Below are positions 1 to 64,000 of a stretch of 64,000 bases of DNA, one piece after another. This DNA comes from Abyssibacter profundi (GTDB lineage: Bacteria > Pseudomonadota > Gammaproteobacteria > Nevskiales > OUC007). The notes under the pieces are model-generated. The model ran no database searches. It saw only the letters and a program-made list of their open reading frames with translations, and was not told the origin of the DNA. Numbering within the stretch: position 1 is the stretch's first letter; each line of letters begins with the position of its first letter. The DNA is taken from positions 62,334 to 126,333 of the forward strand of contig NZ_QEQK01000006.1 of the NCBI RefSeq assembly GCF_003151135.1. Direction: 5' to 3'. A program made the translations under genes and the position numbers.

Positions 1-576
1 CATCTGCCGAACGTGCCATTCCGTTGCTTGTCTGATGACTCCTCAGTGCCTGGTTACTGCCCGCTGCAATCCGACTGGCCGGGCTGGTGGGCGAAGATGG
101 AGTTGTTTCGCGCGGATCTGGCCGGCGACATCCTGTATCTGGACCTCGACACCGTGATCACCGGCAGCTTGGCGGACATGGCCGCAGTGGGCCGGCTGAC
201 CCTGCTGCGTGACTTCTACCACTACTTCGCGCGCGGACGCGCGAACGGCTACGGCTCCGGCCTGATGTATCTGCCGCACGCTTGCCGCGCAGAGGTGTGG
301 AATCGATGGATCGCGGATCCGGACCGCTGGATGGCGGAGTGCGGGCAGTTCGGTGATCAACGTTTCCTCGAGGAGGTCTGGATGGGGCAGGCGGCCTGCT
401 GGCAGGACCTACTACCGGGCCAGGTCGTCAGCTTCAAGGCGCATTGTCAGGGCGAGCGCCCGGCCAGCGCGCGCCTGGTCTGTTACCACGGCCAGCCGCG
501 CCCGCATGAGACGGGCTGGGCGGCCAGCCACGCCGCGCGCTACACCGATCGCCTGCCGCCGGCGGATGCGGCGTGA
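1..576 (+). CDS. Phage-borne glycosyltransferase-like protein (5' truncated)
   Basis: The frame is open to the left edge, so the true start is outside the window; a GTG at 13 is only the first in-window start. The visible protein has a glycosyltransferase-like core: WPGWWAKMELF followed by LYLDLDTVITGSL, where the DLD is the probable metal/nucleotide-sugar binding motif seen in GT-A type transferases. It overlaps the next gene through GTGA, so the two are translationally coupled. It is upstream of the head genes in a prophage and would modify a surface glycan, virion protein or DNA base; the sequence does not say which. Family call is by motif only. Confidence 0.6.
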   Translation, partial: HLPNVPFRCLSDDSSVPGYCPLQSDWPGWWAKMELFRADLAGDILYLDLDTVITGSLADMAAVGRLTLLRDFYHYFARGRANGYGSGLMYLPHACRAEVWNRWIADPDRWMAECGQFGDQRFLEEVWMGQAACWQDLLPGQVVSFKAHCQGERPASARLVCYHGQPRPHETGWAASHAARYTDRLPPADAA

Positions 577-1130
577 GTCCAGGGCCGTACATTTTCGTCA
601 CCGGCGCCAGCCGAAGCGGCACGTCACTGACCACGGGGCTCATCGCCCATCACGGCGCGTGGGTCGGCCCCAGCCTGCGGGCGGATTGCAACAACCCGCG
701 TGGCTATTTCGAGTCGCTGGCGCTCAAGGCACAGATGAAGAATCCGCGACCGGATTGGCCGCGCCGGCTGGCTGACTACATGGCCGCCAATGGCTACAGC
801 GGCGGCCCGGCCGTGTTCAAGCTGGGGCCGGATGCCTGGCCGCTGGTCCAGCACCTCGACCCTGTCGTCGTGTTTTGCTGGCGGCCTGCTCAGGCGATCA
901 TGGCCAGCCGTGCCCGCGTGGGTTGGAACAGTACGCACTCCGCGCTGATCAATGCTTGGGACGGCATGCGCGCCATCCGGCAGCAAGCGCGCCAGGTTGT
1001 CGACGTCCACACCGATCAGCTCGTGCGTGACCCATCGCAGATCGCCCCGGTGCTAGGGGATGTCGCCGGTCTACGCTATGACCCACAAGTCGCCGCCCGC
1101 TTCATCGACCCGGCGCTATGGCGGGGATGA
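573..1130 (+). CDS. Sulfotransferase-like P-loop protein
   Basis: 185 residues starting at GTG 573, overlapping the previous stop. Near the N-terminus is a P-loop, GASRSGTSL, which matches the PAPS 5'-phosphosulfate-binding loop of sulfotransferase-like proteins more than a kinase Walker A. A later stretch, VVFCWRPAQAIMASR, fits the second (3'-phosphate) binding region. It sits between the glycosyltransferase-like gene and an MptE/DUF115-like gene, suggesting a three-gene modification cassette carried by the phage. The sulfotransferase assignment is an inference from the loop and context; a nucleotide kinase of deoxynucleotide type is the main alternative. Confidence 0.55.
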   Translation: MSPGPYIFVTGASRSGTSLTTGLIAHHGAWVGPSLRADCNNPRGYFESLALKAQMKNPRPDWPRRLADYMAANGYSGGPAVFKLGPDAWPLVQHLDPVVVFCWRPAQAIMASRARVGWNSTHSALINAWDGMRAIRQQARQVVDVHTDQLVRDPSQIAPVLGDVAGLRYDPQVAARFIDPALWRG

Positions 1131-1798
1131 GCTTCGGCGCCGTCACCGGCACGGCGCATCGGGTACTGATTGTCGCCGGCGGGCCAAGTGCTCGCCCGCT
1201 TCGGGGCCGCTGTTTGCCGCCGTCCGTCCATGTGATTGCGGTCAACGGTGCTGCCGATTGGCTGCCGCGTTTCGACGCTTGGATCACAGTGGATCCGTCG
1301 GCGGCGAATCGGTCGCGCATGCGCAATCCCCGGCCTGTGTCAGTGAGGTACTACGCCTGCGTGCCGGACGACTACGGCCAGCCCACTGCGCGCTGCCTGG
1401 ACCATCGCGCACCGCCTGAGCCCGGCATCACCTGGCTGCGGCGCCTCACTGGCTTCGGCCCGTGGGGCGCCCGGGCGGGCCTGAGTGCTGATCCGGCCGG
1501 CCTGCACACCGGTAACAGTGCCTATGCAGCGCTGGGTGTCGCGTATCTCATGCGGGCCTCGCGCATCGTGCTCGCAGGCGTGGACGGCAGCTCGGCAGCC
1601 CGGGTCGATGGCGGTCATCCGCGCGACCTGACCCATCTGCCCGCATTGTTTGCCAGCGCCACGGGGGAGCTGGCCCGAGCGGGCTGCGAAGTCGTCAACG
1701 CCAATCCGTTCAGTGCCGTGAGCTGCTTTCCCCGTCGCCCGCTCGATGAGGCGCTGGGCTGGCTGAGCGGCGCGCGAAAGTCTCACCTTCCCCTGTAA
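1118..1798 (+). CDS. DUF115/MptE-like Rossmann protein of a phage modification cassette
   Basis: 226 residues from ATG 1118, overlapping the preceding gene by 13 bp. The N-terminus reads RVLIVAGGPSARPL, a glycine-rich nucleotide-binding turn typical of DUF115/MptE-like and related sialyltransferase-like phage proteins. Further on, LHTGNSAYAALGVAYLMRASRIVLAGVDG closely resembles the conserved TGxxALxLA and LxGxD segments of that group. A role in glycan or nucleotide modification is likely given the two upstream genes, but the substrate cannot be seen. It is followed by the head-gene block. Confidence 0.55.
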   Translation: MAGMSFGAVTGTAHRVLIVAGGPSARPLRGRCLPPSVHVIAVNGAADWLPRFDAWITVDPSAANRSRMRNPRPVSVRYYACVPDDYGQPTARCLDHRAPPEPGITWLRRLTGFGPWGARAGLSADPAGLHTGNSAYAALGVAYLMRASRIVLAGVDGSSAARVDGGHPRDLTHLPALFASATGELARAGCEVVNANPFSAVSCFPRRPLDEALGWLSGARKSHLPL

Positions 1799-1814
1799 GT
1801 GAGACCGGCCGGTC

Positions 1815-2054
1815 ATGGACAGTGCGGCCATGACCACTCTTGCTGACATCGACGCCGAGATCGCCCTGGTCAACGCCTCCATCGCGCGGACGCTGCAGGC
1901 CGTTGAAATGGGCAAAGGCAACCGTCGTGAGCGCCGCGAGGCGCTCGCGGAGCTGCGCGCGCACCGGCAGTACCTGCGGACGCAGCGTGCGCAGCTGCAG
2001 CGCGGCGGGGCGATCTCAGTACAGCTGGCCGACTTCAGCGGGCAGGGCACGTGA
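1815..2054 (+). CDS. gpW-like head-tail joining / connector small protein
   Basis: A 79-residue basic, helical protein immediately upstream of the portal gene, the position occupied by W in lambda-type head operons. The sequence is a short two-helix heptad-rich protein with many Arg/Glu and Leu residues. Start could be ATG 1815 or ATG 1830; no strong ribosome binding site decides between them. It ends in GTGA shared with the portal start. gpW seals the portal channel after packaging. Assignment rests on size, composition and position, not on a recognisable motif. Confidence 0.5.
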   Translation: MDSAAMTTLADIDAEIALVNASIARTLQAVEMGKGNRRERREALAELRAHRQYLRTQRAQLQRGGAISVQLADFSGQGT

Positions 2055-3706
2055 GCGAGTCTCGCAGCATCGTCTCCCGCGCCTTTGACGCCGCTGAGGC
2101 CGCTGCACTGCCCGTGCTCGACCGCGTGGGCAAGCTGGTGGATGCCGGCGTGCAAACCGTGGCGCCTGGTGCAGCGCTGGAGCGCGCCCGCAACCGCAAG
2201 GTGCTGGCGGCGGTGACCACGTCAGGCAGTGCCGCCTACGAAGGTGCACGGCCCAGCCGCAAGCGCAAGTTCCACTCCAACACGCAGAGCGGCGACGCGT
2301 TGTCGCGCACCTCAGCGGTGGCCCTGCGCAACCAGGCACGGCACCTGGAACGCAACAGCGACGTCGTGACCGGCGTCCTGGACAAGCTGGTGGATTTTTC
2401 GGTTGGCGCAAACGGCATCATGGTTGAGCCGATGCCGCGCGATCGCAACGGCGACATCCACAGTGATTTCGCCAAGCTCTTGCGCACCGAATGGGATCGC
2501 TGGAGTGAGCACCCGGAGGTCACCGGCCAGCATGATCGCGGCCAGGCCGAACGGCTTGCCCAGCGCACGCACTTTCGCGATGGCGAAGTGCTGGGTCAGC
2601 TCGTGCAAGGCCCCCGCAGTGATGGCCCGTATTTAGGTGATATTCCCCTGGCGGTCGAACTGCTGGAGCCGGATGTGCTCCCGCACGATTTCGACGACTT
2701 CGCCCAGAACATTCGGCAGGGTATCGCGCGCAACGACTGGGGCCGGCCCACGGCTTACCACGTGTATCGCGGCCATCCGGGCGACATGTGGAAGCTGGGC
2801 GATATTCGGACCAAGGAAGTCCCGGCCGCCAGCATGCTGCACCACGCGCATGTGACTCGCATTGGTCAGCTGCGCGGCATCTCCGCGCTGGCATCGGTCA
2901 TCCCGCGCCTGCAGGACATTCACGAGTACGAGGACAGCGAGCGCCTGGCCAACAAGATGGCGGCCGACCTGGTGCTCAAGATCACGCGCGGCGCGCCTGA
3001 GATGTGGGGGAGCGGCGACGGCACGTCGACGTATGACCCGCTGGAGCCGCCGATCTTCCGCATGGATGGCGGCATGGTCGTCGCCAACACCGGCCCGGGC
3101 GAGGACGCCGAGTTCTTCAATTCCGGCCGGCCCAACAACCAGGCGGTGGACTGGGTCAACGGCATGCTGCGGCGTGTGTCCGGCGGCGTGGGGCTCACGT
3201 ACTCCGCCGTAGCGCGCGACTACAACGGCACCTATTCGGCGCAGCGGCAGGAGCTGGTCGAGAACTGGCCGCATTACCACGCGCTGACCGGCCGGTTCGT
3301 GGCCCGCTGGACGCGTCCGCAGTACCAGGCGTTCGTCCGCTGGGTGGCGCTGGTGTACGGCGTACCCGCCGATCTGGACTTGAGCACGCTGGCCGATGCC
3401 ATGTACCTCGGCCCGCCCATGCCCTGGATTGATCCGGAGCGCGAGGCCAACGCCAAGGTGATCATGATGCAGGCCTGCCTCACCAGCGCCGCCCGCGTGC
3501 AGCGCGAGCTGGGCCGCAGCTGGGAGGACGAGTACCAGCAGATCAAGCGCGAGATCGACGCGCGCCAGGCGATGGGCATCACCAGCTCAGCCGACCTGCC
3601 GCAGGCCGCCGTCACCCAGGCGGCGCCGACCCAATCCGAACCCACTCCCGACGACGGCCAGGCCCGCACGCGTGGCCAGGCCGGGCACCTGAAGGCAGTG
3701 AAATGA
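2051..3706 (+). CDS. Phage portal protein (lambda gpB family)
   Basis: 551 residues, GTG start overlapping the gpW-like stop. The protein has the lambda-B/HK022-type portal layout: an N-terminal helical region, the conserved segment TRIGQLRGISALASVIPRL, and a C-terminal clip and stem region rich in charged helices ending in a Gln/Pro-rich tail. Portals form the dodecameric ring at one capsid vertex through which DNA is packaged and to which the tail connects. Length is normal for the family. It is coupled (ATGA) to the protease-capsid gene. Confidence 0.9.
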   Translation: MSESRSIVSRAFDAAEAAALPVLDRVGKLVDAGVQTVAPGAALERARNRKVLAAVTTSGSAAYEGARPSRKRKFHSNTQSGDALSRTSAVALRNQARHLERNSDVVTGVLDKLVDFSVGANGIMVEPMPRDRNGDIHSDFAKLLRTEWDRWSEHPEVTGQHDRGQAERLAQRTHFRDGEVLGQLVQGPRSDGPYLGDIPLAVELLEPDVLPHDFDDFAQNIRQGIARNDWGRPTAYHVYRGHPGDMWKLGDIRTKEVPAASMLHHAHVTRIGQLRGISALASVIPRLQDIHEYEDSERLANKMAADLVLKITRGAPEMWGSGDGTSTYDPLEPPIFRMDGGMVVANTGPGEDAEFFNSGRPNNQAVDWVNGMLRRVSGGVGLTYSAVARDYNGTYSAQRQELVENWPHYHALTGRFVARWTRPQYQAFVRWVALVYGVPADLDLSTLADAMYLGPPMPWIDPEREANAKVIMMQACLTSAARVQRELGRSWEDEYQQIKREIDARQAMGITSSADLPQAAVTQAAPTQSEPTPDDGQARTRGQAGHLKAVK

Positions 3707-6009
3707 AACTCAAGATCCAGGCGCGCACACTCCGCCCCAAAGCCGCCGGCGGCCCAGATGGCGAGCTGCTCATCTACGGCGACATCGGGGAAACCTGGTG
3801 GGGCACCTACGTCGACGCCAACAGTGTCAACGAGCAGCTCACCGGCCTGAGCGCCACGCATCTGCTGGTGCGGATTAACAGCGGTGGCGGATCCGTCACC
3901 GATGGCATCGCCATCCTGAACATTATCCGCGGGCTGGGTATTCGCGTGACGGTCCGCATCGAGGGCATCGCCGCCAGCATCGCCAGCGTGATCGCCATGG
4001 CGGGCGACACCGTGCAGGCCTACGCCAACACCACCTTCATGGTGCATCTGCCCTGGTCGCTGGTGGCGGGTAACGCCGTGGAGCTGCGGGAGTTTGCCGA
4101 CGTGCTCGACACGTTTGGCGAATCCATTGCCCAGAGCTACGCCCGCAAGACCGGTCGCACCGCCGACGAGGAGTTGGCCCGCATTAGCGACGGCAAGGAC
4201 CACTGGTACAGCGCCACCCAGGCGCGTGATGAAGGCTACGTCGACGAGGTGCTCGACGAGCTGGAGCTGGCCGACGACGACGCGTCGGCCCAGTTCGCTC
4301 CGGCCATCGAGGCCATGACCCGTTATCGCACGGCGCCGCAAGCCATCGCGGCGTCTGTGCATCCCCATGTGGCGCGCGCCCTGCGCACCGCGGCGGCCGG
4401 CACCGCGCCGACCGCACCCGCTCAACCAACCCCTGCGGCGAGCGCCGCACACCCCGAGGAGTGCAACATGAAGTGGACAGCCATTGCCCAGGCGCTCGGC
4501 CTCACCGTGAAAGCCGACGCCACCGAAACCCAGGTCCGCGAGCAGGTGTGTCAGCACCTCAAGCTCGATGCCAGCGTCGGCGACGACGCCGTGATGGCCG
4601 CGGTGCTCAAAGCCCAGGCCGGCGTTGCGCCTGCGCAACCCGCACCCGCCGAGCCGCAGCCGGCGGAGCCGACGCGCGCTGAGCAGATCAATCAGATCTT
4701 CGCGTTCGCCGCCGAGGCTCGCCCCGATGATGCGCAGCTCACCCAGCTGCGGGCGGCGGCACACATCGGCAACGAAGACCTCGCCACTGTGCGCACACAG
4801 CTGCTGGCCTACATGGAGCAACACCCGGTCTCGGCCAGCTCGGTCGGCGGGCGGTACGTGGCGGCCGAGGCCGGCGAGGATGAGCGTGACAAGCGCATCA
4901 ACGCGGCGGGCGACTACCTGGTGCACCGCTCCGGCGTCACGTCGCATGGTGGTGAGGAGGCCAAGCGCATTCGCCAGGCCATGAACGGCAACCCGTTCCG
5001 CGGGCATAGCTACTCCGACATCGCCCGCTCGGTGCTTGAGGACAATGGCATCAACTGCCGAGGCATGGGGCGTATCGAAGTGGTCGAGGCGGCCATTCGT
5101 GCAGCCGCCACGCATACCACCAGCGATTTCCCCCACATCTTCGAGAACGCCTTGCACAAAACGCTCGTGCTCGGCGGTCAGGCTGTCAATCCGACGTGGC
5201 GTCGGTTCTGCCGCACAGGTTCCATCGCGGACTTCCGCGAGCACCCACGCTATCGCGCGGGCTCGTTCTCGAGTCTTGAGGCCGTAAACGAGGCGGGCGA
5301 GTACCCGCACGGCACCATCGCCGACGCCGAGCGCGAGTCGATCACCGGTCGCAGCAAGGGCAAGCGCCTGAGCATCACGCGCGACATGCTCATCAACGAT
5401 GACATGGGCGTCTTCTCGAACATCGCCTTCCTGCTGGGGCAGGCGGCCGAGCGCTCCATCGAGATCGATGTCTACGCCCTGTTCGCACTCAACAGCGGCA
5501 ATGGCCCGACGCTGGGCGATGGCAAGGCCATGTTCCATGCCGATCACAACAACATTGCCGCCGTGGCCGCAGCGCCGAGCGTGGAGGCAATTGAGGCTGC
5601 CCGCGTGCTGATGGGTAACCAGCAGGACGTCGGTGGCAACGACTTCCTGGACATTCGGCCGGACCTCTGGCTGGGGCCACTGTCGCTGGGCGGCACCGCC
5701 CGTGTGGTCAACAACTCCGAGTACGACCCGGATGCGACCAACAAGCTCCAGCGCGTCAACAAGGTTCGTGGCCTGTTCTCCGACGTGGTCGATACGCCCC
5801 GGCTCACGGGCACGCCCTGGTACATGCTCGCCAGCCCGGCGATCGAGCCAGTCTTCGAGGTCGCCTTCCTGGACGGCATCGAGGAAACGCAGCTCGCAAT
5901 GGAGGAAAAGTTCTCCACCGCCGGCATGGAGTGGCGCGTGATCCGCGACTACGCGGTCGGAGGCGTCGGCTACCGCGGCATCGTCAAGAACGCGGGCGCG
6001 TCGTCCTAA
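3703..6009 (+). CDS. ClpP-like prohead protease fused to scaffold and major capsid protein
   Basis: 768 residues. Residues 1-215 are a ClpP/S49-like head maturation protease: NSGGGSVTDG, the nucleophile region IEGIAASIASV, and MVHLPW with the probable catalytic His. An Ala/Pro-rich linker follows, then a charged scaffold-like segment (about 256-400) and a gpT-like major capsid domain (about 420-768; TLGDGKAMFHADHNN is characteristic). Fusions of this kind are annotated in other prophages. An in-frame ATG at 4468 is preceded by a perfect GAGGAG, so the gene probably makes two products: the full fusion and a 513-residue scaffold-capsid precursor. Confidence 0.9.
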   Translation: MKLKIQARTLRPKAAGGPDGELLIYGDIGETWWGTYVDANSVNEQLTGLSATHLLVRINSGGGSVTDGIAILNIIRGLGIRVTVRIEGIAASIASVIAMAGDTVQAYANTTFMVHLPWSLVAGNAVELREFADVLDTFGESIAQSYARKTGRTADEELARISDGKDHWYSATQARDEGYVDEVLDELELADDDASAQFAPAIEAMTRYRTAPQAIAASVHPHVARALRTAAAGTAPTAPAQPTPAASAAHPEECNMKWTAIAQALGLTVKADATETQVREQVCQHLKLDASVGDDAVMAAVLKAQAGVAPAQPAPAEPQPAEPTRAEQINQIFAFAAEARPDDAQLTQLRAAAHIGNEDLATVRTQLLAYMEQHPVSASSVGGRYVAAEAGEDERDKRINAAGDYLVHRSGVTSHGGEEAKRIRQAMNGNPFRGHSYSDIARSVLEDNGINCRGMGRIEVVEAAIRAAATHTTSDFPHIFENALHKTLVLGGQAVNPTWRRFCRTGSIADFREHPRYRAGSFSSLEAVNEAGEYPHGTIADAERESITGRSKGKRLSITRDMLINDDMGVFSNIAFLLGQAAERSIEIDVYALFALNSGNGPTLGDGKAMFHADHNNIAAVAAAPSVEAIEAARVLMGNQQDVGGNDFLDIRPDLWLGPLSLGGTARVVNNSEYDPDATNKLQRVNKVRGLFSDVVDTPRLTGTPWYMLASPAIEPVFEVAFLDGIEETQLAMEEKFSTAGMEWRVIRDYAVGGVGYRGIVKNAGASS
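4456..4470 (+). promoter_or_regulatory. Internal ribosome binding site and in-frame start inside the protease-capsid gene
   Basis: GAGGAG at 4456-4461 is followed, after six bases, by ATG 4468 in the same frame as the long gene. This lies in the linker after the protease domain. Initiation here would produce a 513-residue protein starting MKWTAIAQALG, containing scaffold and capsid but no protease. This resembles the nested C/Nu3 arrangement of lambda and would solve the stoichiometry problem of a protease fused to every capsid subunit. Confidence 0.6.
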
Positions 6010-6068
6010 CCGGCGGCGCTACCCACTGCACCTGATCGCGCATACGGATCCAACGAGAGGACAAGAAC

Positions 6069-6446
6069 ATGCGGAACTTTGTGAAAGAGGGCTACGACCT
6101 CGACTACCCGAACCCGGACGGCGCGGCCGCGTTGTCGGCCGGCGACCCCCTGCGCTATGGCGACAACCTGGTGGCCGTGGCCCTGGTCGACATCGCCGCC
6201 GGCGTCACGGGCTCGGTCGTTACCGAGGGCGTCGTCACCCTGACCAAGCTGGGCGCGGACGCCATGGAAATCGGCGACCGCGTATTCCTGGACCACGCCA
6301 ACAAGCGTGTGCAGCTCGCGACGGGCAGTGACGGCGGCTCGCCCGATCTGGCGTTCGTGTGCGCAGGCGTGGTGGTCGAGGCGGCTGCCGGCAGCGGCAC
6401 GACAACCGTCAAGGTCAAGCTGAACGTCAGTCAGCCCACCGCCTAA
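6069..6446 (+). CDS. DUF2190 capsid-decoration-like protein
   Basis: 125 residues from ATG 6069 with a good GAGAGGA ribosome binding site. The sequence begins MRNFVKEGYDLDY and consists of beta-rich repeats (AGDPLRYGDNLVAVALVDIAAG, then LTKLGADAMEIGDRVFLD), the signature of DUF2190 proteins found directly after major capsid genes. They are thought to act like cement or decoration proteins on the capsid surface. Position and length (about 110-130 residues) both fit. It begins 59 bp after the capsid stop. Confidence 0.8.
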   Translation: MRNFVKEGYDLDYPNPDGAAALSAGDPLRYGDNLVAVALVDIAAGVTGSVVTEGVVTLTKLGADAMEIGDRVFLDHANKRVQLATGSDGGSPDLAFVCAGVVVEAAAGSGTTTVKVKLNVSQPTA

Positions 6447-6467
6447 GCGGTCACCGGAGCGCAGATC

Positions 6468-6797
6468 ATGGGGTTCGACGCACGGGCTACGGAGATGACG
6501 GGCCGCCTGTTCGCCGCTTTCGGCGATCCGGCGAGCCTGACCGTGCCCGGCGGCGAACCCCTCTCTGTGACCGCTGAGCTGAACGAGGACGCGAACGCCG
6601 AGACCGTGCCGGGCCTGCCGCGTAGTGCCATGCGCGAGCGACTGCCGATGATCAATTTGCAGAAGACCGAGGTCGAGCAGGCGCCGCCGCGTGGTACGCG
6701 TATCGACTTCACCGATCTTGGCCGCGCGTTTGTCGTGGACTCGCTCCAGGAGTCCACCGACGACGAGTGGATCGTCGCCGCGCGTGAGGTGAGTTGA
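6468..6797 (+). CDS. Head-tail joining protein (gpFII-like)
   Basis: 109 residues from ATG 6468. Small acidic beta-rich protein in the F-II position between the capsid decoration gene and minor tail protein Z. The middle has a typical linker of joining proteins (PGLPRSAMRERLPMINLQKTEVEQAPPRGTRIDF reads as loops between strands). gpFII bridges the connector to the completed tail. It overlaps the next gene by ATGA. Assignment is from gene order and general sequence character. Confidence 0.6.
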   Translation: MGFDARATEMTGRLFAAFGDPASLTVPGGEPLSVTAELNEDANAETVPGLPRSAMRERLPMINLQKTEVEQAPPRGTRIDFTDLGRAFVVDSLQESTDDEWIVAAREVS

Positions 6798-7441
6798 TGG
6801 ACGTGCGCCTGGCATTCGAGGGCGAACGCGCGGTGCTGAGCGCGCTGGCGACGTCCGAGCGCTACGCCCGTGCCGGCCTGCGCCGTGCTGCCAATCGTGC
6901 GGCGTCGCGGTTGCGCACGCGCGCCGTCAAAGGCATCACCGGCGAATGGCACCTCAAGGCCAGCTACGTGCGAGGCCGTTTGCATGTGGGTCAGGCGGCT
7001 GGCGGCCATGCGAATGCCTACGTGCGGGCCCGGCGGCGCGCCACACTCACCGCCCGGTTTCCCCACCGGCAGGTGTACCGCACACGCAAAGGCCGTCGAA
7101 TCAAGGCGGGCGTGAGCGTTCGCATTCGCCGCGGTCGTGGCCCCCAGCGCATCTACAGCGGTTTTCTCGTGCCGCTGAAGCGAGGCAACCAATCGGCGGG
7201 TTCGCTGGGTCAGGCCATTGCGGTGCGTACGTCCGTGTTGCGCCGGCTGGGCAAGCGCATCGATGCCGGGTCAGTCGGTGGATCCGGGGCCCGGCAATAC
7301 CAGGTGCTGCACACCACCAGCGTGTTGGAGATGTTCCGCGAGCAAGTCGAGCGTGGTGAGGTGCTGACCGATGTACAGCGCTATTTCCTCGAGCAGGTGG
7401 ACAAGGAAATGCAGCGCGCGATCGCGAGGGCCACGGCATGA
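6797..7441 (+). CDS. Minor tail protein Z-like
   Basis: 214 residues from ATG 6797, which overlaps the preceding TGA. Very basic N-terminal half with many Arg, including RAGLRRAANRAASRLRTRAVKGI, matching the prophage minor tail protein Z pattern (a helix followed by an Arg/Lys-rich domain). Z is needed to finish the tail end that docks on the head. It is coupled to the next gene by ATGA at 7438. A TTG three bases upstream is an unlikely alternative start. Confidence 0.75.
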   Translation: MDVRLAFEGERAVLSALATSERYARAGLRRAANRAASRLRTRAVKGITGEWHLKASYVRGRLHVGQAAGGHANAYVRARRRATLTARFPHRQVYRTRKGRRIKAGVSVRIRRGRGPQRIYSGFLVPLKRGNQSAGSLGQAIAVRTSVLRRLGKRIDAGSVGGSGARQYQVLHTTSVLEMFREQVERGEVLTDVQRYFLEQVDKEMQRAIARATA

Positions 7442-7950
7442 GCGCTGTACCGCGCGAGGAGCGCTGCCTGCGCGAAATCATCCGCAGGCTGCAACAGATC
7501 ACCCCGGCCAACGGCTATCTGACCAATGCCGGCGCATCCGTCGCGCTGGACCCGCCGGATAGCCACGGCGATCGCGGCCCGTACCCGCGCATCGAGGTGC
7601 TCACGGCCGACACCGTTCCGGCTGCCGAATGGAGCCGCAGCCACGGGATGGTTGAGCTGCCGGTCGCAATCGCGGGGTTCGATGAAATCCCCGACACGCT
7701 GACCGAATCCACCGATCCGATCGATGTCGCCATGGCTGCCCGTATCGCCGCCGGCAATGTCTGGCTGGACATCATGCGCGCGCTGTTCACCGAGCCCGGC
7801 GCCTACGACGACGATCTGGCCGGCAACGCCCGCCGTTTTGCCTACGCCAGCCACGCCATTCATCCCCACGACGACGGCGGGCGCATCGCCGCCGCGATCA
7901 TCGATACGACCGTGCAGTACGTGCTGCACGCCTCGGACCCGAGCCAATAG
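7438..7950 (+). CDS. Tail terminator (gpU-like)
   Basis: 170 residues, ATG overlapping the Z-like stop. Starts with a helix (ERCLREIIRRLQQI), then PRIEVLTADT and VELPVAIAGF strands, the order found in gpU/tail-terminator proteins, which cap the growing tail tube and set its final length with the tape measure. Position between Z and the tail tube gene is the same as in lambda. No enzymatic motif is visible. Confidence 0.65.
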   Translation: MSAVPREERCLREIIRRLQQITPANGYLTNAGASVALDPPDSHGDRGPYPRIEVLTADTVPAAEWSRSHGMVELPVAIAGFDEIPDTLTESTDPIDVAMAARIAAGNVWLDIMRALFTEPGAYDDDLAGNARRFAYASHAIHPHDDGGRIAAAIIDTTVQYVLHASDPSQ

Positions 7951-7959
7951 GAGAGCACC

Positions 7960-8727
7960 ATGTCATTCCAGAAACGCACGTATGTCGGCAAGGGCCGCAT
8001 CTATATCGGGCCGGTGGACGGCTCTGCTGCGCTGGCCTTCATCGGCAACGTGAGCGAGCTGACTTTCCAGCACAACGAGAACAAGGTGGGCGTGCCGGAC
8101 TTCACGCGCTCGGGCGGTGGCGAGTATGACTCGCTGCGCCGCATTGATAGCGTGGAGCTGTCGATGGCCAAGTGGGACATCCTGCTGCCCGCCAACCTGG
8201 CGCGTGCGACGCGGGGCGCGGCCAGCGCCAACACCAGCACTACGGCGATCTCTGGTGAGGCGCATACGTTTTATCCCGGCGGTCTGGTGCCGTTTGCACG
8301 CATCCCGAACCCTGACTCGACGGTCACGGTGACGGATGCCGCCTCGCCGGCGGAAGGCGCCTATGTGGAGGGCACCGACTACGAGCGCACCAAGAGCGGC
8401 ATCGTGGGGCTGGACGGCTCGAGCAAGACGCCTGGCTCAGCCATCACGGTGAGCTACACGCCGCTGGCCGAGGATGTGGTGGAGGCCCTGGTGCAGTCCG
8501 GCATGACCTATCGCCTGTTCTTCGAGGGTCTTAACGAGGCGGACAGCGACCGGCCGGTGCTGATCGACGTGCATCGCTTCAAGCCGGGTGTCGCCCAGTC
8601 CCTGGGCTGGATCGGCGCGGAGTTCATGCAGGCGCAGACAGCAGGGGATGTGCTGGCGGATGCCAGCATCACCACCGAGGGGCTGAGCCGGTTCTACAAG
8701 GTTCGCTACCAGCAGCCGTCTGCGTAA
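7960..8727 (+). CDS. Major tail tube protein (gpV-like)
   Basis: 255 residues from ATG 7960 with GGAGAG upstream. The protein starts FQKRTYVGKGRIYIGPVDG and contains GNVSELTFQHNENKVGVPDF, characteristic of tail tube proteins of temperate siphoviruses of Proteobacteria. It lies between the tail terminator and the tail assembly chaperones, as expected. A stretch with ATRGAASANTSTTAISGEAH resembles the variable loop seen in this family. The protein should form stacked hexameric rings around the tape measure. Confidence 0.85.
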   Translation: MSFQKRTYVGKGRIYIGPVDGSAALAFIGNVSELTFQHNENKVGVPDFTRSGGGEYDSLRRIDSVELSMAKWDILLPANLARATRGAASANTSTTAISGEAHTFYPGGLVPFARIPNPDSTVTVTDAASPAEGAYVEGTDYERTKSGIVGLDGSSKTPGSAITVSYTPLAEDVVEALVQSGMTYRLFFEGLNEADSDRPVLIDVHRFKPGVAQSLGWIGAEFMQAQTAGDVLADASITTEGLSRFYKVRYQQPSA

Positions 8728-8736
8728 GTCCGGGCG

Positions 8737-9210
8737 ATGACTGAGACATCCACCCAGCGCGCGGCGATCGAAGGCGATCGGCGAGAGCGCGTCGTTCATA
8801 TCGACGGCGGGCCGATTGTTGTTCGCCCAGTGCGCGTCGGCGATCTGCCTGAGTTCCTGCGCCGGGGCGAAGGTCTGTTTAAGGCCGTGTTCAACGAGCA
8901 GTCGGAGGCGGACTGGGTGGAGCTGATCGTGGCCCACCTGCACGACGCGACAGGGTGGGTGTCGCTGGGATCCGGCGTGCCACGCGAGCGGCTGGAGAAG
9001 CTCCCGGCGGATGACGCCTTTGCGCTGACGCAGGCCGTGGTCGAGGTGAACCTGGATTTTTTCGCCGGCCGGGTCGCGAGGGCGGTCAACGTCCTGGTGG
9101 CCCGACTGGCGACAGCCCTATCAGCGACCTCTGCACCTGGCTCGACGACGCCTGCACCCGGCTCCTCGCCGGCGGCCACAGCCGAGCCGACATTGCCGGG
9201 TACTCACTGA
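8737..9210 (+). CDS. Tail assembly chaperone, unshifted form (gpG-like)
   Basis: 157 residues from ATG 8737, directly after the tail tube. Contains VVRPVRVGDLPEFLRR and a following helical region usual for this chaperone. The zero-frame tail (after residue 110) becomes low-complexity Ala/Thr/Pro/Ser, which is typical of a C-terminus not under strong protein-level selection because the real extension is in the -1 frame. A T TTT TTC heptamer lies at codons 108-109. Chaperones of this kind coat the tape measure during tail assembly. Confidence 0.8.
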   Translation: MTETSTQRAAIEGDRRERVVHIDGGPIVVRPVRVGDLPEFLRRGEGLFKAVFNEQSEADWVELIVAHLHDATGWVSLGSGVPRERLEKLPADDAFALTQAVVEVNLDFFAGRVARAVNVLVARLATALSATSAPGSTTPAPGSSPAATAEPTLPGTH

Positions 9211-9353
9211 CGGAGTTACAGGCATGGGATCAGGCCGCGCAGCGTGCCGAGCGGGAGCGGATCAAAGCCATGGCGCTGGCGTTTCGCATCGGCGCCTGGG
9301 CGGGCGATCGCGATTTCGAGCAATGGATGACGGGCGATGAACCGGGGCACTGA
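8737..9353 (+). CDS. Tail assembly chaperone, -1 frameshifted form (gpGT-like)
   Basis: The zero frame 8737-9063 joins the -1 frame 9063-9353 at a slippery heptamer. The joined product would be 205 residues: 109 from the G part and 96 from the T part. The T part has no own good start, yet reads as a normal helical protein (LCTWLDDACTRLLAGG, then ELQAWDQAAQRAERERIKAMALAF). Its stop at 9351-9353 overlaps the tape measure start by 17 bp. This is the canonical G/GT layout of long-tailed phages. Inference: ribosomes make both forms in a fixed ratio. Confidence 0.8.
9057..9063 (+). promoter_or_regulatory. -1 programmed frameshift slippery heptamer TTTTTTC
   Basis: Codons read GAT TTT TTC in the zero frame, so the heptamer is T TTT TTC, the X XXY YYZ form. 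Slipping back one base moves reading to the frame that stays open to 9353. The preceding zero-frame protein is well-behaved and the following -1 frame is the better protein. Confidence 0.8.
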
Positions 9354-11541
9354 TTACATCGTCCGGATCCTCGGCGATGCCAAAGGGCTGGAGGCGGCGC
9401 GCCGCAAGGTGACCGGCCAGTTCCAGCGCATGCGGGAGGATGGCGCCCGCACGTTCACCTCGCTGCGGCAGAACATTTTTAGCGTGCGCGGTGCGTTGTT
9501 CGGCCTGGCCGGCGCGTTCTCCTTCAGTGCCATTGCGGCGGGTGCCCGACAAGCCGCCAGCGACTTGCAGGAGGTCCGCCGCAGCGCAGATTCGCTGGGC
9601 ACCAGCGTCGAGCGGATCCAGGAGCTGAACTTCATCTTCCAGCGCCTGCTCCTGGACACCGACGATGTCGGTGATGCGCTTAACACCCTGGCTGACCGGG
9701 GCCTGGACGCGCAGTCCGGCATGCAGAGTTTCATCGACGATTTCCGCCTGATCGGCATCGAGGTCGAGGACCTGCGCGACAAGGATCCGGCCCAACTGTT
9801 CGAGCTGTTTGTCGACCGCATTGGGCGCATGGAAGACCCGACCCGCCGTAATGCCGCCGTGGTCCGCATTCTGGGCGACGACCTGGGCCGCAAGCTGCTG
9901 CCGTTCTTGATCCAGGGCGCCGAAGGGTTCGAGGACCTGCGCCGGCAGGCGCATGAGGCGGGCGCGGTCCTCGGCGAGCAGGCGATCGACGACGCGACCG
10001 AAGCCGCCCAGGCGTTTCGGGGCCTGAGCGAGGTATTCACTGCCACGCTGAACCGTGCGGTGGCAGATAACGCGGAGGGGTTCCGCGACCTAGCCAATAC
10101 CCTCAACAGTCCCGGAGTGCAGACTGGGCTGAAAGGGATGGTTGGCTTTCTGTCCACGATCGCGGGCTGGTTGGTCAAGATCACCAAGCTGGCTGGCAAC
10201 CTGGGCACTAACCTAGGCGAGTCCATCGCCGCGGCGATCTCTGGCGATGTCACGCAGTCGGTCGAGCAGATCGACAAGCAGATCGCGAAGATCCGGGCGC
10301 GGCTCGGCAGCAATACGCGTTTCTACTACCGTGGAGCGCCCGCACCGATCTCTGACGGTCAGCGCCACGATCTCGAGGCACAACTGGCCGAGCTTCAGCG
10401 CCTGCGCCAGCAGCTGGTCGAGGCTGAGGAGCGCGCCCGTTCCGAAGGTAGTGGCGGCGGAGGGCCGGGAGCCAGCGGCAACGGCCGTCTCGTTGGCACG
10501 GCAGACTCCTCGAACGATAGTACCCAGGCCATTCAGGCAATCATCGACCGCCTGCGCGAGCAGGTCGCCACCACCGGCGAGGCCGCGCAGGCCACCGAGA
10601 TCTATCGCCTGGAAAAGCTGGGCGCGAGTGACGCGACGCTGCGCCTGGCGCGGGATCTACTCACGCAGCGCGAATCGCAAAAGGCGGCCGCCGAAGCGGC
10701 CGAGGCCGAACGCCAGGCGCAGGCCGATGCCGAGGAGGCGTTGCGCATGCGCAACGAAGCCATCGCGGAACTGCGGGCAGAGAACATCTCGCTGATCGCT
10801 GCGATGGAGGAAGAGATCGCCCTCCAGCATCTCGGCAACCGGGAGCGCGCACAGGCCATTGCCGTGCGGCGGCTCAATGTAGAGGCCACTGCCGAGGAGA
10901 TCGCGCAGATCCGCGAGTTGGCCGGCGAGCTGTATGACCTCCACGAACGTGCGGACGAAACCGCCGAGGGCATGAGCGAGTACTTTCGCGAGGCGGCGCG
11001 GGGCATTCAGCGCTCCCTGGCCGACTTCCTCTTCGACCCGTTCGAGGAGGGACTGGACGGCTTGGTGGCCAGTTTCGCCGAAACGATCCAGCGCATGCTG
11101 GCCGAGGCCGCGGCCGCGCAGCTGGCGCGTGCCTTGTTTGGCGACGGGTTCGCCGCCGGCGGTGATCTCGGTGGGTGGGTGGGGCAGGGTTTGTCCTACC
11201 TGGCGGGCGGGGCGGGCACCAGCGCCGGCACCGGCCACACGGGGGGCATCATCGGCGGGGCAGGGCCACGCAAACAGGCATCGCCGCTGGCCTGGGCGGG
11301 TGCGCCCCGCATGCATCGCGGCGGGTTGCTGGGCCTGGCACCGGATGAGGTGCCGTTCATAGGTCTAAAGGGTGAGCGCGTGCTCTCGCGTGAGGAAACC
11401 CGCCAGTACGAACGCGGCGGCACAGTGGTCGTCAACGCGCCGATTACCACCCCCGATCCCCAGGCGTTTCGGCGCTCCAGCCAACAGGTCGAGGCGGCGA
11501 TCGGGGCCGCCGTGTCTCGTGCCGTGAGGCGCAACCGATGA
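9337..11541 (+). CDS. Tail tape measure protein
   Basis: 734 residues from ATG 9337. N-terminal YIVRILGDAKGLEAARRKV, a hydrophobic segment about residues 48-72, long alpha-helical stretches rich in Ala/Glu/Arg (coiled coil about 350-500), and a Gly-rich C-terminus with MHRGGLLGLAPDEVPFIGLKGERVLSREE, the conserved tail end of tape measures (EVPAILKGGEVVL-like). At about 0.15 nm per residue, the known rule for siphoviruses, a tail near 110 nm would be expected. Overlaps the GT chaperone and is coupled (ATGA) to the distal tail gene. Confidence 0.9.
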   Translation: MNRGTDYIVRILGDAKGLEAARRKVTGQFQRMREDGARTFTSLRQNIFSVRGALFGLAGAFSFSAIAAGARQAASDLQEVRRSADSLGTSVERIQELNFIFQRLLLDTDDVGDALNTLADRGLDAQSGMQSFIDDFRLIGIEVEDLRDKDPAQLFELFVDRIGRMEDPTRRNAAVVRILGDDLGRKLLPFLIQGAEGFEDLRRQAHEAGAVLGEQAIDDATEAAQAFRGLSEVFTATLNRAVADNAEGFRDLANTLNSPGVQTGLKGMVGFLSTIAGWLVKITKLAGNLGTNLGESIAAAISGDVTQSVEQIDKQIAKIRARLGSNTRFYYRGAPAPISDGQRHDLEAQLAELQRLRQQLVEAEERARSEGSGGGGPGASGNGRLVGTADSSNDSTQAIQAIIDRLREQVATTGEAAQATEIYRLEKLGASDATLRLARDLLTQRESQKAAAEAAEAERQAQADAEEALRMRNEAIAELRAENISLIAAMEEEIALQHLGNRERAQAIAVRRLNVEATAEEIAQIRELAGELYDLHERADETAEGMSEYFREAARGIQRSLADFLFDPFEEGLDGLVASFAETIQRMLAEAAAAQLARALFGDGFAAGGDLGGWVGQGLSYLAGGAGTSAGTGHTGGIIGGAGPRKQASPLAWAGAPRMHRGGLLGLAPDEVPFIGLKGERVLSREETRQYERGGTVVVNAPITTPDPQAFRRSSQQVEAAIGAAVSRAVRRNR

Positions 11542-12176
11542 GCTTTATCGATGCCCGTCTGGACATGGGCTACGACTACGGTGCAGAGGGCGGCCGGAGC
11601 TGGAACACCAGTGTCATCACCTTGGCGGGTGGGCGGTCGATTCGGAACCAGAACTGGCAGGACTGGATCGGCCGCTGGCAGCTCGGCAATCGCGTCATCG
11701 ACAAAGCGCAGCTCGACTACCTGGCCAGCTTCCATGCGCGGGCTCGCGGCATGTTGCACACGTTTCGCTACAAGGATTGGAATGATTACGAGCTGATCCA
11801 GGGGCTGCAAACGGTGGCTGACGGCCAGATCCAGCTGGCCAAAACCTATGGCGCCGGCGCTCCGGCGTATGTTTGCCCGATTACGCTGCCGGTGGACGGC
11901 ACGCTGGTGATTCAGCACAGCGCCGACGGTATCGCCTGGTCGCCATGGACGGAGGACGCCGACTACAGCGCGGACTACAGCACCGGGGTTGTGACATTGC
12001 TGGGCAGCCCGCCGCCGGCGCCTGCCTACGTGCGGGCGTCCTGCGAATTCGACATTCGCGTGCGCTTTGATGTTGACGTACTGGCGGCCCACTTTCTCGC
12101 CTACGAGCAGCGCGGCGACGATAACCAGCGCGCCTACCAGCTCGGCAGCGTGAGTGTGCAGGAGGTGCTGCTGTGA
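11538..12176 (+). CDS. DUF2460 distal tail protein (GTA ORF12-like)
   Basis: 212 residues, ATG overlapping the tape measure stop. WNTSVITLAGGRSIRNQNW and FHARARGMLHTFRYKDWNDYE are the conserved parts of DUF2460/TIGR02217 proteins, which form the distal tail ring in gene transfer agents and many siphoviruses. The following genes (DUF2163, NlpC/P60, large hub) complete the same conserved four-gene tail-tip block. GTGA couples it to the next gene. Confidence 0.85.
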   Translation: MSFIDARLDMGYDYGAEGGRSWNTSVITLAGGRSIRNQNWQDWIGRWQLGNRVIDKAQLDYLASFHARARGMLHTFRYKDWNDYELIQGLQTVADGQIQLAKTYGAGAPAYVCPITLPVDGTLVIQHSADGIAWSPWTEDADYSADYSTGVVTLLGSPPPAPAYVRASCEFDIRVRFDVDVLAAHFLAYEQRGDDNQRAYQLGSVSVQEVLL

Positions 12177-13108
12177 GATCGCTGAGCGCCGCCATGCAGG
12201 CGCACATCGCCAGCGATACCACATCGCTGGTGCCGTGCTGGTACGTGATCCGGGCGGATGGCGAGATCGTGCGCGGTACGGAGGCCACGCGGGATGTGGT
12301 GATCAGCAGCGGCGCGCTGCAGATCCCCGGCACTTACCAGGCCAGCCGCAACATCACGATGAGTGATATGCGCTCGGCCGATGATCTGAGTGTCGACAAC
12401 ACGGAGGTGGCGGGCAGTCTCGGCGTGGACCTGGCGGTCGCCGACATCGAAGCCGGCCTCTACGACAACGCAGAGATCGTGCTCTTTCTCGTGAACTGGC
12501 AGGCGCCGGACGACGGTCAGATCATCCTGCGGCGGGGCAACATCGGCAACATCCGCCGCACGTCCGAGGGCCAGTACTCGGCGGAGCTGCGCGGCCTCAC
12601 GCAGCGGCTGACGCAGACCATCGTCCGCACCTACGGCACGAGCTGCGATGCAGACCTCGGTGACACCCGCTGCGGCGTCGATCTGGAGGCGTTGACCATC
12701 ACCGGCACCGTCACAGCCGTGACCTCGCGCCGGCGGTTCGATGCCACGCTCGACGCCGGCAGCCCAGCGCCCGCCGCCGGCTACTACAACGGCGGCCTGC
12801 TGACTTTCACCAGCGGTGACAACGCCGGCTACGGCAAGGAGTTGCGCCGGGATGCAGCCGAGGGCGCGCCTGGCGAGCTGGAGACCTACGAGCCGCTGCC
12901 GGCCACCATCGAGGTCGGCGACACCTTCACGTTGCGGCCGGGCTGCGACAAGTCGGCCGCGACCTGCAGGGCCAAGTTTGCCAACCTGGTGAATTTTCGC
13001 GGCTACGGCCTGTTTGTGCCGGGCGCCGGAGACATGATCCGGGGCGGATCTCGGGATGCGACCGGTGGCGACTTTGCCCAGCCGGCGGGCGAGCAGGCGC
13101 AGGACTGA
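12173..13108 (+). CDS. DUF2163/BR0599 tail hub protein, probable Fe-S binding (GTA ORF13-like)
   Basis: 311 residues from GTG 12173. Central GTSCDADLGDTRCGVDL and the C-terminal GCDKSAATCRAKFANLVNFRGY carry the four conserved cysteines of the family; in the Rhodobacter gene transfer agent the hub homologue binds an iron-sulfur cluster. FVPGAGDMIRGG at the C-terminus is also conserved. It connects the distal tail ring to the tail-tip fibre hub. All four Cys are present, so a functional cluster is expected (inference from the family). Confidence 0.85.
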   Translation: MRSLSAAMQAHIASDTTSLVPCWYVIRADGEIVRGTEATRDVVISSGALQIPGTYQASRNITMSDMRSADDLSVDNTEVAGSLGVDLAVADIEAGLYDNAEIVLFLVNWQAPDDGQIILRRGNIGNIRRTSEGQYSAELRGLTQRLTQTIVRTYGTSCDADLGDTRCGVDLEALTITGTVTAVTSRRRFDATLDAGSPAPAAGYYNGGLLTFTSGDNAGYGKELRRDAAEGAPGELETYEPLPATIEVGDTFTLRPGCDKSAATCRAKFANLVNFRGYGLFVPGAGDMIRGGSRDATGGDFAQPAGEQAQD

Positions 13109-13506
13109 TGCACCCGCGCGCGGCAGACATCGTGCAGACGGCCCGCCAGTGGGTCGACGTCCCGTATCTGCACCAGGGCCGCACCCGCCATGGCATCGAT
13201 TGCATCGGCCTGCCGCTGGTCGTCTGCTGGGCATTGGGCCTCTACCAGGGCGACTCTCGCCAGTATCCACGCCGGGCGATCGATGATCGGCTGCGCGACC
13301 AGGTTGCTGCGATCTGCACCGAGCTGGCTGAGCCCACGCCGGGCTGCGTGTTGTTGTTCCGCTGGCAATCGCATGTCCAGCACTGCGCCATCTACACGGG
13401 CGACACGATGATCCATTCCCACCGGTCGAATCGCCGCGTTGTTGAGCACGGCTACGCCGGCGCCTGGCTGCGGGTGACGGATTCGGCGTGGAGGTTGCCG
13501 GCATGA
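13108..13506 (+). CDS. NlpC/P60 tail-tip peptidase (gpK/GTA ORF14-like)
   Basis: 132 residues from ATG 13108 (TGATG overlap). NlpC/P60 hallmarks: catalytic Cys32 in HGIDCIGL and His92 in VQHCAIYTG. These cell-wall peptidases sit at the tail tip and cut peptidoglycan cross-links during DNA injection. Length is the minimal catalytic domain, as in GTA ORF14. Between the hub and the J-like gene, as usual. Confidence 0.85.
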   Translation: MHPRAADIVQTARQWVDVPYLHQGRTRHGIDCIGLPLVVCWALGLYQGDSRQYPRRAIDDRLRDQVAAICTELAEPTPGCVLLFRWQSHVQHCAIYTGDTMIHSHRSNRRVVEHGYAGAWLRVTDSAWRLPA

Positions 13507-16500
13507 GTGGCAACGACGCACGTGCCGTAGGACGTCTGGCCTTTACGGCGATCGGTTCGTACTACGGCGGCCAGATTGGAGGGCTGATCGGCGGGTACGT
13601 TGGCGGATTGGTGTTTCCTCATCAGCTGCCTGACGCATTCGGTCCGCGTCTTGATGATCTCAACGTTCAGACCTCAGCTGTCGGTGTGGCTCTGCCGATT
13701 GTGTATGGCACGTACGCGATCGCCGGGAATGTGATCTGGGCGGACGAGATCCAGGAGGTGTCGCAGACCGAGGAGGTCGGCAAGGGCGGTGGCACCGAGC
13801 AGGATGTCACCACCTACACCTATTTCGGCTCGTTTGCTGTCGGCCTATGCGAGGGCGAGATCGCCGGCGTGACGCGGATCTGGGCCAACGAGGAGCTGGT
13901 CTACGACGTGCGGCCGCAGCAGGCCGGCGAGACGACCGCCGCCTACAACCAGCGCATGGCTGGCAGCACCTCGTTCGGCGCGCACATGACGGTGTACGCC
14001 GGCACCGAGACGCAAACCGCTGACCCAACGATTGAGGCCGTGGAAGGAGCCGGCGAGGTGCCGGCCTACCGAGGCCTGGCGTACCTGGTGTTCGACTCCC
14101 TGCCGCTGGCCGACTTCTATAACCGGGTACCCAATCTGCGGGTCGAAGTCTCGCGCGATGCGGACGAGGACCAGGCCTACGAGTACTCCACCGATTACAT
14201 CGCAGAGTTCGACTTCACCCGCCCGAACCCGGCGATCGACGCGAACGGCGCGTATGTGTACCGGGCGCAGGCGCAGAACATCCCCGGCGCGTCGAATGGG
14301 CCGGACCGAGACTCGTTTGGCCTGGCGCTGGAGGATCTCCGCACGATGGTGCGGGCCGCCTACGGCGACGACTCCCTGATGACCTCGAACGTGATTCACG
14401 GCTACGGAGAGACACCGAACGAGGCCTACCCCGCCGCCCCCGCAGGGTCATTCGTGACGGATTACGGGGAGCAGGTGGCGGTCGAGCTCAATCTGAACAA
14501 GCACCAAGCCAGCGGGGCACCGCTCTACAGCCCAGGGGACAACGACGACCTGTTCGCCGCGTTGGCGCTCGGTGAGCCGACCTACGTGGCCGGGCTGAAT
14601 GAGCCGTCTGGGCTGGCGGGCATCTACATCAAGGTCCTCGAGGACAGTGTGTTCCAGACCGACCCGCCGGCAGGCTGGGAGGGGTGGGCGCATCAAAGCC
14701 GGATCGGCGAGCCCGATCTGTACATCTATCGATCCATCGACAGCTTCATCCGCGTTGAGCGTGTGATCTCGGAGCCGCCGAACCCCTGCTTCAATCAGCC
14801 GCTGCTGGAGGGCGAGCAGTACTGTGTCATCGACGGCGACCTGCACTCCAACGCGCCATGGATCGAGGATACATCGCGCAACTACAAGTCGATCTCCATC
14901 TACGAGGATGACGGCGTAGGCAGTGATCTAGCCGCGATCACGCGATTCCCGTTCAACCCGGCGCTGCCGGAGGATCACCCGCTGTACGACGATGAGGCGT
15001 ACTGGACCGCCGAGTACCAGGCCCTGGTCGATGCGGATCTGATCGCCGACGGGCGAACCTACAGCGCAACCGGCCTGGGCGGACCCAACACCTACCCCCG
15101 CCGCAAATCCTACGGCTACTACAGAGCGCCATACGGGCCAACGCTCGAAGCAAACCCCGTCACGTTGTCGTCGATCGTGTCGGACCTCTGCGGCCGTGCC
15201 GCGTTGACCGATATCGACGTGTCGGACCTCGCCTCGACGTACGTCACCGGCTACGCGATTGGCGCAGTCATGGCGGCTCGCGATGCCCTGCAGCCGCTGC
15301 GGCAGTTTGCCCAGTTCGACGGCGCGGAGATCGACGGCCAGCTGGTGTTTGCCAAGCGGGGCGGGGCGGCGGTGGCCACACTGACGGGCGATGATTTGGG
15401 CGCGCACGCGGCGGGTGGCCAGCGGCCAGCGGCGATCACCGTGGAGCGCACACAGGATGTTGAGCTGCCGCGCAAGCTGCGTGTCAAGTACGCGAGCACG
15501 AACCGCGACTACGAGCCTGGCGAGCAGTACGCCTCGCGCCTGACGACCGACGCGGTCCAGGCCGTGGACGTGCAGCTGCCGATCGCCATGTCGGACACAC
15601 AGGCCGCGCAGATCGCGGAGATCCTGCTGTTCGAGGCCTGGACCGCGCGCAACCGCTACCAGACCGCCATCTCGACTGAGTACCTGGCGCTGACACCAGG
15701 CGACGCGATCACGCTGCCGGTGGAGGGCACGCAGGAGCGCGCCCGTGTGCTGGCCATCGACTACGCGTTTCCCGGCGTGCTGGCGATCGAGGCGGTGCGT
15801 GACGATGACGGCGCATACGTGAGCTATGCAGTCGGCAACTCGGGCAACTTCCGGGGCTCGACGATTGCTGTGTCCGGCCCCACGGAAGTCATCCTGATGG
15901 ACCTGCCGGCGCTGCGTGACAGCGACAACACCGCCGGCTACTACGCCGCGATGCGGGGCACGCTCACGGGCTGGCGGGGCGCCACACTCATGCGCTCTGA
16001 CGACGGTGGGGCCTCGTTCGCGGCCGTGGCGTCCTCATCGTCTGCCGCAACGATGGGGGCGGCGACCACCGCCCTGGCCGATGCCCAGACGACGACCTGG
16101 GACCGAGGCAACACGCTGACGGTCGCGCTGGATGCCGGATCGCTCGAGGGCATCACCGAGGCGGCAGTGCTGGCCGGGGGCAACGCAGCAGCGCTGGAGG
16201 TAACGGCCAGCGATGGCGAGACGCTGGGGTGGGAGATCATCCAGTTTGCCGAGGCCGCACAGAACAGCGATGGGACCTGGACGCTGTCCGATTTGCTGCG
16301 GGGGCGGCGGGGCACGGAATGGGCCACGGCCCAGCACAAGGTTGGTGACCGGTTTGTGTTGCTGACCGGCATCGTCCGCGTGCCGATGGATTCGTCCGGC
16401 ATCGGGATCGAGCGACCGCACCGGGCAGTGACGTTTGGAACATCGGTCGGTGGTGCGGCGGTCACCGCGTTCACCGGCCTCGGGACCGCGCTGGAGCCGT

Positions 16501-16817
16501 ACTCGGTCGCGCATGTGGCGGGCAACTGGTCAGACGGTGACCTGGTCATCACGTGGATCCGCCGCGGCCGGATCGGGCAAGAGCTGCGGTCCGGCGCGGA
16601 CATCCCCCTGTCGGAAGAGAGCGAGGCCTACGAAGTCGATGTCATGGACGGGGAGACCGTCCTGCGCACGCTCTCCGCGAGCATCCAGACCGCCACATAC
16701 ACGGCTGCGCAGATCGCGGCCGACTTCGGATCGCCGACGCCGGAGAGCGTCACTGTCCGTATCTATCAACTGTCCGCGACGGTGGGTCGCGGATTCGTCT
16801 CAGAGGCGACGCTATGA
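13503..16817 (+). CDS. Tail tip / host specificity protein (GTA ORF15, gpJ-like)
   Basis: 1104 residues from ATG 13503 (ATGA overlap with the peptidase gene); a GTG at 13488 is less likely. The N-terminal hydrophobic, Gly-rich segment (YGGQIGGLIGGYVGGLVFP) is followed by PIVYGTYAIAGNVIWADEI and YTYFGSFAVGLCEGEIAGVTRIWANEELVYD, conserved in tail-tip hub proteins with Phage-tail_3 and gp53-like domains. The central part (about 250-520) is more divergent and may be host-range related. C-terminal strands resemble fibronectin-like folds. It should adsorb the phage to its receptor. Confidence 0.85.
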   Translation: MSGNDARAVGRLAFTAIGSYYGGQIGGLIGGYVGGLVFPHQLPDAFGPRLDDLNVQTSAVGVALPIVYGTYAIAGNVIWADEIQEVSQTEEVGKGGGTEQDVTTYTYFGSFAVGLCEGEIAGVTRIWANEELVYDVRPQQAGETTAAYNQRMAGSTSFGAHMTVYAGTETQTADPTIEAVEGAGEVPAYRGLAYLVFDSLPLADFYNRVPNLRVEVSRDADEDQAYEYSTDYIAEFDFTRPNPAIDANGAYVYRAQAQNIPGASNGPDRDSFGLALEDLRTMVRAAYGDDSLMTSNVIHGYGETPNEAYPAAPAGSFVTDYGEQVAVELNLNKHQASGAPLYSPGDNDDLFAALALGEPTYVAGLNEPSGLAGIYIKVLEDSVFQTDPPAGWEGWAHQSRIGEPDLYIYRSIDSFIRVERVISEPPNPCFNQPLLEGEQYCVIDGDLHSNAPWIEDTSRNYKSISIYEDDGVGSDLAAITRFPFNPALPEDHPLYDDEAYWTAEYQALVDADLIADGRTYSATGLGGPNTYPRRKSYGYYRAPYGPTLEANPVTLSSIVSDLCGRAALTDIDVSDLASTYVTGYAIGAVMAARDALQPLRQFAQFDGAEIDGQLVFAKRGGAAVATLTGDDLGAHAAGGQRPAAITVERTQDVELPRKLRVKYASTNRDYEPGEQYASRLTTDAVQAVDVQLPIAMSDTQAAQIAEILLFEAWTARNRYQTAISTEYLALTPGDAITLPVEGTQERARVLAIDYAFPGVLAIEAVRDDDGAYVSYAVGNSGNFRGSTIAVSGPTEVILMDLPALRDSDNTAGYYAAMRGTLTGWRGATLMRSDDGGASFAAVASSSSAATMGAATTALADAQTTTWDRGNTLTVALDAGSLEGITEAAVLAGGNAAALEVTASDGETLGWEIIQFAEAAQNSDGTWTLSDLLRGRRGTEWATAQHKVGDRFVLLTGIVRVPMDSSGIGIERPHRAVTFGTSVGGAAVTAFTGLGTALEPYSVAHVAGNWSDGDLVITWIRRGRIGQELRSGADIPLSEESEAYEVDVMDGETVLRTLSASIQTATYTAAQIAADFGSPTPESVTVRIYQLSATVGRGFVSEATL

Positions 16818-17470
16818 CCACAGCACGGCTCCAGCTCGACGAGCTCATCGCACACCAGTCCCAGCCCCACGTCACGCTCAACGGATCACTGCGCCGGCTC
16901 GATGCCGCAGTGCAGCTCACGGTGGCGGACCGGGATCTGACATTGCCCCCGGGGTCACCGAGCGATGGCGACACCTACATCGTCGGCGCCTCGGCGACCG
17001 GCGACTGGGAGGACGAAGACGGCAACATCGCGTACTACAGCAACACCGCGTGGATCTTCCTCACGCCGGCCGAGGGCTGGCAGGCGTGGATCGAAGACGA
17101 AGACGTGGTTGTCACTTACCAGAATGACGCCTGGGCGGGTGTCGGGCAGGCGGAATCCATCCAGGCGCTGGGCGCGATCAGCGGCGCGCAGACCATTGAC
17201 CTGCGCGCTGCGACATACGCCAGTTTCACGGTGGACGGGGCCATCACGCTCACGATCGACGGGCTGCCGCCGGCGGGCACGGCCAAGGCCTTCACGCTGG
17301 AGATTACCGGCTCGAGCTCATCGCCGATCGATGAGATCACCTGGCCCGAGGCGATCGAATGGCCCAGCGGTGTCGCGCTGCAGCCGACGCAGGCCGGGAC
17401 GGATGTGTTCGTGTTTGTCGCCAATGGCAGCCGGATCATGGGCGGCCGCGCGCTCGAGAACGTGTCGTGA
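16814..17470 (+). CDS. DUF2793 tail-fibre-like protein
   Basis: 218 residues from ATG 16814 (ATGA). LPPGSPSDGDTYIVGASATGDWEDEDGNIAYYSNTAWIFLTPAEGWQAWIEDEDVVVTYQNDAW is DUF2793, found in tail-associated proteins of gene transfer agents and phages, where it is a small beta domain repeated along a fibre. The C-terminal half is a separate beta-rich domain. It follows the J-like gene and overlaps the next by GTGA. Probable accessory fibre or receptor-binding part. Confidence 0.75.
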   Translation: MTTARLQLDELIAHQSQPHVTLNGSLRRLDAAVQLTVADRDLTLPPGSPSDGDTYIVGASATGDWEDEDGNIAYYSNTAWIFLTPAEGWQAWIEDEDVVVTYQNDAWAGVGQAESIQALGAISGAQTIDLRAATYASFTVDGAITLTIDGLPPAGTAKAFTLEITGSSSSPIDEITWPEAIEWPSGVALQPTQAGTDVFVFVANGSRIMGGRALENVS

Positions 17471-18129
17471 GCATCGCTCTGACACTGCTGCCGCTGGTGG
17501 GCGCCGGCGAGGCGCCCGAGCCGCCGCCGGATCCGCCGGCCGAGGTCACATGGGACGCGGCGGTCTCGAGCGCATCGCTGACGATCTATGACGGCGGCTA
17601 CTCGGTGCAAGCCACCGGAGGGTCGTGGTACTCCGCGACGACCGAGACAGACCCGTCGACGGACAAGTTCTACTGTGAGTGTGTCGTCAACGATTCGGCG
17701 CACTCGGGTGGCTCGGACAGCGCGCTCACGATCGGCTACGCGCCGCCCTCAACCGATCTCACCAGCGGCTCGACATTCCTCGGCAATGCGACAGACACCG
17801 GCGCCTACATCGCCGGCGACACCGTACGCGAGCAGGGCGAATCTGATACCAGTTTTGGGGTGACCTTCAGCAGTGGCGACATCGTGGGCATGGCGATCGA
17901 CCGCACCACCGGCGAGGGCTGGATCGCGGTCAACGGCACATGGGTCAACAGTGGCGACCCGGCTGCCGGTACCGGGCCGGTTTTTGTAGTCGTGCCTGCA
18001 TCTGCCCGGGTCGCGATCTCGGCCCGTGTTCGCAACAGCAACACGGGCGATGTCACGCTGCGCACGAAAAACAGTGAGTTCAGCTACTCGGTGCCGAGCG
18101 GATTTAAGGGGTATGCCGAGCCGGTTTAG
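17467..18129 (+). CDS. SPRY/lectin-like C-terminal fibre protein
   Basis: 220 residues from GTG 17467, coupled to the previous gene. After a short hydrophobic and Pro-rich start, the rest looks like a SPRY/concanavalin-type jelly roll: SFGVTFSSGDIVGMAIDRTTGEGWIAVNGTWVNSGDPAAGTGPVF follows the SPRY order of a GDxxGxxxD strand, a W-x-x-x-N-G turn and a final loop. Such domains at the end of tail operons often bind receptors. Its stop overlaps the stop of the converging small gene by 4 bp. Confidence 0.6.
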   Translation: MSIALTLLPLVGAGEAPEPPPDPPAEVTWDAAVSSASLTIYDGGYSVQATGGSWYSATTETDPSTDKFYCECVVNDSAHSGGSDSALTIGYAPPSTDLTSGSTFLGNATDTGAYIAGDTVREQGESDTSFGVTFSSGDIVGMAIDRTTGEGWIAVNGTWVNSGDPAAGTGPVFVVVPASARVAISARVRNSNTGDVTLRTKNSEFSYSVPSGFKGYAEPV

Positions 18130-18422
18130 TCCAGGACTTCGCGCGTAGACGCCACAGCATTGCCGCGAAAAACGATTGTCGTGGTCTTCGCGTTGTAGCC
18201 GGTCTTGTAGTAATGCCACTCTTCGGCGACTTGAGCCCCATAGCGGTTCGTTAGCCTCACAATGTTGTCAGGCTTGCCGCAGTGCTTGATGACGAAACCA
18301 CGGGAGTCGCCCTGTTTCGCCAGCATCTGACCGCAGCGGACCTGGGCTTCTGCCACGCTGGGGAGGCTCAAGCAAGCAACGAGCGTGGCCGCGGCGAAAG
18401 TGAGCGTGGGTAGCAGTCGCAT
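18126..18422 (-). CDS. DUF2845 secreted small protein (prophage moron)
   Basis: 98 residues on the reverse strand, converging on the fibre gene. A cleavable signal peptide is visible (TLTFAAATLVACLSLPSVAEA), then VRCGQMLAKQGDSRGFVIKHCGKPDNI and EEWHYY, matching DUF2845 proteins. Two Cys in the mature part could form a disulfide in the periplasm. The function of DUF2845 is unknown. Opposite orientation and the position between tail genes and the attachment site are typical of a moron expressed in the lysogen. Confidence 0.75.
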   Translation of the reverse strand: MRLLPTLTFAAATLVACLSLPSVAEAQVRCGQMLAKQGDSRGFVIKHCGKPDNIVRLTNRYGAQVAEEWHYYKTGYNAKTTTIVFRGNAVASTREVLD

Positions 18423-18517
18423 CAGTGGTTCTCCAAGTGGTAGGGCGCGCCCGTCGGGACTGTTTCTAGCGAATCAGAGAAAGATACGAGATTCTGCCGG
18501 ATATCCGGACACCGCAT

Positions 18518-18832
18518 TCAGTAGCGGATGAAAAGGCCCCATTCCGGATCGCCTTTCTTTGGCTGCCAGGCCTGCATGCCGAGCTCAGCCCGGCAGCGTG
18601 CGCACGACACCCGCCAGCAATCCGACTGCGTGATCATCCGATCGGTCAGCCCGCATGCTGTCGTCTGTGAGCCGTGCGGAATGGCATGGATTGGCTCGTG
18701 CTTGCGGATCCAGCTGAACATCTCTCCGGGCGCCGCTGGCGCTCGGATGCCGAGGCTGAAAGAACTGTTCATTCCATCAGTATCAAGGCTGCCTGCCTGC
18801 TCGGCAAATGCATGATGAATGTTCGGCAGCAT
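18518..18832 (-). CDS. Small zinc-ribbon-like protein
   Basis: 104 residues, reverse strand, start ATG at 18832 (or an internal ATG at 18772). The C-terminal half carries HAIPHGSQTTACGLTDRM then WRVSCARCRAEL, a possible His/Cys-Cys-CxxC metal site. No family is recognised beyond that. It sits between DUF2845 and the attachment site. The opposite strand is also open here, so coding is probable but not certain. Confidence 0.45.
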   Translation of the reverse strand: MLPNIHHAFAEQAGSLDTDGMNSSFSLGIRAPAAPGEMFSWIRKHEPIHAIPHGSQTTACGLTDRMITQSDCWRVSCARCRAELGMQAWQPKKGDPEWGLFIRY

Positions 18833-18945
18833 ACAGCTGTTGCGGGGGCATTTGCGGGGGCATTCGTGGGTACGACAGGGGGCGACTGTTGCTAAGTTGC
18901 TGTTTTATATCGCCGAGAAAACCCCTCAAATCCCCTGAACACCCC

Positions 18946-18978
18946 GTTTAGAGGGTTCAAATCCCTCCGCCCCGACCA
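18946..18978 (+). other. Prophage attachment site: 3' tRNA fragment (probably tRNA-Pro)
   Basis: The sequence contains a T-stem GAGGG, loop TTCAAAT, stem CCCTC, the 3' acceptor strand CGCCCCG, discriminator A and CCA, with no 5' tRNA half upstream. This is what remains of a tRNA 3' end after phage integration. The acceptor strand would pair with CGGGGCG, the usual start of gammaproteobacterial tRNA-Pro. It marks the right end of the prophage; the whole tRNA and the integrase should be at the unseen left end. Confidence 0.75.
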
Positions 18979-19089
18979 TTTTCTACAAGCTAAGCGCGTG
19001 TTCGGCGCAGCCAGTTGGCTGGACACCCTGCCCACAGGTACCGAATTGTCCTCAGCGGCGGCTGTACGTGGGTACCGTGCCTTTAGCCG

Positions 19090-19512
19090 TCACTCGATGA
19101 ATGGGTTCATGAGGAGGCCCGAGGCCGGCCAGCCCTCAAGATCATTGACGTTTCGTGTGACCAGCACCATGCCACGCGCCTGGGCAGTCGCGGCCAGCAG
19201 ACCGTCGATGACGGGAAACGGGCGAATGCTTTGAGCGCGTCCCCACAGCTGTGCTGTCTCGGAATCGATGGGCAGCATCCGATCTGAATAGCCGTCGATG
19301 ATGCGTTCCAGCCAGAATTCAAGAGCGACAGCCTGTGATGGGTCGCTCATCCGCTTGGCTTCGATTCCCTTGCGAATTTCTCCAACCACCAGAACGCTCA
19401 GAAACAGCGTATCCGGGTCGGCTTGCGTGAACCATTGCTCAACGCCCTGATTGCGGCGATCTGCTGGCTTGCGCAGTTCACTGATGATGTTGGTGTCGAT
19501 CAGGAAATTCAC
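19090..19512 (-). CDS. fitB: PIN-domain toxin of a FitAB/VapBC-type pair
   Basis: 140 residues. PIN-domain ribonuclease with the acidic residues in place: Asp6 in LIDTNIISEL, Glu in VVGEIRKGIE, Asp in PVIDGLLAATA and an Asn/Asp near VTRNVNDLEG. Closest in type to FitB of Neisseria and VapC toxins, which cut tRNA or other RNAs. Its start overlaps the antitoxin stop by 4 bp (translational coupling). It is the first gene on the host side of the attachment site. Confidence 0.85.
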   Translation of the reverse strand: MNFLIDTNIISELRKPADRRNQGVEQWFTQADPDTLFLSVLVVGEIRKGIEAKRMSDPSQAVALEFWLERIIDGYSDRMLPIDSETAQLWGRAQSIRPFPVIDGLLAATAQARGMVLVTRNVNDLEGWPASGLLMNPFIE

Positions 19513-19742
19513 AGGGCGACATCACGTCCCGTATCCCGCGAACGCTCGAAGATGTCGTCGTCTCCCGCAGGGATACTTGCCAAGAGCGACTTGAAGTCTG
19601 GCTGAGGCTTACCCTGACGTAGCAACACCGAGCGCAGTAGCTCCCGATGCTCCTCCTCGGCGGAACGTCCATGCTCGGCGGCGCTAATCTTGAGTGCTCT
19701 TACAACCTCGTCTTCGAGGTTTCTGACAATGAGTTGGGCCAT
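19509..19742 (-). CDS. fitA: Ribbon-helix-helix antitoxin FitA-like
   Basis: 77 residues from ATG 19742 (MAQLIVRNLEDEVVRALKI). This is the ribbon-helix-helix fold of FitA/VapB: a short strand, then two helices with the AAEHGRSAEEEHRELLR pattern. The C-terminal tail (GDDDIFERSRD) should wrap the toxin active site. A perfect 21-bp palindrome lies just upstream, likely its own operator. An upstream TTG would start inside the palindrome and is rejected. Confidence 0.85.
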   Translation of the reverse strand: MAQLIVRNLEDEVVRALKISAAEHGRSAEEEHRELLRSVLLRQGKPQPDFKSLLASIPAGDDDIFERSRDTGRDVAL

Positions 19743-19752
19743 GGGCATCACC

Positions 19753-19773
19753 GACGCTATCAATGATAGCGTC
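19753..19773 (-). promoter_or_regulatory. Perfect 21-bp palindrome, probable FitAB operator
   Basis: Arms GACGCTATCA and TGATAGCGTC around a single A. It ends 10 bp before the antitoxin ATG. From memory, the half-sites resemble the GCTATCA/TGATAGC repeats bound by gonococcal FitAB, but here they are joined back to back instead of being spaced. Autoregulation by the RHH antitoxin is inferred. Confidence 0.7.
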
Positions 19774-20226
19774 CAGGCTAAACCCCTCCTGTGCGTCGGT
19801 CAAGCGAATGATTGCGTTGCGCCCACGGCTATCGTTGCTTGCCATGACGACCGCGGTGAGCGGAATTGCCTCGTTTTTTGATGGTTTCCATACGCAGATC
19901 GGCGCGTTCTTCGCGTTCTTCGTGTGCGCTGGGGTCGCAGCGGTTGATGAAATTGCCTGCAGCTTGGTCGGGGCGGGCGTGGCTGCCGCGAGCTCTTTCG
20001 ACGCCGGGCTGATCCTTGGCGCAGCGTCGGACGCTCCGCTGGCCTTCATCGGCTGAATCGTCGGGCTGGACAATGAGCCTCTGGACATCCCGGGCGAGGG
20101 CGAGCCGTCGGTTACCCGCAGCGCCGGCTGCACCGTCGAAGGCCCCTTCGAATCTACGGTTCTCCTGATCGAGCACCCGCCGTACCAGACGTATGCCGAT
20201 GCCACCCCTGTTGGGTCCCTAAAAAG
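19774..20226. other. About 450 bp without a confident gene
   Basis: Several frames are open on both strands. A forward frame from about 19847 reads as hydrophobic sequence and stops at 20056, with more open sequence after the stop in the same frame; two reverse frames are also open. None shows a recognisable motif, a ribosome binding site or a frame-specific codon pattern that I can trust. It may be a decayed gene. A lone GGCTATCG at 19827-19834 resembles one half of the FitAB palindrome. Confidence 0.4.
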
Positions 20227-20255
20227 TTGACGGTATTAAATTAACGTCGTTAATC
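20227..20255 (+). promoter_or_regulatory. Promoter with 15-bp palindromic operator
   Basis: A TTGACG (20227-20232) is followed 17 bp later by TTAATC (20250-20255), a possible sigma-70 pair. A perfect palindrome, ATTAACG-T-CGTTAAT (20240-20254), fills the spacer and the -10. A repressor bound here would block transcription of the hydrolase gene 160 bp downstream. The regulator is not identifiable in the window. Confidence 0.5.
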
Positions 20256-20415
20256 TTAAGTCATCGCCGCCGTGAGGAGCGCCGGGACGATCAACGCCCT
20301 TCAGAGGCGTCAGGGTGCTCAGGTGGCACCCCGGTCTGCGTCGAGGTTTTGGATGCGACCGTCGAAGCCAGCCAGGCGCCCGGCCAACGATGACGGGCAT
20401 AAGAGGAGACGACAG

Positions 20416-21330
20416 ATGAACGAAATCGAGACAGCCCCGGATCTGCTTGCGTCCGATCCGGTCCCGCAACCCAGGAAGATTCCTTTTGAATTCCCGGAGG
20501 ACTTGGATCCCCAATGGATTCCAGGCGAACCCGAGCTGGTGGCGATGCTCAATGGTGCGTCCTTGACCATGCCGTACCTGGAGCCATTTCTGATCCGCAC
20601 CATGCGCGCGGCGGTGGAACGGCTGGATGACGGCGATATCAAGGAGCAGGGGCGGGCGTTTAACACCCAGGAACAGCATCATTTTCAGGCGCATCGGCGG
20701 TTCAACGCGCTGCTCAAACGTAAGCGCTACCCGGAACTGGCGGCCGTCGAGGAGCAGATGAAGGCCTCCTACGCGAAGCTCTCCCGGCGGTCTCTACGCA
20801 CGCGGATGGCTTACACCGCGGGCTTCGAGTCCATGACGCTGGGGGTGACCAAGTGGTTGATCGAGGAGCGCATCAAGCTGTTCGCTGGAGCTGACCCTCG
20901 TGCCGTGTCATTCGTGTTGTGGCACATGGTGGAAGAAACCGAGCACAAGCGAGTGGCTTACGACGTTTACTGCGCATTGTTTAAGCCGACGTTCATCAAT
21001 GGATTGGCACGAATGCTGGGCGTATTTCACGGTTCGTTCGATGTGATGCGATTCGCCATGCGTGGCTACAAGGTCATTCTCAAGAAAGAAGGGCGATGGG
21101 GACGCGTCCGGTCGCGGCTGCGACTGGCCCAATGGATGTGGGCCTTTGTCAGCTATGTCTTCCCCTTCTTGTTTCGTGCGGCGCTGCCTGGCCACAATCC
21201 GCGCCGCGAGCGCGATCCCCAATGGGTGACGGACTGGCTGGGTGGCTATGCCCGCGCCGAGCCCGGTGTGGTCCCGCTAGTAGACACCCTGCACCCCGAG
21301 ATGCCCGTACCGTTTCCGGTGCGTTCGTAG
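20416..21330 (+). CDS. Predicted metal-dependent hydrolase (PF10118)
   Basis: 304 residues from ATG 20416, preceded by GAGGAG at a good distance. Conserved features of the PF10118 group are visible: HFQAHRRFN, TAGFESMTLG and WHMVEETEHKRVAYDVY, giving the His and Glu ligands expected in a helical di-metal (ferritin-like) site. The C-terminal part has a hydrophobic segment (WMWAFVSYVFPFLFRAALPG). The family is common in lipid-degrading Proteobacteria and has no firmly known substrate. A palindromic operator in its promoter suggests inducible expression. Confidence 0.8.
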   Translation: MNEIETAPDLLASDPVPQPRKIPFEFPEDLDPQWIPGEPELVAMLNGASLTMPYLEPFLIRTMRAAVERLDDGDIKEQGRAFNTQEQHHFQAHRRFNALLKRKRYPELAAVEEQMKASYAKLSRRSLRTRMAYTAGFESMTLGVTKWLIEERIKLFAGADPRAVSFVLWHMVEETEHKRVAYDVYCALFKPTFINGLARMLGVFHGSFDVMRFAMRGYKVILKKEGRWGRVRSRLRLAQWMWAFVSYVFPFLFRAALPGHNPRRERDPQWVTDWLGGYARAEPGVVPLVDTLHPEMPVPFPVRS

Positions 21331-21547
21331 ATTCGAGGTGTCGCGCGGCCATTGCTCGCGCGATCAGCCGGGCTTCGGCAGGGAAGGCGCACGAATCATT
21401 GCGTGGGTTTGGGGCGCGAAGCAGATTGGCCGCGCGGCCTCCAAGCCTGTGTCCGTTCGCCCGGAGGTCGTGGCGTGTGGACAGGGCATGGCTGCATCGA
21501 TGCTAAGTCAGTTCCGGAGCGCGTCCCCCGGCCGCTTACGCCGGGTT

Positions 21548-22279
21548 TTATCGGAGGATGCGGGGGAAGAACCGCGGCGTGCTTGCGGCGTACTGTCGGT
21601 AACTGTCACCAAACTCACGGATCAGCCCGCGTTCTTCGTGCAGGGTGCCCAGCCAGATGTAGAGCGAAAACCCGCCCGCAAGCAAAGCCTGATTGGTGCT
21701 CATGTCGGGCATCACCCACAGCGCGATCAAAAACCCGGTCATCATCGGGTGGCGCACCCAGCGGTACAGCCATGGCACGGCAAACTGGGACGCTGAGGTT
21801 TCCTGCGAGCCGCGCGGGTACTCCCAGGCTTGGCGCAGGCCGAACAAGCCGAAATGGTCAAACTGGAAGGTGCTAAGCAGTGCCAACCCCCAGCCAAAGC
21901 CACAACCCGCCCACAAGAGCCCGCGCAGCCAGGGGTGATCGATCGACCAGAGCGTGCCGGGCAGCGGGGACCACAGCAGGCAAAGCAGCAACAGCACCAG
22001 ACTGGACGCGAGCACGAAGGTGGAGCGCTCGCAGGCCCTTGGGAGCCAGCGTTCGAACACGCGTTTGAAACCTGGTCGGACCATGACCGTGTGCTGTACC
22101 GCAAATAAAGCAATAAGCAAACCATTGATACCCAGGGCGATTGGCCAGGGCCTCACCAGGCCGTCATCGACCGACTTGGGCACCGCGAGCGTTGTTGCAA
22201 AACCCATGAGGTAGGCGACAGCAGACAGAAAAATCGCGTAGCAGACCAGTCCGTAAATGGCGACGGCAGCTCGGGACAT
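21548..22279 (-). CDS. mddA: Methanethiol S-methyltransferase-like membrane protein
   Basis: 243 residues from ATG 22279. Multi-pass membrane protein (five to six segments) of the NnrU/isoprenylcysteine methyltransferase type. LLIALFAVQHTVMVRPGFKR, LLSTFQFDHFGLFGLRQ, LYRWVRHPMMTGFLIALW and HEERGLIREFG closely follow MddA, which methylates methanethiol with S-adenosylmethionine to give dimethyl sulfide. The RHPMM and EER motifs are the SAM-binding and catalytic parts. It lies downstream of a crotonase on the same strand but 145 bp away, so co-transcription is uncertain. Confidence 0.7.
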   Translation of the reverse strand: MSRAAVAIYGLVCYAIFLSAVAYLMGFATTLAVPKSVDDGLVRPWPIALGINGLLIALFAVQHTVMVRPGFKRVFERWLPRACERSTFVLASSLVLLLLCLLWSPLPGTLWSIDHPWLRGLLWAGCGFGWGLALLSTFQFDHFGLFGLRQAWEYPRGSQETSASQFAVPWLYRWVRHPMMTGFLIALWVMPDMSTNQALLAGGFSLYIWLGTLHEERGLIREFGDSYRQYAASTPRFFPRILR

Positions 22280-22424
22280 CAGGCGCTTCCTCTGCGTGCA
22301 GGTGCAGGCGCCATCATCGCTGATTGCGAGTCGGCGCGCGTGGCGCCGGCCTTCCTCCACGCCGGGTCCGGTGGCGGGAGCCGATGGCGTGCCCGCCGGT
22401 ATTGCATGGGGCCCGGTCTGACGG

Positions 22425-23276
22425 TCACGATCCCAGCCGGTCTCGCTTCCCCGGCAGGTCGGAGAATTCGGCAGGACGCTTTTGCGTGCGTGCGGCGATG
22501 GCTTCCTGAATGTCTCGCCAGCTCAAAGAGCCGGCATTCCACAGCGCAATCTGCTGCAGTCCGTCTTCGGTGGAGTGGTCGCGACCCCAGGTGATGGCTT
22601 TCTTGCTGCCATGCACGGCTAGGGGGGCCTTGCGGGCAATCTCCGCGGCAACTTCCAGCGTATGGGCGACCACGGCCTCGTGGTCGGGCAGGACCGCATT
22701 TACAAAGCCCAGCCGCTCGCCGCGCTCGGCCGTGAGTCGCGCGCCGGTATAAGCCAGTTCGCGGACCACGGCTTCCGGGAGCAGTTTGAGGATGCGGGGG
22801 AAGGTGCCCACATCTGCCGTCATGCCAACATTGATTTCTTCGATGGTGAAGAAGGCGCCCGCGGAGCAGTAGCGCAGGTCGCAGGCGGTGAGCAGGTCGA
22901 CCGCACCACCAATCGCACCGCCCTGAATCGCGGCCAGCACCGGCAGGCGGCAGCGCTCCAGCGAGCTTAGGCTTGACTGCATCAGTCGAATTTTTTCATA
23001 CAGCGCGAAGGCCCCACCTTGTTCGCTATCGGCCTGGATCTGCTGGAATACGGCCAGGTCGATGCCGGCACAGAAATGCGGGCCGGTGGATGACAGGACG
23101 ATCGCCCGCAGGCTGCCGTCCACTTCGATTTGCTCGACGAGTCGCGGCAGCTCATCCCAAAACGACAGCGTCATGGCATTGCGTCGTTCGGGGCGGCAAA
23201 GCTGGATATGCGCGACCCGGTTGTCCACGGATAGGGTGAAGCAGGTATCAGAAGCGGCGTGATCGTTTGCGGTCAT
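22425..23276 (-). CDS. Crotonase family, delta3,5-delta2,4-dienoyl-CoA isomerase-like
   Basis: 283 residues. Crotonase fold with the oxyanion-hole segments (HFCAGIDLAVF and IQGGAIGGAVDL). The active-site region CDLRYC, then EEINVGMTADVGTFPRI, matches the dienoyl-CoA isomerase (ECH1) pattern, where the Glu and second Asp shift double bonds, instead of the two Glu of a hydratase. It probably helps beta-oxidation of polyunsaturated acyl-CoAs. No beta-oxidation operon surrounds it. Substrate assignment is by motif. Confidence 0.75.
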   Translation of the reverse strand: MTANDHAASDTCFTLSVDNRVAHIQLCRPERRNAMTLSFWDELPRLVEQIEVDGSLRAIVLSSTGPHFCAGIDLAVFQQIQADSEQGGAFALYEKIRLMQSSLSSLERCRLPVLAAIQGGAIGGAVDLLTACDLRYCSAGAFFTIEEINVGMTADVGTFPRILKLLPEAVVRELAYTGARLTAERGERLGFVNAVLPDHEAVVAHTLEVAAEIARKAPLAVHGSKKAITWGRDHSTEDGLQQIALWNAGSLSWRDIQEAIAARTQKRPAEFSDLPGKRDRLGS

Positions 23277-23466
23277 CAGGTGTTTGGCATCAACAACAAG
23301 TGTGTCCGCAGTGTAAGCCCCGCGCGCAGGCCGTCACCTGTCGATCGATAGGGTGGAGGGCGATTCTGAGGGGCCTGCGTCAATATCTCGTCGCACTTGA
23401 CCTCGCTTTCACATCCTTTGGAGTAGCGTCCTTGGCGTCACCTACAAATGCAAAGGATCGTCAGCG
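23277..23466. other. Intergenic region before the secretion island
   Basis: 190 bp between the divergently read crotonase and tolC-like genes, so it should contain both promoters. TTGACC at 23397-23402 is a possible -35, but no convincing -10 follows. AAAGGA at 23452-23457 is the likely ribosome binding site of the downstream gene. Confidence 0.35.
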
Positions 23467-24957
23467 ATGCCCTGGGGAAAGGCTTGCTTGATCTGCGGAG
23501 TGCTCTCGTTTTCGTTACCTGTCGACTATGTGTCGGCCGCGGAGGATACGGGGGCAGGCGGTGACATCGCATCATCGGCTCAGCACGCCGACCCCGACGG
23601 CCCCGCGATTGTCGAGCGCCAATTGCAGGACGCCGACGAGCAGCTGATCCGCTCCGAGCCGTATCTGCATCTGCTGGGAACCTACCAGGCCTGGTCACCG
23701 ATCACGTCTGGCGTATCGATTCAGCGTGCCATCGCGCTGGCCCTCAAGCGTGACGTCTCGCTGGCTGCCGCACGGGAGCAGGTGGTCGAGGCGGACTACG
23801 CGAAGAAAAATGCGGTGTGGAGTTATCTGCCCCGCATCACCGCATCCACCGAGTTTGCCCAGGTAGACCAGTCGGTGATCAACACCGACAACCAGGTGTT
23901 TCAGGAGGGCGACGCAACGTTCAAGACGCTGGTGGCGCAGCTGGAGCTGGTGCAACCCATCTTCGATCTGGCCCGTATTCGCGGACTGCATATTGCGGAG
24001 GGCGAGCGCGCGGCGTCTCGTGCTGCACTGGTGGCCGAGTCACACGAGGTGGTCTACACACTGGTGACGGCTTATCTACGCGCCTTGGAGAAGAAAGCGC
24101 AGCTCGATGGCGTCGAGCAGCGACTGAAGCTGCTGGGTGAGCAGGAGCAGAACGAACAGAAGCTGGAGAACACGGGTTTCGCAACCGGGGACGCCAGCGA
24201 CCTCATCGCCCTCGAAATCGGTGCGGCCCAGTCCGAACAGATCAGCCTGTCCTCCCAGTACTCGATGGCGCTGGTTGAGTTGAGCCGAATGGCCGGCCAC
24301 CCCATTGACCAGCTGGTTCCGGTGCAGGTCAGCGAGGAGGTGCACCGCCTAGTCGACAGCGGCTCTGTCGAATCGTTGATCCGGCAAGCACTGACCGACA
24401 ACCCTCGGGTGAACCTGCAACGCCTGGAGACACTGGGCGCGTTGCGAAGCTTTAAACAGCAACGTGCCAGCGAACTGGTGCCCACGCTGGACGGTTTTTT
24501 CCGCGGTGAGTATGAGGATCGTGAGGCCAGTCGTTTCGGAGGGGGTTCGGAGACGTTTGACAACACGATCGGACTGCGGCTTGCGATTCCACTGCTCAAT
24601 GCGAGTGGCCGCGGTTACACGAGTCGGGAAGCCAGAAGCCAGTATCACCAGGCCGTGCTGCGCGAGGCCAACTTGCTCCGCGAGATCGAGGTCGAGGTGG
24701 CCACGCTGATGCCCAGGCTGGCGGCTGAGCATGCCGTGCTGGCCCAGGCCGACGCCGTGATCGAAGCCAGCGAGGCCTTGGTCGAGCGTGCCGAAAAAGC
24801 AGCTGGAACAGGCTTCGGAACCGAGATGCTGGTGCTGCGGCATTCGCTGCAGCTGGAGCTGGCCAAGGCCCGTGCAGAACAGGCTCGCTATGCGTTTCTC
24901 ACTACCTGGGTCCGGCTGGCCTACCTCATCGGAGAACCCATCGAGGTGATGTTCTAG
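23467..24957 (+). CDS. TolC family outer membrane efflux/secretion channel
   Basis: 496 residues with a signal peptide (cleavage about VSA-AED). After about 70 residues of acidic leader, two OEP repeats follow: SIQRAIALALKRDVSLAAAREQV with long coiled-coil helices and VESLIRQALTDNPRVNLQRLETLGALRSFKQQR in the second half. This gives the trimeric TolC beta barrel and periplasmic tunnel. First gene of an island with two adaptors, a giant RTX-like protein and an M50 protease, separated by 2 bp from the next gene. No ABC or RND inner-membrane pump is encoded nearby. Confidence 0.9.
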   Translation: MPWGKACLICGVLSFSLPVDYVSAAEDTGAGGDIASSAQHADPDGPAIVERQLQDADEQLIRSEPYLHLLGTYQAWSPITSGVSIQRAIALALKRDVSLAAAREQVVEADYAKKNAVWSYLPRITASTEFAQVDQSVINTDNQVFQEGDATFKTLVAQLELVQPIFDLARIRGLHIAEGERAASRAALVAESHEVVYTLVTAYLRALEKKAQLDGVEQRLKLLGEQEQNEQKLENTGFATGDASDLIALEIGAAQSEQISLSSQYSMALVELSRMAGHPIDQLVPVQVSEEVHRLVDSGSVESLIRQALTDNPRVNLQRLETLGALRSFKQQRASELVPTLDGFFRGEYEDREASRFGGGSETFDNTIGLRLAIPLLNASGRGYTSREARSQYHQAVLREANLLREIEVEVATLMPRLAAEHAVLAQADAVIEASEALVERAEKAAGTGFGTEMLVLRHSLQLELAKARAEQARYAFLTTWVRLAYLIGEPIEVMF

Positions 24958-24959
24958 CC

Positions 24960-25847
24960 ATGACGAGCGTAAGGCGGTGGGCAGGAATGGGTGGGCTGTT
25001 GCTCGCCTGGGGAGCCGTGACGGGCTTAGCGCAGGCGGCGGAGCGGGCGGGTCAAGGCATGGATTGCGCAATCCATCCGTCCAAGACCATCAAGCTGGCG
25101 TCGCCCATCGAGGGCGTGCTCGCTGAGGTGCTGGTCAAGCCCGGTCAGTACGTCGAACAGGGCGAGCTGATTGCGAGAATCGATGCCGATATCGCATCGG
25201 CCGATCTGGATTCGGCTCGCGTCAAGGCGCGTGCACGCGGGGCACTGGAGGCGGCGGTGGCTCGGGTGGAGGCAGCGGACACCAAGTTCCAGCGTGCCAC
25301 CAATGCGTTTCGGCAGGGCGTGATTTCGCCTGTCGAATATGAGCAGGCCGAGGCTGAGCTGCGGATTGCCCGTCAGGAGCTCAAGCGTGAGCGGGAATCC
25401 CTCCAACTCGCCGAGTCTGAAGCCAGTCGGATGTCGCTGGTCGTCCAGAAAAGTGAAATTCGTGCACCGGCCGCAGGCATGATCAGCGAGGCGCTACTCC
25501 ACGCGGGTGAGGCGGTCGAGGGTGCGCCTGTGGCTGAACTCATCGTGGTCGAACCCATGCGCGTCGAGGTTTATGCGCCGGTTGCGATGGTCGAACAGCT
25601 GCGTCGCCAGCCGCACCAGTATGTGGTGCTCGCCGGTTCGCGCCATCCCGCCGTTGTTGAGCCCCGCTTTGACTACATCTCTCCTGTCGCCGACACGTCC
25701 TCGGACACCATGCGGGTGTATTACGAACTCAGCGGACCGGATGTTTTCCCCGGTATGCGATGCCGCATGATCGCGCGTGACGCCATTGCGGAGCCCGTGG
25801 CGCATGCGGTCTCGGATGAGACCTTGGCCGGCAGTTTTTCCCGATGA
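24960..25847 (+). CDS. HlyD-type periplasmic adaptor (membrane fusion protein)
   Basis: 295 residues, starting 2 bp after the tolC-like stop. N-terminal signal peptide (GLLLAWGAVTGLAQAA). Lipoyl halves are IKLASPIEGVLAEVLVKPGQYVEQGELIARID and VVQKSEIRAPAAGMISEALLHAGEAVEGAPV, separated by a coiled-coil hairpin (about 80-150). A beta-barrel domain ends with FPGMRCRMIARD. Short for HlyD proteins and without a membrane anchor other than the signal, so closer to soluble efflux adaptors. It should link the TolC channel to an inner-membrane component, possibly the M50-fused adaptor downstream. Confidence 0.85.
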   Translation: MTSVRRWAGMGGLLLAWGAVTGLAQAAERAGQGMDCAIHPSKTIKLASPIEGVLAEVLVKPGQYVEQGELIARIDADIASADLDSARVKARARGALEAAVARVEAADTKFQRATNAFRQGVISPVEYEQAEAELRIARQELKRERESLQLAESEASRMSLVVQKSEIRAPAAGMISEALLHAGEAVEGAPVAELIVVEPMRVEVYAPVAMVEQLRRQPHQYVVLAGSRHPAVVEPRFDYISPVADTSSDTMRVYYELSGPDVFPGMRCRMIARDAIAEPVAHAVSDETLAGSFSR

Positions 25848-25893
25848 GCCGGGCAGGACTGGGCGGGCAGGTTGGGCGTAGCGGGGTCGGGGT

Positions 25894-28800
25894 ATGAGCA
25901 TGACAAAGGCTGGCGCAACTGAAACCGCTGTCGAGGATGGATTGGTGGCGATGGAGCCCCGCATTCTGCTGGATGCGGTCATCGATTTGGGTTCGGGGGG
26001 GCTGGGATTCGACCACGTGATTCCCGATGCGCCCGATCAGAACACGGCGGGCCACGCGTTTGACTGGGCATGGTCACAATCGGACGAACTCGCAGCCACT
26101 GATGCCGTGCAGTCGGCTCGCCTGAGCGATGCGCAGGCCTCGGAGTCGATGACCGGAGTCCCGGCAGATGCGGCCGAACTGGGACGAGCGGGCCAATGGC
26201 TGGCGTCGTTCGAAGCCGCCACGGTGGCGTTCGAATCTGAACTGGATGCCTTTGTCTTGCAGCAGTTGCAGGACACGGCGTTCCGCAACAATGACGCCAT
26301 TGCCCAGGAGCTGATGGCCGCTCTGGATGGGGGCGATAAGCCGGGGGTCACCGCGCATTCAGCGCCGCTCACCGGCGAGCCGATTTCCCTGGGCGCGCTG
26401 GATCCCGTGGTCGATGTGCTGACGGCCGATCACTGGTCGCAATCCCCGGATGAGCTTGCGGTTTCCCCGGAGAGCGAGGCGACGCAGGTGGGCGGATCGT
26501 CGGGTAAACCGGTGTCGCTCACGTTGGCACCGGTGTCAGATTCGACGACCGGCACCCCGCTTAGCAATCAATCGCCACCGGAGCAGGCCGCGAGTGACAA
26601 ACCAGCGGCGGCTCAGTTGACGCTGGCGCCTGTCGCGGACGCCTTCGGCACGCACGAGGCCGCGACGGGGGCATCGACCGCGCCAATCGAATGGTCGGGT
26701 GCGCCCTTGGTCGCCGACACCTTCACGGTGGCATCGGAGCCGGATGCAACGACAGCCGAGGCAACCGATGGGGCCGGCGATCTCGACCATGCCTTGCTGG
26801 AAGGTTTCGATGCCAGCGAGGTCATCGATGTCCTGGCGGCAATGGCCGACGTGCTGGAGGCGGTGACCGATCGCTTGGCGCAAGACCTTGAGTTCCTGGC
26901 CACCGACCTGCCGATTCTCGGATTCAACCTGCTGGATCTGTTGGATTTCAGCAGCGGTTTCGTCAGCGCGCTGGACCAGCTGGATGCCGGCGAGCAGGTG
27001 ACGTTGCAAAGCCTGGAGGCTGCTCTGGGCAGCGTGTTCGGCGACACCGCGGTCGGGCTCGCATTCGATGCCCAGACCTCGATTCTGGCTGTTGATCTGG
27101 ATCTCAGCTTCATTAGCGAAAGCCTTAGTGTGCCCTTGTCGGTGGATCTGGTCTCGCTGCTGGGTGGCGCGCTGGAGAGCACGCTGGGCGAGGGCGTGGC
27201 CGATTTCATCTCGAACATGACGGACACGCGGGGCGAGGCTGCGCTGGCGGTGGATGCCACCGTGGCGCTGGACTTGTCCTTTGGTCTGGATCTGAGCGGA
27301 CTGCTGGCGCCGGAGCAGGCACCAGCCACCGACGAGGCGCTGCTCGTGAGCAGCGCTGTTGCAGCAGGTGGCGCGGCCGCTGCCGGTGGCCGCACCAGTG
27401 GAGCCGCGATGGAGGAGGGCAGCGGCGAAGACAGCGCTGTGGATGATGCCGAATCGCCGATCCGGGCATTCATCGACACCGAGCAGACCAGCCTGTCGGT
27501 GGAGTTTTCGGCTGGGGTGCCGGATCTGAACATCCTGTTGGGTTTGGGCCCGCTGGAAGCCGCTGTGGTTGATGGTCACGCCCTGATCGGGGCGGGTGAC
27601 GGTTCAGGTGCCCCGGCGCGCATCGCGGTGAGTTTTGGCGATATTGATGGCGACGCATTCTCAGGACAGCTTGATCTGGATGCCTTGCTGACCGGCCAGG
27701 GTACCGTCATCTCCGAATTGACCGACTTGCTGCAGATGGATGCCAGTGTCGGCATCGATGCCGCCATCCCGCTGGCCGATAGCCTCGGGCTGTTCGATGC
27801 GGCCGAGCATGGCTTGTTTGTCGCGGCCGAATTGATCGCGACCGATGGCGCACAAAGCCTCGCGGGATTGGCCTCGGCCGACTTGTCAGACATTTTCGGA
27901 GGTGTGCTGGTCGACCTGGCCCAGGGTCAGGGGCTGGGCGAAGACAGCCTGTCGTTCAACCTGCCGGATCTCAGCGAGTTCTTCAGCGATTTCAACGTGC
28001 TGGAGGTGCTCAACAATCCACGTACGATTCTCGACGGCGTCGATTCATTGCTGGGTTCGGTGGAATCTGCGATCAGCGGTTTTCTTGGCGACCTCAGCTT
28101 GCCGATCGTGGGTGGCAACCTGGCATCAGCCGTCACGATTTTTGACGACATCCGTGCGGCGATCCTGGACCCGGCCATCGCCTTGGCCACCATGCCGGAT
28201 GCCGACGGCAACCTGCCGACCACGGTCGACCTGCTCACCGGCTTCATGAACGACCAGTTCAACAGCTTGCTGGGTACGCAGGATGTCGAATATATCCAGG
28301 CCTTTCTGGACACCAGCGGCGGCACGGCCGACTCGTTCATCTACGGTGCGTTCAGCTTCTCGGGCGAGCTGTTCAACGAAGCCCTGGATATCGGGTTCGA
28401 TTTCGGCATTCCCGGATTCGAGATCGAGCTGGAAGAGGGATCGGCGATTAATCTGGCGGCAAGCTTCGATGCCTACATCGGTTTCGGTATCGACAGCCAG
28501 GGCTTCTTCCTGCTGAACGATACGGATCAGGAAGAAATTTCCGTCACCTTCTCGGTGGATGCCAACACGTTCCAGGGCTCATTCACGCTGGCCGAAGTCC
28601 TGGGTTTGAGTGCGGTTGCCGTGCCAAGCCAGGACCAGCTTGCTGAGGGAGAGCTGGTGCTGCCGCCAGACTTCGAGAACGGTGAAGAAGGCGTGGTTCA
28701 GCTGGTGGCTGCGATGGAGGTCGACCTGTTCGGCTCCGCAGGTACCGTCGAGGAACGCGATTTCGGCGGTATCGAGATCATCCGGGCTGCCGGGACGGTG

Positions 28801-31800
28801 AATGAATCGGTCGTCGGCTTCGAGAACACGGTCCGCGTCCACGAAATCATTGTCAGCGAGCTGGTCGATATTGATTTTTCGGCCGAGGTCGATGTCAATC
28901 TGCAGCTGGGCGCGCAGATTCTGAACCCGCTGACCGGCGGCTCCGTCCAGCTGGGCGGCGTGTCGATTCTGCCCCAGGTCGCCACCGATCTGATCTTCCA
29001 GGCGACCTTCGACACGGCTGCCGATGACCTGTTCGTCATCGATGCGCTGGAGTTCAGTGATGTCCGCATCAGTCTCGATGAGCTCTACGAGGCGCTGATC
29101 GCTCCAGTCCTCGACCCCATCATCTCCTATCTGGAGCCCATCGCCGGGTTGTTGGAACTGATCAGCGTGCCGCCGATCAGCTTCGCGATTGATGCCCTGG
29201 GCGCAGCGTTCCCGATCATCCGGACACCGCTGACAGTCGCCGAGATCGCGGCAGACATCGGCCAATTGGCGATAGAGTTCGCCGCCGATGGCGGCAACTT
29301 CATCTTCGGTGATTTCGATTTGCTGCCCAGTGGTCAGGCCCTGGCCGAGGGGTCGGTGACCACCTCCGGTCTGGGCCTGTCCGACGGGATATTAACCGCG
29401 CGAACCCAGAACACCTTTGGCGAGTTCGGTGAGCGTAACGGGGGCGTGCTGCTGACCATTCCTTTGTTGGCAGACCCCAGCAATGCACTGGCCTTGTTGC
29501 TGGGCAATTTCGAGGATGTGGCGCTGGTTGATGTGCAGTTTTCGCTCATCGACATGGCCATTGACTGGGATCCCGGAGCGCAGGCGGCCGAGTTGATCTC
29601 CGATGCCTTGCCCTTGGGCTTCGGCTCGCTGGCAGGCGATCTGGTCGAGGCGGTGGCCGATAGTCCCAGCGTGTTCTCATTGCTGGGTTTCTTCGGCTTC
29701 AACGTCGGCTACGACTTGCAGGGCGTGAGCGGCTTTTTGGAAAGCTACAACCCGATCCGGCTGCTCGATGGCCTGTTCATCAACAGCGGTGACGGCAGCT
29801 TGCTGGATCTGGCGTTCTCCGGTGACTACGTGATCCCGGCTTTTGGTACGCCGGTGGCCGGTATTTTCGGCGGCATTGATGGCGAGCTGGCGCTTTCAGC
29901 CGGTCTGAACGACCCGAACGACGATGGCCAGTTGCGCATTCCCGAGATTCTTGCGTTGGCGGAGTTCGTCCTCGAATCCTCGCCCGATCTTCTGGAGTTT
30001 CTTGAGATCGCCTTCATCGGCGATTTGTTGATCGACATCGATGCCGTGTACGAGGCCATCCTTGGCCCGCTGACCTTTGATGGCCCGATCTTTACGGTGC
30101 CCACGATTGAGGAGACCTTTGGTGGTGCGGATTTGCCGGAGCAGTTTGCGACGATGGCGGGTGATGGTTCCAGCGGTCAGGTCAACCTGAATGTCGGGAC
30201 CAGTACGGCCTCCGCCCTGTCGGAAATCACCACCGATGGCGATGAGTCCATCGTGGTTAACGGCTCACAGGTCAGCTACGACAACAATGGTGAAACCCGC
30301 AGTTTCGCCTTGCCAGACCATACCCAGTCGCTGTTCATTCCGGCGGGTCAGGGCAATAACCTGATCGATTTGTCCGGGGCGTCCGGCTTGTCGACGCTGG
30401 TCGCGACCGGCGAGGGTACGGACACGCTCGTGCTGCCCAGCGATGGATTCCATGTGGTGTTCGCCGGCGAAGGGAGCGACCGCATCAGCATCCCCGAGGG
30501 TGCGACCGGCACCTACTGGATTTTTGGCGGCGACGGCGCGGACATCATCAATGCCAGCGGCGGCAACACCGTCGTTTTCGGGGCAGAGGACTACCAGCTT
30601 CGCGATGCATTTCTCGCGAATTTTGCCAGCGGTGGATTCTCGCAGTCGGCAGCCGAGCAGCTGATTAACGACTTGATGGCCGATACCGGGAGCAGCTCGG
30701 GTGCGGCCCTACGGCAGGGCGGCGACAACGCGGATGCGATGGCTGCCTTTATGGCGGACTTCACCGTGCAGTCCCAGAACACGGCTGGGGCCGCGGCAGA
30801 CGAGATCAACCTTGGTGGCGGATCTCACACGGTCTTCGCCGGCGGTGGTGCCGACCGGATTACGTCCACCGCGCAGGCTCAATCGCTGCAGATCTTTGCC
30901 GGTGCAGGGGACGATGTGATTCGCGCAGCCGCTGATCAGGTTCTGGTCGAGGGCGGGGCCGGTGCGGATCTCATCGTGCTGGGCGATGGCGCGAATACCG
31001 TGTACGGCTATTCAGAGTCGCTGGGTGACAGCGGTGAAACGGAGGATCGTGCGCTGAACACCATGGCCCGTGCCGATGGCGATGACGTCATCTTGGGTGG
31101 CAGCGGTGTCGACCACCTCTACGGTCAGCGGGGAGACAACCTGCTGATGGGCGGGTTGGGCGATGACCTGGTTCATGGTGGCACCGGTGACGACATCCTC
31201 ACCGGTGGGGTTTTCGACATCATCGATCGCTCGGGCCAGCAAATCGCCGCCGAGCAGTTGATCGGCGGCTTTGGCACGGCGCTGACGGTACAACTGGCCG
31301 AAGTGGATGACGGCGCCGACACGCTGATCACAGGTCGGGGAAACAACCTCGCGCTGGGCGGCGCGGGGTCGGATCAGGTGACGGGGGGTGCATCCGCCAG
31401 CCTACTGATCGGCGACTTCGCTCAGGTGGACGTCACCTCCAGCGGTGCCATCGAACGCATGCGCGCTGCAGCGGTGGATTCCGATCTTCAGGGCGCCGAC
31501 ACGCTTGTCGGCGGCATGGGGCGTGACATTCTGGTCGGCGGCGGGAGTGCCGATGGCCAGCCCGATACGCTGAGCGATCTTCACGGCTCGAATCTGCTGA
31601 TCGGCGATCATGCCGATGTCGATGGCATCCGAATTCTGGATGCCGTGACCCGTGTGGATTCCGTTGCCAGCGCCCAGGGCAATGCCGACCGCATCGAGGC
31701 CGGCAGCGGTCATGACATCCTGCTCGGCGGCGAGGCTGGTGATGACATCAGCGCAGCTGGCGGCAACAACATTGTCCTCGGAGACAGCGCCTCGTTGCAT

Positions 31801-33252
31801 TTCGCCGGGGGCCAGTGGCAACAGCTTGAGTCGCTCGCCAATACGGCCGGGGGCGCGGACTCGATTCAGACCGGCAACGGCCACGACATCATCATCGCCG
31901 GTGAGCGGGGCGACACCGTGCGCGGCGCCGGGGGCGACGACATCATCACCGGCGACCTGGCCCGGCTGGATGCGGCCACGAACGTTAGCGAGGCGACGGT
32001 CGCAACGCTGAGTTCCGGGCTCTCTGGCGACGATGTGATCGATGCGGGTGCCGCGAACGACATCGTGTTGGGCGGGGCCGGATCGGATCAGATCGAGGTC
32101 GGGGCAGGTGAGGATCTCGGTATTGGTGACGACGCCCGGGTGGGTTTTGTGAACCGGACCGACGCCGTGTTCTTCGAGAATCTGGCGGCCGACGATGGGG
32201 CGGCGGATCGCCTGTCGTCGACCGGCATCGGCGATTCGGTGCTGATGGGCCAGGGTGGCGCAGACGAGATCACCGGCTCCGAATCCGATGACATTCTTAT
32301 CGGCGACTTATCCAGCCTTGAATTCATGCCGCTAACCGACGTTGATGCAAGCGCCAGTCTGGTCGAGCGGGTTCAGGGTCTGGCCGATGTCAGGTCCGAT
32401 CTGGGGTTTGATGATGTGATTCTTGGCGGAGACGGCCGCGACCTGCTGCTGGGTGGATTCGGCGCGGATCGGCTGGACGGCCAGGCGGGTCAGGATTTGC
32501 TCGCAGGTGACAGTTTCATCGTCACTCGGGACTACCAAATCGATCGCACTGGCGAGCCTCAGCAAGAGCAACTGCAGTTTGAAAGTCGCTTGCCATTCGA
32601 TCAGGGCGGCAACGACATCCTGATTGGCGGTGCCGGCAACGACATCATCATTGGTGGGCTCGGGCCGGATCAGTTCTTTGGCAATACCGAGCAGGATTAC
32701 CTAGCCGGAGATTCCGCCGCGATCTACATGGTTGCGGACTTTGCCGCGGATGACTCGGTCGGCGTGTTCGACGCCGAACGGTTCCTGGACGTCGTGACCG
32801 TGAACTTCCCGGGTCTGGGGGCGCAGGATGTGCTTTCCATCAGCCAGGTCAACGATGTGACCGGCGGGGCGCTGGAGGAGCGCGAACGCCGCTTCGGTTT
32901 CGATCCAGATGCATCCGACAGCTCCGCTGATGATGGCTTTGCCGATTCAATGGCCGAGCTGCTCCGCAACCGAACTGAGGCCCTGCTAGACCAGGTTGCG
33001 TCACAGGCCTCCGATCAATCGCTGGCGCTGCTGCTGGCTGAGCTCGCATCGGTGGAGATGTCGGGCGCGCTGATGACCGGGCTGGCGGGTGAAGCGCTGA
33101 TCGAGCAAATCAGAGCCGCGCTGGCCAGTGATTTATCTGCACTGGATCGCTATCTGCTGGACGCCATGTTGCGGCAGCTGCTCGATGCAACCGGTGCATC
33201 CCAGGGCGCCGCCCAGCCGCCGGCCGAGTCTGCTGTGCCGCAGGCGGCCTAG
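25894..33252 (+). CDS. Giant LEPR-XLL / RTX-repeat surface or secreted protein
   Basis: 2452 residues, very acidic. Near the N-terminus (residues 18-28) is VAMEPRILLDA, a LEPR-XLL motif found in very large repetitive exported proteins in place of a normal signal peptide. A long Asp/Ala/Leu-rich region (about 280-1450) has repeated LDLSF/GLDLSGLL beta-type units. From about residue 1630 to 2280 there are many RTX-like glycine-aspartate nonapeptides (GGLGDDLVHGGTGDDILTGG) interspersed with GD-S/H-A spacers. The C-terminal 170 residues are helical. Should bind calcium outside the cell. Export is probably by the flanking genes. Confidence 0.85.
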   Translation: MSMTKAGATETAVEDGLVAMEPRILLDAVIDLGSGGLGFDHVIPDAPDQNTAGHAFDWAWSQSDELAATDAVQSARLSDAQASESMTGVPADAAELGRAGQWLASFEAATVAFESELDAFVLQQLQDTAFRNNDAIAQELMAALDGGDKPGVTAHSAPLTGEPISLGALDPVVDVLTADHWSQSPDELAVSPESEATQVGGSSGKPVSLTLAPVSDSTTGTPLSNQSPPEQAASDKPAAAQLTLAPVADAFGTHEAATGASTAPIEWSGAPLVADTFTVASEPDATTAEATDGAGDLDHALLEGFDASEVIDVLAAMADVLEAVTDRLAQDLEFLATDLPILGFNLLDLLDFSSGFVSALDQLDAGEQVTLQSLEAALGSVFGDTAVGLAFDAQTSILAVDLDLSFISESLSVPLSVDLVSLLGGALESTLGEGVADFISNMTDTRGEAALAVDATVALDLSFGLDLSGLLAPEQAPATDEALLVSSAVAAGGAAAAGGRTSGAAMEEGSGEDSAVDDAESPIRAFIDTEQTSLSVEFSAGVPDLNILLGLGPLEAAVVDGHALIGAGDGSGAPARIAVSFGDIDGDAFSGQLDLDALLTGQGTVISELTDLLQMDASVGIDAAIPLADSLGLFDAAEHGLFVAAELIATDGAQSLAGLASADLSDIFGGVLVDLAQGQGLGEDSLSFNLPDLSEFFSDFNVLEVLNNPRTILDGVDSLLGSVESAISGFLGDLSLPIVGGNLASAVTIFDDIRAAILDPAIALATMPDADGNLPTTVDLLTGFMNDQFNSLLGTQDVEYIQAFLDTSGGTADSFIYGAFSFSGELFNEALDIGFDFGIPGFEIELEEGSAINLAASFDAYIGFGIDSQGFFLLNDTDQEEISVTFSVDANTFQGSFTLAEVLGLSAVAVPSQDQLAEGELVLPPDFENGEEGVVQLVAAMEVDLFGSAGTVEERDFGGIEIIRAAGTVNESVVGFENTVRVHEIIVSELVDIDFSAEVDVNLQLGAQILNPLTGGSVQLGGVSILPQVATDLIFQATFDTAADDLFVIDALEFSDVRISLDELYEALIAPVLDPIISYLEPIAGLLELISVPPISFAIDALGAAFPIIRTPLTVAEIAADIGQLAIEFAADGGNFIFGDFDLLPSGQALAEGSVTTSGLGLSDGILTARTQNTFGEFGERNGGVLLTIPLLADPSNALALLLGNFEDVALVDVQFSLIDMAIDWDPGAQAAELISDALPLGFGSLAGDLVEAVADSPSVFSLLGFFGFNVGYDLQGVSGFLESYNPIRLLDGLFINSGDGSLLDLAFSGDYVIPAFGTPVAGIFGGIDGELALSAGLNDPNDDGQLRIPEILALAEFVLESSPDLLEFLEIAFIGDLLIDIDAVYEAILGPLTFDGPIFTVPTIEETFGGADLPEQFATMAGDGSSGQVNLNVGTSTASALSEITTDGDESIVVNGSQVSYDNNGETRSFALPDHTQSLFIPAGQGNNLIDLSGASGLSTLVATGEGTDTLVLPSDGFHVVFAGEGSDRISIPEGATGTYWIFGGDGADIINASGGNTVVFGAEDYQLRDAFLANFASGGFSQSAAEQLINDLMADTGSSSGAALRQGGDNADAMAAFMADFTVQSQNTAGAAADEINLGGGSHTVFAGGGADRITSTAQAQSLQIFAGAGDDVIRAAADQVLVEGGAGADLIVLGDGANTVYGYSESLGDSGETEDRALNTMARADGDDVILGGSGVDHLYGQRGDNLLMGGLGDDLVHGGTGDDILTGGVFDIIDRSGQQIAAEQLIGGFGTALTVQLAEVDDGADTLITGRGNNLALGGAGSDQVTGGASASLLIGDFAQVDVTSSGAIERMRAAAVDSDLQGADTLVGGMGRDILVGGGSADGQPDTLSDLHGSNLLIGDHADVDGIRILDAVTRVDSVASAQGNADRIEAGSGHDILLGGEAGDDISAAGGNNIVLGDSASLHFAGGQWQQLESLANTAGGADSIQTGNGHDIIIAGERGDTVRGAGGDDIITGDLARLDAATNVSEATVATLSSGLSGDDVIDAGAANDIVLGGAGSDQIEVGAGEDLGIGDDARVGFVNRTDAVFFENLAADDGAADRLSSTGIGDSVLMGQGGADEITGSESDDILIGDLSSLEFMPLTDVDASASLVERVQGLADVRSDLGFDDVILGGDGRDLLLGGFGADRLDGQAGQDLLAGDSFIVTRDYQIDRTGEPQQEQLQFESRLPFDQGGNDILIGGAGNDIIIGGLGPDQFFGNTEQDYLAGDSAAIYMVADFAADDSVGVFDAERFLDVVTVNFPGLGAQDVLSISQVNDVTGGALEERERRFGFDPDASDSSADDGFADSMAELLRNRTEALLDQVASQASDQSLALLLAELASVEMSGALMTGLAGEALIEQIRAALASDLSALDRYLLDAMLRQLLDATGASQGAAQPPAESAVPQAA
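25948..25977 (+). other. LEPR-XLL motif
   Basis: Encodes MEPRILLDA and neighbours, ahead of a Gly-rich turn. The motif is known from NCBI protein family models as an N-terminal domain of giant repetitive proteins; its role as a targeting or processing signal is a proposal, not shown. Confidence 0.75.
30796..32720 (+). repeat. RTX-like calcium-binding repeat array (protein level)
   Basis: Repeating modules of roughly 60-75 residues: a GxGxD nonapeptide pair, then an I/V-L-G-D-x-A strand with a variable spacer of 25-40 residues. At least nine modules are visible, for example GGAGNDIIIGGLGPDQFFG and GGDGRDLLLGGFGADRLDG. DNA identity between modules is low, so it is an old array. Confidence 0.75.
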
Positions 33253-33293
33253 TCCCGGCCAAGTCAATTCAACGCAAGTCAAGGAGTCGATGC

Positions 33294-33599
33294 GTGAGCG
33301 AAGAAGCACCAACCAACCCCGAAGGGGGCGCCAGCGTGGATGGCGTCAAGATCAACTGGGATGACAGCAGCATTGTCAGCACCTACGCCAACATCGCGAC
33401 GGCGACGGCCACCCGCGAGGAGTTCTTTCTGCTGTTCGGGCTGCATCAGAATTGGAAAGGCATGCCTCAGGACGGCGAACTGGACGTGACGTTGACGCAC
33501 CGGATGGTGCTCAACCCACACGCGGCCAAACGGCTGGCCGCGGTACTCGCGCGCTCGATTCAAGTCTACGAAGACCGCTTTGGTGCCATCCAGACCTGA
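33294..33599 (+). CDS. DUF3467 small protein
   Basis: 101 residues from GTG 33294 with AAGGAG at 33281-33286. DUF3467 features are visible: YANIATATATREEFFLLFG, then LTHRMVLNPHAAKRLAAVLARSIQVYEDRFG, the conserved strand-helix ending in Y-E-x-x-F-G. Cytoplasmic by composition. The function of DUF3467 is unknown; here it lies between a giant exported protein and its presumed adaptors, so a chaperone-like role is possible. It overlaps the next gene by 20 bp if that gene starts at GTG 33580. Confidence 0.8.
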   Translation: MSEEAPTNPEGGASVDGVKINWDDSSIVSTYANIATATATREEFFLLFGLHQNWKGMPQDGELDVTLTHRMVLNPHAAKRLAAVLARSIQVYEDRFGAIQT

Positions 33600-35292
33600 A
33601 CCCGCACCAGCGCTGCCTGCTGATGAGCTGCCGGACTCCGGCGCAGCGGGGCCGGCGCGCATGGATGATGCGTTCGTGGCGTTGTTTGGCAGCACGGCAG
33701 AAGGCCGCTACCAGCCGATTCTCGGTCTGCAATCCGCGGCGGTTATTGCCGCGGTTGACGGCCTGGCGGGGCGTGAGAGCAAGGCGCGCCCGGAGCTGAT
33801 CGAATCCGGGGCGTTCTGGCTGCTTCGGGTCTCCGCACTGGGCGCTTTGTCGCATGTCTGGGTACTGCGACCCGCCGGCACCGCCGCTGGAAAGATCGCC
33901 TTGATCCGACGCTACACCGAGGCTAGTCGGCGGCTTGCTGCTGGGTCCCTGCCAACCGCACAAGTGCCACCCGTGGAATCGTCGGCAGACTCGCGAGCTG
34001 GCAGCGGGCGGGCGGTGATGGATCGTCTGCGCGCGGTGATGCGGCAGACGCCGGGGCGGCCCCGCGCCTGGCTGGGTGAGATGCGGCTGACGCTTGGGCG
34101 TGAGACCGGCTGGCCCGGCGTCGGCCTGCTGCAGCTCCGGGGCGACCGGGTGCTGTGGTGCGAGCTCACGGCCGAGAATACCGGCAAGCTCCAGGACAGC
34201 CTGCACGTGTTCGTCGCGCAGCTCGTGGCTCAGGGCCAGCGATGCCTGCGATCCAGCCAGACCTGGGGGGATGAGCCGTCGGAACTCGACAAGCGGTTGC
34301 TGCTGGAGGAGCACGGCCTGTCGGGTTTCTCCTTGTTCCTCCCCGCGGGGTCTGGGGTGGCCTTGTTTGTCGCCGCGGATGTGGACGAGGCCACAGGTCT
34401 GGAGCTGGTCGATTTGCTCAGCCTCAGGGCGGCCCCGCGCGCATCGCTGGTCGGTCGCCTGCGGTCGCGTCGCGGCCTGGCTGGCGTCCTCGCAGTTCTC
34501 GGCCTTGTATTGCTTTGGCCGATACCGATGGAAGTGGGGGCGCCTGCGACGCTGGTGCCGGCGGACTCGCAGGTGATTGTTGCGACGCAGGCCGGCAAGC
34601 TGGCAGCGCTACACGTTGGTGTCGGTGATCAGGTGCGGGCCGGTGATGTGTTGGCTCGCATGACCGCACCCGAACTCATCGAGGCCGATTTGCAGGCCTC
34701 GCTGGATGCGATGCTGCAGTCGCTCAATGCCAAGGAAGCGCTGTCACGTGGTGATTACGGGGAATATCGGATCCTGCAGCAACGTGAGGCCGTGTCCGCC
34801 CTGCAGGTCGAGCAGGGGCAACGCCGGCTTCAGGAACTCGAGATTCGAGCGCCCGCGGATGGACGCATTGCCGATGTGTTGACGCCTGATCAGCTCGGCG
34901 CCCTGAAATCGGTGGGCGACTTCGTGGCTGAACTGCAATTCGGGTCCGACATGCATGTCCTCATCGACCTCGGTGCAGCAGACGCGGCGCAGGTCGAGCC
35001 CGGCATGTCGGGGGATCTCGTGGTCCGGGGCGTGATCGGGCAGGCGTTTCCGATTCGCGTTCTGACGCACCCGGTGGCGCGTAGCCAGCCTGATGGGCAG
35101 TCGATCACACAGCTGCTGGCAGCGGTCGAACGACCGGGGCCGTCAGCCCCAGGCGATGACTTGCTGTTCAAGGGCTTGACCGGCTTCGCGCGGCTAGATG
35201 GTCCACGACGGCCGCGCATCTATGTCTGGACCCGACCGGCGATCGAATACCTGCAACTGGCCGCATGGAAGTACCTCGGACTGCCCCTTTAG
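33580..35292 (+). CDS. HlyD-family adaptor with a large N-terminal cytoplasmic-type domain
   Basis: 570 residues from GTG 33580, or 543 from ATG 33661. Residues 1-295 form a globular domain, possibly GAF-like, with AFWLLRVSALGALSHVWVLRP and VLWCELTAENTGKLQDSLHVFVAQL. One membrane segment (about 300-320) is followed by lipoyl halves (VIVATQAGKLAALHVGVGDQVRAGDVLARM and LEIRAPADGRIADVL) and a beta barrel ending near FARLDG. The large N-terminal part would be cytoplasmic and could recognise the substrate or an ATPase. Overlaps the M50 gene by 28 bp. Confidence 0.75.
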   Translation: MVPSRPEPAPALPADELPDSGAAGPARMDDAFVALFGSTAEGRYQPILGLQSAAVIAAVDGLAGRESKARPELIESGAFWLLRVSALGALSHVWVLRPAGTAAGKIALIRRYTEASRRLAAGSLPTAQVPPVESSADSRAGSGRAVMDRLRAVMRQTPGRPRAWLGEMRLTLGRETGWPGVGLLQLRGDRVLWCELTAENTGKLQDSLHVFVAQLVAQGQRCLRSSQTWGDEPSELDKRLLLEEHGLSGFSLFLPAGSGVALFVAADVDEATGLELVDLLSLRAAPRASLVGRLRSRRGLAGVLAVLGLVLLWPIPMEVGAPATLVPADSQVIVATQAGKLAALHVGVGDQVRAGDVLARMTAPELIEADLQASLDAMLQSLNAKEALSRGDYGEYRILQQREAVSALQVEQGQRRLQELEIRAPADGRIADVLTPDQLGALKSVGDFVAELQFGSDMHVLIDLGAADAAQVEPGMSGDLVVRGVIGQAFPIRVLTHPVARSQPDGQSITQLLAAVERPGPSAPGDDLLFKGLTGFARLDGPRRPRIYVWTRPAIEYLQLAAWKYLGLPL

Positions 35293-37223
35293 CCGAGGCC
35301 ACGCTTCGCTTGTCGCCGGAGGCCCGGCGGCATCGCTACCTGTTGTGGGACCCGGCAGCCGATCAGGCCATGGATATGCCGCCGCGTCAGGCCGAGCAAT
35401 TCCTGCTGGCACGCGATGCTCTGCAATCGGGGCAACGACCGCAGGCGCTGGACACAGCAGCGGTCGGGTCGATGCTGACGCAAATCGATGCCGCAAGGAC
35501 GGCCGCACACAAACGTCGCCGGCCTCGATTCAATCCCTTGTTCTTCAGCTTGCCGTTGCTGCAGGTCGCCCCGTATCAGCCTCGGTTGCGACGGATCGCC
35601 GCGCTGGCCTATGGATGGCCGGGGGCGCTGATGCTGGCTGGCCTGATGCTGCTCTGCGGCGTCATGGCCACCCAGTCCCAGTTCGCGCTGACCGGCAGTT
35701 TGGATCAGGTGTTTTCGGTGGATGCGTTGCTGGCGTTTTCGCTGCTGGCGCCGGTGCTCAAATTGTTCCATGAGCTGGGTCATGTGCTGGCGGCCACGCG
35801 CTTCGGGGTGCGGGTCGGTCGGGCGGGCATGATGTTCGTGGCGCTGTATCCGCTACCGTTTGTGGACTGTTCCCGCGCCGATCTCACAGCCACCCGGACA
35901 CAGCGCATCATCATCAGTCTGGGCGGACTGCTGGCCGACGTCACCATCGGGCTCTGTGCCTTTGTGGCCTGGCACCTGACAGACAGTCCCTGGCAGAAGC
36001 AGCTGTTTGGTCATGTCTTCCTGTTCAACACGCTGTCAACGCTGCTGTTCAATCTCAACCCTTTGATGAAGCTGGACGGCTACTTCGCCCTCAGCGATGG
36101 CTTGTACCGGCGCAACTTTCACGCCCAGAGCAGCGTGGCGTTGTCCCGGCTGATGAGCACGCTGGGGCGGGGGGAGTTCAGGGCCGCACAGGTCCTGGCC
36201 ATCACTCGATGGCCACAACTGCTGTTTGCCGTGGCAGCCCTGATCTACAAGGTCTATATCCTTGCCTTCATCACTTGGATGCTGCTGCCACGGTATTACG
36301 GCCTGGGTGCATTGGCCGTGGGCTGGGGGGCGGTGCTGATGTTTGTGATCCCGCGGCTGGCCGGGGCGTCAAAGCCATCGCAGGGTGCTGGCACCGGGCG
36401 GGCGTGGCTGCGTCGGCGCTGGCCATGGCTGATCCTCGCGCTGTTTGGCCTGCTGTGCCTGCCGTTGCCGCATCGGCTGACGCTCCCCGTCAGTCTGGAC
36501 GTGCAGGGGGCTTATGCCGTCAGGGCCCAGGAGGCGGGTGTGCTCACGCGTTTGTCACCACCTGGGCCGGTCGAGGCGGGCAGCCTGTTGGCGCTGCTGC
36601 GGAATCCTGAGCTGGATCGCGCCGTGACGCTGGCCCAACAAGAGGTGCAGGTCAGCGAGGCCGCGATGGACGCAACGCGCGGCGGCGAGCCCGTGGCGGC
36701 GCAGGCGGCCAGCGAGCGACGGCGCGCTGCCCGTGACATTGCAGCGGTGGTGGCGGCCAAACGTGAGGCGCTATCCGTATCAGCCGCACGGGCGGGTGAG
36801 TTCATGCCCGACCCGTCGCTACGCCCTGGCGACTGGCAGAACCCGGGTGACCGCCTGGGCAGTCTGCTGCCGACCGGGCCCTCGGCCGCCCTGGTTGGGC
36901 ATTTCCCTGAGTCGTATGCCCAGCGCTTTCGTTCGGGCGATTATCGTCTGTCATTGCGGCTGCCAGGCCGCCATCGGGTGTTGGATGAAGACCTCACGGC
37001 CTCGCTGAGCCGTGTCGAAGACCGTGGCATGCAGGCAGGGCGTCAGCTGCGTATCGACGTGGTGGCCGGGCTGCGTCCCCAGCAGATTCGCGCGGGTATG
37101 GGGCATCTCAAAATTCGCTTTGCGAGCGAACCGGTCTGGCGACATCTGGTCTTTCATGCCCGGCGCTTGCGGCTGCAATACTTCCAGGCCCGGGCTTTGG
37201 CCCAGTCACCCCGGGGCGAGTGA
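35265..37223 (+). CDS. M50 (site-2) intramembrane metalloprotease fused to a HlyD-like adaptor module
   Basis: 652 residues. The membrane core has about seven segments. Zinc motif HELGH is at residues 169-173 and the third ligand Asp271 is in NPLMKLDGYFAL. A final membrane segment (about 388-408) precedes an adaptor-like region with a lipoyl half (VQGAYAVRAQEAGVLTRLSPPGPVEAGSLLAL), a helical hairpin and beta strands. COG1994-like peptide metalloproteases have this plan. All metal ligands are present, so it should be active: it may cut the LEPR region of the substrate or serve as the inner-membrane platform (inference). Confidence 0.85.
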   Translation: MEVPRTAPLAEATLRLSPEARRHRYLLWDPAADQAMDMPPRQAEQFLLARDALQSGQRPQALDTAAVGSMLTQIDAARTAAHKRRRPRFNPLFFSLPLLQVAPYQPRLRRIAALAYGWPGALMLAGLMLLCGVMATQSQFALTGSLDQVFSVDALLAFSLLAPVLKLFHELGHVLAATRFGVRVGRAGMMFVALYPLPFVDCSRADLTATRTQRIIISLGGLLADVTIGLCAFVAWHLTDSPWQKQLFGHVFLFNTLSTLLFNLNPLMKLDGYFALSDGLYRRNFHAQSSVALSRLMSTLGRGEFRAAQVLAITRWPQLLFAVAALIYKVYILAFITWMLLPRYYGLGALAVGWGAVLMFVIPRLAGASKPSQGAGTGRAWLRRRWPWLILALFGLLCLPLPHRLTLPVSLDVQGAYAVRAQEAGVLTRLSPPGPVEAGSLLALLRNPELDRAVTLAQQEVQVSEAAMDATRGGEPVAAQAASERRRAARDIAAVVAAKREALSVSAARAGEFMPDPSLRPGDWQNPGDRLGSLLPTGPSAALVGHFPESYAQRFRSGDYRLSLRLPGRHRVLDEDLTASLSRVEDRGMQAGRQLRIDVVAGLRPQQIRAGMGHLKIRFASEPVWRHLVFHARRLRLQYFQARALAQSPRGE

Positions 37224-37249
37224 GGATGTGTTCGCCGGGGGCGTGCGGT

Positions 37250-38365
37250 TCAGTTCTGGATTAGCGAATCGGCCGAATGGCCATGCGACTCCAGCAATGC
37301 CATCACATCCTGCGGTCGGAAGAACACGCGCAGCTTCCAGGCATCCCGTGATCGCCCCTGCAATTGTTCGGTGTTGAGCGTGTCGAGGAGTTGCTGAAGG
37401 CGGTGTTGATCGGCTTCGCTGAGATCAGGCGGTGTGGAGGGCTGAGCAGCAGACGCCTTATCGAGCTGGCGGACGATGCGCTGCACAGACGCGTGTAAAT
37501 CGACCGCCGTCGGTTGCTGCAGAAAGCCTGGAATATTCAACTGGAACCGGCGCATGGCATCGTTGGCCGGCAGTTGGCCCAGTTGCTCGATGGACAGTCC
37601 CAGCCGGTTGCGGCAAAGCGTCAGCAGATTGTTCACCAGCTTGTTGTCATCATCCGGCCGGCTGCGGTTGATGATGAGCCCCGGCTTGAAGGCCTGGGCG
37701 ATTTCGTCGATCAGCCCCGTGGCCTGGGGAGCGACATCGGCTGCCATCTGACGCAGCCAGTCGACACCGAACTGGCGCTGATCCTCCGGGGCCGCCAGGT
37801 CGAATTCCACGGCATCGGCCAGGGCAGGGTGGTGACGGAACACCGCCTGCAGGCGGCGGTGGAACGCGGCCTTGATGAACCCATACGCGTTCATGACCGC
37901 AGCCGGTTGAGGTTCCGTGACCACCAGCCCGAGGTCGGCGGCGCCGAAGAAATCGAGGGTGTTAAAGGCTGTACCGGCGCCCAGGTCCAGGAGGACGACA
38001 TCGGCGTCGATCGCCCGGATGTGGCGCAGCAGTTTGAGCTTCATCCAGTGCTGGGGGGTTGCCAGGCCGGGCACGTCATCGGCCCCACGCAAGAGCTGGA
38101 GACCGGATTGACCGGACTCGACCAGCAGACCATCCAGCGTGTCGGTTTCCCGGCGGAGGAATCGGGCCAGTGTCGGCGTTGTGTGATGTATGCCCAGATA
38201 GCTATGCAGATTCGCCGCACCCAGATCCAGGTCGGCCAGCACGACGCGGCGCCCCCGGCGCGCCCATTCCGTCGCCAGTGCAATGGCGACCACACTTTTG
38301 CCCACGCCGCCCTTGCCGCCACCAACGGCAATCAGGCGCTTGGCCTTGGGTGGTAGACGAGTCAT
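37250..38365 (-). CDS. MinD/FlhG-like ParA-family ATPase
   Basis: 371 residues from ATG 38365 (a TTG at 38407 would add 14 residues). Deviant Walker A GGKGGVGKS, Walker A' LADLDLGAANLHSYLG and Walker B VVLLDLGAGTAFNTLDFF, as in MinD/FlhG. The C-terminal 80 residues (after Pro-rich AAQPSTPPDLSE) form an additional helical domain. Such ATPases place machines at defined cell positions. It converges on the M50 gene with a 26-bp gap and is divergent from the FadL-type gene, so it may localise the island's export apparatus; flagellar genes are absent here. Confidence 0.85.
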   Translation of the reverse strand: MTRLPPKAKRLIAVGGGKGGVGKSVVAIALATEWARRGRRVVLADLDLGAANLHSYLGIHHTTPTLARFLRRETDTLDGLLVESGQSGLQLLRGADDVPGLATPQHWMKLKLLRHIRAIDADVVLLDLGAGTAFNTLDFFGAADLGLVVTEPQPAAVMNAYGFIKAAFHRRLQAVFRHHPALADAVEFDLAAPEDQRQFGVDWLRQMAADVAPQATGLIDEIAQAFKPGLIINRSRPDDDNKLVNNLLTLCRNRLGLSIEQLGQLPANDAMRRFQLNIPGFLQQPTAVDLHASVQRIVRQLDKASAAQPSTPPDLSEADQHRLQQLLDTLNTEQLQGRSRDAWKLRVFFRPQDVMALLESHGHSADSLIQN

Positions 38366-38769
38366 GGCGGGCTGTTTTGCGGGGTGAACGGGCTGGGCAT
38401 GTGACAACGCGGCGGTCCGCCATCAGGGGTTGATGCAGCGGCTGAGGCAAGTCTCGTGCGAGGCCACGCTGCGGGAATCGCAGCAAAACCCTTCGAGATA
38501 GCCGCTGCGGGCAGGTGAACCGAGTCTCCAAAACAGCAAATGGTGAACAGCCCGATTTCGTACCGTTTATCCGCAGAAAAACGCCCTTTGTTCCTGCAGT
38601 TGCGGCGATCTCGCCCAGCGGTGGCTGTCGTCGATTGGCGACAGAACTGAGACGCGGAGCAGATTTCATCGACTCGGATGATTGCAACGCGTCGGCCGCG
38701 CGCTATGTTCAGCAGACGCAATGAGCCGCGCGGGGGCTGCGGCTCAGTTTCAAGGGAGCGGGGCGGAAC
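38366..38769. other. Divergent intergenic region between the MinD-like and FadL-like genes
   Basis: About 400 bp with no convincing gene. It contains a GC-rich hairpin, GAGCCGC...GCGGCTC (38723-38745), just ahead of the FadL-type gene, without a T-tract. The promoters for both divergent genes must be here. I see no riboswitch consensus. Confidence 0.4.
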
Positions 38770-40302
38770 ATGGTTGATTGCATGCGGGTGACGGCCGGAA
38801 GCCGTTGGCTAATGGGGGTTTGTGTACTGGGGCTGACATCGGTGGTCTCCGCGCAGGAGTACCACTACTGGACCAACCAGTTCGGGACACGCTCGGCATT
38901 GATGGGTGGTGCCATGGTGGCCGGAGTCCGGGACACCAGCGCCACGTACTACAACCCGGCCGGGCTGGCCTACGTGCCCGACCTGACCCTGTCGATCAAC
39001 GCCGATGCCTACCAGGTGCGCTCCATCAGCATCGAAGACGGTGCCGAGACGGGGCGGCCTCTGGAATCCTCGCAGCCTGGCTCGGTACCCCTGCTGCTCA
39101 GCGGGACAGTCCTGTTCAATGACGTGAAGCTGGGCTACAGCGTGCTCGCCCGTCAGTCGGGCGGGTCACAAATGTCCGAGCGGCTGCAGTTCTCCCAGGA
39201 TTTACTTTATGGCGGCCGTACGGTGGACATGCCGGGCGGGAACAGCCAACCAGCGTTTGGCGAGCAATCCAGCGGCCAGCTGGAAGACTACCGCGGCCAG
39301 ATGAGCTACAGCAGCAACCTCAGCGAGTACTGGGCCGGCCTGTCTTACGGGACCCTGCTATCGGATCGCTGGTCTGTCGGCGCCACGGCCTATGCGGCCT
39401 ACCGCAGTCAGTCGTCACTCATCGCCCAGACCGCCCGGGCGGCCAACCAGGTGACCCATGTGGCCGCCACGCAGGCCTACAACCGAGCGGTGGAATTCCA
39501 GAATTTGCGAGCGCTGCTCAAGCTGGGCGTTGCGGCTGACTGGGAATGGATTAAGGCGGGCCTGACGCTGACCACGCCCAGTGTGTCCCTGTCGGGCAGT
39601 GGGTCCAGCTCGCTGGTGTTCTCGGACATCAACAATCCCATCCAGGCCAACAATGGTGATCAGCTGCTCGACGGCCGCCAGGACAACCTGGACGCCGAAT
39701 ACGAGAACCCGATGTCCGTTGCCTTTGGCCTCGAGTTTCTGCTGGGCCAGACGCGCCTTGCGTTGGCCGCAGAATGGTTTGACAAGGTTGATCCCTACAC
39801 GGTGGTCGATGCCCGTTCCGAGAACCTGGTGCTGGGCAATGCCAATACACCGGTCGATGCCGACGAGGTTCTGGAGGTTCGTGACAGAGCCCGTAGCGTG
39901 ACCAACTTCGCCATTGGCATCGAACAACGCGTCAGCAATCGATACACCCTCTACGTAAGTGCGCGCACGGATAAATCGGCCTTCGACCGGGCGCCGAATG
40001 ACCCCAGCCTGTTCCTGAACAATAACAACTACGACATGGGCATCACGACCTGGGACAACAACAACATCACCGTCGGGTTCTCGCGCACATCCGAAAAATC
40101 CCTGTTGTCGGTTGGCTTGTCCTACACCTTTGCCAATGAATCCGACTACCAGCGGTTTTCCAGCGTCCGGCCCTTTAACCAGGGCGGATCCAGCTCGTCG
40201 TTCTTCCTCGTGCCGACACCCGGTGAGTTTGGAGGGGACGAGACCGATGTGAGTGCAAGCACCGTCAGCTTTCTGATCGGTTGGACGTACTTCGTCAAAT
40301 AA
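38770..40302 (+). CDS. OmpP1/FadL family outer membrane transporter
   Basis: 510 residues with a signal peptide (GVCVLGLTSVVSA-QEY). The FadL signature SATYYNPAGLAYV is near the N-terminus after GTRSALMGGAMVAGVRDT. Alternating beta strands follow, with a final aromatic-ended strand TVSFLIGWTYFVK, as needed for outer membrane insertion. FadL proteins carry long-chain fatty acids and other hydrophobic molecules into the cell. It precedes the Calx-beta giant by 74 bp and may be co-transcribed. Consistent with alkane/lipid use encoded further right. Confidence 0.85.
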   Translation: MVDCMRVTAGSRWLMGVCVLGLTSVVSAQEYHYWTNQFGTRSALMGGAMVAGVRDTSATYYNPAGLAYVPDLTLSINADAYQVRSISIEDGAETGRPLESSQPGSVPLLLSGTVLFNDVKLGYSVLARQSGGSQMSERLQFSQDLLYGGRTVDMPGGNSQPAFGEQSSGQLEDYRGQMSYSSNLSEYWAGLSYGTLLSDRWSVGATAYAAYRSQSSLIAQTARAANQVTHVAATQAYNRAVEFQNLRALLKLGVAADWEWIKAGLTLTTPSVSLSGSGSSSLVFSDINNPIQANNGDQLLDGRQDNLDAEYENPMSVAFGLEFLLGQTRLALAAEWFDKVDPYTVVDARSENLVLGNANTPVDADEVLEVRDRARSVTNFAIGIEQRVSNRYTLYVSARTDKSAFDRAPNDPSLFLNNNNYDMGITTWDNNNITVGFSRTSEKSLLSVGLSYTFANESDYQRFSSVRPFNQGGSSSSFFLVPTPGEFGGDETDVSASTVSFLIGWTYFVK

Positions 40303-40376
40303 CAGCTTTTGGCCGTCGCAGCACGATGCGACGCAGCATGGGGGCGGTCGTTGAGGCCGCCTGGGAGGAGCGGGAT

Positions 40377-43300
40377 ATGCGTCAGGATCAAGTACAACCT
40401 CAACCGGGTCACAGGTCTTCGGGCAAACATTGGCTGCAGCGACTGGCGCTGACCGCGCTGATGGTGCCCTGTCTGGTCATCGGTGGTGACGAACTGGCGC
40501 GCCAGTACATCGTGTTCCAGTACCAGGCCAACGATGCCGCCATCGGCGGTGAACAGACCGCCCCGGCCGTGGCGACCGCGGGCGGGCTGCAGTCGATCGG
40601 GTCCAACGCCGATGGCAGCACGCGGGTCGATCCGCTGGTGACCGTGACGGTCTGGGAAAGTCCCAACCAGGATGGCGATACCGACGGCGACCGGAACATC
40701 TACGGCTTGCTGCGCATCACCGATGCGGTGACGGCAAACCCCATCGAGTACAGCGATGGGGACACGACCTTCCCGGGCTGGACGCATCAGGAGATTCGAT
40801 TCGCCGTCAACTCCGATGGGGCCGGCGATCAGTCGGAGCCGCGCGTGGCGATCACGGCCTCTGATGGCAGCTTTCCCCAGACTTATCAGGTCCTCGTCAC
40901 CTGGACGGACTCGGGATCAGGTGTGCCCGTGGTCAAGGGCCGATTGTTCGCGTTCCAGTCCGATGATGCGAGCACGCTTGCGCCGCTGGACGGGCAGGGT
41001 GAGTTCACGGTGTTCCCGGGTACGTTCACGACCACACGTGCGTCGGACGTCGCGTTTGATACCACGGCCGATCCCATTCGGCGTTTTCTGGTGTCTGCCA
41101 TCTTCACGGCTGACGCAGGCACCGACCGCGGACTTATCGTCCGGCAGATCGCCGCCGATGACGCTGCAGGCACGGGCAATGTCATCACGCTCGTGGCCAC
41201 AGAAAGCGCGGGAGCACCTGTTCACCCGCTGACGCAGCGCCTGGCAGCCGGGCGCAATGTGTTCGGGCTTGTGTGGGATTTTGATGATGGTGCCGGCCGC
41301 CGGGATGTGCGTTGGCAACTCTTTGGTGCAGATGGCAGCGAGTATCTGGCCGCGCAGCGGGTCTCTCAGGTCGATGGCGGTGAATCCTATGCACGACCAG
41401 ATATCGCCCTGGGGGATATCTGCCCGGACGACGCGTTGGATGATTGCGCGGATAGTTTAGACAGTTCCGAGTCTTCGACGTCACTTAGTCCTGATCACGT
41501 TCTTCTGGTGATGGAGCCGAACCACTATCAGCTCATCCCGAACGAGAACGGGATGACTGGTCCAGCGAGCTACACACTTCCTGATAACTTGCAGACGATC
41601 GATTCCAGCGTAGCGTCGGTGAGCGGGCCGCAGGTCGTGACCGTTGGCAGGGCTGAGCGTGAAGGAGCGCAATCTAACACCGCGGGTAACTTCGGAAACT
41701 CCGCTGTGGACAACTATCCTCCCAAAGGTGAGGACTTCACGTTGACTTGGGTGCGAAGTAGTGCGCTGCCCGGGGTCGAGAGCGAGGTCATGGGGCGCCG
41801 TATCAGCCAATCGGATGACGTGACATTGACGGCGATCGGCCCGCTCCCTGCCGAACACAATGCCGCCCAGAATGTTGCTGTTGCGGGTTTCCCGTTTTCG
41901 CTCGTTGTGCGGGAGTACTGCTCAGATTTCGGCCAGGTTGATGGGCCGGATGATGGGACCTATTACTTCACCTACTGCCGTTCCCAGTTCATGGACTACG
42001 CCCTGGCATGGCAGGCATCCGGGCCAAATGACGATGGCGACATCTTTGTATCCCTGGTCGGGGATCCCGGTGGTGTCGATCTTGATCTAAGCGTTTACGA
42101 CGGGCCTGCAGAGGCCGAGGAAAATGAGGCGGGCCTCGCATTTACAGCCACGGTCAAGAACGCAAACAACCTGCCGGCGGGGCCCGGTTTTACCGTCAGA
42201 TTCCAGACCCCTTTCTCGGGCTTTACACGCACCGATTTTAATCGCTGGGCCTGTAATGCGGAGTCAGGCAGCGAGACCAATCGCGTCTGTACATACATCG
42301 GTAACCAGTTGAATCCCGGCTTCGAGATCCAGCTAAATTACGTAGCTACGGCGCCGGGCAGTGGCGGTGAGCTGAGCTCGATAGCAACGGTTCACGCCGA
42401 CGAAGGCGGGCAGGTCTACGATGGAACGGGGAGTTCCATGCCCTCTGAAGGCGGCTTTGGTGGGGTGGGCGACAATCCGGGCGAGGAGAAGAACCCGGAT
42501 ACAACTCGACAGAGCAAGACCGTCGAGACCAGCGTGAACAGCACCCCACCGGTCGTCTCCCTCCCGGAAACCACCAGCGAGGTTCTGGAAGACGCCGGCA
42601 CGCTGACCGTCACGGTGGCGCTGGATAAAAACGCCGAGGATGAGGTGTCGATCCCCTACAGCCTGTCGGGGACGGCGACCGCCGGCGACGATTATTCCAA
42701 CTTCACTGCATCGCCCATCGTCATTGCGGCCGGCAGTCGCGAGGCCACGATTCAGGGAACGGTGGTCGATGACTCGCTGGATGAGGGCCGTGAGACAGTG
42801 GTCATCACCCTGGGCACGCCCACCAATGCAACCCTGGGTGCGAATGACACACACACGCTCACGATCCAGGACGATGATCCGCTACCCACGCTGAGTGTTG
42901 CGGATGTCACGGTGACCGAAGGCGATGCCGACACCGTGAATGCGGTATTCACCGTCTCGCTGTCGGCGGCTTCGGGCCGTGCGGTGACGGTGGCATATGC
43001 CACCAGCGATGGCAGTGCGCGCACCGCGGATGGTGATTACCAGGCCCGCAGCGGGACGCTGAGCTTTGCGGCCGGCGAGACGACGAAAACGGTCACGGTG
43101 CCGGTCCAGGGGGACACCCGGGACGAGGCCGACGAAACCTTCGAACTGGGGCTGAGCGATCCGTCCAATGCGACGGTGACCACCAACTCGGCCACGGGCA
43201 CCATCACCGACGATGATCCGTTACCGGCGCTGTCGATTGCGGATGCAAGTCAGGCTGAGGGCGACAGCGGTACACGCGACCTGCAGTTCAGCGTTCAGCT

Positions 43301-46300
43301 GTCAGCGGCCAGCGGCCGAGACATCACGGTGGCCTATGCCACTTCCGATGGCACCGCCACGACCGCAGACTCGGATTACAACGCGGCCAGCGGAACCCTG
43401 ACCTTCGCCGCCGGAGAAACGCAGAAAACCATCGAAGTCTCGATTGTCGGAGACACGCGCAACGAGGCCGATGAGACCTTCGAGGTCACACTGAGCAACC
43501 CGGCGCAGGCGACATTGGATCAGGCCACCGCCACCGGCACGATTCAGAACGACGAGGGCTTGCCGACGTTGAGCGTGGCCGATGTCAGCGTGGCCGAGGG
43601 TCATAGCGGGACGACGGCCATGACATTCACGGTGGAACTGTCTGCCGTGAGCGGTCAGACGGTGACGGCCGATTATGCAACGGTGGAGGGCACGGCCACG
43701 GATGGAGATTTCGTGGCTGCGACGGGACAGATCACCATCCCGGCAGGCCAGTCTACGGCCAGTATCGAGATTAGCGTGCAGGGCGACCGCCTGGACGAGG
43801 CCGACGAGACATTCGATCTGGTACTCAGTAATCCGGGTAACGCGGCACTGGAGGATGGACGGGCCACGGGCACCATCGTGGATGACGATGCGACGCCGAG
43901 CCTGGCCATCGCAGCTGCTACGGTGACGGAAGGCAATAGCGGGCAGCAGACGCTAACGCTGGCGGTCACGCTGTCTGCGGCCAGCGGTCGCACGGTGACG
44001 GTTCGTTATACGACGCGGGATGGCTCGGCCACCACGGCAGACGGTGACTATCAGGCGCGCAGCGGACAGCTGAGCTTTGCGCCGTCTGAAACCAGCCAGT
44101 CGATTCAGGTCGCCGTCAACGGCGACACCCGCCACGAGCCGGACGAGCAGTTCTCCGTTCGTCTCAGCGAGGCCACGAATGCCACCATTCAGACCGCGAC
44201 GGCCAATGGCACCATTACCAATGACGACGCCGTGCCGGAGTTGCGTGTAGGCAACGCACAGGTCGAAGAGGGCAACAGCGGCACCGCCACGCTGAACTTC
44301 ACCGTGAGCCTGTCGGCTGCCAGTGGGCAGGCCGTGTCCATGCAGTTCGCGACGCGCGACGATTCGGCGACGACTGGTGATTCCGACTACTCGGCGGCCA
44401 GCGGCTCTCTGACGATTCCTGCAGGCGAGACGAGTCGTCGCGTGGCCGTCACGGTTGCCGGCGATACGCGCAACGAGGCCGATGAAACCCTGCAGCTGGT
44501 GATCAGCGAGGCGCAGAACGCACAAATCGTCGATGCAACAGGCGTCGGGACCATCGTCAATGACGACCCGCTGCCGGCACTGCGAATCGAGGATCGTTCA
44601 ATCGCTGAGGGTGATTCGGGGACCTCACGTCTGGTGTTCCCCGTCAGCCTCTCGGCCGCCAGCGGACGCATGGTCACGGTGAGTTACCAGACCGCCGATG
44701 GCACGGCCACGACGGCAGATGGTGACTACGTGGCCGCCAGCGGTTCTGTGGCTTTTGCACCCGGCGAGACGGCCAAGACCATCGAGGTGCAGATTTCGGG
44801 TGACACCGTGCGTGAGGAGGATGAATCCTTCTCGGTTACGCTGTCTTCTCCGGCCAATGCCAGTCTGGAGCGGGCGGCTGCCGCAGGCACCATCGTCAAC
44901 GACGAAGGCGTGCCCACTGTGACGGTCGCAGACGTGGAGATCGCCGAAGGTGACAGCGGACTGAGCCCAGTGGTGTTTGAGGTTCGCCTGTCGGCGGAAA
45001 GCGCCAGCGCAGTCACGCTGGACTTTGCGACCCGTGACGGGTCGGCGACGACCGTCGACAACGACTACGAGAGCAGCTCAGGCACGTTGACGTTCGCTCC
45101 GGGCGAGACGGCCAAGTCGGTCACCGTGAACGTGCGTGGCGATGCGCTGGATGAGGCCGACGAGCAATTCCAGCTGCAGCTGAGCAATGCCAGCGGTGCG
45201 GCCATTGGTGATTCTTCGGCGACCGCGACCATTACGGATGATGATCCCCTGCCTGCGCTGAGCATCGCCGATGTCACCTATGGCGAAGGCAATAGCGGGA
45301 GTCGTGTGGTGGAGATGACCATCAGCCTGTCCCGTACCAGCGGGCGCGATGTCTCACTGAGCTGGGCCAGTCGCGATGGGACGGCCACGACGGCGGACGG
45401 CGATTACCAGGCCGGTTCCGGCAGTCTGACCATTCCGGCCGGTTCGGCGAGTGCCACCATTGGCCTGCAGCTAGGGGGTGATACCCGGCACGAGGCCGAT
45501 GAACACCTGACGGTGACGCTCAGCAACCCAACCCATGCCACCCTGGCCGATGACACCGGGCGGTTGACCATTCGCAACGATGACGCGGCCCCTGCGCTGA
45601 GCGTGAGCGATGTGTCGGTCACCGAAGGAAATAGCGGTGATCGAAATGCCGCGTTTGTGGTCCGGCTCAGCGCGGCCAGTGGGCGCACCGCCAGCGTGCG
45701 ATTCGCCACTGCAGACGGTTCAGCCACCGCCAGTTCAGGTGACTATGTGGCACGGTCCGGCACGCTGACCTTCCAGGCCGGCGAAACCGAAAAAACCGTA
45801 GGTGTCACGGTGCGCGGGGATACGCGGGACGAACCCAACGAGACCTTTACCCTGGCCTTGAGCCAGCCCAGCGGTGCCAGTCTCGGTACGTCGACCGCCA
45901 CGGGCACCATCCGTGATGACGATGCCGCGCCTAGTCTGAGCGCCACCGGCGCATCGGTCTCGGAGGGTCATTCGGGCACGTCCTCACTGGTCTTCCAGCT
46001 GGACCTGTCGGCAGCCAGCGGCAAGACGGTTGCCGTGTCTGTGGCGACGGCCGATGGCTCGGCCTCGCAGGCCGCAGGTGACTACGAATCCGTGGCCACT
46101 CGCGTGAGCTTTGCGCCAGGCGAGACGCGCAAGCAGGTCGCGGTTCCGGTTCGGGGCGATCGGCTCAACGAGTCGGATGAGACGCTGGCATTGACCCTGG
46201 GCTCGGCGAGCAATGCCACATTGGCCACCACGTCGGTAACCGGCACGATCGTCAACGATGACCCCCTGCCAGCGCTGTCGATTGGCGACACCACCTTGGC

Positions 46301-47063
46301 GGAAGGAGACAGCGGCAATACGCAGGCCCAGTTCACGGTCCAGCTGTCTGCTGCCAGCGGCCGCGAGGTTCAGGTCAGCTACCAGACCAGTGACGACAGC
46401 GCGTCTGCCAGTGCCGGCGACTACGTCAGCAGCAGCGGCACGCTGGCACTGGCACCCGGCGAAACCTCAGCCACGGTGACGGTGCCGGTCAGTGGCGATT
46501 TGCTGGATGAGGCTGATGAGCGCTTTGTCGTCACCTTGAGTGCGCCGGTTCGGGCGACCTTGGCGGACGCCGAGGCGGTGGGACTGATTGAGGATGATGA
46601 CCGGATGCCAGAGCTGTCCATCGCATCGGCCGGCGTTCTGGAAGGTGATAGCGGCACGGTTAGCCTGCAGTTCGATGTAAGCCTTTCCGCGCCGAGCGGC
46701 CGCGCAGTCTCGGTTCGCTACGCCACTGCGGATGGAACAGCGACCACAGCTGACGGGGACTACGACGCCACCAGTGGCCAGCTCAATTTTGCGGCGGGTC
46801 AGACCATACGATCGATTTCGGTCACGGTGCGCGGGGACACGAATGTTGAGGCCGATGAGCAGTTCACCGTGGTACTGACGGATCCCGTCAACGCCGTCCT
46901 CGAGACCGCCAGCGCGACGGGTGGGATTGGCAACGACGATGAGGCCGGCGGTGGCGGTGGTTCGGGCAGCCTGGGTCTGTTGTGGCTCTGGGGCTGCCTG
47001 CTGGCCGGCTGGATGCGCCGCCGAGCCCTGGCCGAGCTGGGGAGGTCCCGACAGCCGGGCTGA
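40377..47063 (+). CDS. Giant Calx-beta repeat protein with GlyGly-CTERM anchor
   Basis: 2228 residues from ATG 40377 (GGAGGAGC upstream). N-terminal membrane segment or signal (LQRLALTALMVPCLVIGG), a mixed beta N-terminal domain of about 700 residues, then 13 Calx-beta repeats of about 113 residues, each with EGDSGT-type loop, DGSATTADGDY and ETFEVTLSNP motifs binding calcium. The C-terminus is GGGGGSGSLGLLWLWGCLLAGWMRRR, the GlyGly-CTERM sorting signal cut by rhombosortase. It would be a calcium-stiffened surface or adhesin protein. It is followed after 2 bp by the cyclase gene. Confidence 0.85.
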   Translation: MRQDQVQPQPGHRSSGKHWLQRLALTALMVPCLVIGGDELARQYIVFQYQANDAAIGGEQTAPAVATAGGLQSIGSNADGSTRVDPLVTVTVWESPNQDGDTDGDRNIYGLLRITDAVTANPIEYSDGDTTFPGWTHQEIRFAVNSDGAGDQSEPRVAITASDGSFPQTYQVLVTWTDSGSGVPVVKGRLFAFQSDDASTLAPLDGQGEFTVFPGTFTTTRASDVAFDTTADPIRRFLVSAIFTADAGTDRGLIVRQIAADDAAGTGNVITLVATESAGAPVHPLTQRLAAGRNVFGLVWDFDDGAGRRDVRWQLFGADGSEYLAAQRVSQVDGGESYARPDIALGDICPDDALDDCADSLDSSESSTSLSPDHVLLVMEPNHYQLIPNENGMTGPASYTLPDNLQTIDSSVASVSGPQVVTVGRAEREGAQSNTAGNFGNSAVDNYPPKGEDFTLTWVRSSALPGVESEVMGRRISQSDDVTLTAIGPLPAEHNAAQNVAVAGFPFSLVVREYCSDFGQVDGPDDGTYYFTYCRSQFMDYALAWQASGPNDDGDIFVSLVGDPGGVDLDLSVYDGPAEAEENEAGLAFTATVKNANNLPAGPGFTVRFQTPFSGFTRTDFNRWACNAESGSETNRVCTYIGNQLNPGFEIQLNYVATAPGSGGELSSIATVHADEGGQVYDGTGSSMPSEGGFGGVGDNPGEEKNPDTTRQSKTVETSVNSTPPVVSLPETTSEVLEDAGTLTVTVALDKNAEDEVSIPYSLSGTATAGDDYSNFTASPIVIAAGSREATIQGTVVDDSLDEGRETVVITLGTPTNATLGANDTHTLTIQDDDPLPTLSVADVTVTEGDADTVNAVFTVSLSAASGRAVTVAYATSDGSARTADGDYQARSGTLSFAAGETTKTVTVPVQGDTRDEADETFELGLSDPSNATVTTNSATGTITDDDPLPALSIADASQAEGDSGTRDLQFSVQLSAASGRDITVAYATSDGTATTADSDYNAASGTLTFAAGETQKTIEVSIVGDTRNEADETFEVTLSNPAQATLDQATATGTIQNDEGLPTLSVADVSVAEGHSGTTAMTFTVELSAVSGQTVTADYATVEGTATDGDFVAATGQITIPAGQSTASIEISVQGDRLDEADETFDLVLSNPGNAALEDGRATGTIVDDDATPSLAIAAATVTEGNSGQQTLTLAVTLSAASGRTVTVRYTTRDGSATTADGDYQARSGQLSFAPSETSQSIQVAVNGDTRHEPDEQFSVRLSEATNATIQTATANGTITNDDAVPELRVGNAQVEEGNSGTATLNFTVSLSAASGQAVSMQFATRDDSATTGDSDYSAASGSLTIPAGETSRRVAVTVAGDTRNEADETLQLVISEAQNAQIVDATGVGTIVNDDPLPALRIEDRSIAEGDSGTSRLVFPVSLSAASGRMVTVSYQTADGTATTADGDYVAASGSVAFAPGETAKTIEVQISGDTVREEDESFSVTLSSPANASLERAAAAGTIVNDEGVPTVTVADVEIAEGDSGLSPVVFEVRLSAESASAVTLDFATRDGSATTVDNDYESSSGTLTFAPGETAKSVTVNVRGDALDEADEQFQLQLSNASGAAIGDSSATATITDDDPLPALSIADVTYGEGNSGSRVVEMTISLSRTSGRDVSLSWASRDGTATTADGDYQAGSGSLTIPAGSASATIGLQLGGDTRHEADEHLTVTLSNPTHATLADDTGRLTIRNDDAAPALSVSDVSVTEGNSGDRNAAFVVRLSAASGRTASVRFATADGSATASSGDYVARSGTLTFQAGETEKTVGVTVRGDTRDEPNETFTLALSQPSGASLGTSTATGTIRDDDAAPSLSATGASVSEGHSGTSSLVFQLDLSAASGKTVAVSVATADGSASQAAGDYESVATRVSFAPGETRKQVAVPVRGDRLNESDETLALTLGSASNATLATTSVTGTIVNDDPLPALSIGDTTLAEGDSGNTQAQFTVQLSAASGREVQVSYQTSDDSASASAGDYVSSSGTLALAPGETSATVTVPVSGDLLDEADERFVVTLSAPVRATLADAEAVGLIEDDDRMPELSIASAGVLEGDSGTVSLQFDVSLSAPSGRAVSVRYATADGTATTADGDYDATSGQLNFAAGQTIRSISVTVRGDTNVEADEQFTVVLTDPVNAVLETASATGGIGNDDEAGGGGGSGSLGLLWLWGCLLAGWMRRRALAELGRSRQPG
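42552..46943 (+). repeat. Thirteen tandem Calx-beta repeats (protein level)
   Basis: Unit length about 338 bp (112-113 residues). Each starts with LSIADVxVxEGDSG and ends with TGTIxDDDPLP. DNA copies have clearly diverged, but the junction DDDPLP is almost invariant. The first unit is the most divergent. Confidence 0.9.
46944..47063 (+). other. GlyGly-CTERM sorting signal
   Basis: Five consecutive Gly then SGS, a hydrophobic stretch of about 16 residues and an Arg cluster. This is the tripartite GlyGly-CTERM arrangement processed by rhombosortase. No rhombosortase gene is in the window. Confidence 0.75.
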
Positions 47064-47065
47064 CC

Positions 47066-48901
47066 ATGAACTGGGTACAGTCCCGGCGGGTCTGGCTTGT
47101 CGCCGCCTTGCTGCTAATCGGCCTGGAGTTCCATGTGCTGGGGCTGGGGCGGGGGATGGATCAGCGCTTGTCGGATCAGCTGACGCGCCACGCTGCCTAT
47201 CAGCACCCGGCGGATCCGGACATCGTATTGGTGACCATCGACGATGCATCGCTGAACCGGCTTGCCCCGGTGCTGGGACGGTTCCCCTGGCCGAGGGGGG
47301 TGTACGCGGAACTCATCGAATTGTTGAGTCAGTTCGACCCCAAGGCCATCGTGCTGGATGTGTTGCTGACCGAGCCCGACGCGTTGCGGCCCGCGCAGGA
47401 CCGGGCGCTGGCCCAGACCTTGGCGGGCTGCCCATCGTGTTACCTGCCGTTGTTGTTGCTACGCAACGAACGGGAGCAGGTGGCCGCGGGGTTCGATCTG
47501 GCATCACTGGCGCCGCAGCTTGGTTTGGAGGCTGCAGGTGCTCAGGCGAGCCATCCGCCCATGTTGCTGCCGGTGCGGGAGTTGATCCAGCCCGGGCAGG
47601 TGGGTGCGGTCAACGTGCCGTTGGACCCGGATGGTCTGCTACGGCAGTACCGACGGCGCTGGCGAGCAGGGGCTTGGTGGGTGCCCTCGTTGCCCTGGCA
47701 GGTGGTCAAGAATTGGCGACCTGCAACGGGTTCGGCGGCACCCGCAGATGATCTTGTGCGCCTGCGTTGGAGCGCTGGGACGCCGGGCTGGTCCAGCTAT
47801 GGCTTTGCCACCGTCTATGAGGGGCTGATCAATGGGCAGGATGCGTGGTCATCCCGCCTGACGGACAAACTCATTATCGTCGGTGCCACCGCATCCGGGT
47901 TGAATGATTTTCATCACACGCCTCTGGGGCATCACACCCCGGGTATGGACGTGCTGGCCACGGCAGCGCGTGGATGGTGGCGGGATGATTTCTATCGCTC
48001 GCTGGACGCGCCGATGCTCTGGGGTCTGAAGTGGGCTCTGGTGCTCGGCGCGCTTGCCTGCGTCATGCTCGCTCGCCGCTGGCTGGTCAGCGTGTTGCTC
48101 ACCGCTGGCCTGATGATGGTGACCCTCATCGTCATGCGCCAGGCTTTCGTCGGTGGCTGGTATCTACCGCTAGGTCACGCGGTGTTGATTGGTCTGAGCG
48201 TGCTGATCATCGATCTGATTCGCCGTTACCTGGTGACGCGACAGCAACGCCAGGCGATTCGTCAGCATTTCGGCCGCTTCGTGCACCCCGAGGTTGTCAG
48301 TCAGCTCATGGGGATGCCCGATGTCCGGGCCGATGCCCGGGTTGGCCGGAGGGTGCCGGTCACCGTCATGTTCTCGGATATTCGCGGGTTTACGACCTTT
48401 TCGGAAACCCGCTCGGCGCAGGTGGTCTTCAATGCCCTGAACGGCTATTTGGAACGCCAGACTGCGGTGATTCTTCGCCACGGTGGGACCATCGACAAGT
48501 TCATTGGTGACGGCATCATGGCGTTTTGGGGGGCTCCGCTAGCTGACGCGCATCAATGTGAGGCCGCGGTGGCTGCGGCCTGCGAAATGCTCGCCGAGGC
48601 CGAGCGGTTTTCGCAGGAATGGGCCGAGGAGTTGGGGGAGCCTTTCCGCATCGGCGTGGGTCTGCACCAGGGCGAGGCCATCGTCGGGTTTCTGGGGTCT
48701 GCAGACCGGCTGGATTACACGGCGATTGGCGATGTGGTCAATCTAGCCAGCCGGATCGAGGGACTGACCAAGGGGCTGGCACCGGTGTTGGTCTCCGATA
48801 CCGTGCGCAAACAGTGCGACGCCAAGCGCCGCTTCACGCCCATGGGGGCGCATACGGTCAAGGGGCGGGCCGAAGCGGTGGAACTCTATGCGCCGAACTG
48901 A
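47066..48901 (+). CDS. CHASE2-domain adenylate/guanylate cyclase
   Basis: 611 residues from ATG 47066. An N-terminal membrane anchor, a periplasmic CHASE2 sensor (about 35-315; DIVLVTIDDASLNRL and RLTDKLIIVGATASGLNDFHHTPLG are typical), three membrane segments (about 325-390), and a class III cyclase (VTVMFSDIRGFTTFSE, FIGDGIMAFWGAP, DYTAIGDVVNLASRIE). Metal Asp residues and substrate residues are present, so it should make cAMP. It is immediately downstream of the Calx-beta giant and followed by SH3b and M48 genes, suggesting envelope-linked signalling. Confidence 0.9.
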   Translation: MNWVQSRRVWLVAALLLIGLEFHVLGLGRGMDQRLSDQLTRHAAYQHPADPDIVLVTIDDASLNRLAPVLGRFPWPRGVYAELIELLSQFDPKAIVLDVLLTEPDALRPAQDRALAQTLAGCPSCYLPLLLLRNEREQVAAGFDLASLAPQLGLEAAGAQASHPPMLLPVRELIQPGQVGAVNVPLDPDGLLRQYRRRWRAGAWWVPSLPWQVVKNWRPATGSAAPADDLVRLRWSAGTPGWSSYGFATVYEGLINGQDAWSSRLTDKLIIVGATASGLNDFHHTPLGHHTPGMDVLATAARGWWRDDFYRSLDAPMLWGLKWALVLGALACVMLARRWLVSVLLTAGLMMVTLIVMRQAFVGGWYLPLGHAVLIGLSVLIIDLIRRYLVTRQQRQAIRQHFGRFVHPEVVSQLMGMPDVRADARVGRRVPVTVMFSDIRGFTTFSETRSAQVVFNALNGYLERQTAVILRHGGTIDKFIGDGIMAFWGAPLADAHQCEAAVAAACEMLAEAERFSQEWAEELGEPFRIGVGLHQGEAIVGFLGSADRLDYTAIGDVVNLASRIEGLTKGLAPVLVSDTVRKQCDAKRRFTPMGAHTVKGRAEAVELYAPN

Positions 48902-48922
48902 CCAGCAGGGGGGAGGAACGTG

Positions 48923-49399
48923 ATGCGACGACTTGGAATTTTGCTCATGCTGACCGCGGCGAGTTCGCTTCCCGCGCTCGCCGGAGAGGGGCGAATCATC
49001 CAGCCGGATGTGCTGCGGTCTGACCCAGGCTTCCGGGCGGAGCGACTGGGGACCGTGCCCATTGGCACGGTGGTCGAGATTCTCGAACAGGATGGCAATT
49101 GGGTGCAGGTGACGCTGCCCCAGCCCGCGACGGGCACGACGGCGGTGACCGGCTGGGTACGGTTGCTCAATGTCCACGTCTTCGAGCAAGACGATCACCT
49201 GAATGTCGTGTCCGATAGCGCGTATGGGGCCGACTCCGAGTTAACGGTGGCGACCGCGGTGCGCGGGATCGACGTGGAACGGATCGGCCGTGCAAATGCC
49301 GACTACAACGCGTTGGCGGCGGTATCGGGCTATGCGGCTTCCGATGAGGACGCCAGACGGTTTGCTGCAGACGGAGGCCTGACCCATGAACCGAAGTAA
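48923..49399 (+). CDS. Secreted SH3b-domain protein
   Basis: 158 residues from ATG 48923 (GTG 48920 also possible; GGGGGAGG ribosome binding site). Signal peptide ILLMLTAASSLPALA, then an SH3b-type domain (VLRSDPGFRAERLGTVPIGTVVEILEQDGNWVQVTL...GWVRLLNV), usual for periplasmic wall or protein binding. The C-terminus is helical and charged. Its last codons overlap the M48 gene start by 14 bp. Likely a partner of the metalloprotease. Confidence 0.8.
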   Translation: MRRLGILLMLTAASSLPALAGEGRIIQPDVLRSDPGFRAERLGTVPIGTVVEILEQDGNWVQVTLPQPATGTTAVTGWVRLLNVHVFEQDDHLNVVSDSAYGADSELTVATAVRGIDVERIGRANADYNALAAVSGYAASDEDARRFAADGGLTHEPK

Positions 49400-50315
49400 C
49401 CTGTGGCTGCTCCGGGTCGTTTCAGTGGTCGCCGGTCGCCTATTGCCCCTGGTGCTGGTGTTCTTGACTGCTTGTGCCGGTCAGCATTTTGATCCGGATT
49501 CGCGCCTGGGCGCGGCGGCTACGGCACTGGGTTTGAGCGATGACGTGGATGAATCCCGGGAAATTGAACTGGGCGAGCGGGCAGCGGCCCATTTGTTAGG
49601 CGCTTACCCGCCGGTCGAGGATAGCCGGCGTCAGCGCTACATCAACCTGGTGGGCCGCTGGGTGGCGCAGCAGTCCCAGCGTCCAGCCTTGCCCTGGCGC
49701 TTTGCGTTGATTGATGACCCCGCCATTAATGCACTGGCGGTGCCGGGTGGCATTGTGCTGCTATCCAGCGGGTTGTGGGACCTGCTCGAAACCGAAGCCG
49801 AACTGGCTGCGGTACTGGCTCATGAGATCGCCCATATCGAACAACAGCATCACATGCGAGCGCTGGTTCATCAGGGCGTGTGGGGGCGCTTGCTTAGCCA
49901 CAAGTTGGAGTTTGCCAACCGCTCGGGTGAGCGGGTCGTGATTACCTCGTCCGGACTGTACAAGCTACTGGCCACCAAACTGACACGGGAGGACGAACTG
50001 GCATCCGATCTCCGTGCCCACGCGCTGCTCGAGTCGGCCGGGTATGACAGCCACGCGCTGTCCAGCGTGTTGCGACGCATGGCCGAGGTCAACACCACAG
50101 ACGAAGGCCGGCTCAGCTATCTACTGAGCACCCATCCGCCCATGTCAGACCGGCTGGAAAGCCTGCAGACAGATGCGCCGCATCAGGGTGACGCCGGGAC
50201 TCAGGGACGCGATCGCTTCCTGGCGATTGCTCAGGGTCGGACGACCTTCGACGCGCAAGAGGCGGAGGAATCCGGCCCCGATCTCATCCCTACATTGTTG
50301 GACTTGTATTTCTAG
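49386..50315 (+). CDS. M48 family metalloprotease lipoprotein
   Basis: 309 residues. Lipoprotein signal with lipobox LTAC at about residues 27-30. Zinc motif HEIAH at 146-150, third ligand Glu204 in REDELASDLRA; PGGIVLLSSGLWDLLETEAELAAVLAHE is the conserved lead-in. BepA/LoiP-type proteases control outer membrane protein quality. No C-terminal TPR is present. With CHASE2 cyclase and SH3b genes, it closes the operon behind the Calx-beta giant. Confidence 0.9.
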   Translation: MNRSNLWLLRVVSVVAGRLLPLVLVFLTACAGQHFDPDSRLGAAATALGLSDDVDESREIELGERAAAHLLGAYPPVEDSRRQRYINLVGRWVAQQSQRPALPWRFALIDDPAINALAVPGGIVLLSSGLWDLLETEAELAAVLAHEIAHIEQQHHMRALVHQGVWGRLLSHKLEFANRSGERVVITSSGLYKLLATKLTREDELASDLRAHALLESAGYDSHALSSVLRRMAEVNTTDEGRLSYLLSTHPPMSDRLESLQTDAPHQGDAGTQGRDRFLAIAQGRTTFDAQEAEESGPDLIPTLLDLYF

Positions 50316-50385
50316 CGAAGCGCCAATCTATTCGCACCGCCGAGACGGCGCCGGTTTTCCCGCGAGCCCAGGCAGAGTGAGTGCC

Positions 50386-50689
50386 GCTTGGTTATTCCAA
50401 ATCAGCGCACGACACGAATGCGTCGGGAACGTATTCGGACGGCCGCAGGCCGGCCCGAAGGGCGAAGCGCATGGACGCGCTTCGCAACGCAGGATCGCGG
50501 GAAAATCGGCCCGTTCCGTCTGGATTGCGCCTGCAAACAGGCCAGACTGCGTTAGTCGGCGCATCCATGCGCCTCCCCCGGTGGGCCCGCCTTCGGCGGT
50601 TTCAATTCGCTCCCGGCGAATGGGTGCTCGTCGTTCATTTGGAATGACCAAACTTCGCTCCTCGCGCCTTGCCTGGCCTGTTTGCAGGC
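50386..50689. repeat. MITE-like palindromic intergenic element
   Basis: Ends GCTTGGTTATTCCAAAT (50386-50402) and ATTTGGAATGACCAAAC (50637-50653) are inverted repeats matching at 15 of 17 bases; similarity continues inward for about 45 bp. Inside are several hairpins: CGAAGCGC...GCGCTTCG, GGCGCATCCATGCGCC (50558-50573) and CCGCCTTCGGCGG. A second inverted pair, 17 bp perfect, is at 50529-50545 and 50673-50689, partly outside the ends. No transposase. It fills the gap between the M48 gene and the AraC gene. Confidence 0.65.
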
Positions 50690-50723
50690 AGCAACTGGGC
50701 GGTGCGAATCAATCAGCGCTTTC

Positions 50724-51734
50724 CTAACGGCCGCCTTGTTGCCGGAGCTGGGTCGGGCTGCGTTCAAACCAGCGCCGGCAGTTGCGACACAGCACGGTCT
50801 GGTCGGCCAGCCCGAGCTGGCCGGCGACCTGTACCAGGGGTTCATCGGTCTCGGTGAGCCATTGCAGCGCCTGCTCCCTGCGAACGCTGTCCAGGATGTC
50901 CTGATAGCGCTGGCCTTCCGCGGCCAGTCGGCGCTGCAGCGTACGGGGGTGGATGTCCAGCAAACGTGCAATCACGTCGCGGCGGCCCAGGCTGGTGGAC
51001 AGCGTCCGCCTGAGCACCGACTCCACCTGTTCGGTCAGGGTTTGCTGATCGGGGTGAAATGCCAGCTGCAGGTACTCCAGGCTCAGGCGCTGAAGCTCTT
51101 CGGACGCCCCCTGCAGCGTGGTATCGAGAAAATGATCGGGCAGGATCAGCTCGGCATGCGGCTCCTCGAACGTGAGGGCCGGGCCGAACACCTGGGCGTA
51201 GCGACTGGCTGGGGCGGCCGGCGGGTGCGGCATGTGGACCTGCACCAGGGGAACCGGCGCCTGCGCCAGCCACTGAATAAAGTGCAGCAAGTCGGCCACG
51301 CACTGCTCCATGACCTGACGGTGCGGCAGCCAGGAAGGTGCGACCAGCAACAGACGCAGCGCGATCATCCCGGCCTTCGGTACGCCGGGATGCATGCTCA
51401 GGCGAATGGCGGGGCTGTGGGTATGCATATAGCCCAGGCAGATTCGCAAGGCATCGCCCATGGTGTTGGCGTTCTGCATCGCAATGGCCAGCGGTCCCAG
51501 AATGCCGATGTCCTGGCGCTCGGCCATACGCAGGCCCAGGTCAGGGCAATCAGCCGCCCCGGCCACATGCTCAAGCAGCTGGGCATAGGCGACCAGCGAG
51601 ATGCGCAGATCATCGTCGTCCAGCGCGGTCAGCGGAATCCCGAAGCGTTGCATCAGCGGCTCGACCGGCTGCTTCAGTTCCACGAGCAGCTCGGCGAGGC
51701 CGCGCATGCCGGCGGCTCTGAACAGGGTCGACAT
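50724..51734 (-). CDS. AraC-family regulator with Arabinose_bd-type sensor domain
   Basis: 336 residues from ATG 51734. The N-terminal half is the PF12625 sensor (RGLAELLVELKQPVEPLMQRFGIPLTAL); the C-terminal half is a HTH_18 domain with RRDVIARLLDIHPRTLQRRLAAEGQRYQDI and a second helix-turn-helix. Regulators of this type govern fatty-acid, alkane or sterol use. Divergent from the AlmA-type gene with 107 bp between starts, so it likely controls it. A TTGACA lies close upstream on this strand, giving a very short leader if used. Confidence 0.85.
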   Translation of the reverse strand: MSTLFRAAGMRGLAELLVELKQPVEPLMQRFGIPLTALDDDDLRISLVAYAQLLEHVAGAADCPDLGLRMAERQDIGILGPLAIAMQNANTMGDALRICLGYMHTHSPAIRLSMHPGVPKAGMIALRLLLVAPSWLPHRQVMEQCVADLLHFIQWLAQAPVPLVQVHMPHPPAAPASRYAQVFGPALTFEEPHAELILPDHFLDTTLQGASEELQRLSLEYLQLAFHPDQQTLTEQVESVLRRTLSTSLGRRDVIARLLDIHPRTLQRRLAAEGQRYQDILDSVRREQALQWLTETDEPLVQVAGQLGLADQTVLCRNCRRWFERSPTQLRQQGGR

Positions 51735-51841
51735 GTCTCCAAATACAAAACATCTGTCTTCAAATGTCAATCCACGTCGCCGCCCCGGCGCGATGATGGC
51801 GTTAAGGGCGCGTGTAAAGCCCCATCAAAGAGGAGAATCCC

Positions 51842-53335
51842 ATGAGTGAAGTACTCGATGTCCTGATCATAGGTGCCGGTGTCTCCGGCATTGGTGCCGC
51901 CAGCCGCTTGCGTGCCGAGCACCCGGACAAGCAATTCGTGTTGCTGGAACGTCGCGAGCGCATCGGCGGCACCTGGGACTTGTTCCGCTACCCGGGCGTG
52001 CGTTCCGATTCGGACATGTTCACCTATGGCTTTTCGTTCAAGCCCTGGCGCGAATACCAGACACTGGCCGACGGCACGAGCATTCGTGAGTACCTGGATC
52101 GCACGGCCAAAGACTTCGATGTCACTGACCACATCGAATTCGGCATGCACTGCCAGTCCGCTCGATGGGATTCGTCCAGCCAGTGCTGGACGGTCACGGC
52201 CGTGCACGAGCCCAGCGGCCAGAGCCGGCAGTGGCAGGCGCGTTTCCTGGTTAGCTGCCAGGGCTACTACAACCATGACGCCGGCTACCGGCCCCATTTC
52301 GAGGGTGAAGACACATTCAAGGGGCAGATGATTCACCCGCAGCAATGGCCTAAGGATCTGGACTACGCCGACAAGAATGTGGTCGTGATCGGCAGCGGAG
52401 CCACGGCCGTTACGGTGGTCCCCGCCATGGCCGAGAAGGCGAAGAAGGTCACCATGCTGCAGCGCTCCCCGACCTACATCTTTGCGTTGCCGGGCTGGGA
52501 TCGCATGACCGAATTGCTGGACAAGGTGCTGCCGCAGCGCTGGAGCTACGCCATCGCGCGCCGTCGCAACCTGTTTATCTGGCAGGGCACCTACAAGATC
52601 TGCCAGCGGTTCCCGAAGCTGATGCGCAAGTTCTTCGTCGGCCAGGCGCGCCGGCATGTCGGGGAGCGTTTCCGGCTCGAAGACTTCAACCCCAAATACG
52701 ATCCTTGGGACCAACGCCTCTGCGCGGTGCCGGATGCCGACTTGTACAACTCCATCCGCGATGACAAGGCCGAAGTGGTGACCGACCACATCGAACGGAT
52801 CACCGCCGACGGCATCCAGCTGAAGTCCGGGCGGCATCTGGACGCCGACATCATCGTGACTGCTACGGGCCTGCAGGTGCAGATGTTCGGCGGCATGGAG
52901 ATCTCGGTAGACGACCAGCCGTATCAGGTTGCGGAGAAGATGATTTACAAGAGCGTGCTGCTCCAGGATGTGCCCAACTTTGCCTGGGTGTTCGGCTACA
53001 TCAACCTGTCCTGGACCATGAAGGCCGACATGTCCGCACAGTACATTTGCAAGCTGCTGTCTTACATGGACGAGCAGGGCATCGCGGAGGTGATTCCTCG
53101 CGACCACGACGGCGTGATGATGGAAGACAGCGTGCTCGACCAACTCACCGCCGGGTATGTGCAACGGGCCAAGCAGTTACTCCCGCGGCAGGGTCGGAAG
53201 ATTCCCTGGGTCGTACGCCATGACTACAAAGAAGACCGTCGCATGATGCTGCAAACCCCAATAGCCGACGCCCGTCTTGAGACCAAGCCGGCGCGCAAGG
53301 CTCCGGCTGTGGATCGGCTGTCCCATGCAGCCTGA
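51842..53335 (+). CDS. almA: Flavin-binding monooxygenase, AlmA-type long-chain alkane / Baeyer-Villiger
   Basis: 497 residues from ATG 51842 (AGAGGAGA upstream). FAD Rossmann GAGVSG at residues 11-16, GTWDLFRYPGVRSDSDM, second NADPH Rossmann VVIGSGATAVTVVPAM and the conserved FxGxxxHPxxWP-like FKGQMIHPQQWPKDLDY. The length and whole pattern match AlmA of Alcanivorax/Acinetobacter, which starts oxidation of very long alkanes. EthA-like Baeyer-Villiger activity on ketones is the alternative. Followed by an overlapping alpha/beta hydrolase. Confidence 0.8.
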   Translation: MSEVLDVLIIGAGVSGIGAASRLRAEHPDKQFVLLERRERIGGTWDLFRYPGVRSDSDMFTYGFSFKPWREYQTLADGTSIREYLDRTAKDFDVTDHIEFGMHCQSARWDSSSQCWTVTAVHEPSGQSRQWQARFLVSCQGYYNHDAGYRPHFEGEDTFKGQMIHPQQWPKDLDYADKNVVVIGSGATAVTVVPAMAEKAKKVTMLQRSPTYIFALPGWDRMTELLDKVLPQRWSYAIARRRNLFIWQGTYKICQRFPKLMRKFFVGQARRHVGERFRLEDFNPKYDPWDQRLCAVPDADLYNSIRDDKAEVVTDHIERITADGIQLKSGRHLDADIIVTATGLQVQMFGGMEISVDDQPYQVAEKMIYKSVLLQDVPNFAWVFGYINLSWTMKADMSAQYICKLLSYMDEQGIAEVIPRDHDGVMMEDSVLDQLTAGYVQRAKQLLPRQGRKIPWVVRHDYKEDRRMMLQTPIADARLETKPARKAPAVDRLSHAA

Positions 53336-54107
53336 GCAAGCGCCGACGCTGCTGCTGGTTCACGGTGCCTGGCATGGCGCTTGGTGCTGGGAGGAGAAGT
53401 TTGCACCGCGGCTTCGCGAACTGGGGCACACGGTCGCCACCATGGACCTGCCTGGACATGGTGGGTCTGGTGGCGCCCGGATCCCCTGGTTCTCAATCCG
53501 TGACTATGTGGATGCCGTTCAAGCCGAGATGACACGGCTAGGCGGTCCCTGCGTGGTCATCGGCCATTCCATGGGCGGTTTTGTGGTTCAGAAGCTGATG
53601 GAGCGCCGCCCAGCCAACCTGGCCGGTGCCGGCCTGGTGGCTGCGGCACCGCCCTTTGGGGTCAACGGTGTGGTTCGCCATCTGCTGGCCAGCCGCCCGC
53701 TGGACCTGCTGCGTGCGACCTTGACTGCCGATCTGTACCACCTGGTGCGCGAGCCGGACATGGCGCGGGCACTGTTCTACAGCCACACCATGACCGACGA
53801 GGAAGCGGCCGACTACTGGGCGCGCCTGCAGAACGAATCCTTCCGGGCCTTCCTGGATATGCTGGTGCTGGACCTGCCCAAGCCTCGTAAGGTCGCCGCC
53901 GCCTTGCCACGCTGGGTCGTGGGTGGCGGGCAGGACCAGATCTTCCCGCCGCAGGTGGTTCAACGCACGGCCGCCGCCTATCGTTGCAAGGCCCGCATCT
54001 ATCCGGATATGGCCCACAACCTGATGCTGGATCATGGCTGGGCCCGCGTGGCGGAGGATTTGTCACGTTGGGTGGGCCGTTTGCAAAGAGACGCCCGCGC
54101 CGCCTAA
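53325..54107 (+). CDS. Alpha/beta hydrolase (esterase-like)
   Basis: 260 residues from ATG 53325, overlapping the almA-like stop by 11 bp. Oxyanion strand LLVHGAWHGAWCW, nucleophile elbow VIGHSMGGFV, acid in VVGGGQDQIFPP and His in DMAHNLMLDHGW. Overlap with a Baeyer-Villiger-like gene suggests it hydrolyses an ester product. Pattern is that of salicylate-esterase/methylesterase-like hydrolases. Confidence 0.85.
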   Translation: MQPEQAPTLLLVHGAWHGAWCWEEKFAPRLRELGHTVATMDLPGHGGSGGARIPWFSIRDYVDAVQAEMTRLGGPCVVIGHSMGGFVVQKLMERRPANLAGAGLVAAAPPFGVNGVVRHLLASRPLDLLRATLTADLYHLVREPDMARALFYSHTMTDEEAADYWARLQNESFRAFLDMLVLDLPKPRKVAAALPRWVVGGGQDQIFPPQVVQRTAAAYRCKARIYPDMAHNLMLDHGWARVAEDLSRWVGRLQRDARAA

Positions 54108-54273
54108 TCATGGCGCGAACGGGGGCGCGGGCATTCAGGGCCGGTCACCAACAACGCGACTGTCATGCCTCCCCGTGAGGGCTACCCCCTCGGGTGGTCG
54201 GCCTATCCATGCACTCCCTCTAGGCTTTATTGCACGGCCTGACGCGGCAAACTTTTCCGAGGGAGACAGGGGC

Positions 54274-55392
54274 ATGAGCAAGAAGCCAGTGGTGATCTAT
54301 GGCGTAACCGGCTACACCGGACGCCTGGTGGCCGAGTACTTACGCGAGTATGGCGTGCCATTCATCGCCGCCGGGCGTGACGCCACACGCATCCAGGCGG
54401 TGATGGATCAGGTGCCCGGCATCGAGACCGCTGACTACGAGGTGGTTGAGGTCGAGCACAGCACCGAGGCACTGACCGAACTGCTAACCGGCACCCAGGT
54501 GCTGTGCAACATGGTGGGTCCGTTCATGCAGCTGGGCGCCGAGGCGGTCGAGGCCTGCCTCGCAGCCGGTGTGCACTACACCGATACCAACGGCGAACAG
54601 AACTGGATGATGGACTGCGAGCAGCGCTGGGGTGATGCCTTTGCTGACAAGGGGCTGCTGCTATCGCCGGGAACTGCACAGATGTACACCACCGGCGAGA
54701 TTGCCGCGAACATCTGCCTGGAGACTCCGGGGCTGGATACCCTGGATATCCTCGTGTTGTGGAAGGGGATGCCGACCTATGCCTCCACCCAGACCATTTT
54801 TAGCATTCTGACCTCCGACTTCTTCTATCTGGAAAACAACCAGTACACCCCCTGGCCGGCGAATAGCTCCGCCGAGGTTTGCGTCCCCGGCCAGCACGCC
54901 ACGGCACTGGCGTTGCCCTGGGGCGGTACGGCGCATCCTGTGTGGTTCCGAAACGACCCTCGCGTGGCCAACGTTAAAGCCATGGGCGGGGTGTTTGATC
55001 GCAGTGTGATGGAGGGTGTGGCTGCAATGACCGCCCAGGTGGAGGAGGAGATCAAGCCCTTGCCGCCCGAGGCCCAGCGAAAGGCCTTGTCGGATATGGC
55101 GGCATCGGTGCAGGCGGGCATGCCGCCGCGTGAGAACCCCCGGGTGAACACCTCCTTGGATTCAGTGCATGCCAGCGGACCCCTTGGACGTGCCCAGTGC
55201 ATCATTCACGGCAACTGCAACTACAAACAGACCGGGCTGCTCCAGGCGTACACCGCGTATCACCTGCTGCAGCAACCCCCAGCGCGGGTGGGTTTCGCCT
55301 CGGCCTGTCAGGCCTTCGGTCATCGCCAGCTGCTGGGGGTGCTGCAAAGCTTTGGCCTGGTGCAGGCGCCGCGGCTGGAGGTCAGCCGCTAG
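54274..55392 (+). CDS. Saccharopine dehydrogenase-like NAD(P)-binding protein
   Basis: 372 residues from ATG 54274 with GGGAGA upstream. Rossmann start VVIYGVTGYTGRLVAEYL, then GPFMQLGAEAVEACLAAGVHYTDTNGEQNWM, characteristic of the saccharopine-dehydrogenase-like trans-acting enoyl reductase group in lipid-rich bacteria. It is probably lipid-related and not lysine-related. A 166-bp gap separates it from the hydrolase. It converges with an overlap of 11 bp on the next gene. Confidence 0.8.
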   Translation: MSKKPVVIYGVTGYTGRLVAEYLREYGVPFIAAGRDATRIQAVMDQVPGIETADYEVVEVEHSTEALTELLTGTQVLCNMVGPFMQLGAEAVEACLAAGVHYTDTNGEQNWMMDCEQRWGDAFADKGLLLSPGTAQMYTTGEIAANICLETPGLDTLDILVLWKGMPTYASTQTIFSILTSDFFYLENNQYTPWPANSSAEVCVPGQHATALALPWGGTAHPVWFRNDPRVANVKAMGGVFDRSVMEGVAAMTAQVEEEIKPLPPEAQRKALSDMAASVQAGMPPRENPRVNTSLDSVHASGPLGRAQCIIHGNCNYKQTGLLQAYTAYHLLQQPPARVGFASACQAFGHRQLLGVLQSFGLVQAPRLEVSR

Positions 55393-56902
55393 CGCCCCAT
55401 TGCCTGCGCCGCAGCGCGACCAGCCCGAGCAGCGCCAGGGCCGCGCTGCCCAGGGCTCCACCCGACCCATCCGGTGCTCGGTCATCCGGCGTGGCCGGGT
55501 TCAGCGGTGGCGTGTCCGGCGTGCCCGGTTGGGGCAGCGCATCGTCCTTGCAGGCGGTTTTCCAGTCTTCAGTGGCGATGAGCTGGTCGTTGCCAGGGGC
55601 GGTGATGGCCAGGCGTGACTTGAAGTAGAACGACATGCGGTCACAGACCGACAGGCCTGCGATCCGATACGGTTGGTTGCCGTCGACTGGGTCGTAGTAG
55701 CCAGCGCCCAGGTTGTGCCGGTCGGCCGAGTCGTCAAACCGGGTGGCCAGGAGGCGGCGGTAGCCGTCAGCGGCGGTGTCGGGTTCGGCCAGCCCCTTCA
55801 GGTAGCGATCAAACCAGGCCAATGTCAGGTATAGCGCATAGGGCTCTCCATAGCGGCTGCCGGTCCCGGCCATCAATGGTGTGAAGTCCAGATGCGTGCC
55901 CGCGCGCAGTATGACCAACGCCGTGTCGACGCCGGCAGCGCGAAGCTCTTGGTAGCCCAGATCCTTGGGATGGGCCGAGACGCCCCGCCCGCGTCCACCC
56001 TCGCCATTCGACGGTGGGGGCTCGGGGTGATCGGTGTAGGGCTCGGGTGTGAAATAGTAATCCGCGCCAATGCCCAGTGCCGGCGTGGTGATCGGCAAGC
56101 CGGGCGGCGGTTCAACGCCGATGTCATCCGCCCACAGCATGGGGTCGACAGCGGTCAGGTTGTCCCAGGCGACAATGGCGCGTAGCCGCTCGTCGAGCTG
56201 GCCGACGAGGCTGGCGGTGCTCCCACCTTGCGAATGCCCGGTAATCCCCACGCGGTCACGGTCCAGTTCGTCGGCAAAGGGAAAGTCCACGGAGAACAGC
56301 CAGTCGACCATGTCCTGCGCATCGCTGCCGTGATTGCCGGAGGCCACGTCGAAGCTCACCGCGATGTAGCCCGTTTCCGCCAGCGGCTGGGCCGCCCAGC
56401 GATGCAGTTCCTTCTGGCTACCGCCGCCGTGGACGATCAAGATGGCGGGGTAGGGTGGCGCCGCGACGGCGATCCCCTCCGGTACCTCGCTGCAGGTCTC
56501 TGCACTGCAGGGGCGATAAATCTCGGCGGCCAGGGCCTCGCCATCGCGGTTTGTGACGGTGGCGGTCGAGAAACGGAATCGTTGCCCATCATGTTTGGCG
56601 GGGGCGCGGTACGGGTCGCGGACGGGGCTGGGCAGTTCGTCGGGACCCAGTCCCAGGGTCCAGCTCAGCGGCACTTCCTGCGTCCGGGCTTCGGCGCAGG
56701 CCTGATTCTGCAGGTCGCGCTCGGTCCAGGCTGCGGTCATGGGCTCGGCCGCGGGTGCCGGCAGTACGCAGGGGTCGGTGTCCGGATCCGGGCCGGACTG
56801 GGCCGAGGCGGGTGGCGCGCAAAGCGCGAGCGCCAGGGTTGCGAGGCAAACGTGCAGCGGGTGGCACGTGACGGTGTGCTTGGGCGTGTCGGTACGACGC
56901 AT
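55382..56902 (-). CDS. Secreted alpha/beta hydrolase with GlyGly-CTERM
   Basis: 506 residues from ATG 56902. Signal peptide LATLALALCAPPASA, then a dienelactone-hydrolase/acetylxylan-esterase-like fold: ILIVHGGGSQKELHRW, nucleophile elbow GITGHSQGGSTAS and a C-terminal His in LRAGTHLDFTP. The C-terminus, GSGGALGSAALALLGLVALRRRQ, is a GlyGly-CTERM signal, so the enzyme should be surface-processed by rhombosortase. A possible secreted polyester/lipid esterase. Confidence 0.8.
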   Translation of the reverse strand: MRRTDTPKHTVTCHPLHVCLATLALALCAPPASAQSGPDPDTDPCVLPAPAAEPMTAAWTERDLQNQACAEARTQEVPLSWTLGLGPDELPSPVRDPYRAPAKHDGQRFRFSTATVTNRDGEALAAEIYRPCSAETCSEVPEGIAVAAPPYPAILIVHGGGSQKELHRWAAQPLAETGYIAVSFDVASGNHGSDAQDMVDWLFSVDFPFADELDRDRVGITGHSQGGSTASLVGQLDERLRAIVAWDNLTAVDPMLWADDIGVEPPPGLPITTPALGIGADYYFTPEPYTDHPEPPPSNGEGGRGRGVSAHPKDLGYQELRAAGVDTALVILRAGTHLDFTPLMAGTGSRYGEPYALYLTLAWFDRYLKGLAEPDTAADGYRRLLATRFDDSADRHNLGAGYYDPVDGNQPYRIAGLSVCDRMSFYFKSRLAITAPGNDQLIATEDWKTACKDDALPQPGTPDTPPLNPATPDDRAPDGSGGALGSAALALLGLVALRRRQWGASG

Positions 56903-57012
56903 CCAGGGTCTCCTCCAGGCCGTGTTGGCCGTGGTGTTGCAGTGATCTGGCCGCAGCATCTGTCGGCTGCGGTCCGGGGGCCGGCCGGGGGCCGGGCGAG
57001 CAGGGTCCTGCG

Positions 57013-57708
57013 TTAGCCGTAGACCTTTTCCAGCAGCAGCATGGCCGCGGGTTCCAGCTCGAGAATCGCGTCCGTGCGCCCCTCACAGACGTAGCTGGCG
57101 GCCATCTCTTCAATGGCGGCGACCACCCCGCGGAAGATCGGTGTTGGCAGGTCGGGCAGACCGGGTTCCTCCGCCTGGCGCAGCGCATACAACCGGCGCT
57201 GCATCTCGGCGAAGTGCTGGTGGCCCCAGTCGCGCTTGGCGCGGGCCTGGGGGCCGGCCGCATGAATTTCGACCAGCAGCGTGCGTGACAGGGCGGGGTG
57301 GTCACGCTTGAATGCCAGATAAACGCGCAGCGTGGTCCGCAGGCGTTCGCGCCAGGACATCTCTGGCGTCTGTGCGCGGCGGATACGCTCGACCACATCC
57401 ACATGTGCCGCCTCGTACGCCGCGAGAAAGCAGGCTTCCTTGTCCTTGAAATTGGCGTAGAAGGCGCTACGGGAAACGCGGGCAATCCGGGTGATGTCGG
57501 CCACCGTCGTGGCGACATAACCCTTTTGCGCCACCGATTCATTCATCGCGAACAGCAGACGCGCACGCTGCGAAGCCGCGATCTCGCTGGAACGGTCATT
57601 GGCCTGGCGTCCCCGTGGCAGGCGCCAGGCATCGATCACGGCATCGGAAGGCGCGCCGTAGCGGGCCAGTCCGTCAGTAGAACGCTCTGAGGGTGCGTCG
57701 TCTTCCAT
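57013..57708 (-). CDS. TetR-family transcriptional regulator
   Basis: 231 residues from ATG 57708 (a TTG at 57756 is inside an operator and rejected). The N-terminal HTH is VAQKGYVATTVADITRIARVSRSAFYANFKDKEACFLAAYE. Divergent from the VCBS lipoprotein, with two copies of a 20-bp inverted repeat in the intergenic region, one by each gene. Likely represses both. The ligand is unknown; the next genes suggest a lipophilic compound. Confidence 0.9.
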   Translation of the reverse strand: MEDDAPSERSTDGLARYGAPSDAVIDAWRLPRGRQANDRSSEIAASQRARLLFAMNESVAQKGYVATTVADITRIARVSRSAFYANFKDKEACFLAAYEAAHVDVVERIRRAQTPEMSWRERLRTTLRVYLAFKRDHPALSRTLLVEIHAAGPQARAKRDWGHQHFAEMQRRLYALRQAEEPGLPDLPTPIFRGVVAAIEEMAASYVCEGRTDAILELEPAAMLLLEKVYG

Positions 57709-57754
57709 GAATAGGCGTCTCCCGGGAAGCGGCAGAAAAGGTGCCACGAATAAC

Positions 57755-57774
57755 AAAGTACTAGATCGTACCTT
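57755..57774. promoter_or_regulatory. TetR operator, copy 1
   Basis: AAAGTAC-N6-GTACCTT. One mismatch from a perfect repeat. It is 46 bp upstream of the regulator ATG. It lies exactly 100 bp before copy 2. Confidence 0.7.
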
Positions 57775-57854
57775 ATTCGCGCTGCCCGACGATAGGCAAC
57801 AGTTACGGGGTTCTGGCGGCCTGGAAAGATTTCGGATCCACGCGCTTGATTATA

Positions 57855-57874
57855 AAAGTACTTGTGCGTACTTT
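57855..57874. promoter_or_regulatory. TetR operator, copy 2
   Basis: AAAGTAC-N6-GTACTTT, perfect 7-bp arms. TATAGT (57874-57879) just after it is a possible -10 of the lipoprotein gene, so binding would block it. It lies 67 bp upstream of the lipoprotein ATG. Confidence 0.75.
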
Positions 57875-57941
57875 ATAGTCCAAGAGCGATCCGATGAATC
57901 GCCATCGCCCGTCTGACAGGGCATCAATTGGAGGAGAGCCA

Positions 57942-59144
57942 ATGGACAATTCATTCCAGCCAGCGCGGCTGCGCGGGGCCATCATGACCAGTGGCCTGAT
58001 CACGCTGGGCAGCCTGTCCGCCTGCGGTGGCGGATCCAGTGCACCCGGAGCTGGCGTCGCAGTGGCGCCCGCCATCGGGTTGACGACCGCTGAGCGCTAC
58101 ATCGCGTCGGTGGGCGGCAATGGGCCGGCCCATGGCGGTGTGGCTGCCGGGGACATGAACGGCGATGGCTACCCGGATGTCGTGGTTACCGATTCGATCG
58201 GCAATGCGGTCGCCGTGCTGCTGAATGCCGGCGACGGCAGTTTGCTGGCGGCCGAGCGCTATCTGGCAGGCGTGCAACCGGTGGCGGTGGTCGTCGAAGA
58301 TTTAAGCGGTGATGGCGTACTGGATGTGGCTGTTACCAACGCCCGCTCGGACGATGTGCAGGTGTATCACGGGCTGGGCGACGGCACGATCACCCTCACC
58401 GAATCCCATGCGGCTGGCTTGGGGCCGACGGACCTTGCAGCCGCTGACGTCGATGGCGATGGCGATCTGGACCTACTGAGCTACTGGGGGGATGTGACGA
58501 TTCTGCTCAACAATGGGCAAGGGCAGTTCACGCCGGGGGCTCCGCTGCTGACTGGCGAGGCGCTGGGCGCGATTGCCATCGGCATGGAGGTCGCGGACTT
58601 TGATGACGATGGCGCGGTGGATGTTGCGATTACCGATTGGCCTCGGGGGCCGGTGCGCTCCCGCGTGGAGATCTTCTATGGAGCGGGCGACGCCAGTTTC
58701 GTTTCGGGTGCCGGCCCCTTCGAGATTTCCGGGGCCACCGAGGCGATGCGTACCGCTGACATCAACTGTGACGGGCGCCAAGATCTGATGATCCCCATTG
58801 CTGGAGGCAGCCTCGCCGTGGCCTACGGGCAGGCGGATGGTCGCCTGGCCGAGCCCGTCGAGTTCGAAACCGATTCCGGCAGCAACGCGGTGCTGTTCAG
58901 CGACTTTGATCGTGACGGGCGACTGGATCTGGCGGTGTCTTACTTCAATGGCTACGCCGGGTTGTTCTACGACGTGTGCAGCCAGGACTTCACCACCTTC
59001 GTCGAGCACGACACCGTCGAGACCTCCGAGGCCATGGTGTCACCCGATCTCAATCTCGACGGCTTTCCCGATCTGGTGGTTGGCACTTGGTACCAGCCAC
59101 AAATCGCGGTGCTGCTCAGCGGCCCAAGCGATGACGATTCCTGA
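57942..59144 (+). CDS. VCBS/FG-GAP repeat lipoprotein
   Basis: 400 residues from ATG 57942 (GGAGGAG upstream). The lipobox is GSLSAC followed by GGGSS. Seven FG-GAP-like units follow, each with DMNGDGYPDVVV, DLSGDGVLDVAV, DVDGDGDLDLLS, DFDDDGAVDVAI, DINCDGRQDLMI, DFDRDGRLDLAV or DLNLDGFPDLVV calcium loops: a beta-propeller. Anchored in the outer membrane. Under probable TetR control and followed by a DUF4334 lipoprotein after 26 bp. Confidence 0.85.
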   Translation: MDNSFQPARLRGAIMTSGLITLGSLSACGGGSSAPGAGVAVAPAIGLTTAERYIASVGGNGPAHGGVAAGDMNGDGYPDVVVTDSIGNAVAVLLNAGDGSLLAAERYLAGVQPVAVVVEDLSGDGVLDVAVTNARSDDVQVYHGLGDGTITLTESHAAGLGPTDLAAADVDGDGDLDLLSYWGDVTILLNNGQGQFTPGAPLLTGEALGAIAIGMEVADFDDDGAVDVAITDWPRGPVRSRVEIFYGAGDASFVSGAGPFEISGATEAMRTADINCDGRQDLMIPIAGGSLAVAYGQADGRLAEPVEFETDSGSNAVLFSDFDRDGRLDLAVSYFNGYAGLFYDVCSQDFTTFVEHDTVETSEAMVSPDLNLDGFPDLVVGTWYQPQIAVLLSGPSDDDS

Positions 59145-59170
59145 ACCTGCACCATCGGAGGATGCAACCC

Positions 59171-59710
59171 ATGCGGACCACCATCTTGTGCACGCTACTC
59201 AGCGCCAGCCTGGCGCTGGTTGGCTGCAACAGCAATCACTCTCCGGAGACCACCTCAACCAGCGAGGCGCCCATGACGTTTAAGACCCTGATCAAGAGCG
59301 GCGAGGCTGTCGCTGAAGACCGGCTGATGTCGCTGTACGACGAATTGGAGCCGGTTGATCTGGATTTCATGCTGGGCCAGTGGTCGGGCGGAAAATTCGA
59401 CGGCGGTGCCGAACCCGACCCGATCAACTGGTACGGCAAGCGCTTCGACTCACGCGACCATGTCGAGCCACTGCTGGCACACGCGCCAGACGGCAGCATT
59501 TACGCCTTCGACAAGCTAGGCGCCGCGCGCATGCGGATGATCGAATTTCGCGGGGCGGTGACGGCCAGCCTGATCTACGACAAGCAGCCCATCATGGATT
59601 ACTTCCGCAAGGTCGATGACGACACCGTGATCGGTGCCGGCGAGGTCAAGGGCAAGCCCGGCTACATGTTCTTCTACCTGCAGCGCGAGACGCCGGGCGG
59701 CGAGCGGTAG
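59171..59710 (+). CDS. DUF4334 (GXWXG) lipoprotein
   Basis: 179 residues from ATG 59171; the ATG at 59162 is too close to the GGAGG at 59157. Lipobox LVGC. Mature domain has LMSLYDELEPVDLDFMLGQWSGGKF and NWYGKRFDSRDHVEPLL, typical of GXWXG/DUF4334 proteins, usually soluble and of unknown function. The lipoprotein signal is unusual for this family. Probably co-transcribed with the VCBS lipoprotein. Confidence 0.75.
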   Translation: MRTTILCTLLSASLALVGCNSNHSPETTSTSEAPMTFKTLIKSGEAVAEDRLMSLYDELEPVDLDFMLGQWSGGKFDGGAEPDPINWYGKRFDSRDHVEPLLAHAPDGSIYAFDKLGAARMRMIEFRGAVTASLIYDKQPIMDYFRKVDDDTVIGAGEVKGKPGYMFFYLQRETPGGER

Positions 59711-59747
59711 CCACCCAGCCTCGTGGGCGGCGGGCCTGCGGCCTGGG

Positions 59748-59903
59748 TTAGTGCTGACGTTCGTAGAGGCTGACCACGCAGGCGCCGCCCAGCCCCAGGT
59801 TATGCTGCAGGCCGATCCGGGCACCCTCGACCTGGCGATCACCGGCCTGGCCCCGAAGCTGGCGAACCAGCTCGGTGCACTGTGCCAGGCCCGTCGCACC
59901 CGC
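59748..59903 (-). pseudogene. Thiolase C-terminal remnant
   Basis: The reverse strand reads [17 protein letters not shown] followed by [22 protein letters not shown] and a stop. This is the end of a lipid-transfer-type thiolase (the usual text is GHPLGATGLAQ...[11 protein letters not shown]). Upstream in the same frame, the sequence no longer looks like a thiolase, and the rest of the gene, including both active-site Cys regions, is absent. It is about 50 residues of an approximately 390-residue enzyme. Confidence 0.6.
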
Positions 59904-60098
59904 AGAACTCGGCTGCTGGCTATTCTCCAGTTGCGCGTCCACGTCGATGCTCTCTTGCAGGATCCGCAGGATCAAATTACCGCTCTCGGTCGTCAGGTTG
60001 ACGACCAGATGATACGCATGGGGATGGATACGAACGGGTGGTTGGAATTCGTGGCATTCCCGCGCGAGCGTCGGGGTGTTCGCGCGTACGCCTAAGGA

Positions 60099-60120
60099 CC
60101 CGACGCATGGATGCGTCGGG
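60099..60120. repeat. Perfect hairpin with CGCATCCATGCG core
   Basis: CCCGACGCAT-GG-ATGCGTCGGG, 10-bp stem. Lies downstream of tRNA-Arg in its reading direction and could end transcription, though no T-tract follows. The core also occurs in the MITE-like element at 50558-50573, so it may be a member of the same repeat family. Confidence 0.55.
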
Positions 60121-60168
60121 CAACCTGCGACCGCTGTCGCTTGGAATGCGGGGCGGTTTCTACGAAAG

Positions 60169-60245
60169 TGGCGCGCCCGGCAGGATTCGAACCTGCGACC
60201 GCCGGCTTAGAAGGCCGATGCTCTATCCAGCTGAGCTACAGGCGC
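60169..60245 (-). tRNA. tRNA-Arg (anticodon UCU)
   Basis: On the reverse strand: acceptor GCGCCTG paired with CGGGCGC, D-arm TAGCTCAGCTGGATAGAGC, anticodon stem-loop CGGCCTTCTAAGCCG with TCT, T-arm GCAGGTTCGAATCCTGC, and encoded CCA. 77 nt. All stems pair well. Confidence 0.95.
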
Positions 60246-60295
60246 TGAGAATCAGACGGCGCATAGTGTAACGCCAAAGCTGGGCGCAGGCTGCG

Positions 60296-60715
60296 CTAGG
60301 CGGCGGCGGGCGGGGGCAGGAGCGCGTCGATGACCCGGGTCACGGCGGCCGCTTCCAGAGGCTTGTCCAGCCAGGCATCGGGTTGTCGTGGCGTGTCGGC
60401 TTGTATGGACTGGGGGGACAGGATGCTGGTTGCCCGCAACATCACGATGGCGCTTTGGTCCAGCAGCTTGTCCGCACCGGCTTGGTTCAGAAATTCCCAG
60501 CCGTCCATGACGGGCATATTCACATCGAGAAGAATGAGCTCGGGCAGGGCGGCGGCGTGCGCACGTCGTTCGGTCAGTAGCTCGAGCGCGGCCTGGCCGT
60601 GGGGTGCTTCCACAATGCAGTCCGCCACGCACATGGTCTGCAATGTCTCTCGGTGGAGAAAAGTGTCCGCGACATTGTCGTCCACCACCAGAATCTCGCG
60701 CAGCCTTGCACTCAT
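60296..60715 (-). CDS. Single-domain response regulator (CheY-like)
   Basis: 139 residues. Acidic pair Asp12/Asp13 in VVDDN, phospho-acceptor Asp64 in LILLDVNMPVMDG and Lys in WLDKPLEA; the usual Thr region reads MLRATSI. Receiver of the Rcp1/phytochrome-associated type (NVADTFLHRE). No output domain. Overlaps the kinase gene by 4 bp and is its probable partner. Confidence 0.9.
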   Translation of the reverse strand: MSARLREILVVDDNVADTFLHRETLQTMCVADCIVEAPHGQAALELLTERRAHAAALPELILLDVNMPVMDGWEFLNQAGADKLLDQSAIVMLRATSILSPQSIQADTPRQPDAWLDKPLEAAAVTRVIDALLPPPAAA

Positions 60716-62670
60716 CGGACATCCTCCAGTTCGACTGCAAAGGTTGTCCCTTCAGGGGACGAGGCGTCAATCCAGATTCTTCCGTGATGCAGGTCCACGA
60801 TCTTCCGACAGTGCGCCAGGCCGATGCCCGTGCCCTCAAAATCTTCGCGGCCGACCGCCCGCTGGAAGATCGTGAAGATGCGGTCTTGCTGGTTTTCCGG
60901 TACGCCCATTCCGTTGTCCTGGATGAGCAGGCGGCAGCTGGTGTCGGTTCTTGCCGTTGCGGACAGGCGGACCTGGGGAGTCCGATCTTCGGGGCAGAAC
61001 TTGATGGCGTTTGCGATCAGATGCGTGAGCAACAGGCGGGTCTCCGCCTCGTATAAGCGCATGGTGGGCAGTGGTGAGATGACGCTGATCTCAGCCTTAC
61101 GTGCCAGGATCGTGGCCGACATGTCGAGCAGCACACCATCGACCACCGATTGCAGGTGCACGGGCGTCGCATCCGCATGATGGCCAATGCGGCTGTATTC
61201 CAACAATCCCTGGATCAGCGCGCGCATGCGATCGCAGGCACGCAGCATGTAGAAGAGGCCTTTTTCACTGCGTGGGGTCAGCGTGTTACCGGTGTCGTTG
61301 CGTAACATCTCGGCAAAGCTGGTCACCGTGCGCACAGGTTCCTGCAAATCATGCGATGCGATGTACGCGAACTGGTCCAGTTCTCGGTTGGTTGCCTCAA
61401 GCTCGCGGTTGCGATGCGCCAGCGATGTGAATACCCGGTCCATTACACCGGCTAGCGAGCGCGCCTCACCGTAGCTGTGTACCGGCAAGGGCGGCACCTC
61501 GTCACCAGGCTTCCAGCTGTCCAACGCCGATGATAGTTGCTTGATCGGCGCCGCGATCAGGTGAGCGACCAGCACGGCAAATCCTACGCAGCCCAAGCAA
61601 ATGGCCAGCAATGCGAGCGTCAGCTGCTTGGAGATGCGAGCACTGAATTCCGTGAGTGCGTCCGTGGACATGCTCAAGACCAAACCGAGCGCCTGGTGGT
61701 CTCCGTAGCTGATGCGCTGCATGTCTACGAACTGTCGGGTGTTTTTGTCGAGTTGTGACGTTGCCTCGCCCGTGGCCAGTACTGTGGCGAGCGCCGGGTG
61801 GTCGGACACCGCGTTATGCGAGCGTCCGTGTTCGAAGGCGAATGTGTCTTCACCCTGCGGGTGGAGCAGGTATTCCCCGTCGCTATTCGTCAGCGCAAGC
61901 TGGAGGGCATCCGACTTCATCGCCCTGAGCGCGTCGAAGAAATAGTCGGCCCGCAGGTTCACGACCAGCACAGCGAACGGACGCCCCGAGTGCGAGTCAT
62001 GGATCGGCAGTGCCGCACGCAATACAGGGGTGTAGGGCGTCTGGATGGCACCGAACTCGCGATTGAGTTCGATGGCGCTGAGATAGATCTGGCCAGGCGG
62101 TAGCGCAGCGGCTCTGGCGACATAGTGCCGGTCGCCTGTGCGTTGCAACCGGGTGGCCACGCGGATGTCGCCGTCGCGATGATCACGCTCGACTCGCACC
62201 AGCTCCAAACCACCGTCAGCCAGGCCAATGTAGCGAACCTGGAGATAGTGAGGTTTGGCCAGCAGGATGCCCCGGAAGATCGATTGCAGGCGCGTGGTCC
62301 AGAGCGCAGTTGACGACCCGTCGACCGGGTCGATGTCCTGGTTCCGAGTGCTCCGAATCAGGCCTTGAATGGGCGGGACTTCGGCAAGCAATCGCACATC
62401 GCCCTGCAACTCGTCGAGCAGCGAGATGAAACGCTCGGCCCGGCGTTGGGACTGGACGGCCAGACGATCTTGCAGGTTGGCGGCCAGGGCGTCTTGTGCG
62501 GCAGTGACGCTGACCGTGGCCATGGCCAGCACGCTGATCACGCCGACGAAGACCAGCGTCACCGCGATCAGCGCGCGCAGCCCCCAGCGCGGGGCTCGAA
62601 CGGCGGGGAGGCCAGCGGGGCTGTGATGAGATGGCTGGGCAATATATCCGGTGGCCGTGGTGTCAGTCAT
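60712..62670 (-). CDS. Cache-domain sensor histidine kinase
   Basis: 652 residues from ATG 62670. A membrane segment (about 35-58), a long periplasmic double-Cache-like sensor (about 60-350), a second membrane segment (LLAICLGCVGFAVLVAHLI), a HAMP, HisKA with His440 in YIASHDLQEPVRTV, and a HATPase with NAIKFCPEDR, DNGMGVP and GTGIGLAHCRKIVDLH. The phytochrome-like HisKA fits with the single-domain receiver next to it. Overlaps the end of the REC-GGDEF gene by 8 bp. Confidence 0.9.
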   Translation of the reverse strand: MTDTTATGYIAQPSHHSPAGLPAVRAPRWGLRALIAVTLVFVGVISVLAMATVSVTAAQDALAANLQDRLAVQSQRRAERFISLLDELQGDVRLLAEVPPIQGLIRSTRNQDIDPVDGSSTALWTTRLQSIFRGILLAKPHYLQVRYIGLADGGLELVRVERDHRDGDIRVATRLQRTGDRHYVARAAALPPGQIYLSAIELNREFGAIQTPYTPVLRAALPIHDSHSGRPFAVLVVNLRADYFFDALRAMKSDALQLALTNSDGEYLLHPQGEDTFAFEHGRSHNAVSDHPALATVLATGEATSQLDKNTRQFVDMQRISYGDHQALGLVLSMSTDALTEFSARISKQLTLALLAICLGCVGFAVLVAHLIAAPIKQLSSALDSWKPGDEVPPLPVHSYGEARSLAGVMDRVFTSLAHRNRELEATNRELDQFAYIASHDLQEPVRTVTSFAEMLRNDTGNTLTPRSEKGLFYMLRACDRMRALIQGLLEYSRIGHHADATPVHLQSVVDGVLLDMSATILARKAEISVISPLPTMRLYEAETRLLLTHLIANAIKFCPEDRTPQVRLSATARTDTSCRLLIQDNGMGVPENQQDRIFTIFQRAVGREDFEGTGIGLAHCRKIVDLHHGRIWIDASSPEGTTFAVELEDVR

Positions 62671-63595
62671 CCTGCGGCCCAGGACCCGCAACGCGATCTT
62701 GTTGCTGTGTGCGCTTGCATCGGTACATGGCCGCATCAGCAGCGTGGGTCAGGGCGTGGGCGTCGTCGCCGTCACGGGGGTAGACGGCCATGCCGACGCT
62801 GGCCCCACACATCAGCGACACGCCGCTGGGCAGACAGTGGGGTTCGGTCAGCGCTTGCAGGATGCGCTCGCGAACCTCGGCGGCGTCTCCGGCTGACGGG
62901 CACAGATCCAGGATGACCGTGAACTCGTCGCCGCCGAGGCGGAAAACGCCGTCTTCGGTGCGTACGGTGTCGCGCAGGCGTCTGACGGTTTCGATCAACA
63001 CGACGTCACCGGCGTGATGGCCGTACTCGTCATTAATGGGCTTGAATTGATCCAGGTCGATCAATAGCACGGCGAATGCTGCGCCATGCCGGCTGGCCAG
63101 CGACAGTTTGCGTTCCAGTGCCTGGGTGAAGGCGAGGCGATTGCCCGCTTGGGTCAGGCTATCGGTTGTTGCCAGCTCTCGCAGCCTGCGTTGTTCGGCC
63201 AGACTGGCCTGGCGCTGTTGCATGTCTGAGATGGCGTCGGAAATCGCGGTCTGCAGGGCGGCGGCGGTCATGTCGTTCTTGCTGAGGTAGTCGGCGCTAC
63301 CGAGCTTGAGCGCGCGCACGGCAACCGCCTCGTTGCCTTCGCCGGTCAACATGATGACCGGTGGTCGTGCGTCCGCGTCTGAGCTGAAGGAGAAGTTCCG
63401 AAGCAGGCTTAAGCCATCATTGCCGCGTAGGCGGTAGTCGAGCAGGATGCAGTCCGGCCGATGTGCCTCAGCCAGGCTGTGCAGGTCTTCCGTGTCTTCG
63501 CATTGCACCAGTTCCCCGGCAGGGAACGCGTCCTGAAACGTCTGTTCGAAGAGCGCCCGGTCCAGCTCATCGTCGTCAATTAAAAGAATCTTCAT
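62663..63595 (-). CDS. REC-GGDEF diguanylate cyclase response regulator
   Basis: 310 residues from ATG 63595. Receiver with Asp53 in CILLDYRLRGNDG and Lys in YLSKND. The GGDEF domain starts at about 140; FRLGGDEFTVIL is intact, and RTED five residues before it is the product-inhibition I-site. Should make cyclic di-GMP when phosphorylated. First gene of a three-gene reverse operon with the Cache kinase and CheY-like protein. Confidence 0.95.
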   Translation of the reverse strand: MKILLIDDDELDRALFEQTFQDAFPAGELVQCEDTEDLHSLAEAHRPDCILLDYRLRGNDGLSLLRNFSFSSDADARPPVIMLTGEGNEAVAVRALKLGSADYLSKNDMTAAALQTAISDAISDMQQRQASLAEQRRLRELATTDSLTQAGNRLAFTQALERKLSLASRHGAAFAVLLIDLDQFKPINDEYGHHAGDVVLIETVRRLRDTVRTEDGVFRLGGDEFTVILDLCPSAGDAAEVRERILQALTEPHCLPSGVSLMCGASVGMAVYPRDGDDAHALTHAADAAMYRCKRTQQQDRVAGPGPQDD

Positions 63596-63750
63596 CGCAG
63601 CGCTCGCGCATCGAAATCGCAGTTCGAGCCAAACCGCCACGCCTCACCGTGGGCCGCTTCGCTCGCACCTGTGAAATCGGCAGGGCCGCGCTGTACTTGT
63701 GGTGGACGACGGGTTTGCCGACAAACGGTCGCTTGCCGGGCGTTAACGGG

Positions 63751-64000
63751 TCAGGCGGGCGTGGCTCGGCGCTGGCTGAGCAAGCGGTGCAGGGGGCGAC
63801 TCGATGCGTTGTGCACGGCGCGTCGACCGCGCTCGGTCAGCATCATTTCAAACATGCCCTGACCCGTCTGCTCAGCGAGACCCTCGCCCAGCAGCGCACC
63901 GCTGGCGGCGATGGCGTCGATCTCGCGAACGGGCAGCTTTGTCTGCAGCGCATGCCTCAGCGGGTCCAGCTGAAATGGCTGGTTCAGGTCCTGGCCGGCA
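63751..64000 (-). CDS. Unidentified protein, C-terminal part only (runs off the right edge)
   Basis: The reverse strand is open from the edge to a stop at 63751, giving 82 residues (FQLDPLRHALQTKLPVREI, then ALLGEGLAEQTGQGMFEMML and an Arg-rich end). It has a normal protein look and no other reading frame competes. I do not recognise the family. The start is outside the window. About 155 bp separate it from the REC-GGDEF gene. Confidence 0.5.
   Translation of the reverse strand, partial: AGQDLNQPFQLDPLRHALQTKLPVREIDAIAASGALLGEGLAEQTGQGMFEMMLTERGRRAVHNASSRPLHRLLSQRRATPA

Follow-up and report, generated by a model that had tools for sequence, protein, structure and literature searches.

A CHASE2 adenylate cyclase, an SH3b protein and an M48 protease recur as ordered neighbours and probably form an envelope system, found behind a giant Calx-beta protein in Abyssibacter profundi

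Introduction

To our knowledge, little has been established about what CHASE2 sensor domains detect, and for most M48 proteases of the periplasm no route to their substrates has been described. The HPx4R active-site plug is conserved throughout the M48 family; this plug must move for function, and BepA meets its substrates via a TPR domain (PMC7950410). The M48 protein studied here resembles BepA, LoiP and YcaL of E. coli, being exported and having an M48 domain with HExxH, the zinc Glu and the HPx4R plug, but it differs from BepA in having no TPR; instead, the gene just before it encodes a protein of SH3b or Sel1/TPR type that bears a conserved tail, and a CHASE2 cyclase often accompanies the pair. 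In S. meliloti, the CHASE2 cyclases CyaD1, CyaD2 and CyaK act in signalling jointly with NsrA, a beta-barrel of the outer membrane (PMC7529298, PMC13001267). Compared by description, the pairing of CHASE2 adenylate cyclases with an outer-membrane beta-barrel is a likeness to the present locus, whereas NsrA is much larger and the available parts of the two accounts mention no SH3b or M48 partner (PMC7529298, PMC13001267).

Two further described systems resemble the locus in part. The giant protein encoded in front of the cyclase has, by eye, the three-part C-terminus of the GlyGly-CTERM/rhombosortase system and the genome encodes a rhombosortase, but this tail scores below the curated model, and the known system includes no cyclase or M48 protease. 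The cyclase domain matches the PycC models of Pycsar, which reflects the general class III fold; unlike Pycsar, the cyclase has a CHASE2 receptor, and no neighbouring Pycsar effector was identified. Text searches of a literature library returned no paper describing the CHASE2 cyclase, SH3b and M48 families together. The trio is probably the real envelope system at this locus, and one that is apparently undescribed so far.

Results

Organization of the locus

The window (the whole stretch of 64,000 nucleotides that was analysed) carries an outer-membrane protein (OMP) gene, the giant gene and the trio in a single same-strand run, 38770-50315:

38770..40302, + strand: FadL/PorV-like outer-membrane protein (510 aa), from NCBIfam PorV_fam, blastp and a profile
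40377..47063, + strand: Calx-beta giant of 2228 aa with 13 repeats, each ~113 aa, and a C-terminus probably of GlyGly-CTERM type
47066..48901, + strand: 611-aa protein with CHASE2, TM segments and a class III adenylate cyclase domain, from Pfam CHASE2 and Guanylate_cyc
48923..49399, + strand: exported SH3b protein (158 aa), from Pfam SH3_3 and an alignment of 32 orthologs
49238..49396, + strand: tail of the SH3b protein, TAVRGId...YAaSdedArrFAadggL, matched alone on proteins preceding M48
49386..50315, + strand: M48 metalloprotease lipoprotein (309 aa), from Pfam M48, with HEIAH, E204 and HPx4R

The close packing of the last four genes described in the sequence-only reading was reproduced, with gaps of 2 bp between giant and cyclase and 21 bp between cyclase and SH3b gene and an overlap of 14 bp (-14) between the SH3b and M48 genes, and its domain calls (Calx-beta, CHASE2 plus cyclase, SH3b, M48) were all matched. 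It had overlooked the FadL/PorV-like OMP gene, which ends 74 bp before the giant. The giant is read from an ATG at 40377, preceded at 7 nt by GGAGGA, to a stop at 47063; ATG is also the start codon of the cyclase (47066), SH3b (48923) and M48 (49386) genes. Scans for promoters and terminators gave one promoter-like and nine terminator-like sites, not above shuffled sequences.

The module is followed directly by a dispersed repeat of ~405 bp (50320-50726), an imperfect palindrome with the look of a MITE-type element, which has the M48 gene on one side and an AraC-type gene on the other; further copies in the genome share 91% identity with it over 400 bp (L209) and 86-96% identity (L259). Further downstream on the same strand, 57942-59144 encodes a 400-aa FG-GAP repeat protein. 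Another giant, the first in the window (25894-33252), has 'MEPRILLDA' near its start and RTX-like repeats, and its surroundings (23467-37223), with an outer-membrane efflux protein, HlyD-like proteins and an M50-type membrane protein, form a type I secretion-like cluster.

The trio is conserved in order across genomes

Relatives were gathered with the cyclase query alone and their neighbourhoods were inspected afterwards; the searches sampled mainly one class, and the gene caller was home-made, so that gene starts in other loci are approximate. The order CHASE2-SH3b-M48 was found in ~47 other genomes, mostly of one proteobacterial class, with further cases in other Pseudomonadota, Nitrospirota and Planctomycetota. 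Both the order and the tight spacing were kept in the loci recovered at order level (10), class level (18 more) and phylum level (6). All 10 full-length cyclase orthologs in the order had SH3b and M48 directly downstream. Both partners were adjacent in 23 of the best 30 cyclase matches of the class search (369 genomes), and a 24th had the SH3b gene at a contig end; at phylum level the best new matches carried SH3b and M48 in six cases of six. The trio also occurs in MAGs of two Sphingomonadales (Sphingomonas, Croceibacterium), of Nitrospira and of another proteobacterial lineage, and more weakly in Planctomycetota. Neither SH3b nor M48 was found in the flanks of 18 other CHASE2 cyclases (L016-L033) or of the two other CHASE2 proteins of the same genome. 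Same-order adjacency in dozens of genomes is far beyond chance, and the earlier suggestion that cyclase, SH3b protein and M48 protease belong together is borne out.

The gene upstream of the trio varies, being bioB in seven genomes, nagZ-hpt in three, rapA in one and ridA or thioesterase-like in others (names read from the sequences), and it often lies only 0-27 bp from the cyclase (e.g. bioB, hpt, ridA). Because unrelated genes are equally close elsewhere, tight upstream spacing is no sign of a functional link.

An unannotated tail accompanies the M48 protease

The constant pair is SH3b plus M48. Searched reciprocally in 262 genomes, the SH3b family gave 28 matches uninterrupted by a contig end. 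M48 lay directly downstream of every one of them, and 17 were outside the profile. CHASE2 stood in front of SH3b-M48 in 16 of these 28 and was not adjacent in 11, while one case gave no clear call; because of the 11 pairs without neighbouring CHASE2, the tie to the cyclase may be looser. In one genome (G322), SH3b, M48 and OMP genes lie together on a contig from which the cyclase is absent.

The SH3b protein has a bacterial SH3 domain (Pfam SH3_3, 38 bits) and is exported by prediction; its AlphaFold model (pLDDT 41) was too poor for use. Its C-terminal tail, at about residues 106-158, is conserved in the alignment of 32 orthologs, and none of the Pfam or NCBIfam families matching the window protein covers these ~60 residues. 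The tail is separable from the SH3 domain: in three genomes (G328, G216, G282) the tail part of the family profile (positions 105-166) was the only part matched, each time in a gene directly before M48, and the carriers are Sel1/TPR (by Pfam in G328) or other non-SH3 proteins. On this sequence evidence, the element that accompanies M48 is the unannotated ~60-residue tail.

The M48 protein itself (Peptidase_M48, 105 bits) has a lipobox, HEIAH at 146-150, E204 and an HPx4R plug at H250-R256. Its nearest solved structures are 3c37 and BepA (6sar/6ait), but it scores 93 bits against the BepA model, for which the cut-off is 570, and Pfam finds no TPR in its 309 residues.

The cyclase and the question of cAMP

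CHASE2 (Pfam, 144 bits) and a class III Guanylate_cyc domain (74 bits) are joined with TM segments in a single chain. The motifs FSDIRGF, DKFIGD and GDVVNLASR, which hold the class III residues for metal, adenine specification and the transition state, are intact, and the catalytic residues D438, K478, D482, D556, N559 and R563 are present, from which we infer that the enzyme uses ATP rather than GTP. The genome has 16 cNMP-binding matches, several of them candidate CRP-type regulators for cAMP. The cyclase matched PADLOC PycC models (best 124 bits) and it alone matched Pycsar, the SH3b, M48 and OMP proteins having no PADLOC model match; its AlphaFold model (pLDDT 49.5) was too poor for use. 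The tree nests it among the module cyclases with an SH-aLRT support of 99, its own branch being long (1.58), and a full-length ortholog is absent from the three nearest genomes, of the same genus and family.

In two genomes (G392 and G484), CHASE2 occurs without the cyclase domain and SH3b plus M48 still follow. Thus the association does not depend on cAMP: an intact cyclase is usual in the trio, but these two genomes have none and 11 SH3b-M48 genomes have no adjacent CHASE2. Given the cyclase-less CHASE2 variants and an SH3b gene that always precedes M48, the weight moves from cAMP to the protease.

The trio clade holds further variants. Its CHASE2 proteins without a cyclase domain are L161/L233 (G392), L190/L234 (G484), L157 and L158, of which two retain SH3b plus M48 and two do not; the C-terminal region replacing the cyclase had no Pfam family match in the three proteins tested. 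L137 (in G091), a CHASE2 cyclase that also falls in this clade, has degenerate catalytic motifs (QAQLYRAP for SDIRGF) and no adjacent SH3b or M48. By eye, another CHASE2 cyclase subfamily (L125 in G000 C8, L127, L128) adjoins gspD/E/F-like genes in several genomes, in some with a clpB-like gene further along, and a CHASE2 protein in L126 (G000 C3) apparently ends in a Ser/Thr kinase and is followed by PP2C-like and FHA-like genes.

An outer-membrane protein accompanies part of the family

In a second subfamily, with cyclases of 700-740 aa, the gene after M48 encodes a FadL/PorV-like OMP, and the two genes mostly overlap, by 11-20 bp. The strict OMP family was found in 13 of 368 other genomes of the class; all 13 carry a cyclase of the module kind, and their OMP gene comes immediately after M48. 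The window OMP matches NCBIfam PorV_fam (E 1e-6) and, by blastp, the OMPs of nine other module loci (E 1e-5 to 1e-13); a profile built from those nine, excluding the window, gave it 74.7 bits (E 1.5e-21), while non-seed members scored >500 bits. It is a distant relative and is placed upstream, but is likely equivalent to the module OMPs elsewhere. A reading of the PorV match as type IX secretion was dropped, the protein being of the FadL/PorV-like kind encoded after M48 at other loci.

The giant is not a constant partner

The giant has 13 Calx-beta stretches (638 bits, 113-residue period), preceded by an exported-looking N-terminus and a 700-residue region without Pfam matches. Its C-terminal tail, GGGGGSGSLGLLWLWGCLLAGWMRRR, was judged by eye to have the three-part GlyGly-CTERM form; TIGR03501 reports nothing on it and NF038115 gives 13 bits only. 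The proposed GlyGly-CTERM anchor is plausible, and the genome has a true rhombosortase (137.5 bits, cut-off 84).

The N-terminal 738 residues have no relative in the 99 related genomes searched. Hence the expectation that all four genes would be neighbours in related genomes failed for the giant, and the trio is independent of it. The genome has a second Calx-beta giant (2282 aa; contig 1, L260 3848-10696) with a clearer GlyGly-CTERM tail and no trio alongside. The absence from 99 genomes, the other loci and the trio-less second giant rule out the giant as a constant partner. Since the trio recurs elsewhere without it, its N-terminal half has no relatives and the second giant stands alone, the giant is, from these comparisons, probably a lineage-specific passenger of the module and probably just co-expressed with it.

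Discussion

We hold, with no better than middling confidence, that 47066-50315 is a copy of a conserved envelope module consisting of an exported adaptor and an M48 protease, often with a CHASE2 cAMP sensor. Its core would be the adaptor, made of SH3b and the ~60-residue tail, plus the M48 zinc protease encoded just behind. A BepA-type M48 kept closed by its HPx4R plug would need a targeting part; BepA has a TPR on the same chain, and here the adaptor would probably supply that part in trans, which is the simplest reading because the M48 lacks TPR and a separate tail-bearing exported protein is always encoded before it. We infer that the tail docks on M48 and that the SH3b part, elsewhere Sel1/TPR, finds the target. 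The inner-membrane CHASE2 cyclase, directly in front in most copies, is probably co-transcribed, and its CHASE2 part would probably read the state of adaptor and protease, or of their periplasmic target, into cAMP, much as the S. meliloti CHASE2 cyclases answer to events at the outer membrane. In copies that retain the cyclase domain, the cAMP would most likely go to CRP-type regulators. Some copies would add the FadL/PorV-like barrel, and in this genome the module would have come to sit behind a lineage-specific giant. The window copy may have drifted, given its cyclase's long branch and its distant, upstream OMP. A more ambitious form of this proposal, a new and widespread envelope-stress pathway in which an M48 protease works with a trans adaptor through an M48-docking tail and its activity is reported as cAMP by the CHASE2 cyclase, is put forward tentatively.

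Alternatively, SH3b-M48 may be a plain outer-membrane quality-control unit, with CHASE2 as a separate sensor that shares an envelope regulon, is for that reason often co-transcribed, and has no physical coupling to it. We regard this as unlikely. The 11 pairs without adjoining CHASE2 and the resemblance of the M48 to BepA speak for it, but shared regulation by itself hardly accounts for adjacency kept across many contexts and in the two cyclase-less CHASE2 variants. Rather improbable is a history in which this lineage turned the giant into a fresh client or ligand of an old module, making OMP, giant and trio one surface system. The same-strand run of these genes would fit such a history, and rhombosortase is over-represented with the trio in the 369-genome class sample (17/23 trio genomes versus 110/346 others, Fisher p 1e-4; 9/9 OMP-trio genomes), but the statistic ignores phylogeny and the co-occurrence is confounded by it despite its significance; moreover, the window OMP is merely a distant relative, and the sole other module locus with a neighbouring giant, in a Sphingomonas MAG (L036), has an RTX M10-type protein 266 bp upstream. 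The sequence-only proposal that the cyclase senses the giant's assembly or calcium state and signals by cAMP while M48 clears failed giants is very improbable, for although the 2-bp gap makes translational coupling likely and the giant is a surface protein with a probable rhombosortase tail in a rhombosortase-encoding genome, ~47 genomes have the trio without such a giant, 99 relatives lack its N-terminus, the genome's other Calx-beta giant with a GlyGly tail stands without a trio, housekeeping genes such as bioB, hpt and ridA stand equally close before the trio elsewhere, and nothing found bears on calcium.

For the adaptor-protease module, then, the novelty is the module and its tail, not the giant. 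The association of cyclase, SH3b protein and M48 protease is much wider than is visible from the window sequence alone. Docking of the tail on M48, if it occurs, would give a role to a domain that has had none assigned. The conserved association of CHASE2 cyclase, M48 protease and small adaptor offers a concrete, testable partner for both questions, what CHASE2 domains sense and how periplasmic M48 proteases reach their substrates.

Follow-up and report, generated by a model that had tools for sequence, protein, structure and literature searches.

In the genome of Abyssibacter profundi, a long palindrome fills the space between two convergent genes, and it raises the question of what kind of element this is and how it could have come to lie there. 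I analysed a window of 64,000 nucleotides around it, by which I mean the whole stretch (contig NZ_QEQK01000006.1, positions 62,334 to 126,333 of the forward strand). A sequence-only reading of this window had proposed a MITE-like or REP-type element with nested inverted repeats, non-coding, located between operons and likely to belong to a dispersed family.

Borders, parts and copies of the element

Comparison of the copies in the host draft sets the borders of the element. Among aligned host copies the common sequence runs from about 50312 to 50726 and the flanks outside are unrelated, which places the true element at 50316-50723 (Table 1) instead of at 50386-50689, as had been read before. 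The covariance model discussed below matches the window copy at 50317-50723 (159.8 bits, E 3.8e-46). The 17-bp terminal repeats with 15 matches that the sequence-only reading had reported (a pair I reconstructed by eye) are the tips of the two hairpins, with 50386-50402 in hairpin A and about 50637-50653 in hairpin B. Its second inverted pair of 17 bp does exist and is perfect (50529-50545 and 50673-50689), but is the stem of hairpin B and not an element end. The nested palindromic structure itself was recognised correctly: in addition to this perfect pair, the window stretch matches itself in inverted orientation over 363 nt with 65.8% identity (E 1e-36). The region 50340-50720 folds to -200.6 kcal/mol, a value for the native sequence alone.

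Table 1. Positions of the element's parts in the window copy
Feature	Position	Strand	Remark
Whole element, 408-bp form	50316..50723	+	Ends by comparing 40 fetched host stretches
Left target-site copy, CTAG	50312..50315	.	Contains the TAG stop of the + strand ORF 49386-50315
Left terminal inverted repeat	50316..50335	+	Degenerate in the window copy; mismatched to the right repeat at 6 of 20 positions
Hairpin A, with block B inside it; tip about 50386-50403	50350..50513	+	Limits approximate, by eye
Block B, extra 72 nt, missing from 264-bp copies	50413..50484	+	Alignment of 21 host copies
Central linker with mini-hairpin	50514..50528	+	Limits approximate, by eye
Hairpin B, with block B' inside it; outer stem 50529-50545 / 50673-50689	50529..50689	+	
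Block B', the other extra 72 nt, homologous to block B in inverted orientation	50553..50624	+	52 of 70 aligned positions identical
Hairpin B tip, GTCGTTCATTTGGAATGACCAAACTTC	50630..50656	+	Within the region that other genomes of the order match most frequently
Right terminal inverted repeat	50704..50723	-	
Right target-site copy, CTAA	50724..50727	.	3 of 4 positions the same as left; CTA is the reverse-strand stop of ORF 50724-51770

The non-coding, intergenic position is confirmed, as the element lies exactly between the stop codons of two convergent open reading frames, 49386-50315 on the plus strand, with a product that I take to be metallopeptidase-like, and 50724-51770 on the minus strand, presumably AraC-like. 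Since CTAG contains TAG on both strands, both convergent stops survive an insertion with duplication in the window copy, and the ancestral target site was probably the common end of the two genes. In the host, the usual ends of the element read CTAG followed by GGAAGCACTGATCTATTCGC, plus the inverse of this sequence.

The family is indeed dispersed. A sequence search of the host draft gives 157 alignments to the stretch, and the covariance model finds 70 matches counting both strands, or about 37 distinct places, some of which are halves at contig ends. A single-copy sequence, the outcome that the earlier reading had named as speaking against itself, was thus not found; the sequence is multi-copy in the host genome. 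The 25 copies with both ends fall into size classes, with 8 copies of 264 bp, 6 of 336 bp, 7 of 407-415 bp and 4 of 80-178 bp. In being multi-copy, non-coding, shorter than about 500 bp and bounded by terminal inverted repeats, the family agrees with MITEs. What sets the 336- and 408-bp forms apart is the presence of one 72-nt block (B or B') or of both, located in the hairpins at positions that mirror each other; four of the six 336-bp copies have B only and the other two B' only. Because the 264-bp form is the usual one elsewhere, both blocks would be later additions to the host copies. Sequence matches to block B-like stretches occur in other genera (G021, G007 and G005). The end counts come from the 40 fetched host stretches, in which four short or truncated copies were kept that are excluded from the alignment of 21 copies (>250 bp).

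Small palindromes that consist of ends only, about 43-95 bp long, are also found. Three of them (L222, L224 and L226) keep pieces of the arms, as judged by eye, and look like internal deletions. L224 (contig C4 of the host draft G000, about 223783-223863) is an 81-bp end-to-end palindrome with arm pieces, situated between a terminator-like stretch and a tRNA-like sequence. A TTAA-flanked mini-element with family ends and an unrelated interior occurs in the host (L225, C11, about 10747-10841) and in G003 (L227), apparently at one site in two genera, with near-identical flanks. Copies of the element are located at the ends of the G000 contigs C2, C3, C4, C9, C13, C17, C18 and C25, so the family may explain some of the assembly breaks; matching rare end variants suggest that C13 and C25 join at one copy.

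Target sites and matching insertion sequences

The joined flanks of six host copies were searched in three relatives. A clean empty site is observed at one of the six loci (L053), in two congeners: where the host has TTAA, 264 bp of element and again TTAA, the sequence of G002 runs through with a single TTAA and that of G001 with GTAA (the junction reads GCGTTAAGATTCGCGG in G002 and CGGTAAGATTCGCGG in G001, against TTAA-element-TTAA-GATTCGCGG in the host). Therefore, the family transposes with a 4-bp duplication, and at this locus both the target duplication and the empty site of a MITE are seen. As for the remaining loci, L044 is contiguous but gapped in G002, L034 has no full element in G001, with a junction that is not clean, and an end-like remnant in G002, L035 aligns on one side only, up to the junction, and the joined flanks of L032 and L046 have no match in the three relatives searched.

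Over all copies, the 4-mers of the flanks agree more within than between copies (permutation, 0.001), and identical pairs are observed in 4 of 25 copies (CTAG, TTAA, CTTG and CTAA; one of these is L060, a doubtful copy of 109 bp). The target duplications of the other host copies are mostly decayed. The window copy counts against a clean mobility signal, with degenerate ends (14 of 20 positions match) and flanks CTAG/CTAA. Among the 29 model hits from other genomes, 18 have a TA at most 4 nt away on both sides. A 4-bp duplication of YTAR is the rule in the IS5 family, and this is what the family shows, with many decayed cases.

A transposase with the same ends, which the sequence-only reading had proposed to look for, occurs in another genome of the order, whereas none was found in the host draft. 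This candidate partner was found via an end-pattern search of 100 related genomes, host included. The terminal sequence of the host elements, GGAARCACTGATC, is equal over 13 nt to the ends of a same-order IS5-type IS: in G028, which belongs to another family of the order than the host of the element, a 1232-bp IS (ends GGAAACACTGATCAAGT) starts on either side with the 13 nt GGAAACACTGATC. This IS, which I take to be of the IS5 group, is present in 11 identical copies and encodes a transposase with the domains DDE_Tnp_1 and DUF772. Identical 4-bp flanks surround six of the seven distinct copies read (TTAA twice, CTAA, TTAG, CTAG twice), and the seventh, L104, is flanked by TTAG/CTAA. An IS5-type copy from the genus of the host itself (G001) has ends less similar to those of the element. 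Searches of the host draft gave neither a DDE_Tnp_1 gene (E<=0.01) nor a counterpart of the G028 transposase (E<=1e-20); an autonomous partner in the same genome is common for MITEs, but not required.

A second match is observed in Azotobacter vinelandii, where the elements of a sister lineage end in GGCCTGTTAACACTAC. Six end pairs in this genome are 831 bp apart, and the three that were read are an 825-bp IS with the domains DUF4096 and DDE_Tnp_1, one end of which is identical to the end of a resident element over 16 nt; its flanks are CTAG/CTAG twice and CTAG/CTAA once. Plasmid records that match the 30-nt end annotate an IS5 family transposase there in 3 of 11 cases (Enterobacter, Pseudomonas and Polaromonas), with IS of 803-822 bp and CTAG on both sides. 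The IS in Azotobacter and on the plasmids, presumably IS427-like, have the ends GGCCTGTTAACACTA. The elements themselves are rare on plasmids, as two query copies matched 3 and 4 of 72,556 records, over about a fifth of their length. When the plasmids were searched with the host-type end, 8 records matched, all at E 0.1 or weaker and none with a transposase under the match; the 30-nt G110-type end yielded only chance-level matches. With exact or near-exact end patterns, element-sized end pairs are many and IS-sized pairs none clear in Stutzerimonas nitrititolerans, Alloalcanivorax and G110/G241, while G110 also has two wider pairs of about 1.1 and 2.7 kb. In G045, an IS5-type copy (L137) has its TTAA preceded by GGGCCTG, as if inserted into the end of a family element.

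From the 13-nt equality with an IS5-type IS in G028, next to that over 16 nt in the A. vinelandii sister lineage, I conclude that the element is probably a MITE which IS5-family transposases mobilise in trans. Judged from these sequence comparisons, the window element would be an old copy of such a non-autonomous DNA transposon, with a core that has been refitted with ends, and I consider this reading to be about 85% probable. A transposase made elsewhere would act on both terminal inverted repeats, and the element would insert at a YTAR tetranucleotide (CTAG, TTAA) that is then duplicated, as seen for one sister copy. The enzyme would belong to the IS5 family, of the IS5 group in the order of the host and presumably IS427-like in Azotobacter and on plasmids; its matching ends are observed, and its action in trans is the presumed part.

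The folded core and its ends

A DNA match to the window copy is present in 20 of 61 related genomes, most often in hairpin B. With a 27-mer from this hairpin I obtained 54 stretches of named genomes, from Azotobacter, Stutzerimonas, Pseudomonas, Alloalcanivorax, Algicola, Thiodiazotropha, Oceanococcus, Salinisphaerales, Abyssibacter, Methylobacillus (one betaproteobacterium) and others; the Abyssibacter and Salinisphaerales copies have the same end type as the host copies. Ends were assigned to 48 of the 54 by maximising the left-right match, a few of them wrongly as judged by eye (L154, L169), and 31 of these 48 stretches are 260-266 bp long. Alignment A1, made without regard to structure, has 27 rows (22 of the 48 stretches, four host copies and L211), leaving out L142 (285 bp) and other length outliers. 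In its consensus fold a terminal stem is followed by hairpins A and B, with the mini-hairpin between them, and 67 of the 83 pairs show double (compensatory) changes. Paired cells make up 95.7% of 2239, compared with 68.1% when shuffled, and covariation is 0.688, compared with 0.181 when shuffled and at most 0.139 when slid. The core of about 263 bp thus forms two long hairpins, separated by the mini-hairpin, and a terminal stem, and the covariation shows that this fold is conserved across Gammaproteobacteria under changing stem sequences.

The covariance model, R1, built from 27 elements, finds this structure of about 263 bp at E<=1e-5 in 70 of 232 gammaproteobacterial genomes, host included, or 63 of 197 genera, in a sample spread evenly over the class, and in 52 of 232 genomes at E<=1e-20. 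The survey used strict filters and mostly 8 scored candidates per genome, so that counts per genome are lower bounds and E-values rough, and weak hits may include other palindromes. In a check of specificity, two TIME-sized palindromes of 262 bp in plasmid QKH54 were not matched. The conservation of the hairpin B tip in A1 is inflated because its rows were chosen by the 27-mer there. A tip resembling that of hairpin B is retained in 14 of the 29 best hits from other genomes (two with a changed base, one in part) and is therefore not a universal feature.

Changes at one end of a copy go along with changes at the other. Among the host copies, the left end departs from the right one at 1.72 of 20 positions within a copy and at 3.85 between copies (0 of 5000 permutations); the ends were here picked by match to one consensus, so the test does not lean towards left-right matching. 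Hardly any such effect is observed for the next 20 nt inward (8.32 within, 8.57 between, 187 of 5000). The corresponding figures from other genomes, 1.9 versus 9.62 with ends by best match and 1.31 versus 10.9 with ends by model, are biased towards matching. The simplest cause that I infer for the matched ends is template switching between the arms of the palindrome, which during replication would keep the arms of one copy alike. Alternatively, the matching could result from compensatory selection on pairing, with no copying involved, and this explanation has a serious claim, if somewhat short of an even chance, as stems throughout the element covary, ends included. However, several adjacent changes are found on both ends of one copy (e.g. 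L033 and L055), for which one copying event is the simpler explanation, and homogenisation of inverted repeats by template switching is reported from yeast (PMC8604942).

In a tree of the cores without their ends, the end types are mixed. Of 14 end/core pairs picked by eye from this tree, L234-L230 combines a core identity of 80.6% with ends of 30%, L234-L170 80.1% with 40%, L188-L172 78.7% with 45%, and L050-L156, of which L050 is a host copy, 69.7% with 20%. Conversely, ends of 75% go with a core of 47.4% in L249-L050 and of 50.5% in L188-L243, and ends of 80% with a core of 50.5% in L211-L231. The pair L252-L257 is less clear (ends alike by eye, 40% without gaps), and L253-L257 agree in both (ends 70%, core 65.4%). 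Because cores of about 80% carry unrelated ends and similar ends sit on cores of about 50%, the ends appear to have been repeatedly replaced on a conserved core. The discordance is observed; the core would over time have been fitted with different ends, possibly by recombination or capture. The main rival to replacement is that different ends are the result of ordinary divergence of one ancestral terminal repeat. Some ends do grade into each other (the GGYCTGTTNAC types), and host ends vary faster than the core (0.178 versus 0.047 per site in 21 copies), yet I regard divergence as unlikely, given ends at 30-45% on cores that are about 80% identical and the recurrence of similar ends on cores of about 50%.

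If the ends are indeed replaceable, the core might be the heritable identity of the lineage, persisting in Gammaproteobacteria and at least one betaproteobacterium by swapping its ends for those that suit local IS5-family transposases, with template switching in the palindrome keeping both ends alike. I put this forward tentatively, as a possibility that is rather more likely to fail than to hold; if true, the core is a parasite or a host-useful structure that is tied to no single transposase.

The strong covariation could also mean that the core is a functional structured RNA or an RNA-level regulator (terminator, mRNA stabiliser) under selection, with mobility being incidental. In line with this, at least one flank of 13 of the 25 copies carries a long open frame (candidate gene) whose end is 3 nt away from the element (on both sides in L032, L035, L038 and L060, 4 of 25, and on one side in 9 more). 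On the model strand of A1, G-T mismatches are more frequent than A-C (56 to 36, p 0.047), as expected if G-U is tolerated, and in the window copy the model strand outscores the other (159.8 versus 111.3 bits), the model itself being strand-specific. However, G-U makes up 2.9% of paired cells compared with 11.8% in shuffles (outside the tip helix), the changes in the stems are mostly double Watson-Crick substitutions, and Rfam 15 gives no match at gathering score, with mir-3180 and PrrB_RsmZ far below the cut-offs; an excess of 123 to 53 among the 29 model hits carries a bias from the choice of strand and from alignment to the model. As a means of telling selection on RNA from selection on DNA, the mismatch counts are weak and partly biased. 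A main role as RNA is therefore improbable, and these observations favour a palindrome at the level of DNA, in which any RNA component is modest at most.

Relation to known repeats

Of the two labels that were first given to the locus, MITE-like stands, on account of the size classes, the terminal repeats, the 4-bp duplication and the IS5-family ends. The other, a REP/BIME-like element moved by a RAYT (HUH tyrosine) transposase of the host, has next to no chance of being right, because, although the two oppositely oriented hairpins recall a REP doublet and the host has one PF01797 gene, the empty site shows a 4-bp target duplication, the ends are common to DDE IS5-family elements, full copies are 264-415 bp long compared with the 20-40 bp reported for REPs (PMC3733652), and the 3321 bases around the PF01797 gene hold no model match, let alone such short hairpins flanking a RAYT gene. 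This RAYT-type gene stands alone in the host (L031, G000:C3:2797-3117). In the same paper, the GTAG and CGTC superfamilies of REP/BIME likewise have palindromic units, often paired and in many copies (PMC3733652). They differ in their 20-40 bp units, an unpaired tetranucleotide tag and, for the GTAG types, a link to RAYT genes, whereas the window family has about 263 bp, IS5-type ends and a YTAR duplication.

TIMEs, described as 262-bp Tn3-derived MITEs of Pseudomonas (PMC4133298), are alike in length, long inverted repeats, stable fold and presumed movement in trans, and differ in the Tn3-type 38-bp ends and 5-bp duplications that are ascribed to them. The window family is not among them, with its 4-bp duplication, its other ends and a model that leaves the TIME-sized elements of QKH54 unmatched. 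The general traits that a survey of prokaryotic MITEs puts forward (PMC10969869) are shared: short non-coding form, terminal repeats, target duplication, IS-like ends, stable fold, size classes and truncated copies. According to the same survey, MITEs share much of their parent IS, or only its ends; the family differs from this general picture in that its core structure is conserved across a bacterial class, while the ends differ by lineage.

The usual view of MITEs is that they are the decayed offspring of one IS, with the ends as their defining part. This family seems to be the opposite case, in which the folded core has a wider distribution than any one of its ends. Should the exchange of ends be confirmed, it would explain how so small an element can persist beyond its transposases, and it would offer a clean test case for palindrome-driven concerted evolution in bacteria. 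A search of the literature by topic and by sequence strings, with ISfinder and subscription papers outside its scope, gave no description of the family. As far as searched, the family is unnamed; it is large, with a conserved fold and changing ends, and the covariance model marks it in about three of ten sampled gammaproteobacterial genomes (70 of 232). Correia/NEMIS, ERIC and RUP are palindromic MITEs with internal-deletion variants and TA-containing targets, which I liken to the window family by description alone. NEMIS, ERIC and RUP are also named as MITEs in the paper on REP sequences (PMC3733652).

Elsewhere in the window, a hairpin around GACGCATGGATGCGTC is located at 60103-60120, beside a tRNA gene (60172-60245, minus strand), and resembles a hairpin in block B. 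The sequence-only reading had taken a sequence common to this hairpin (given as 60099-60120) and the element as an argument for dispersal, which proved wrong, as the 12-mer lies in block B', outside the core. On the plus strand of the window CGCATCCATGCG is found only at 50560, and the hairpin at about 60103-60120 has its reverse complement. The covariance model does not match this hairpin, its nearest hit being 59733-59813 at chance level (E 0.56), and the hairpin is perhaps a separate REP-like repeat. In G021 (L081), a B-like stretch is likewise located near a tRNA-like sequence. Finally, an open reading frame of 2260 amino acids at 40281-47063 consists of many repeated stretches, which are presumably Calx-beta-like.
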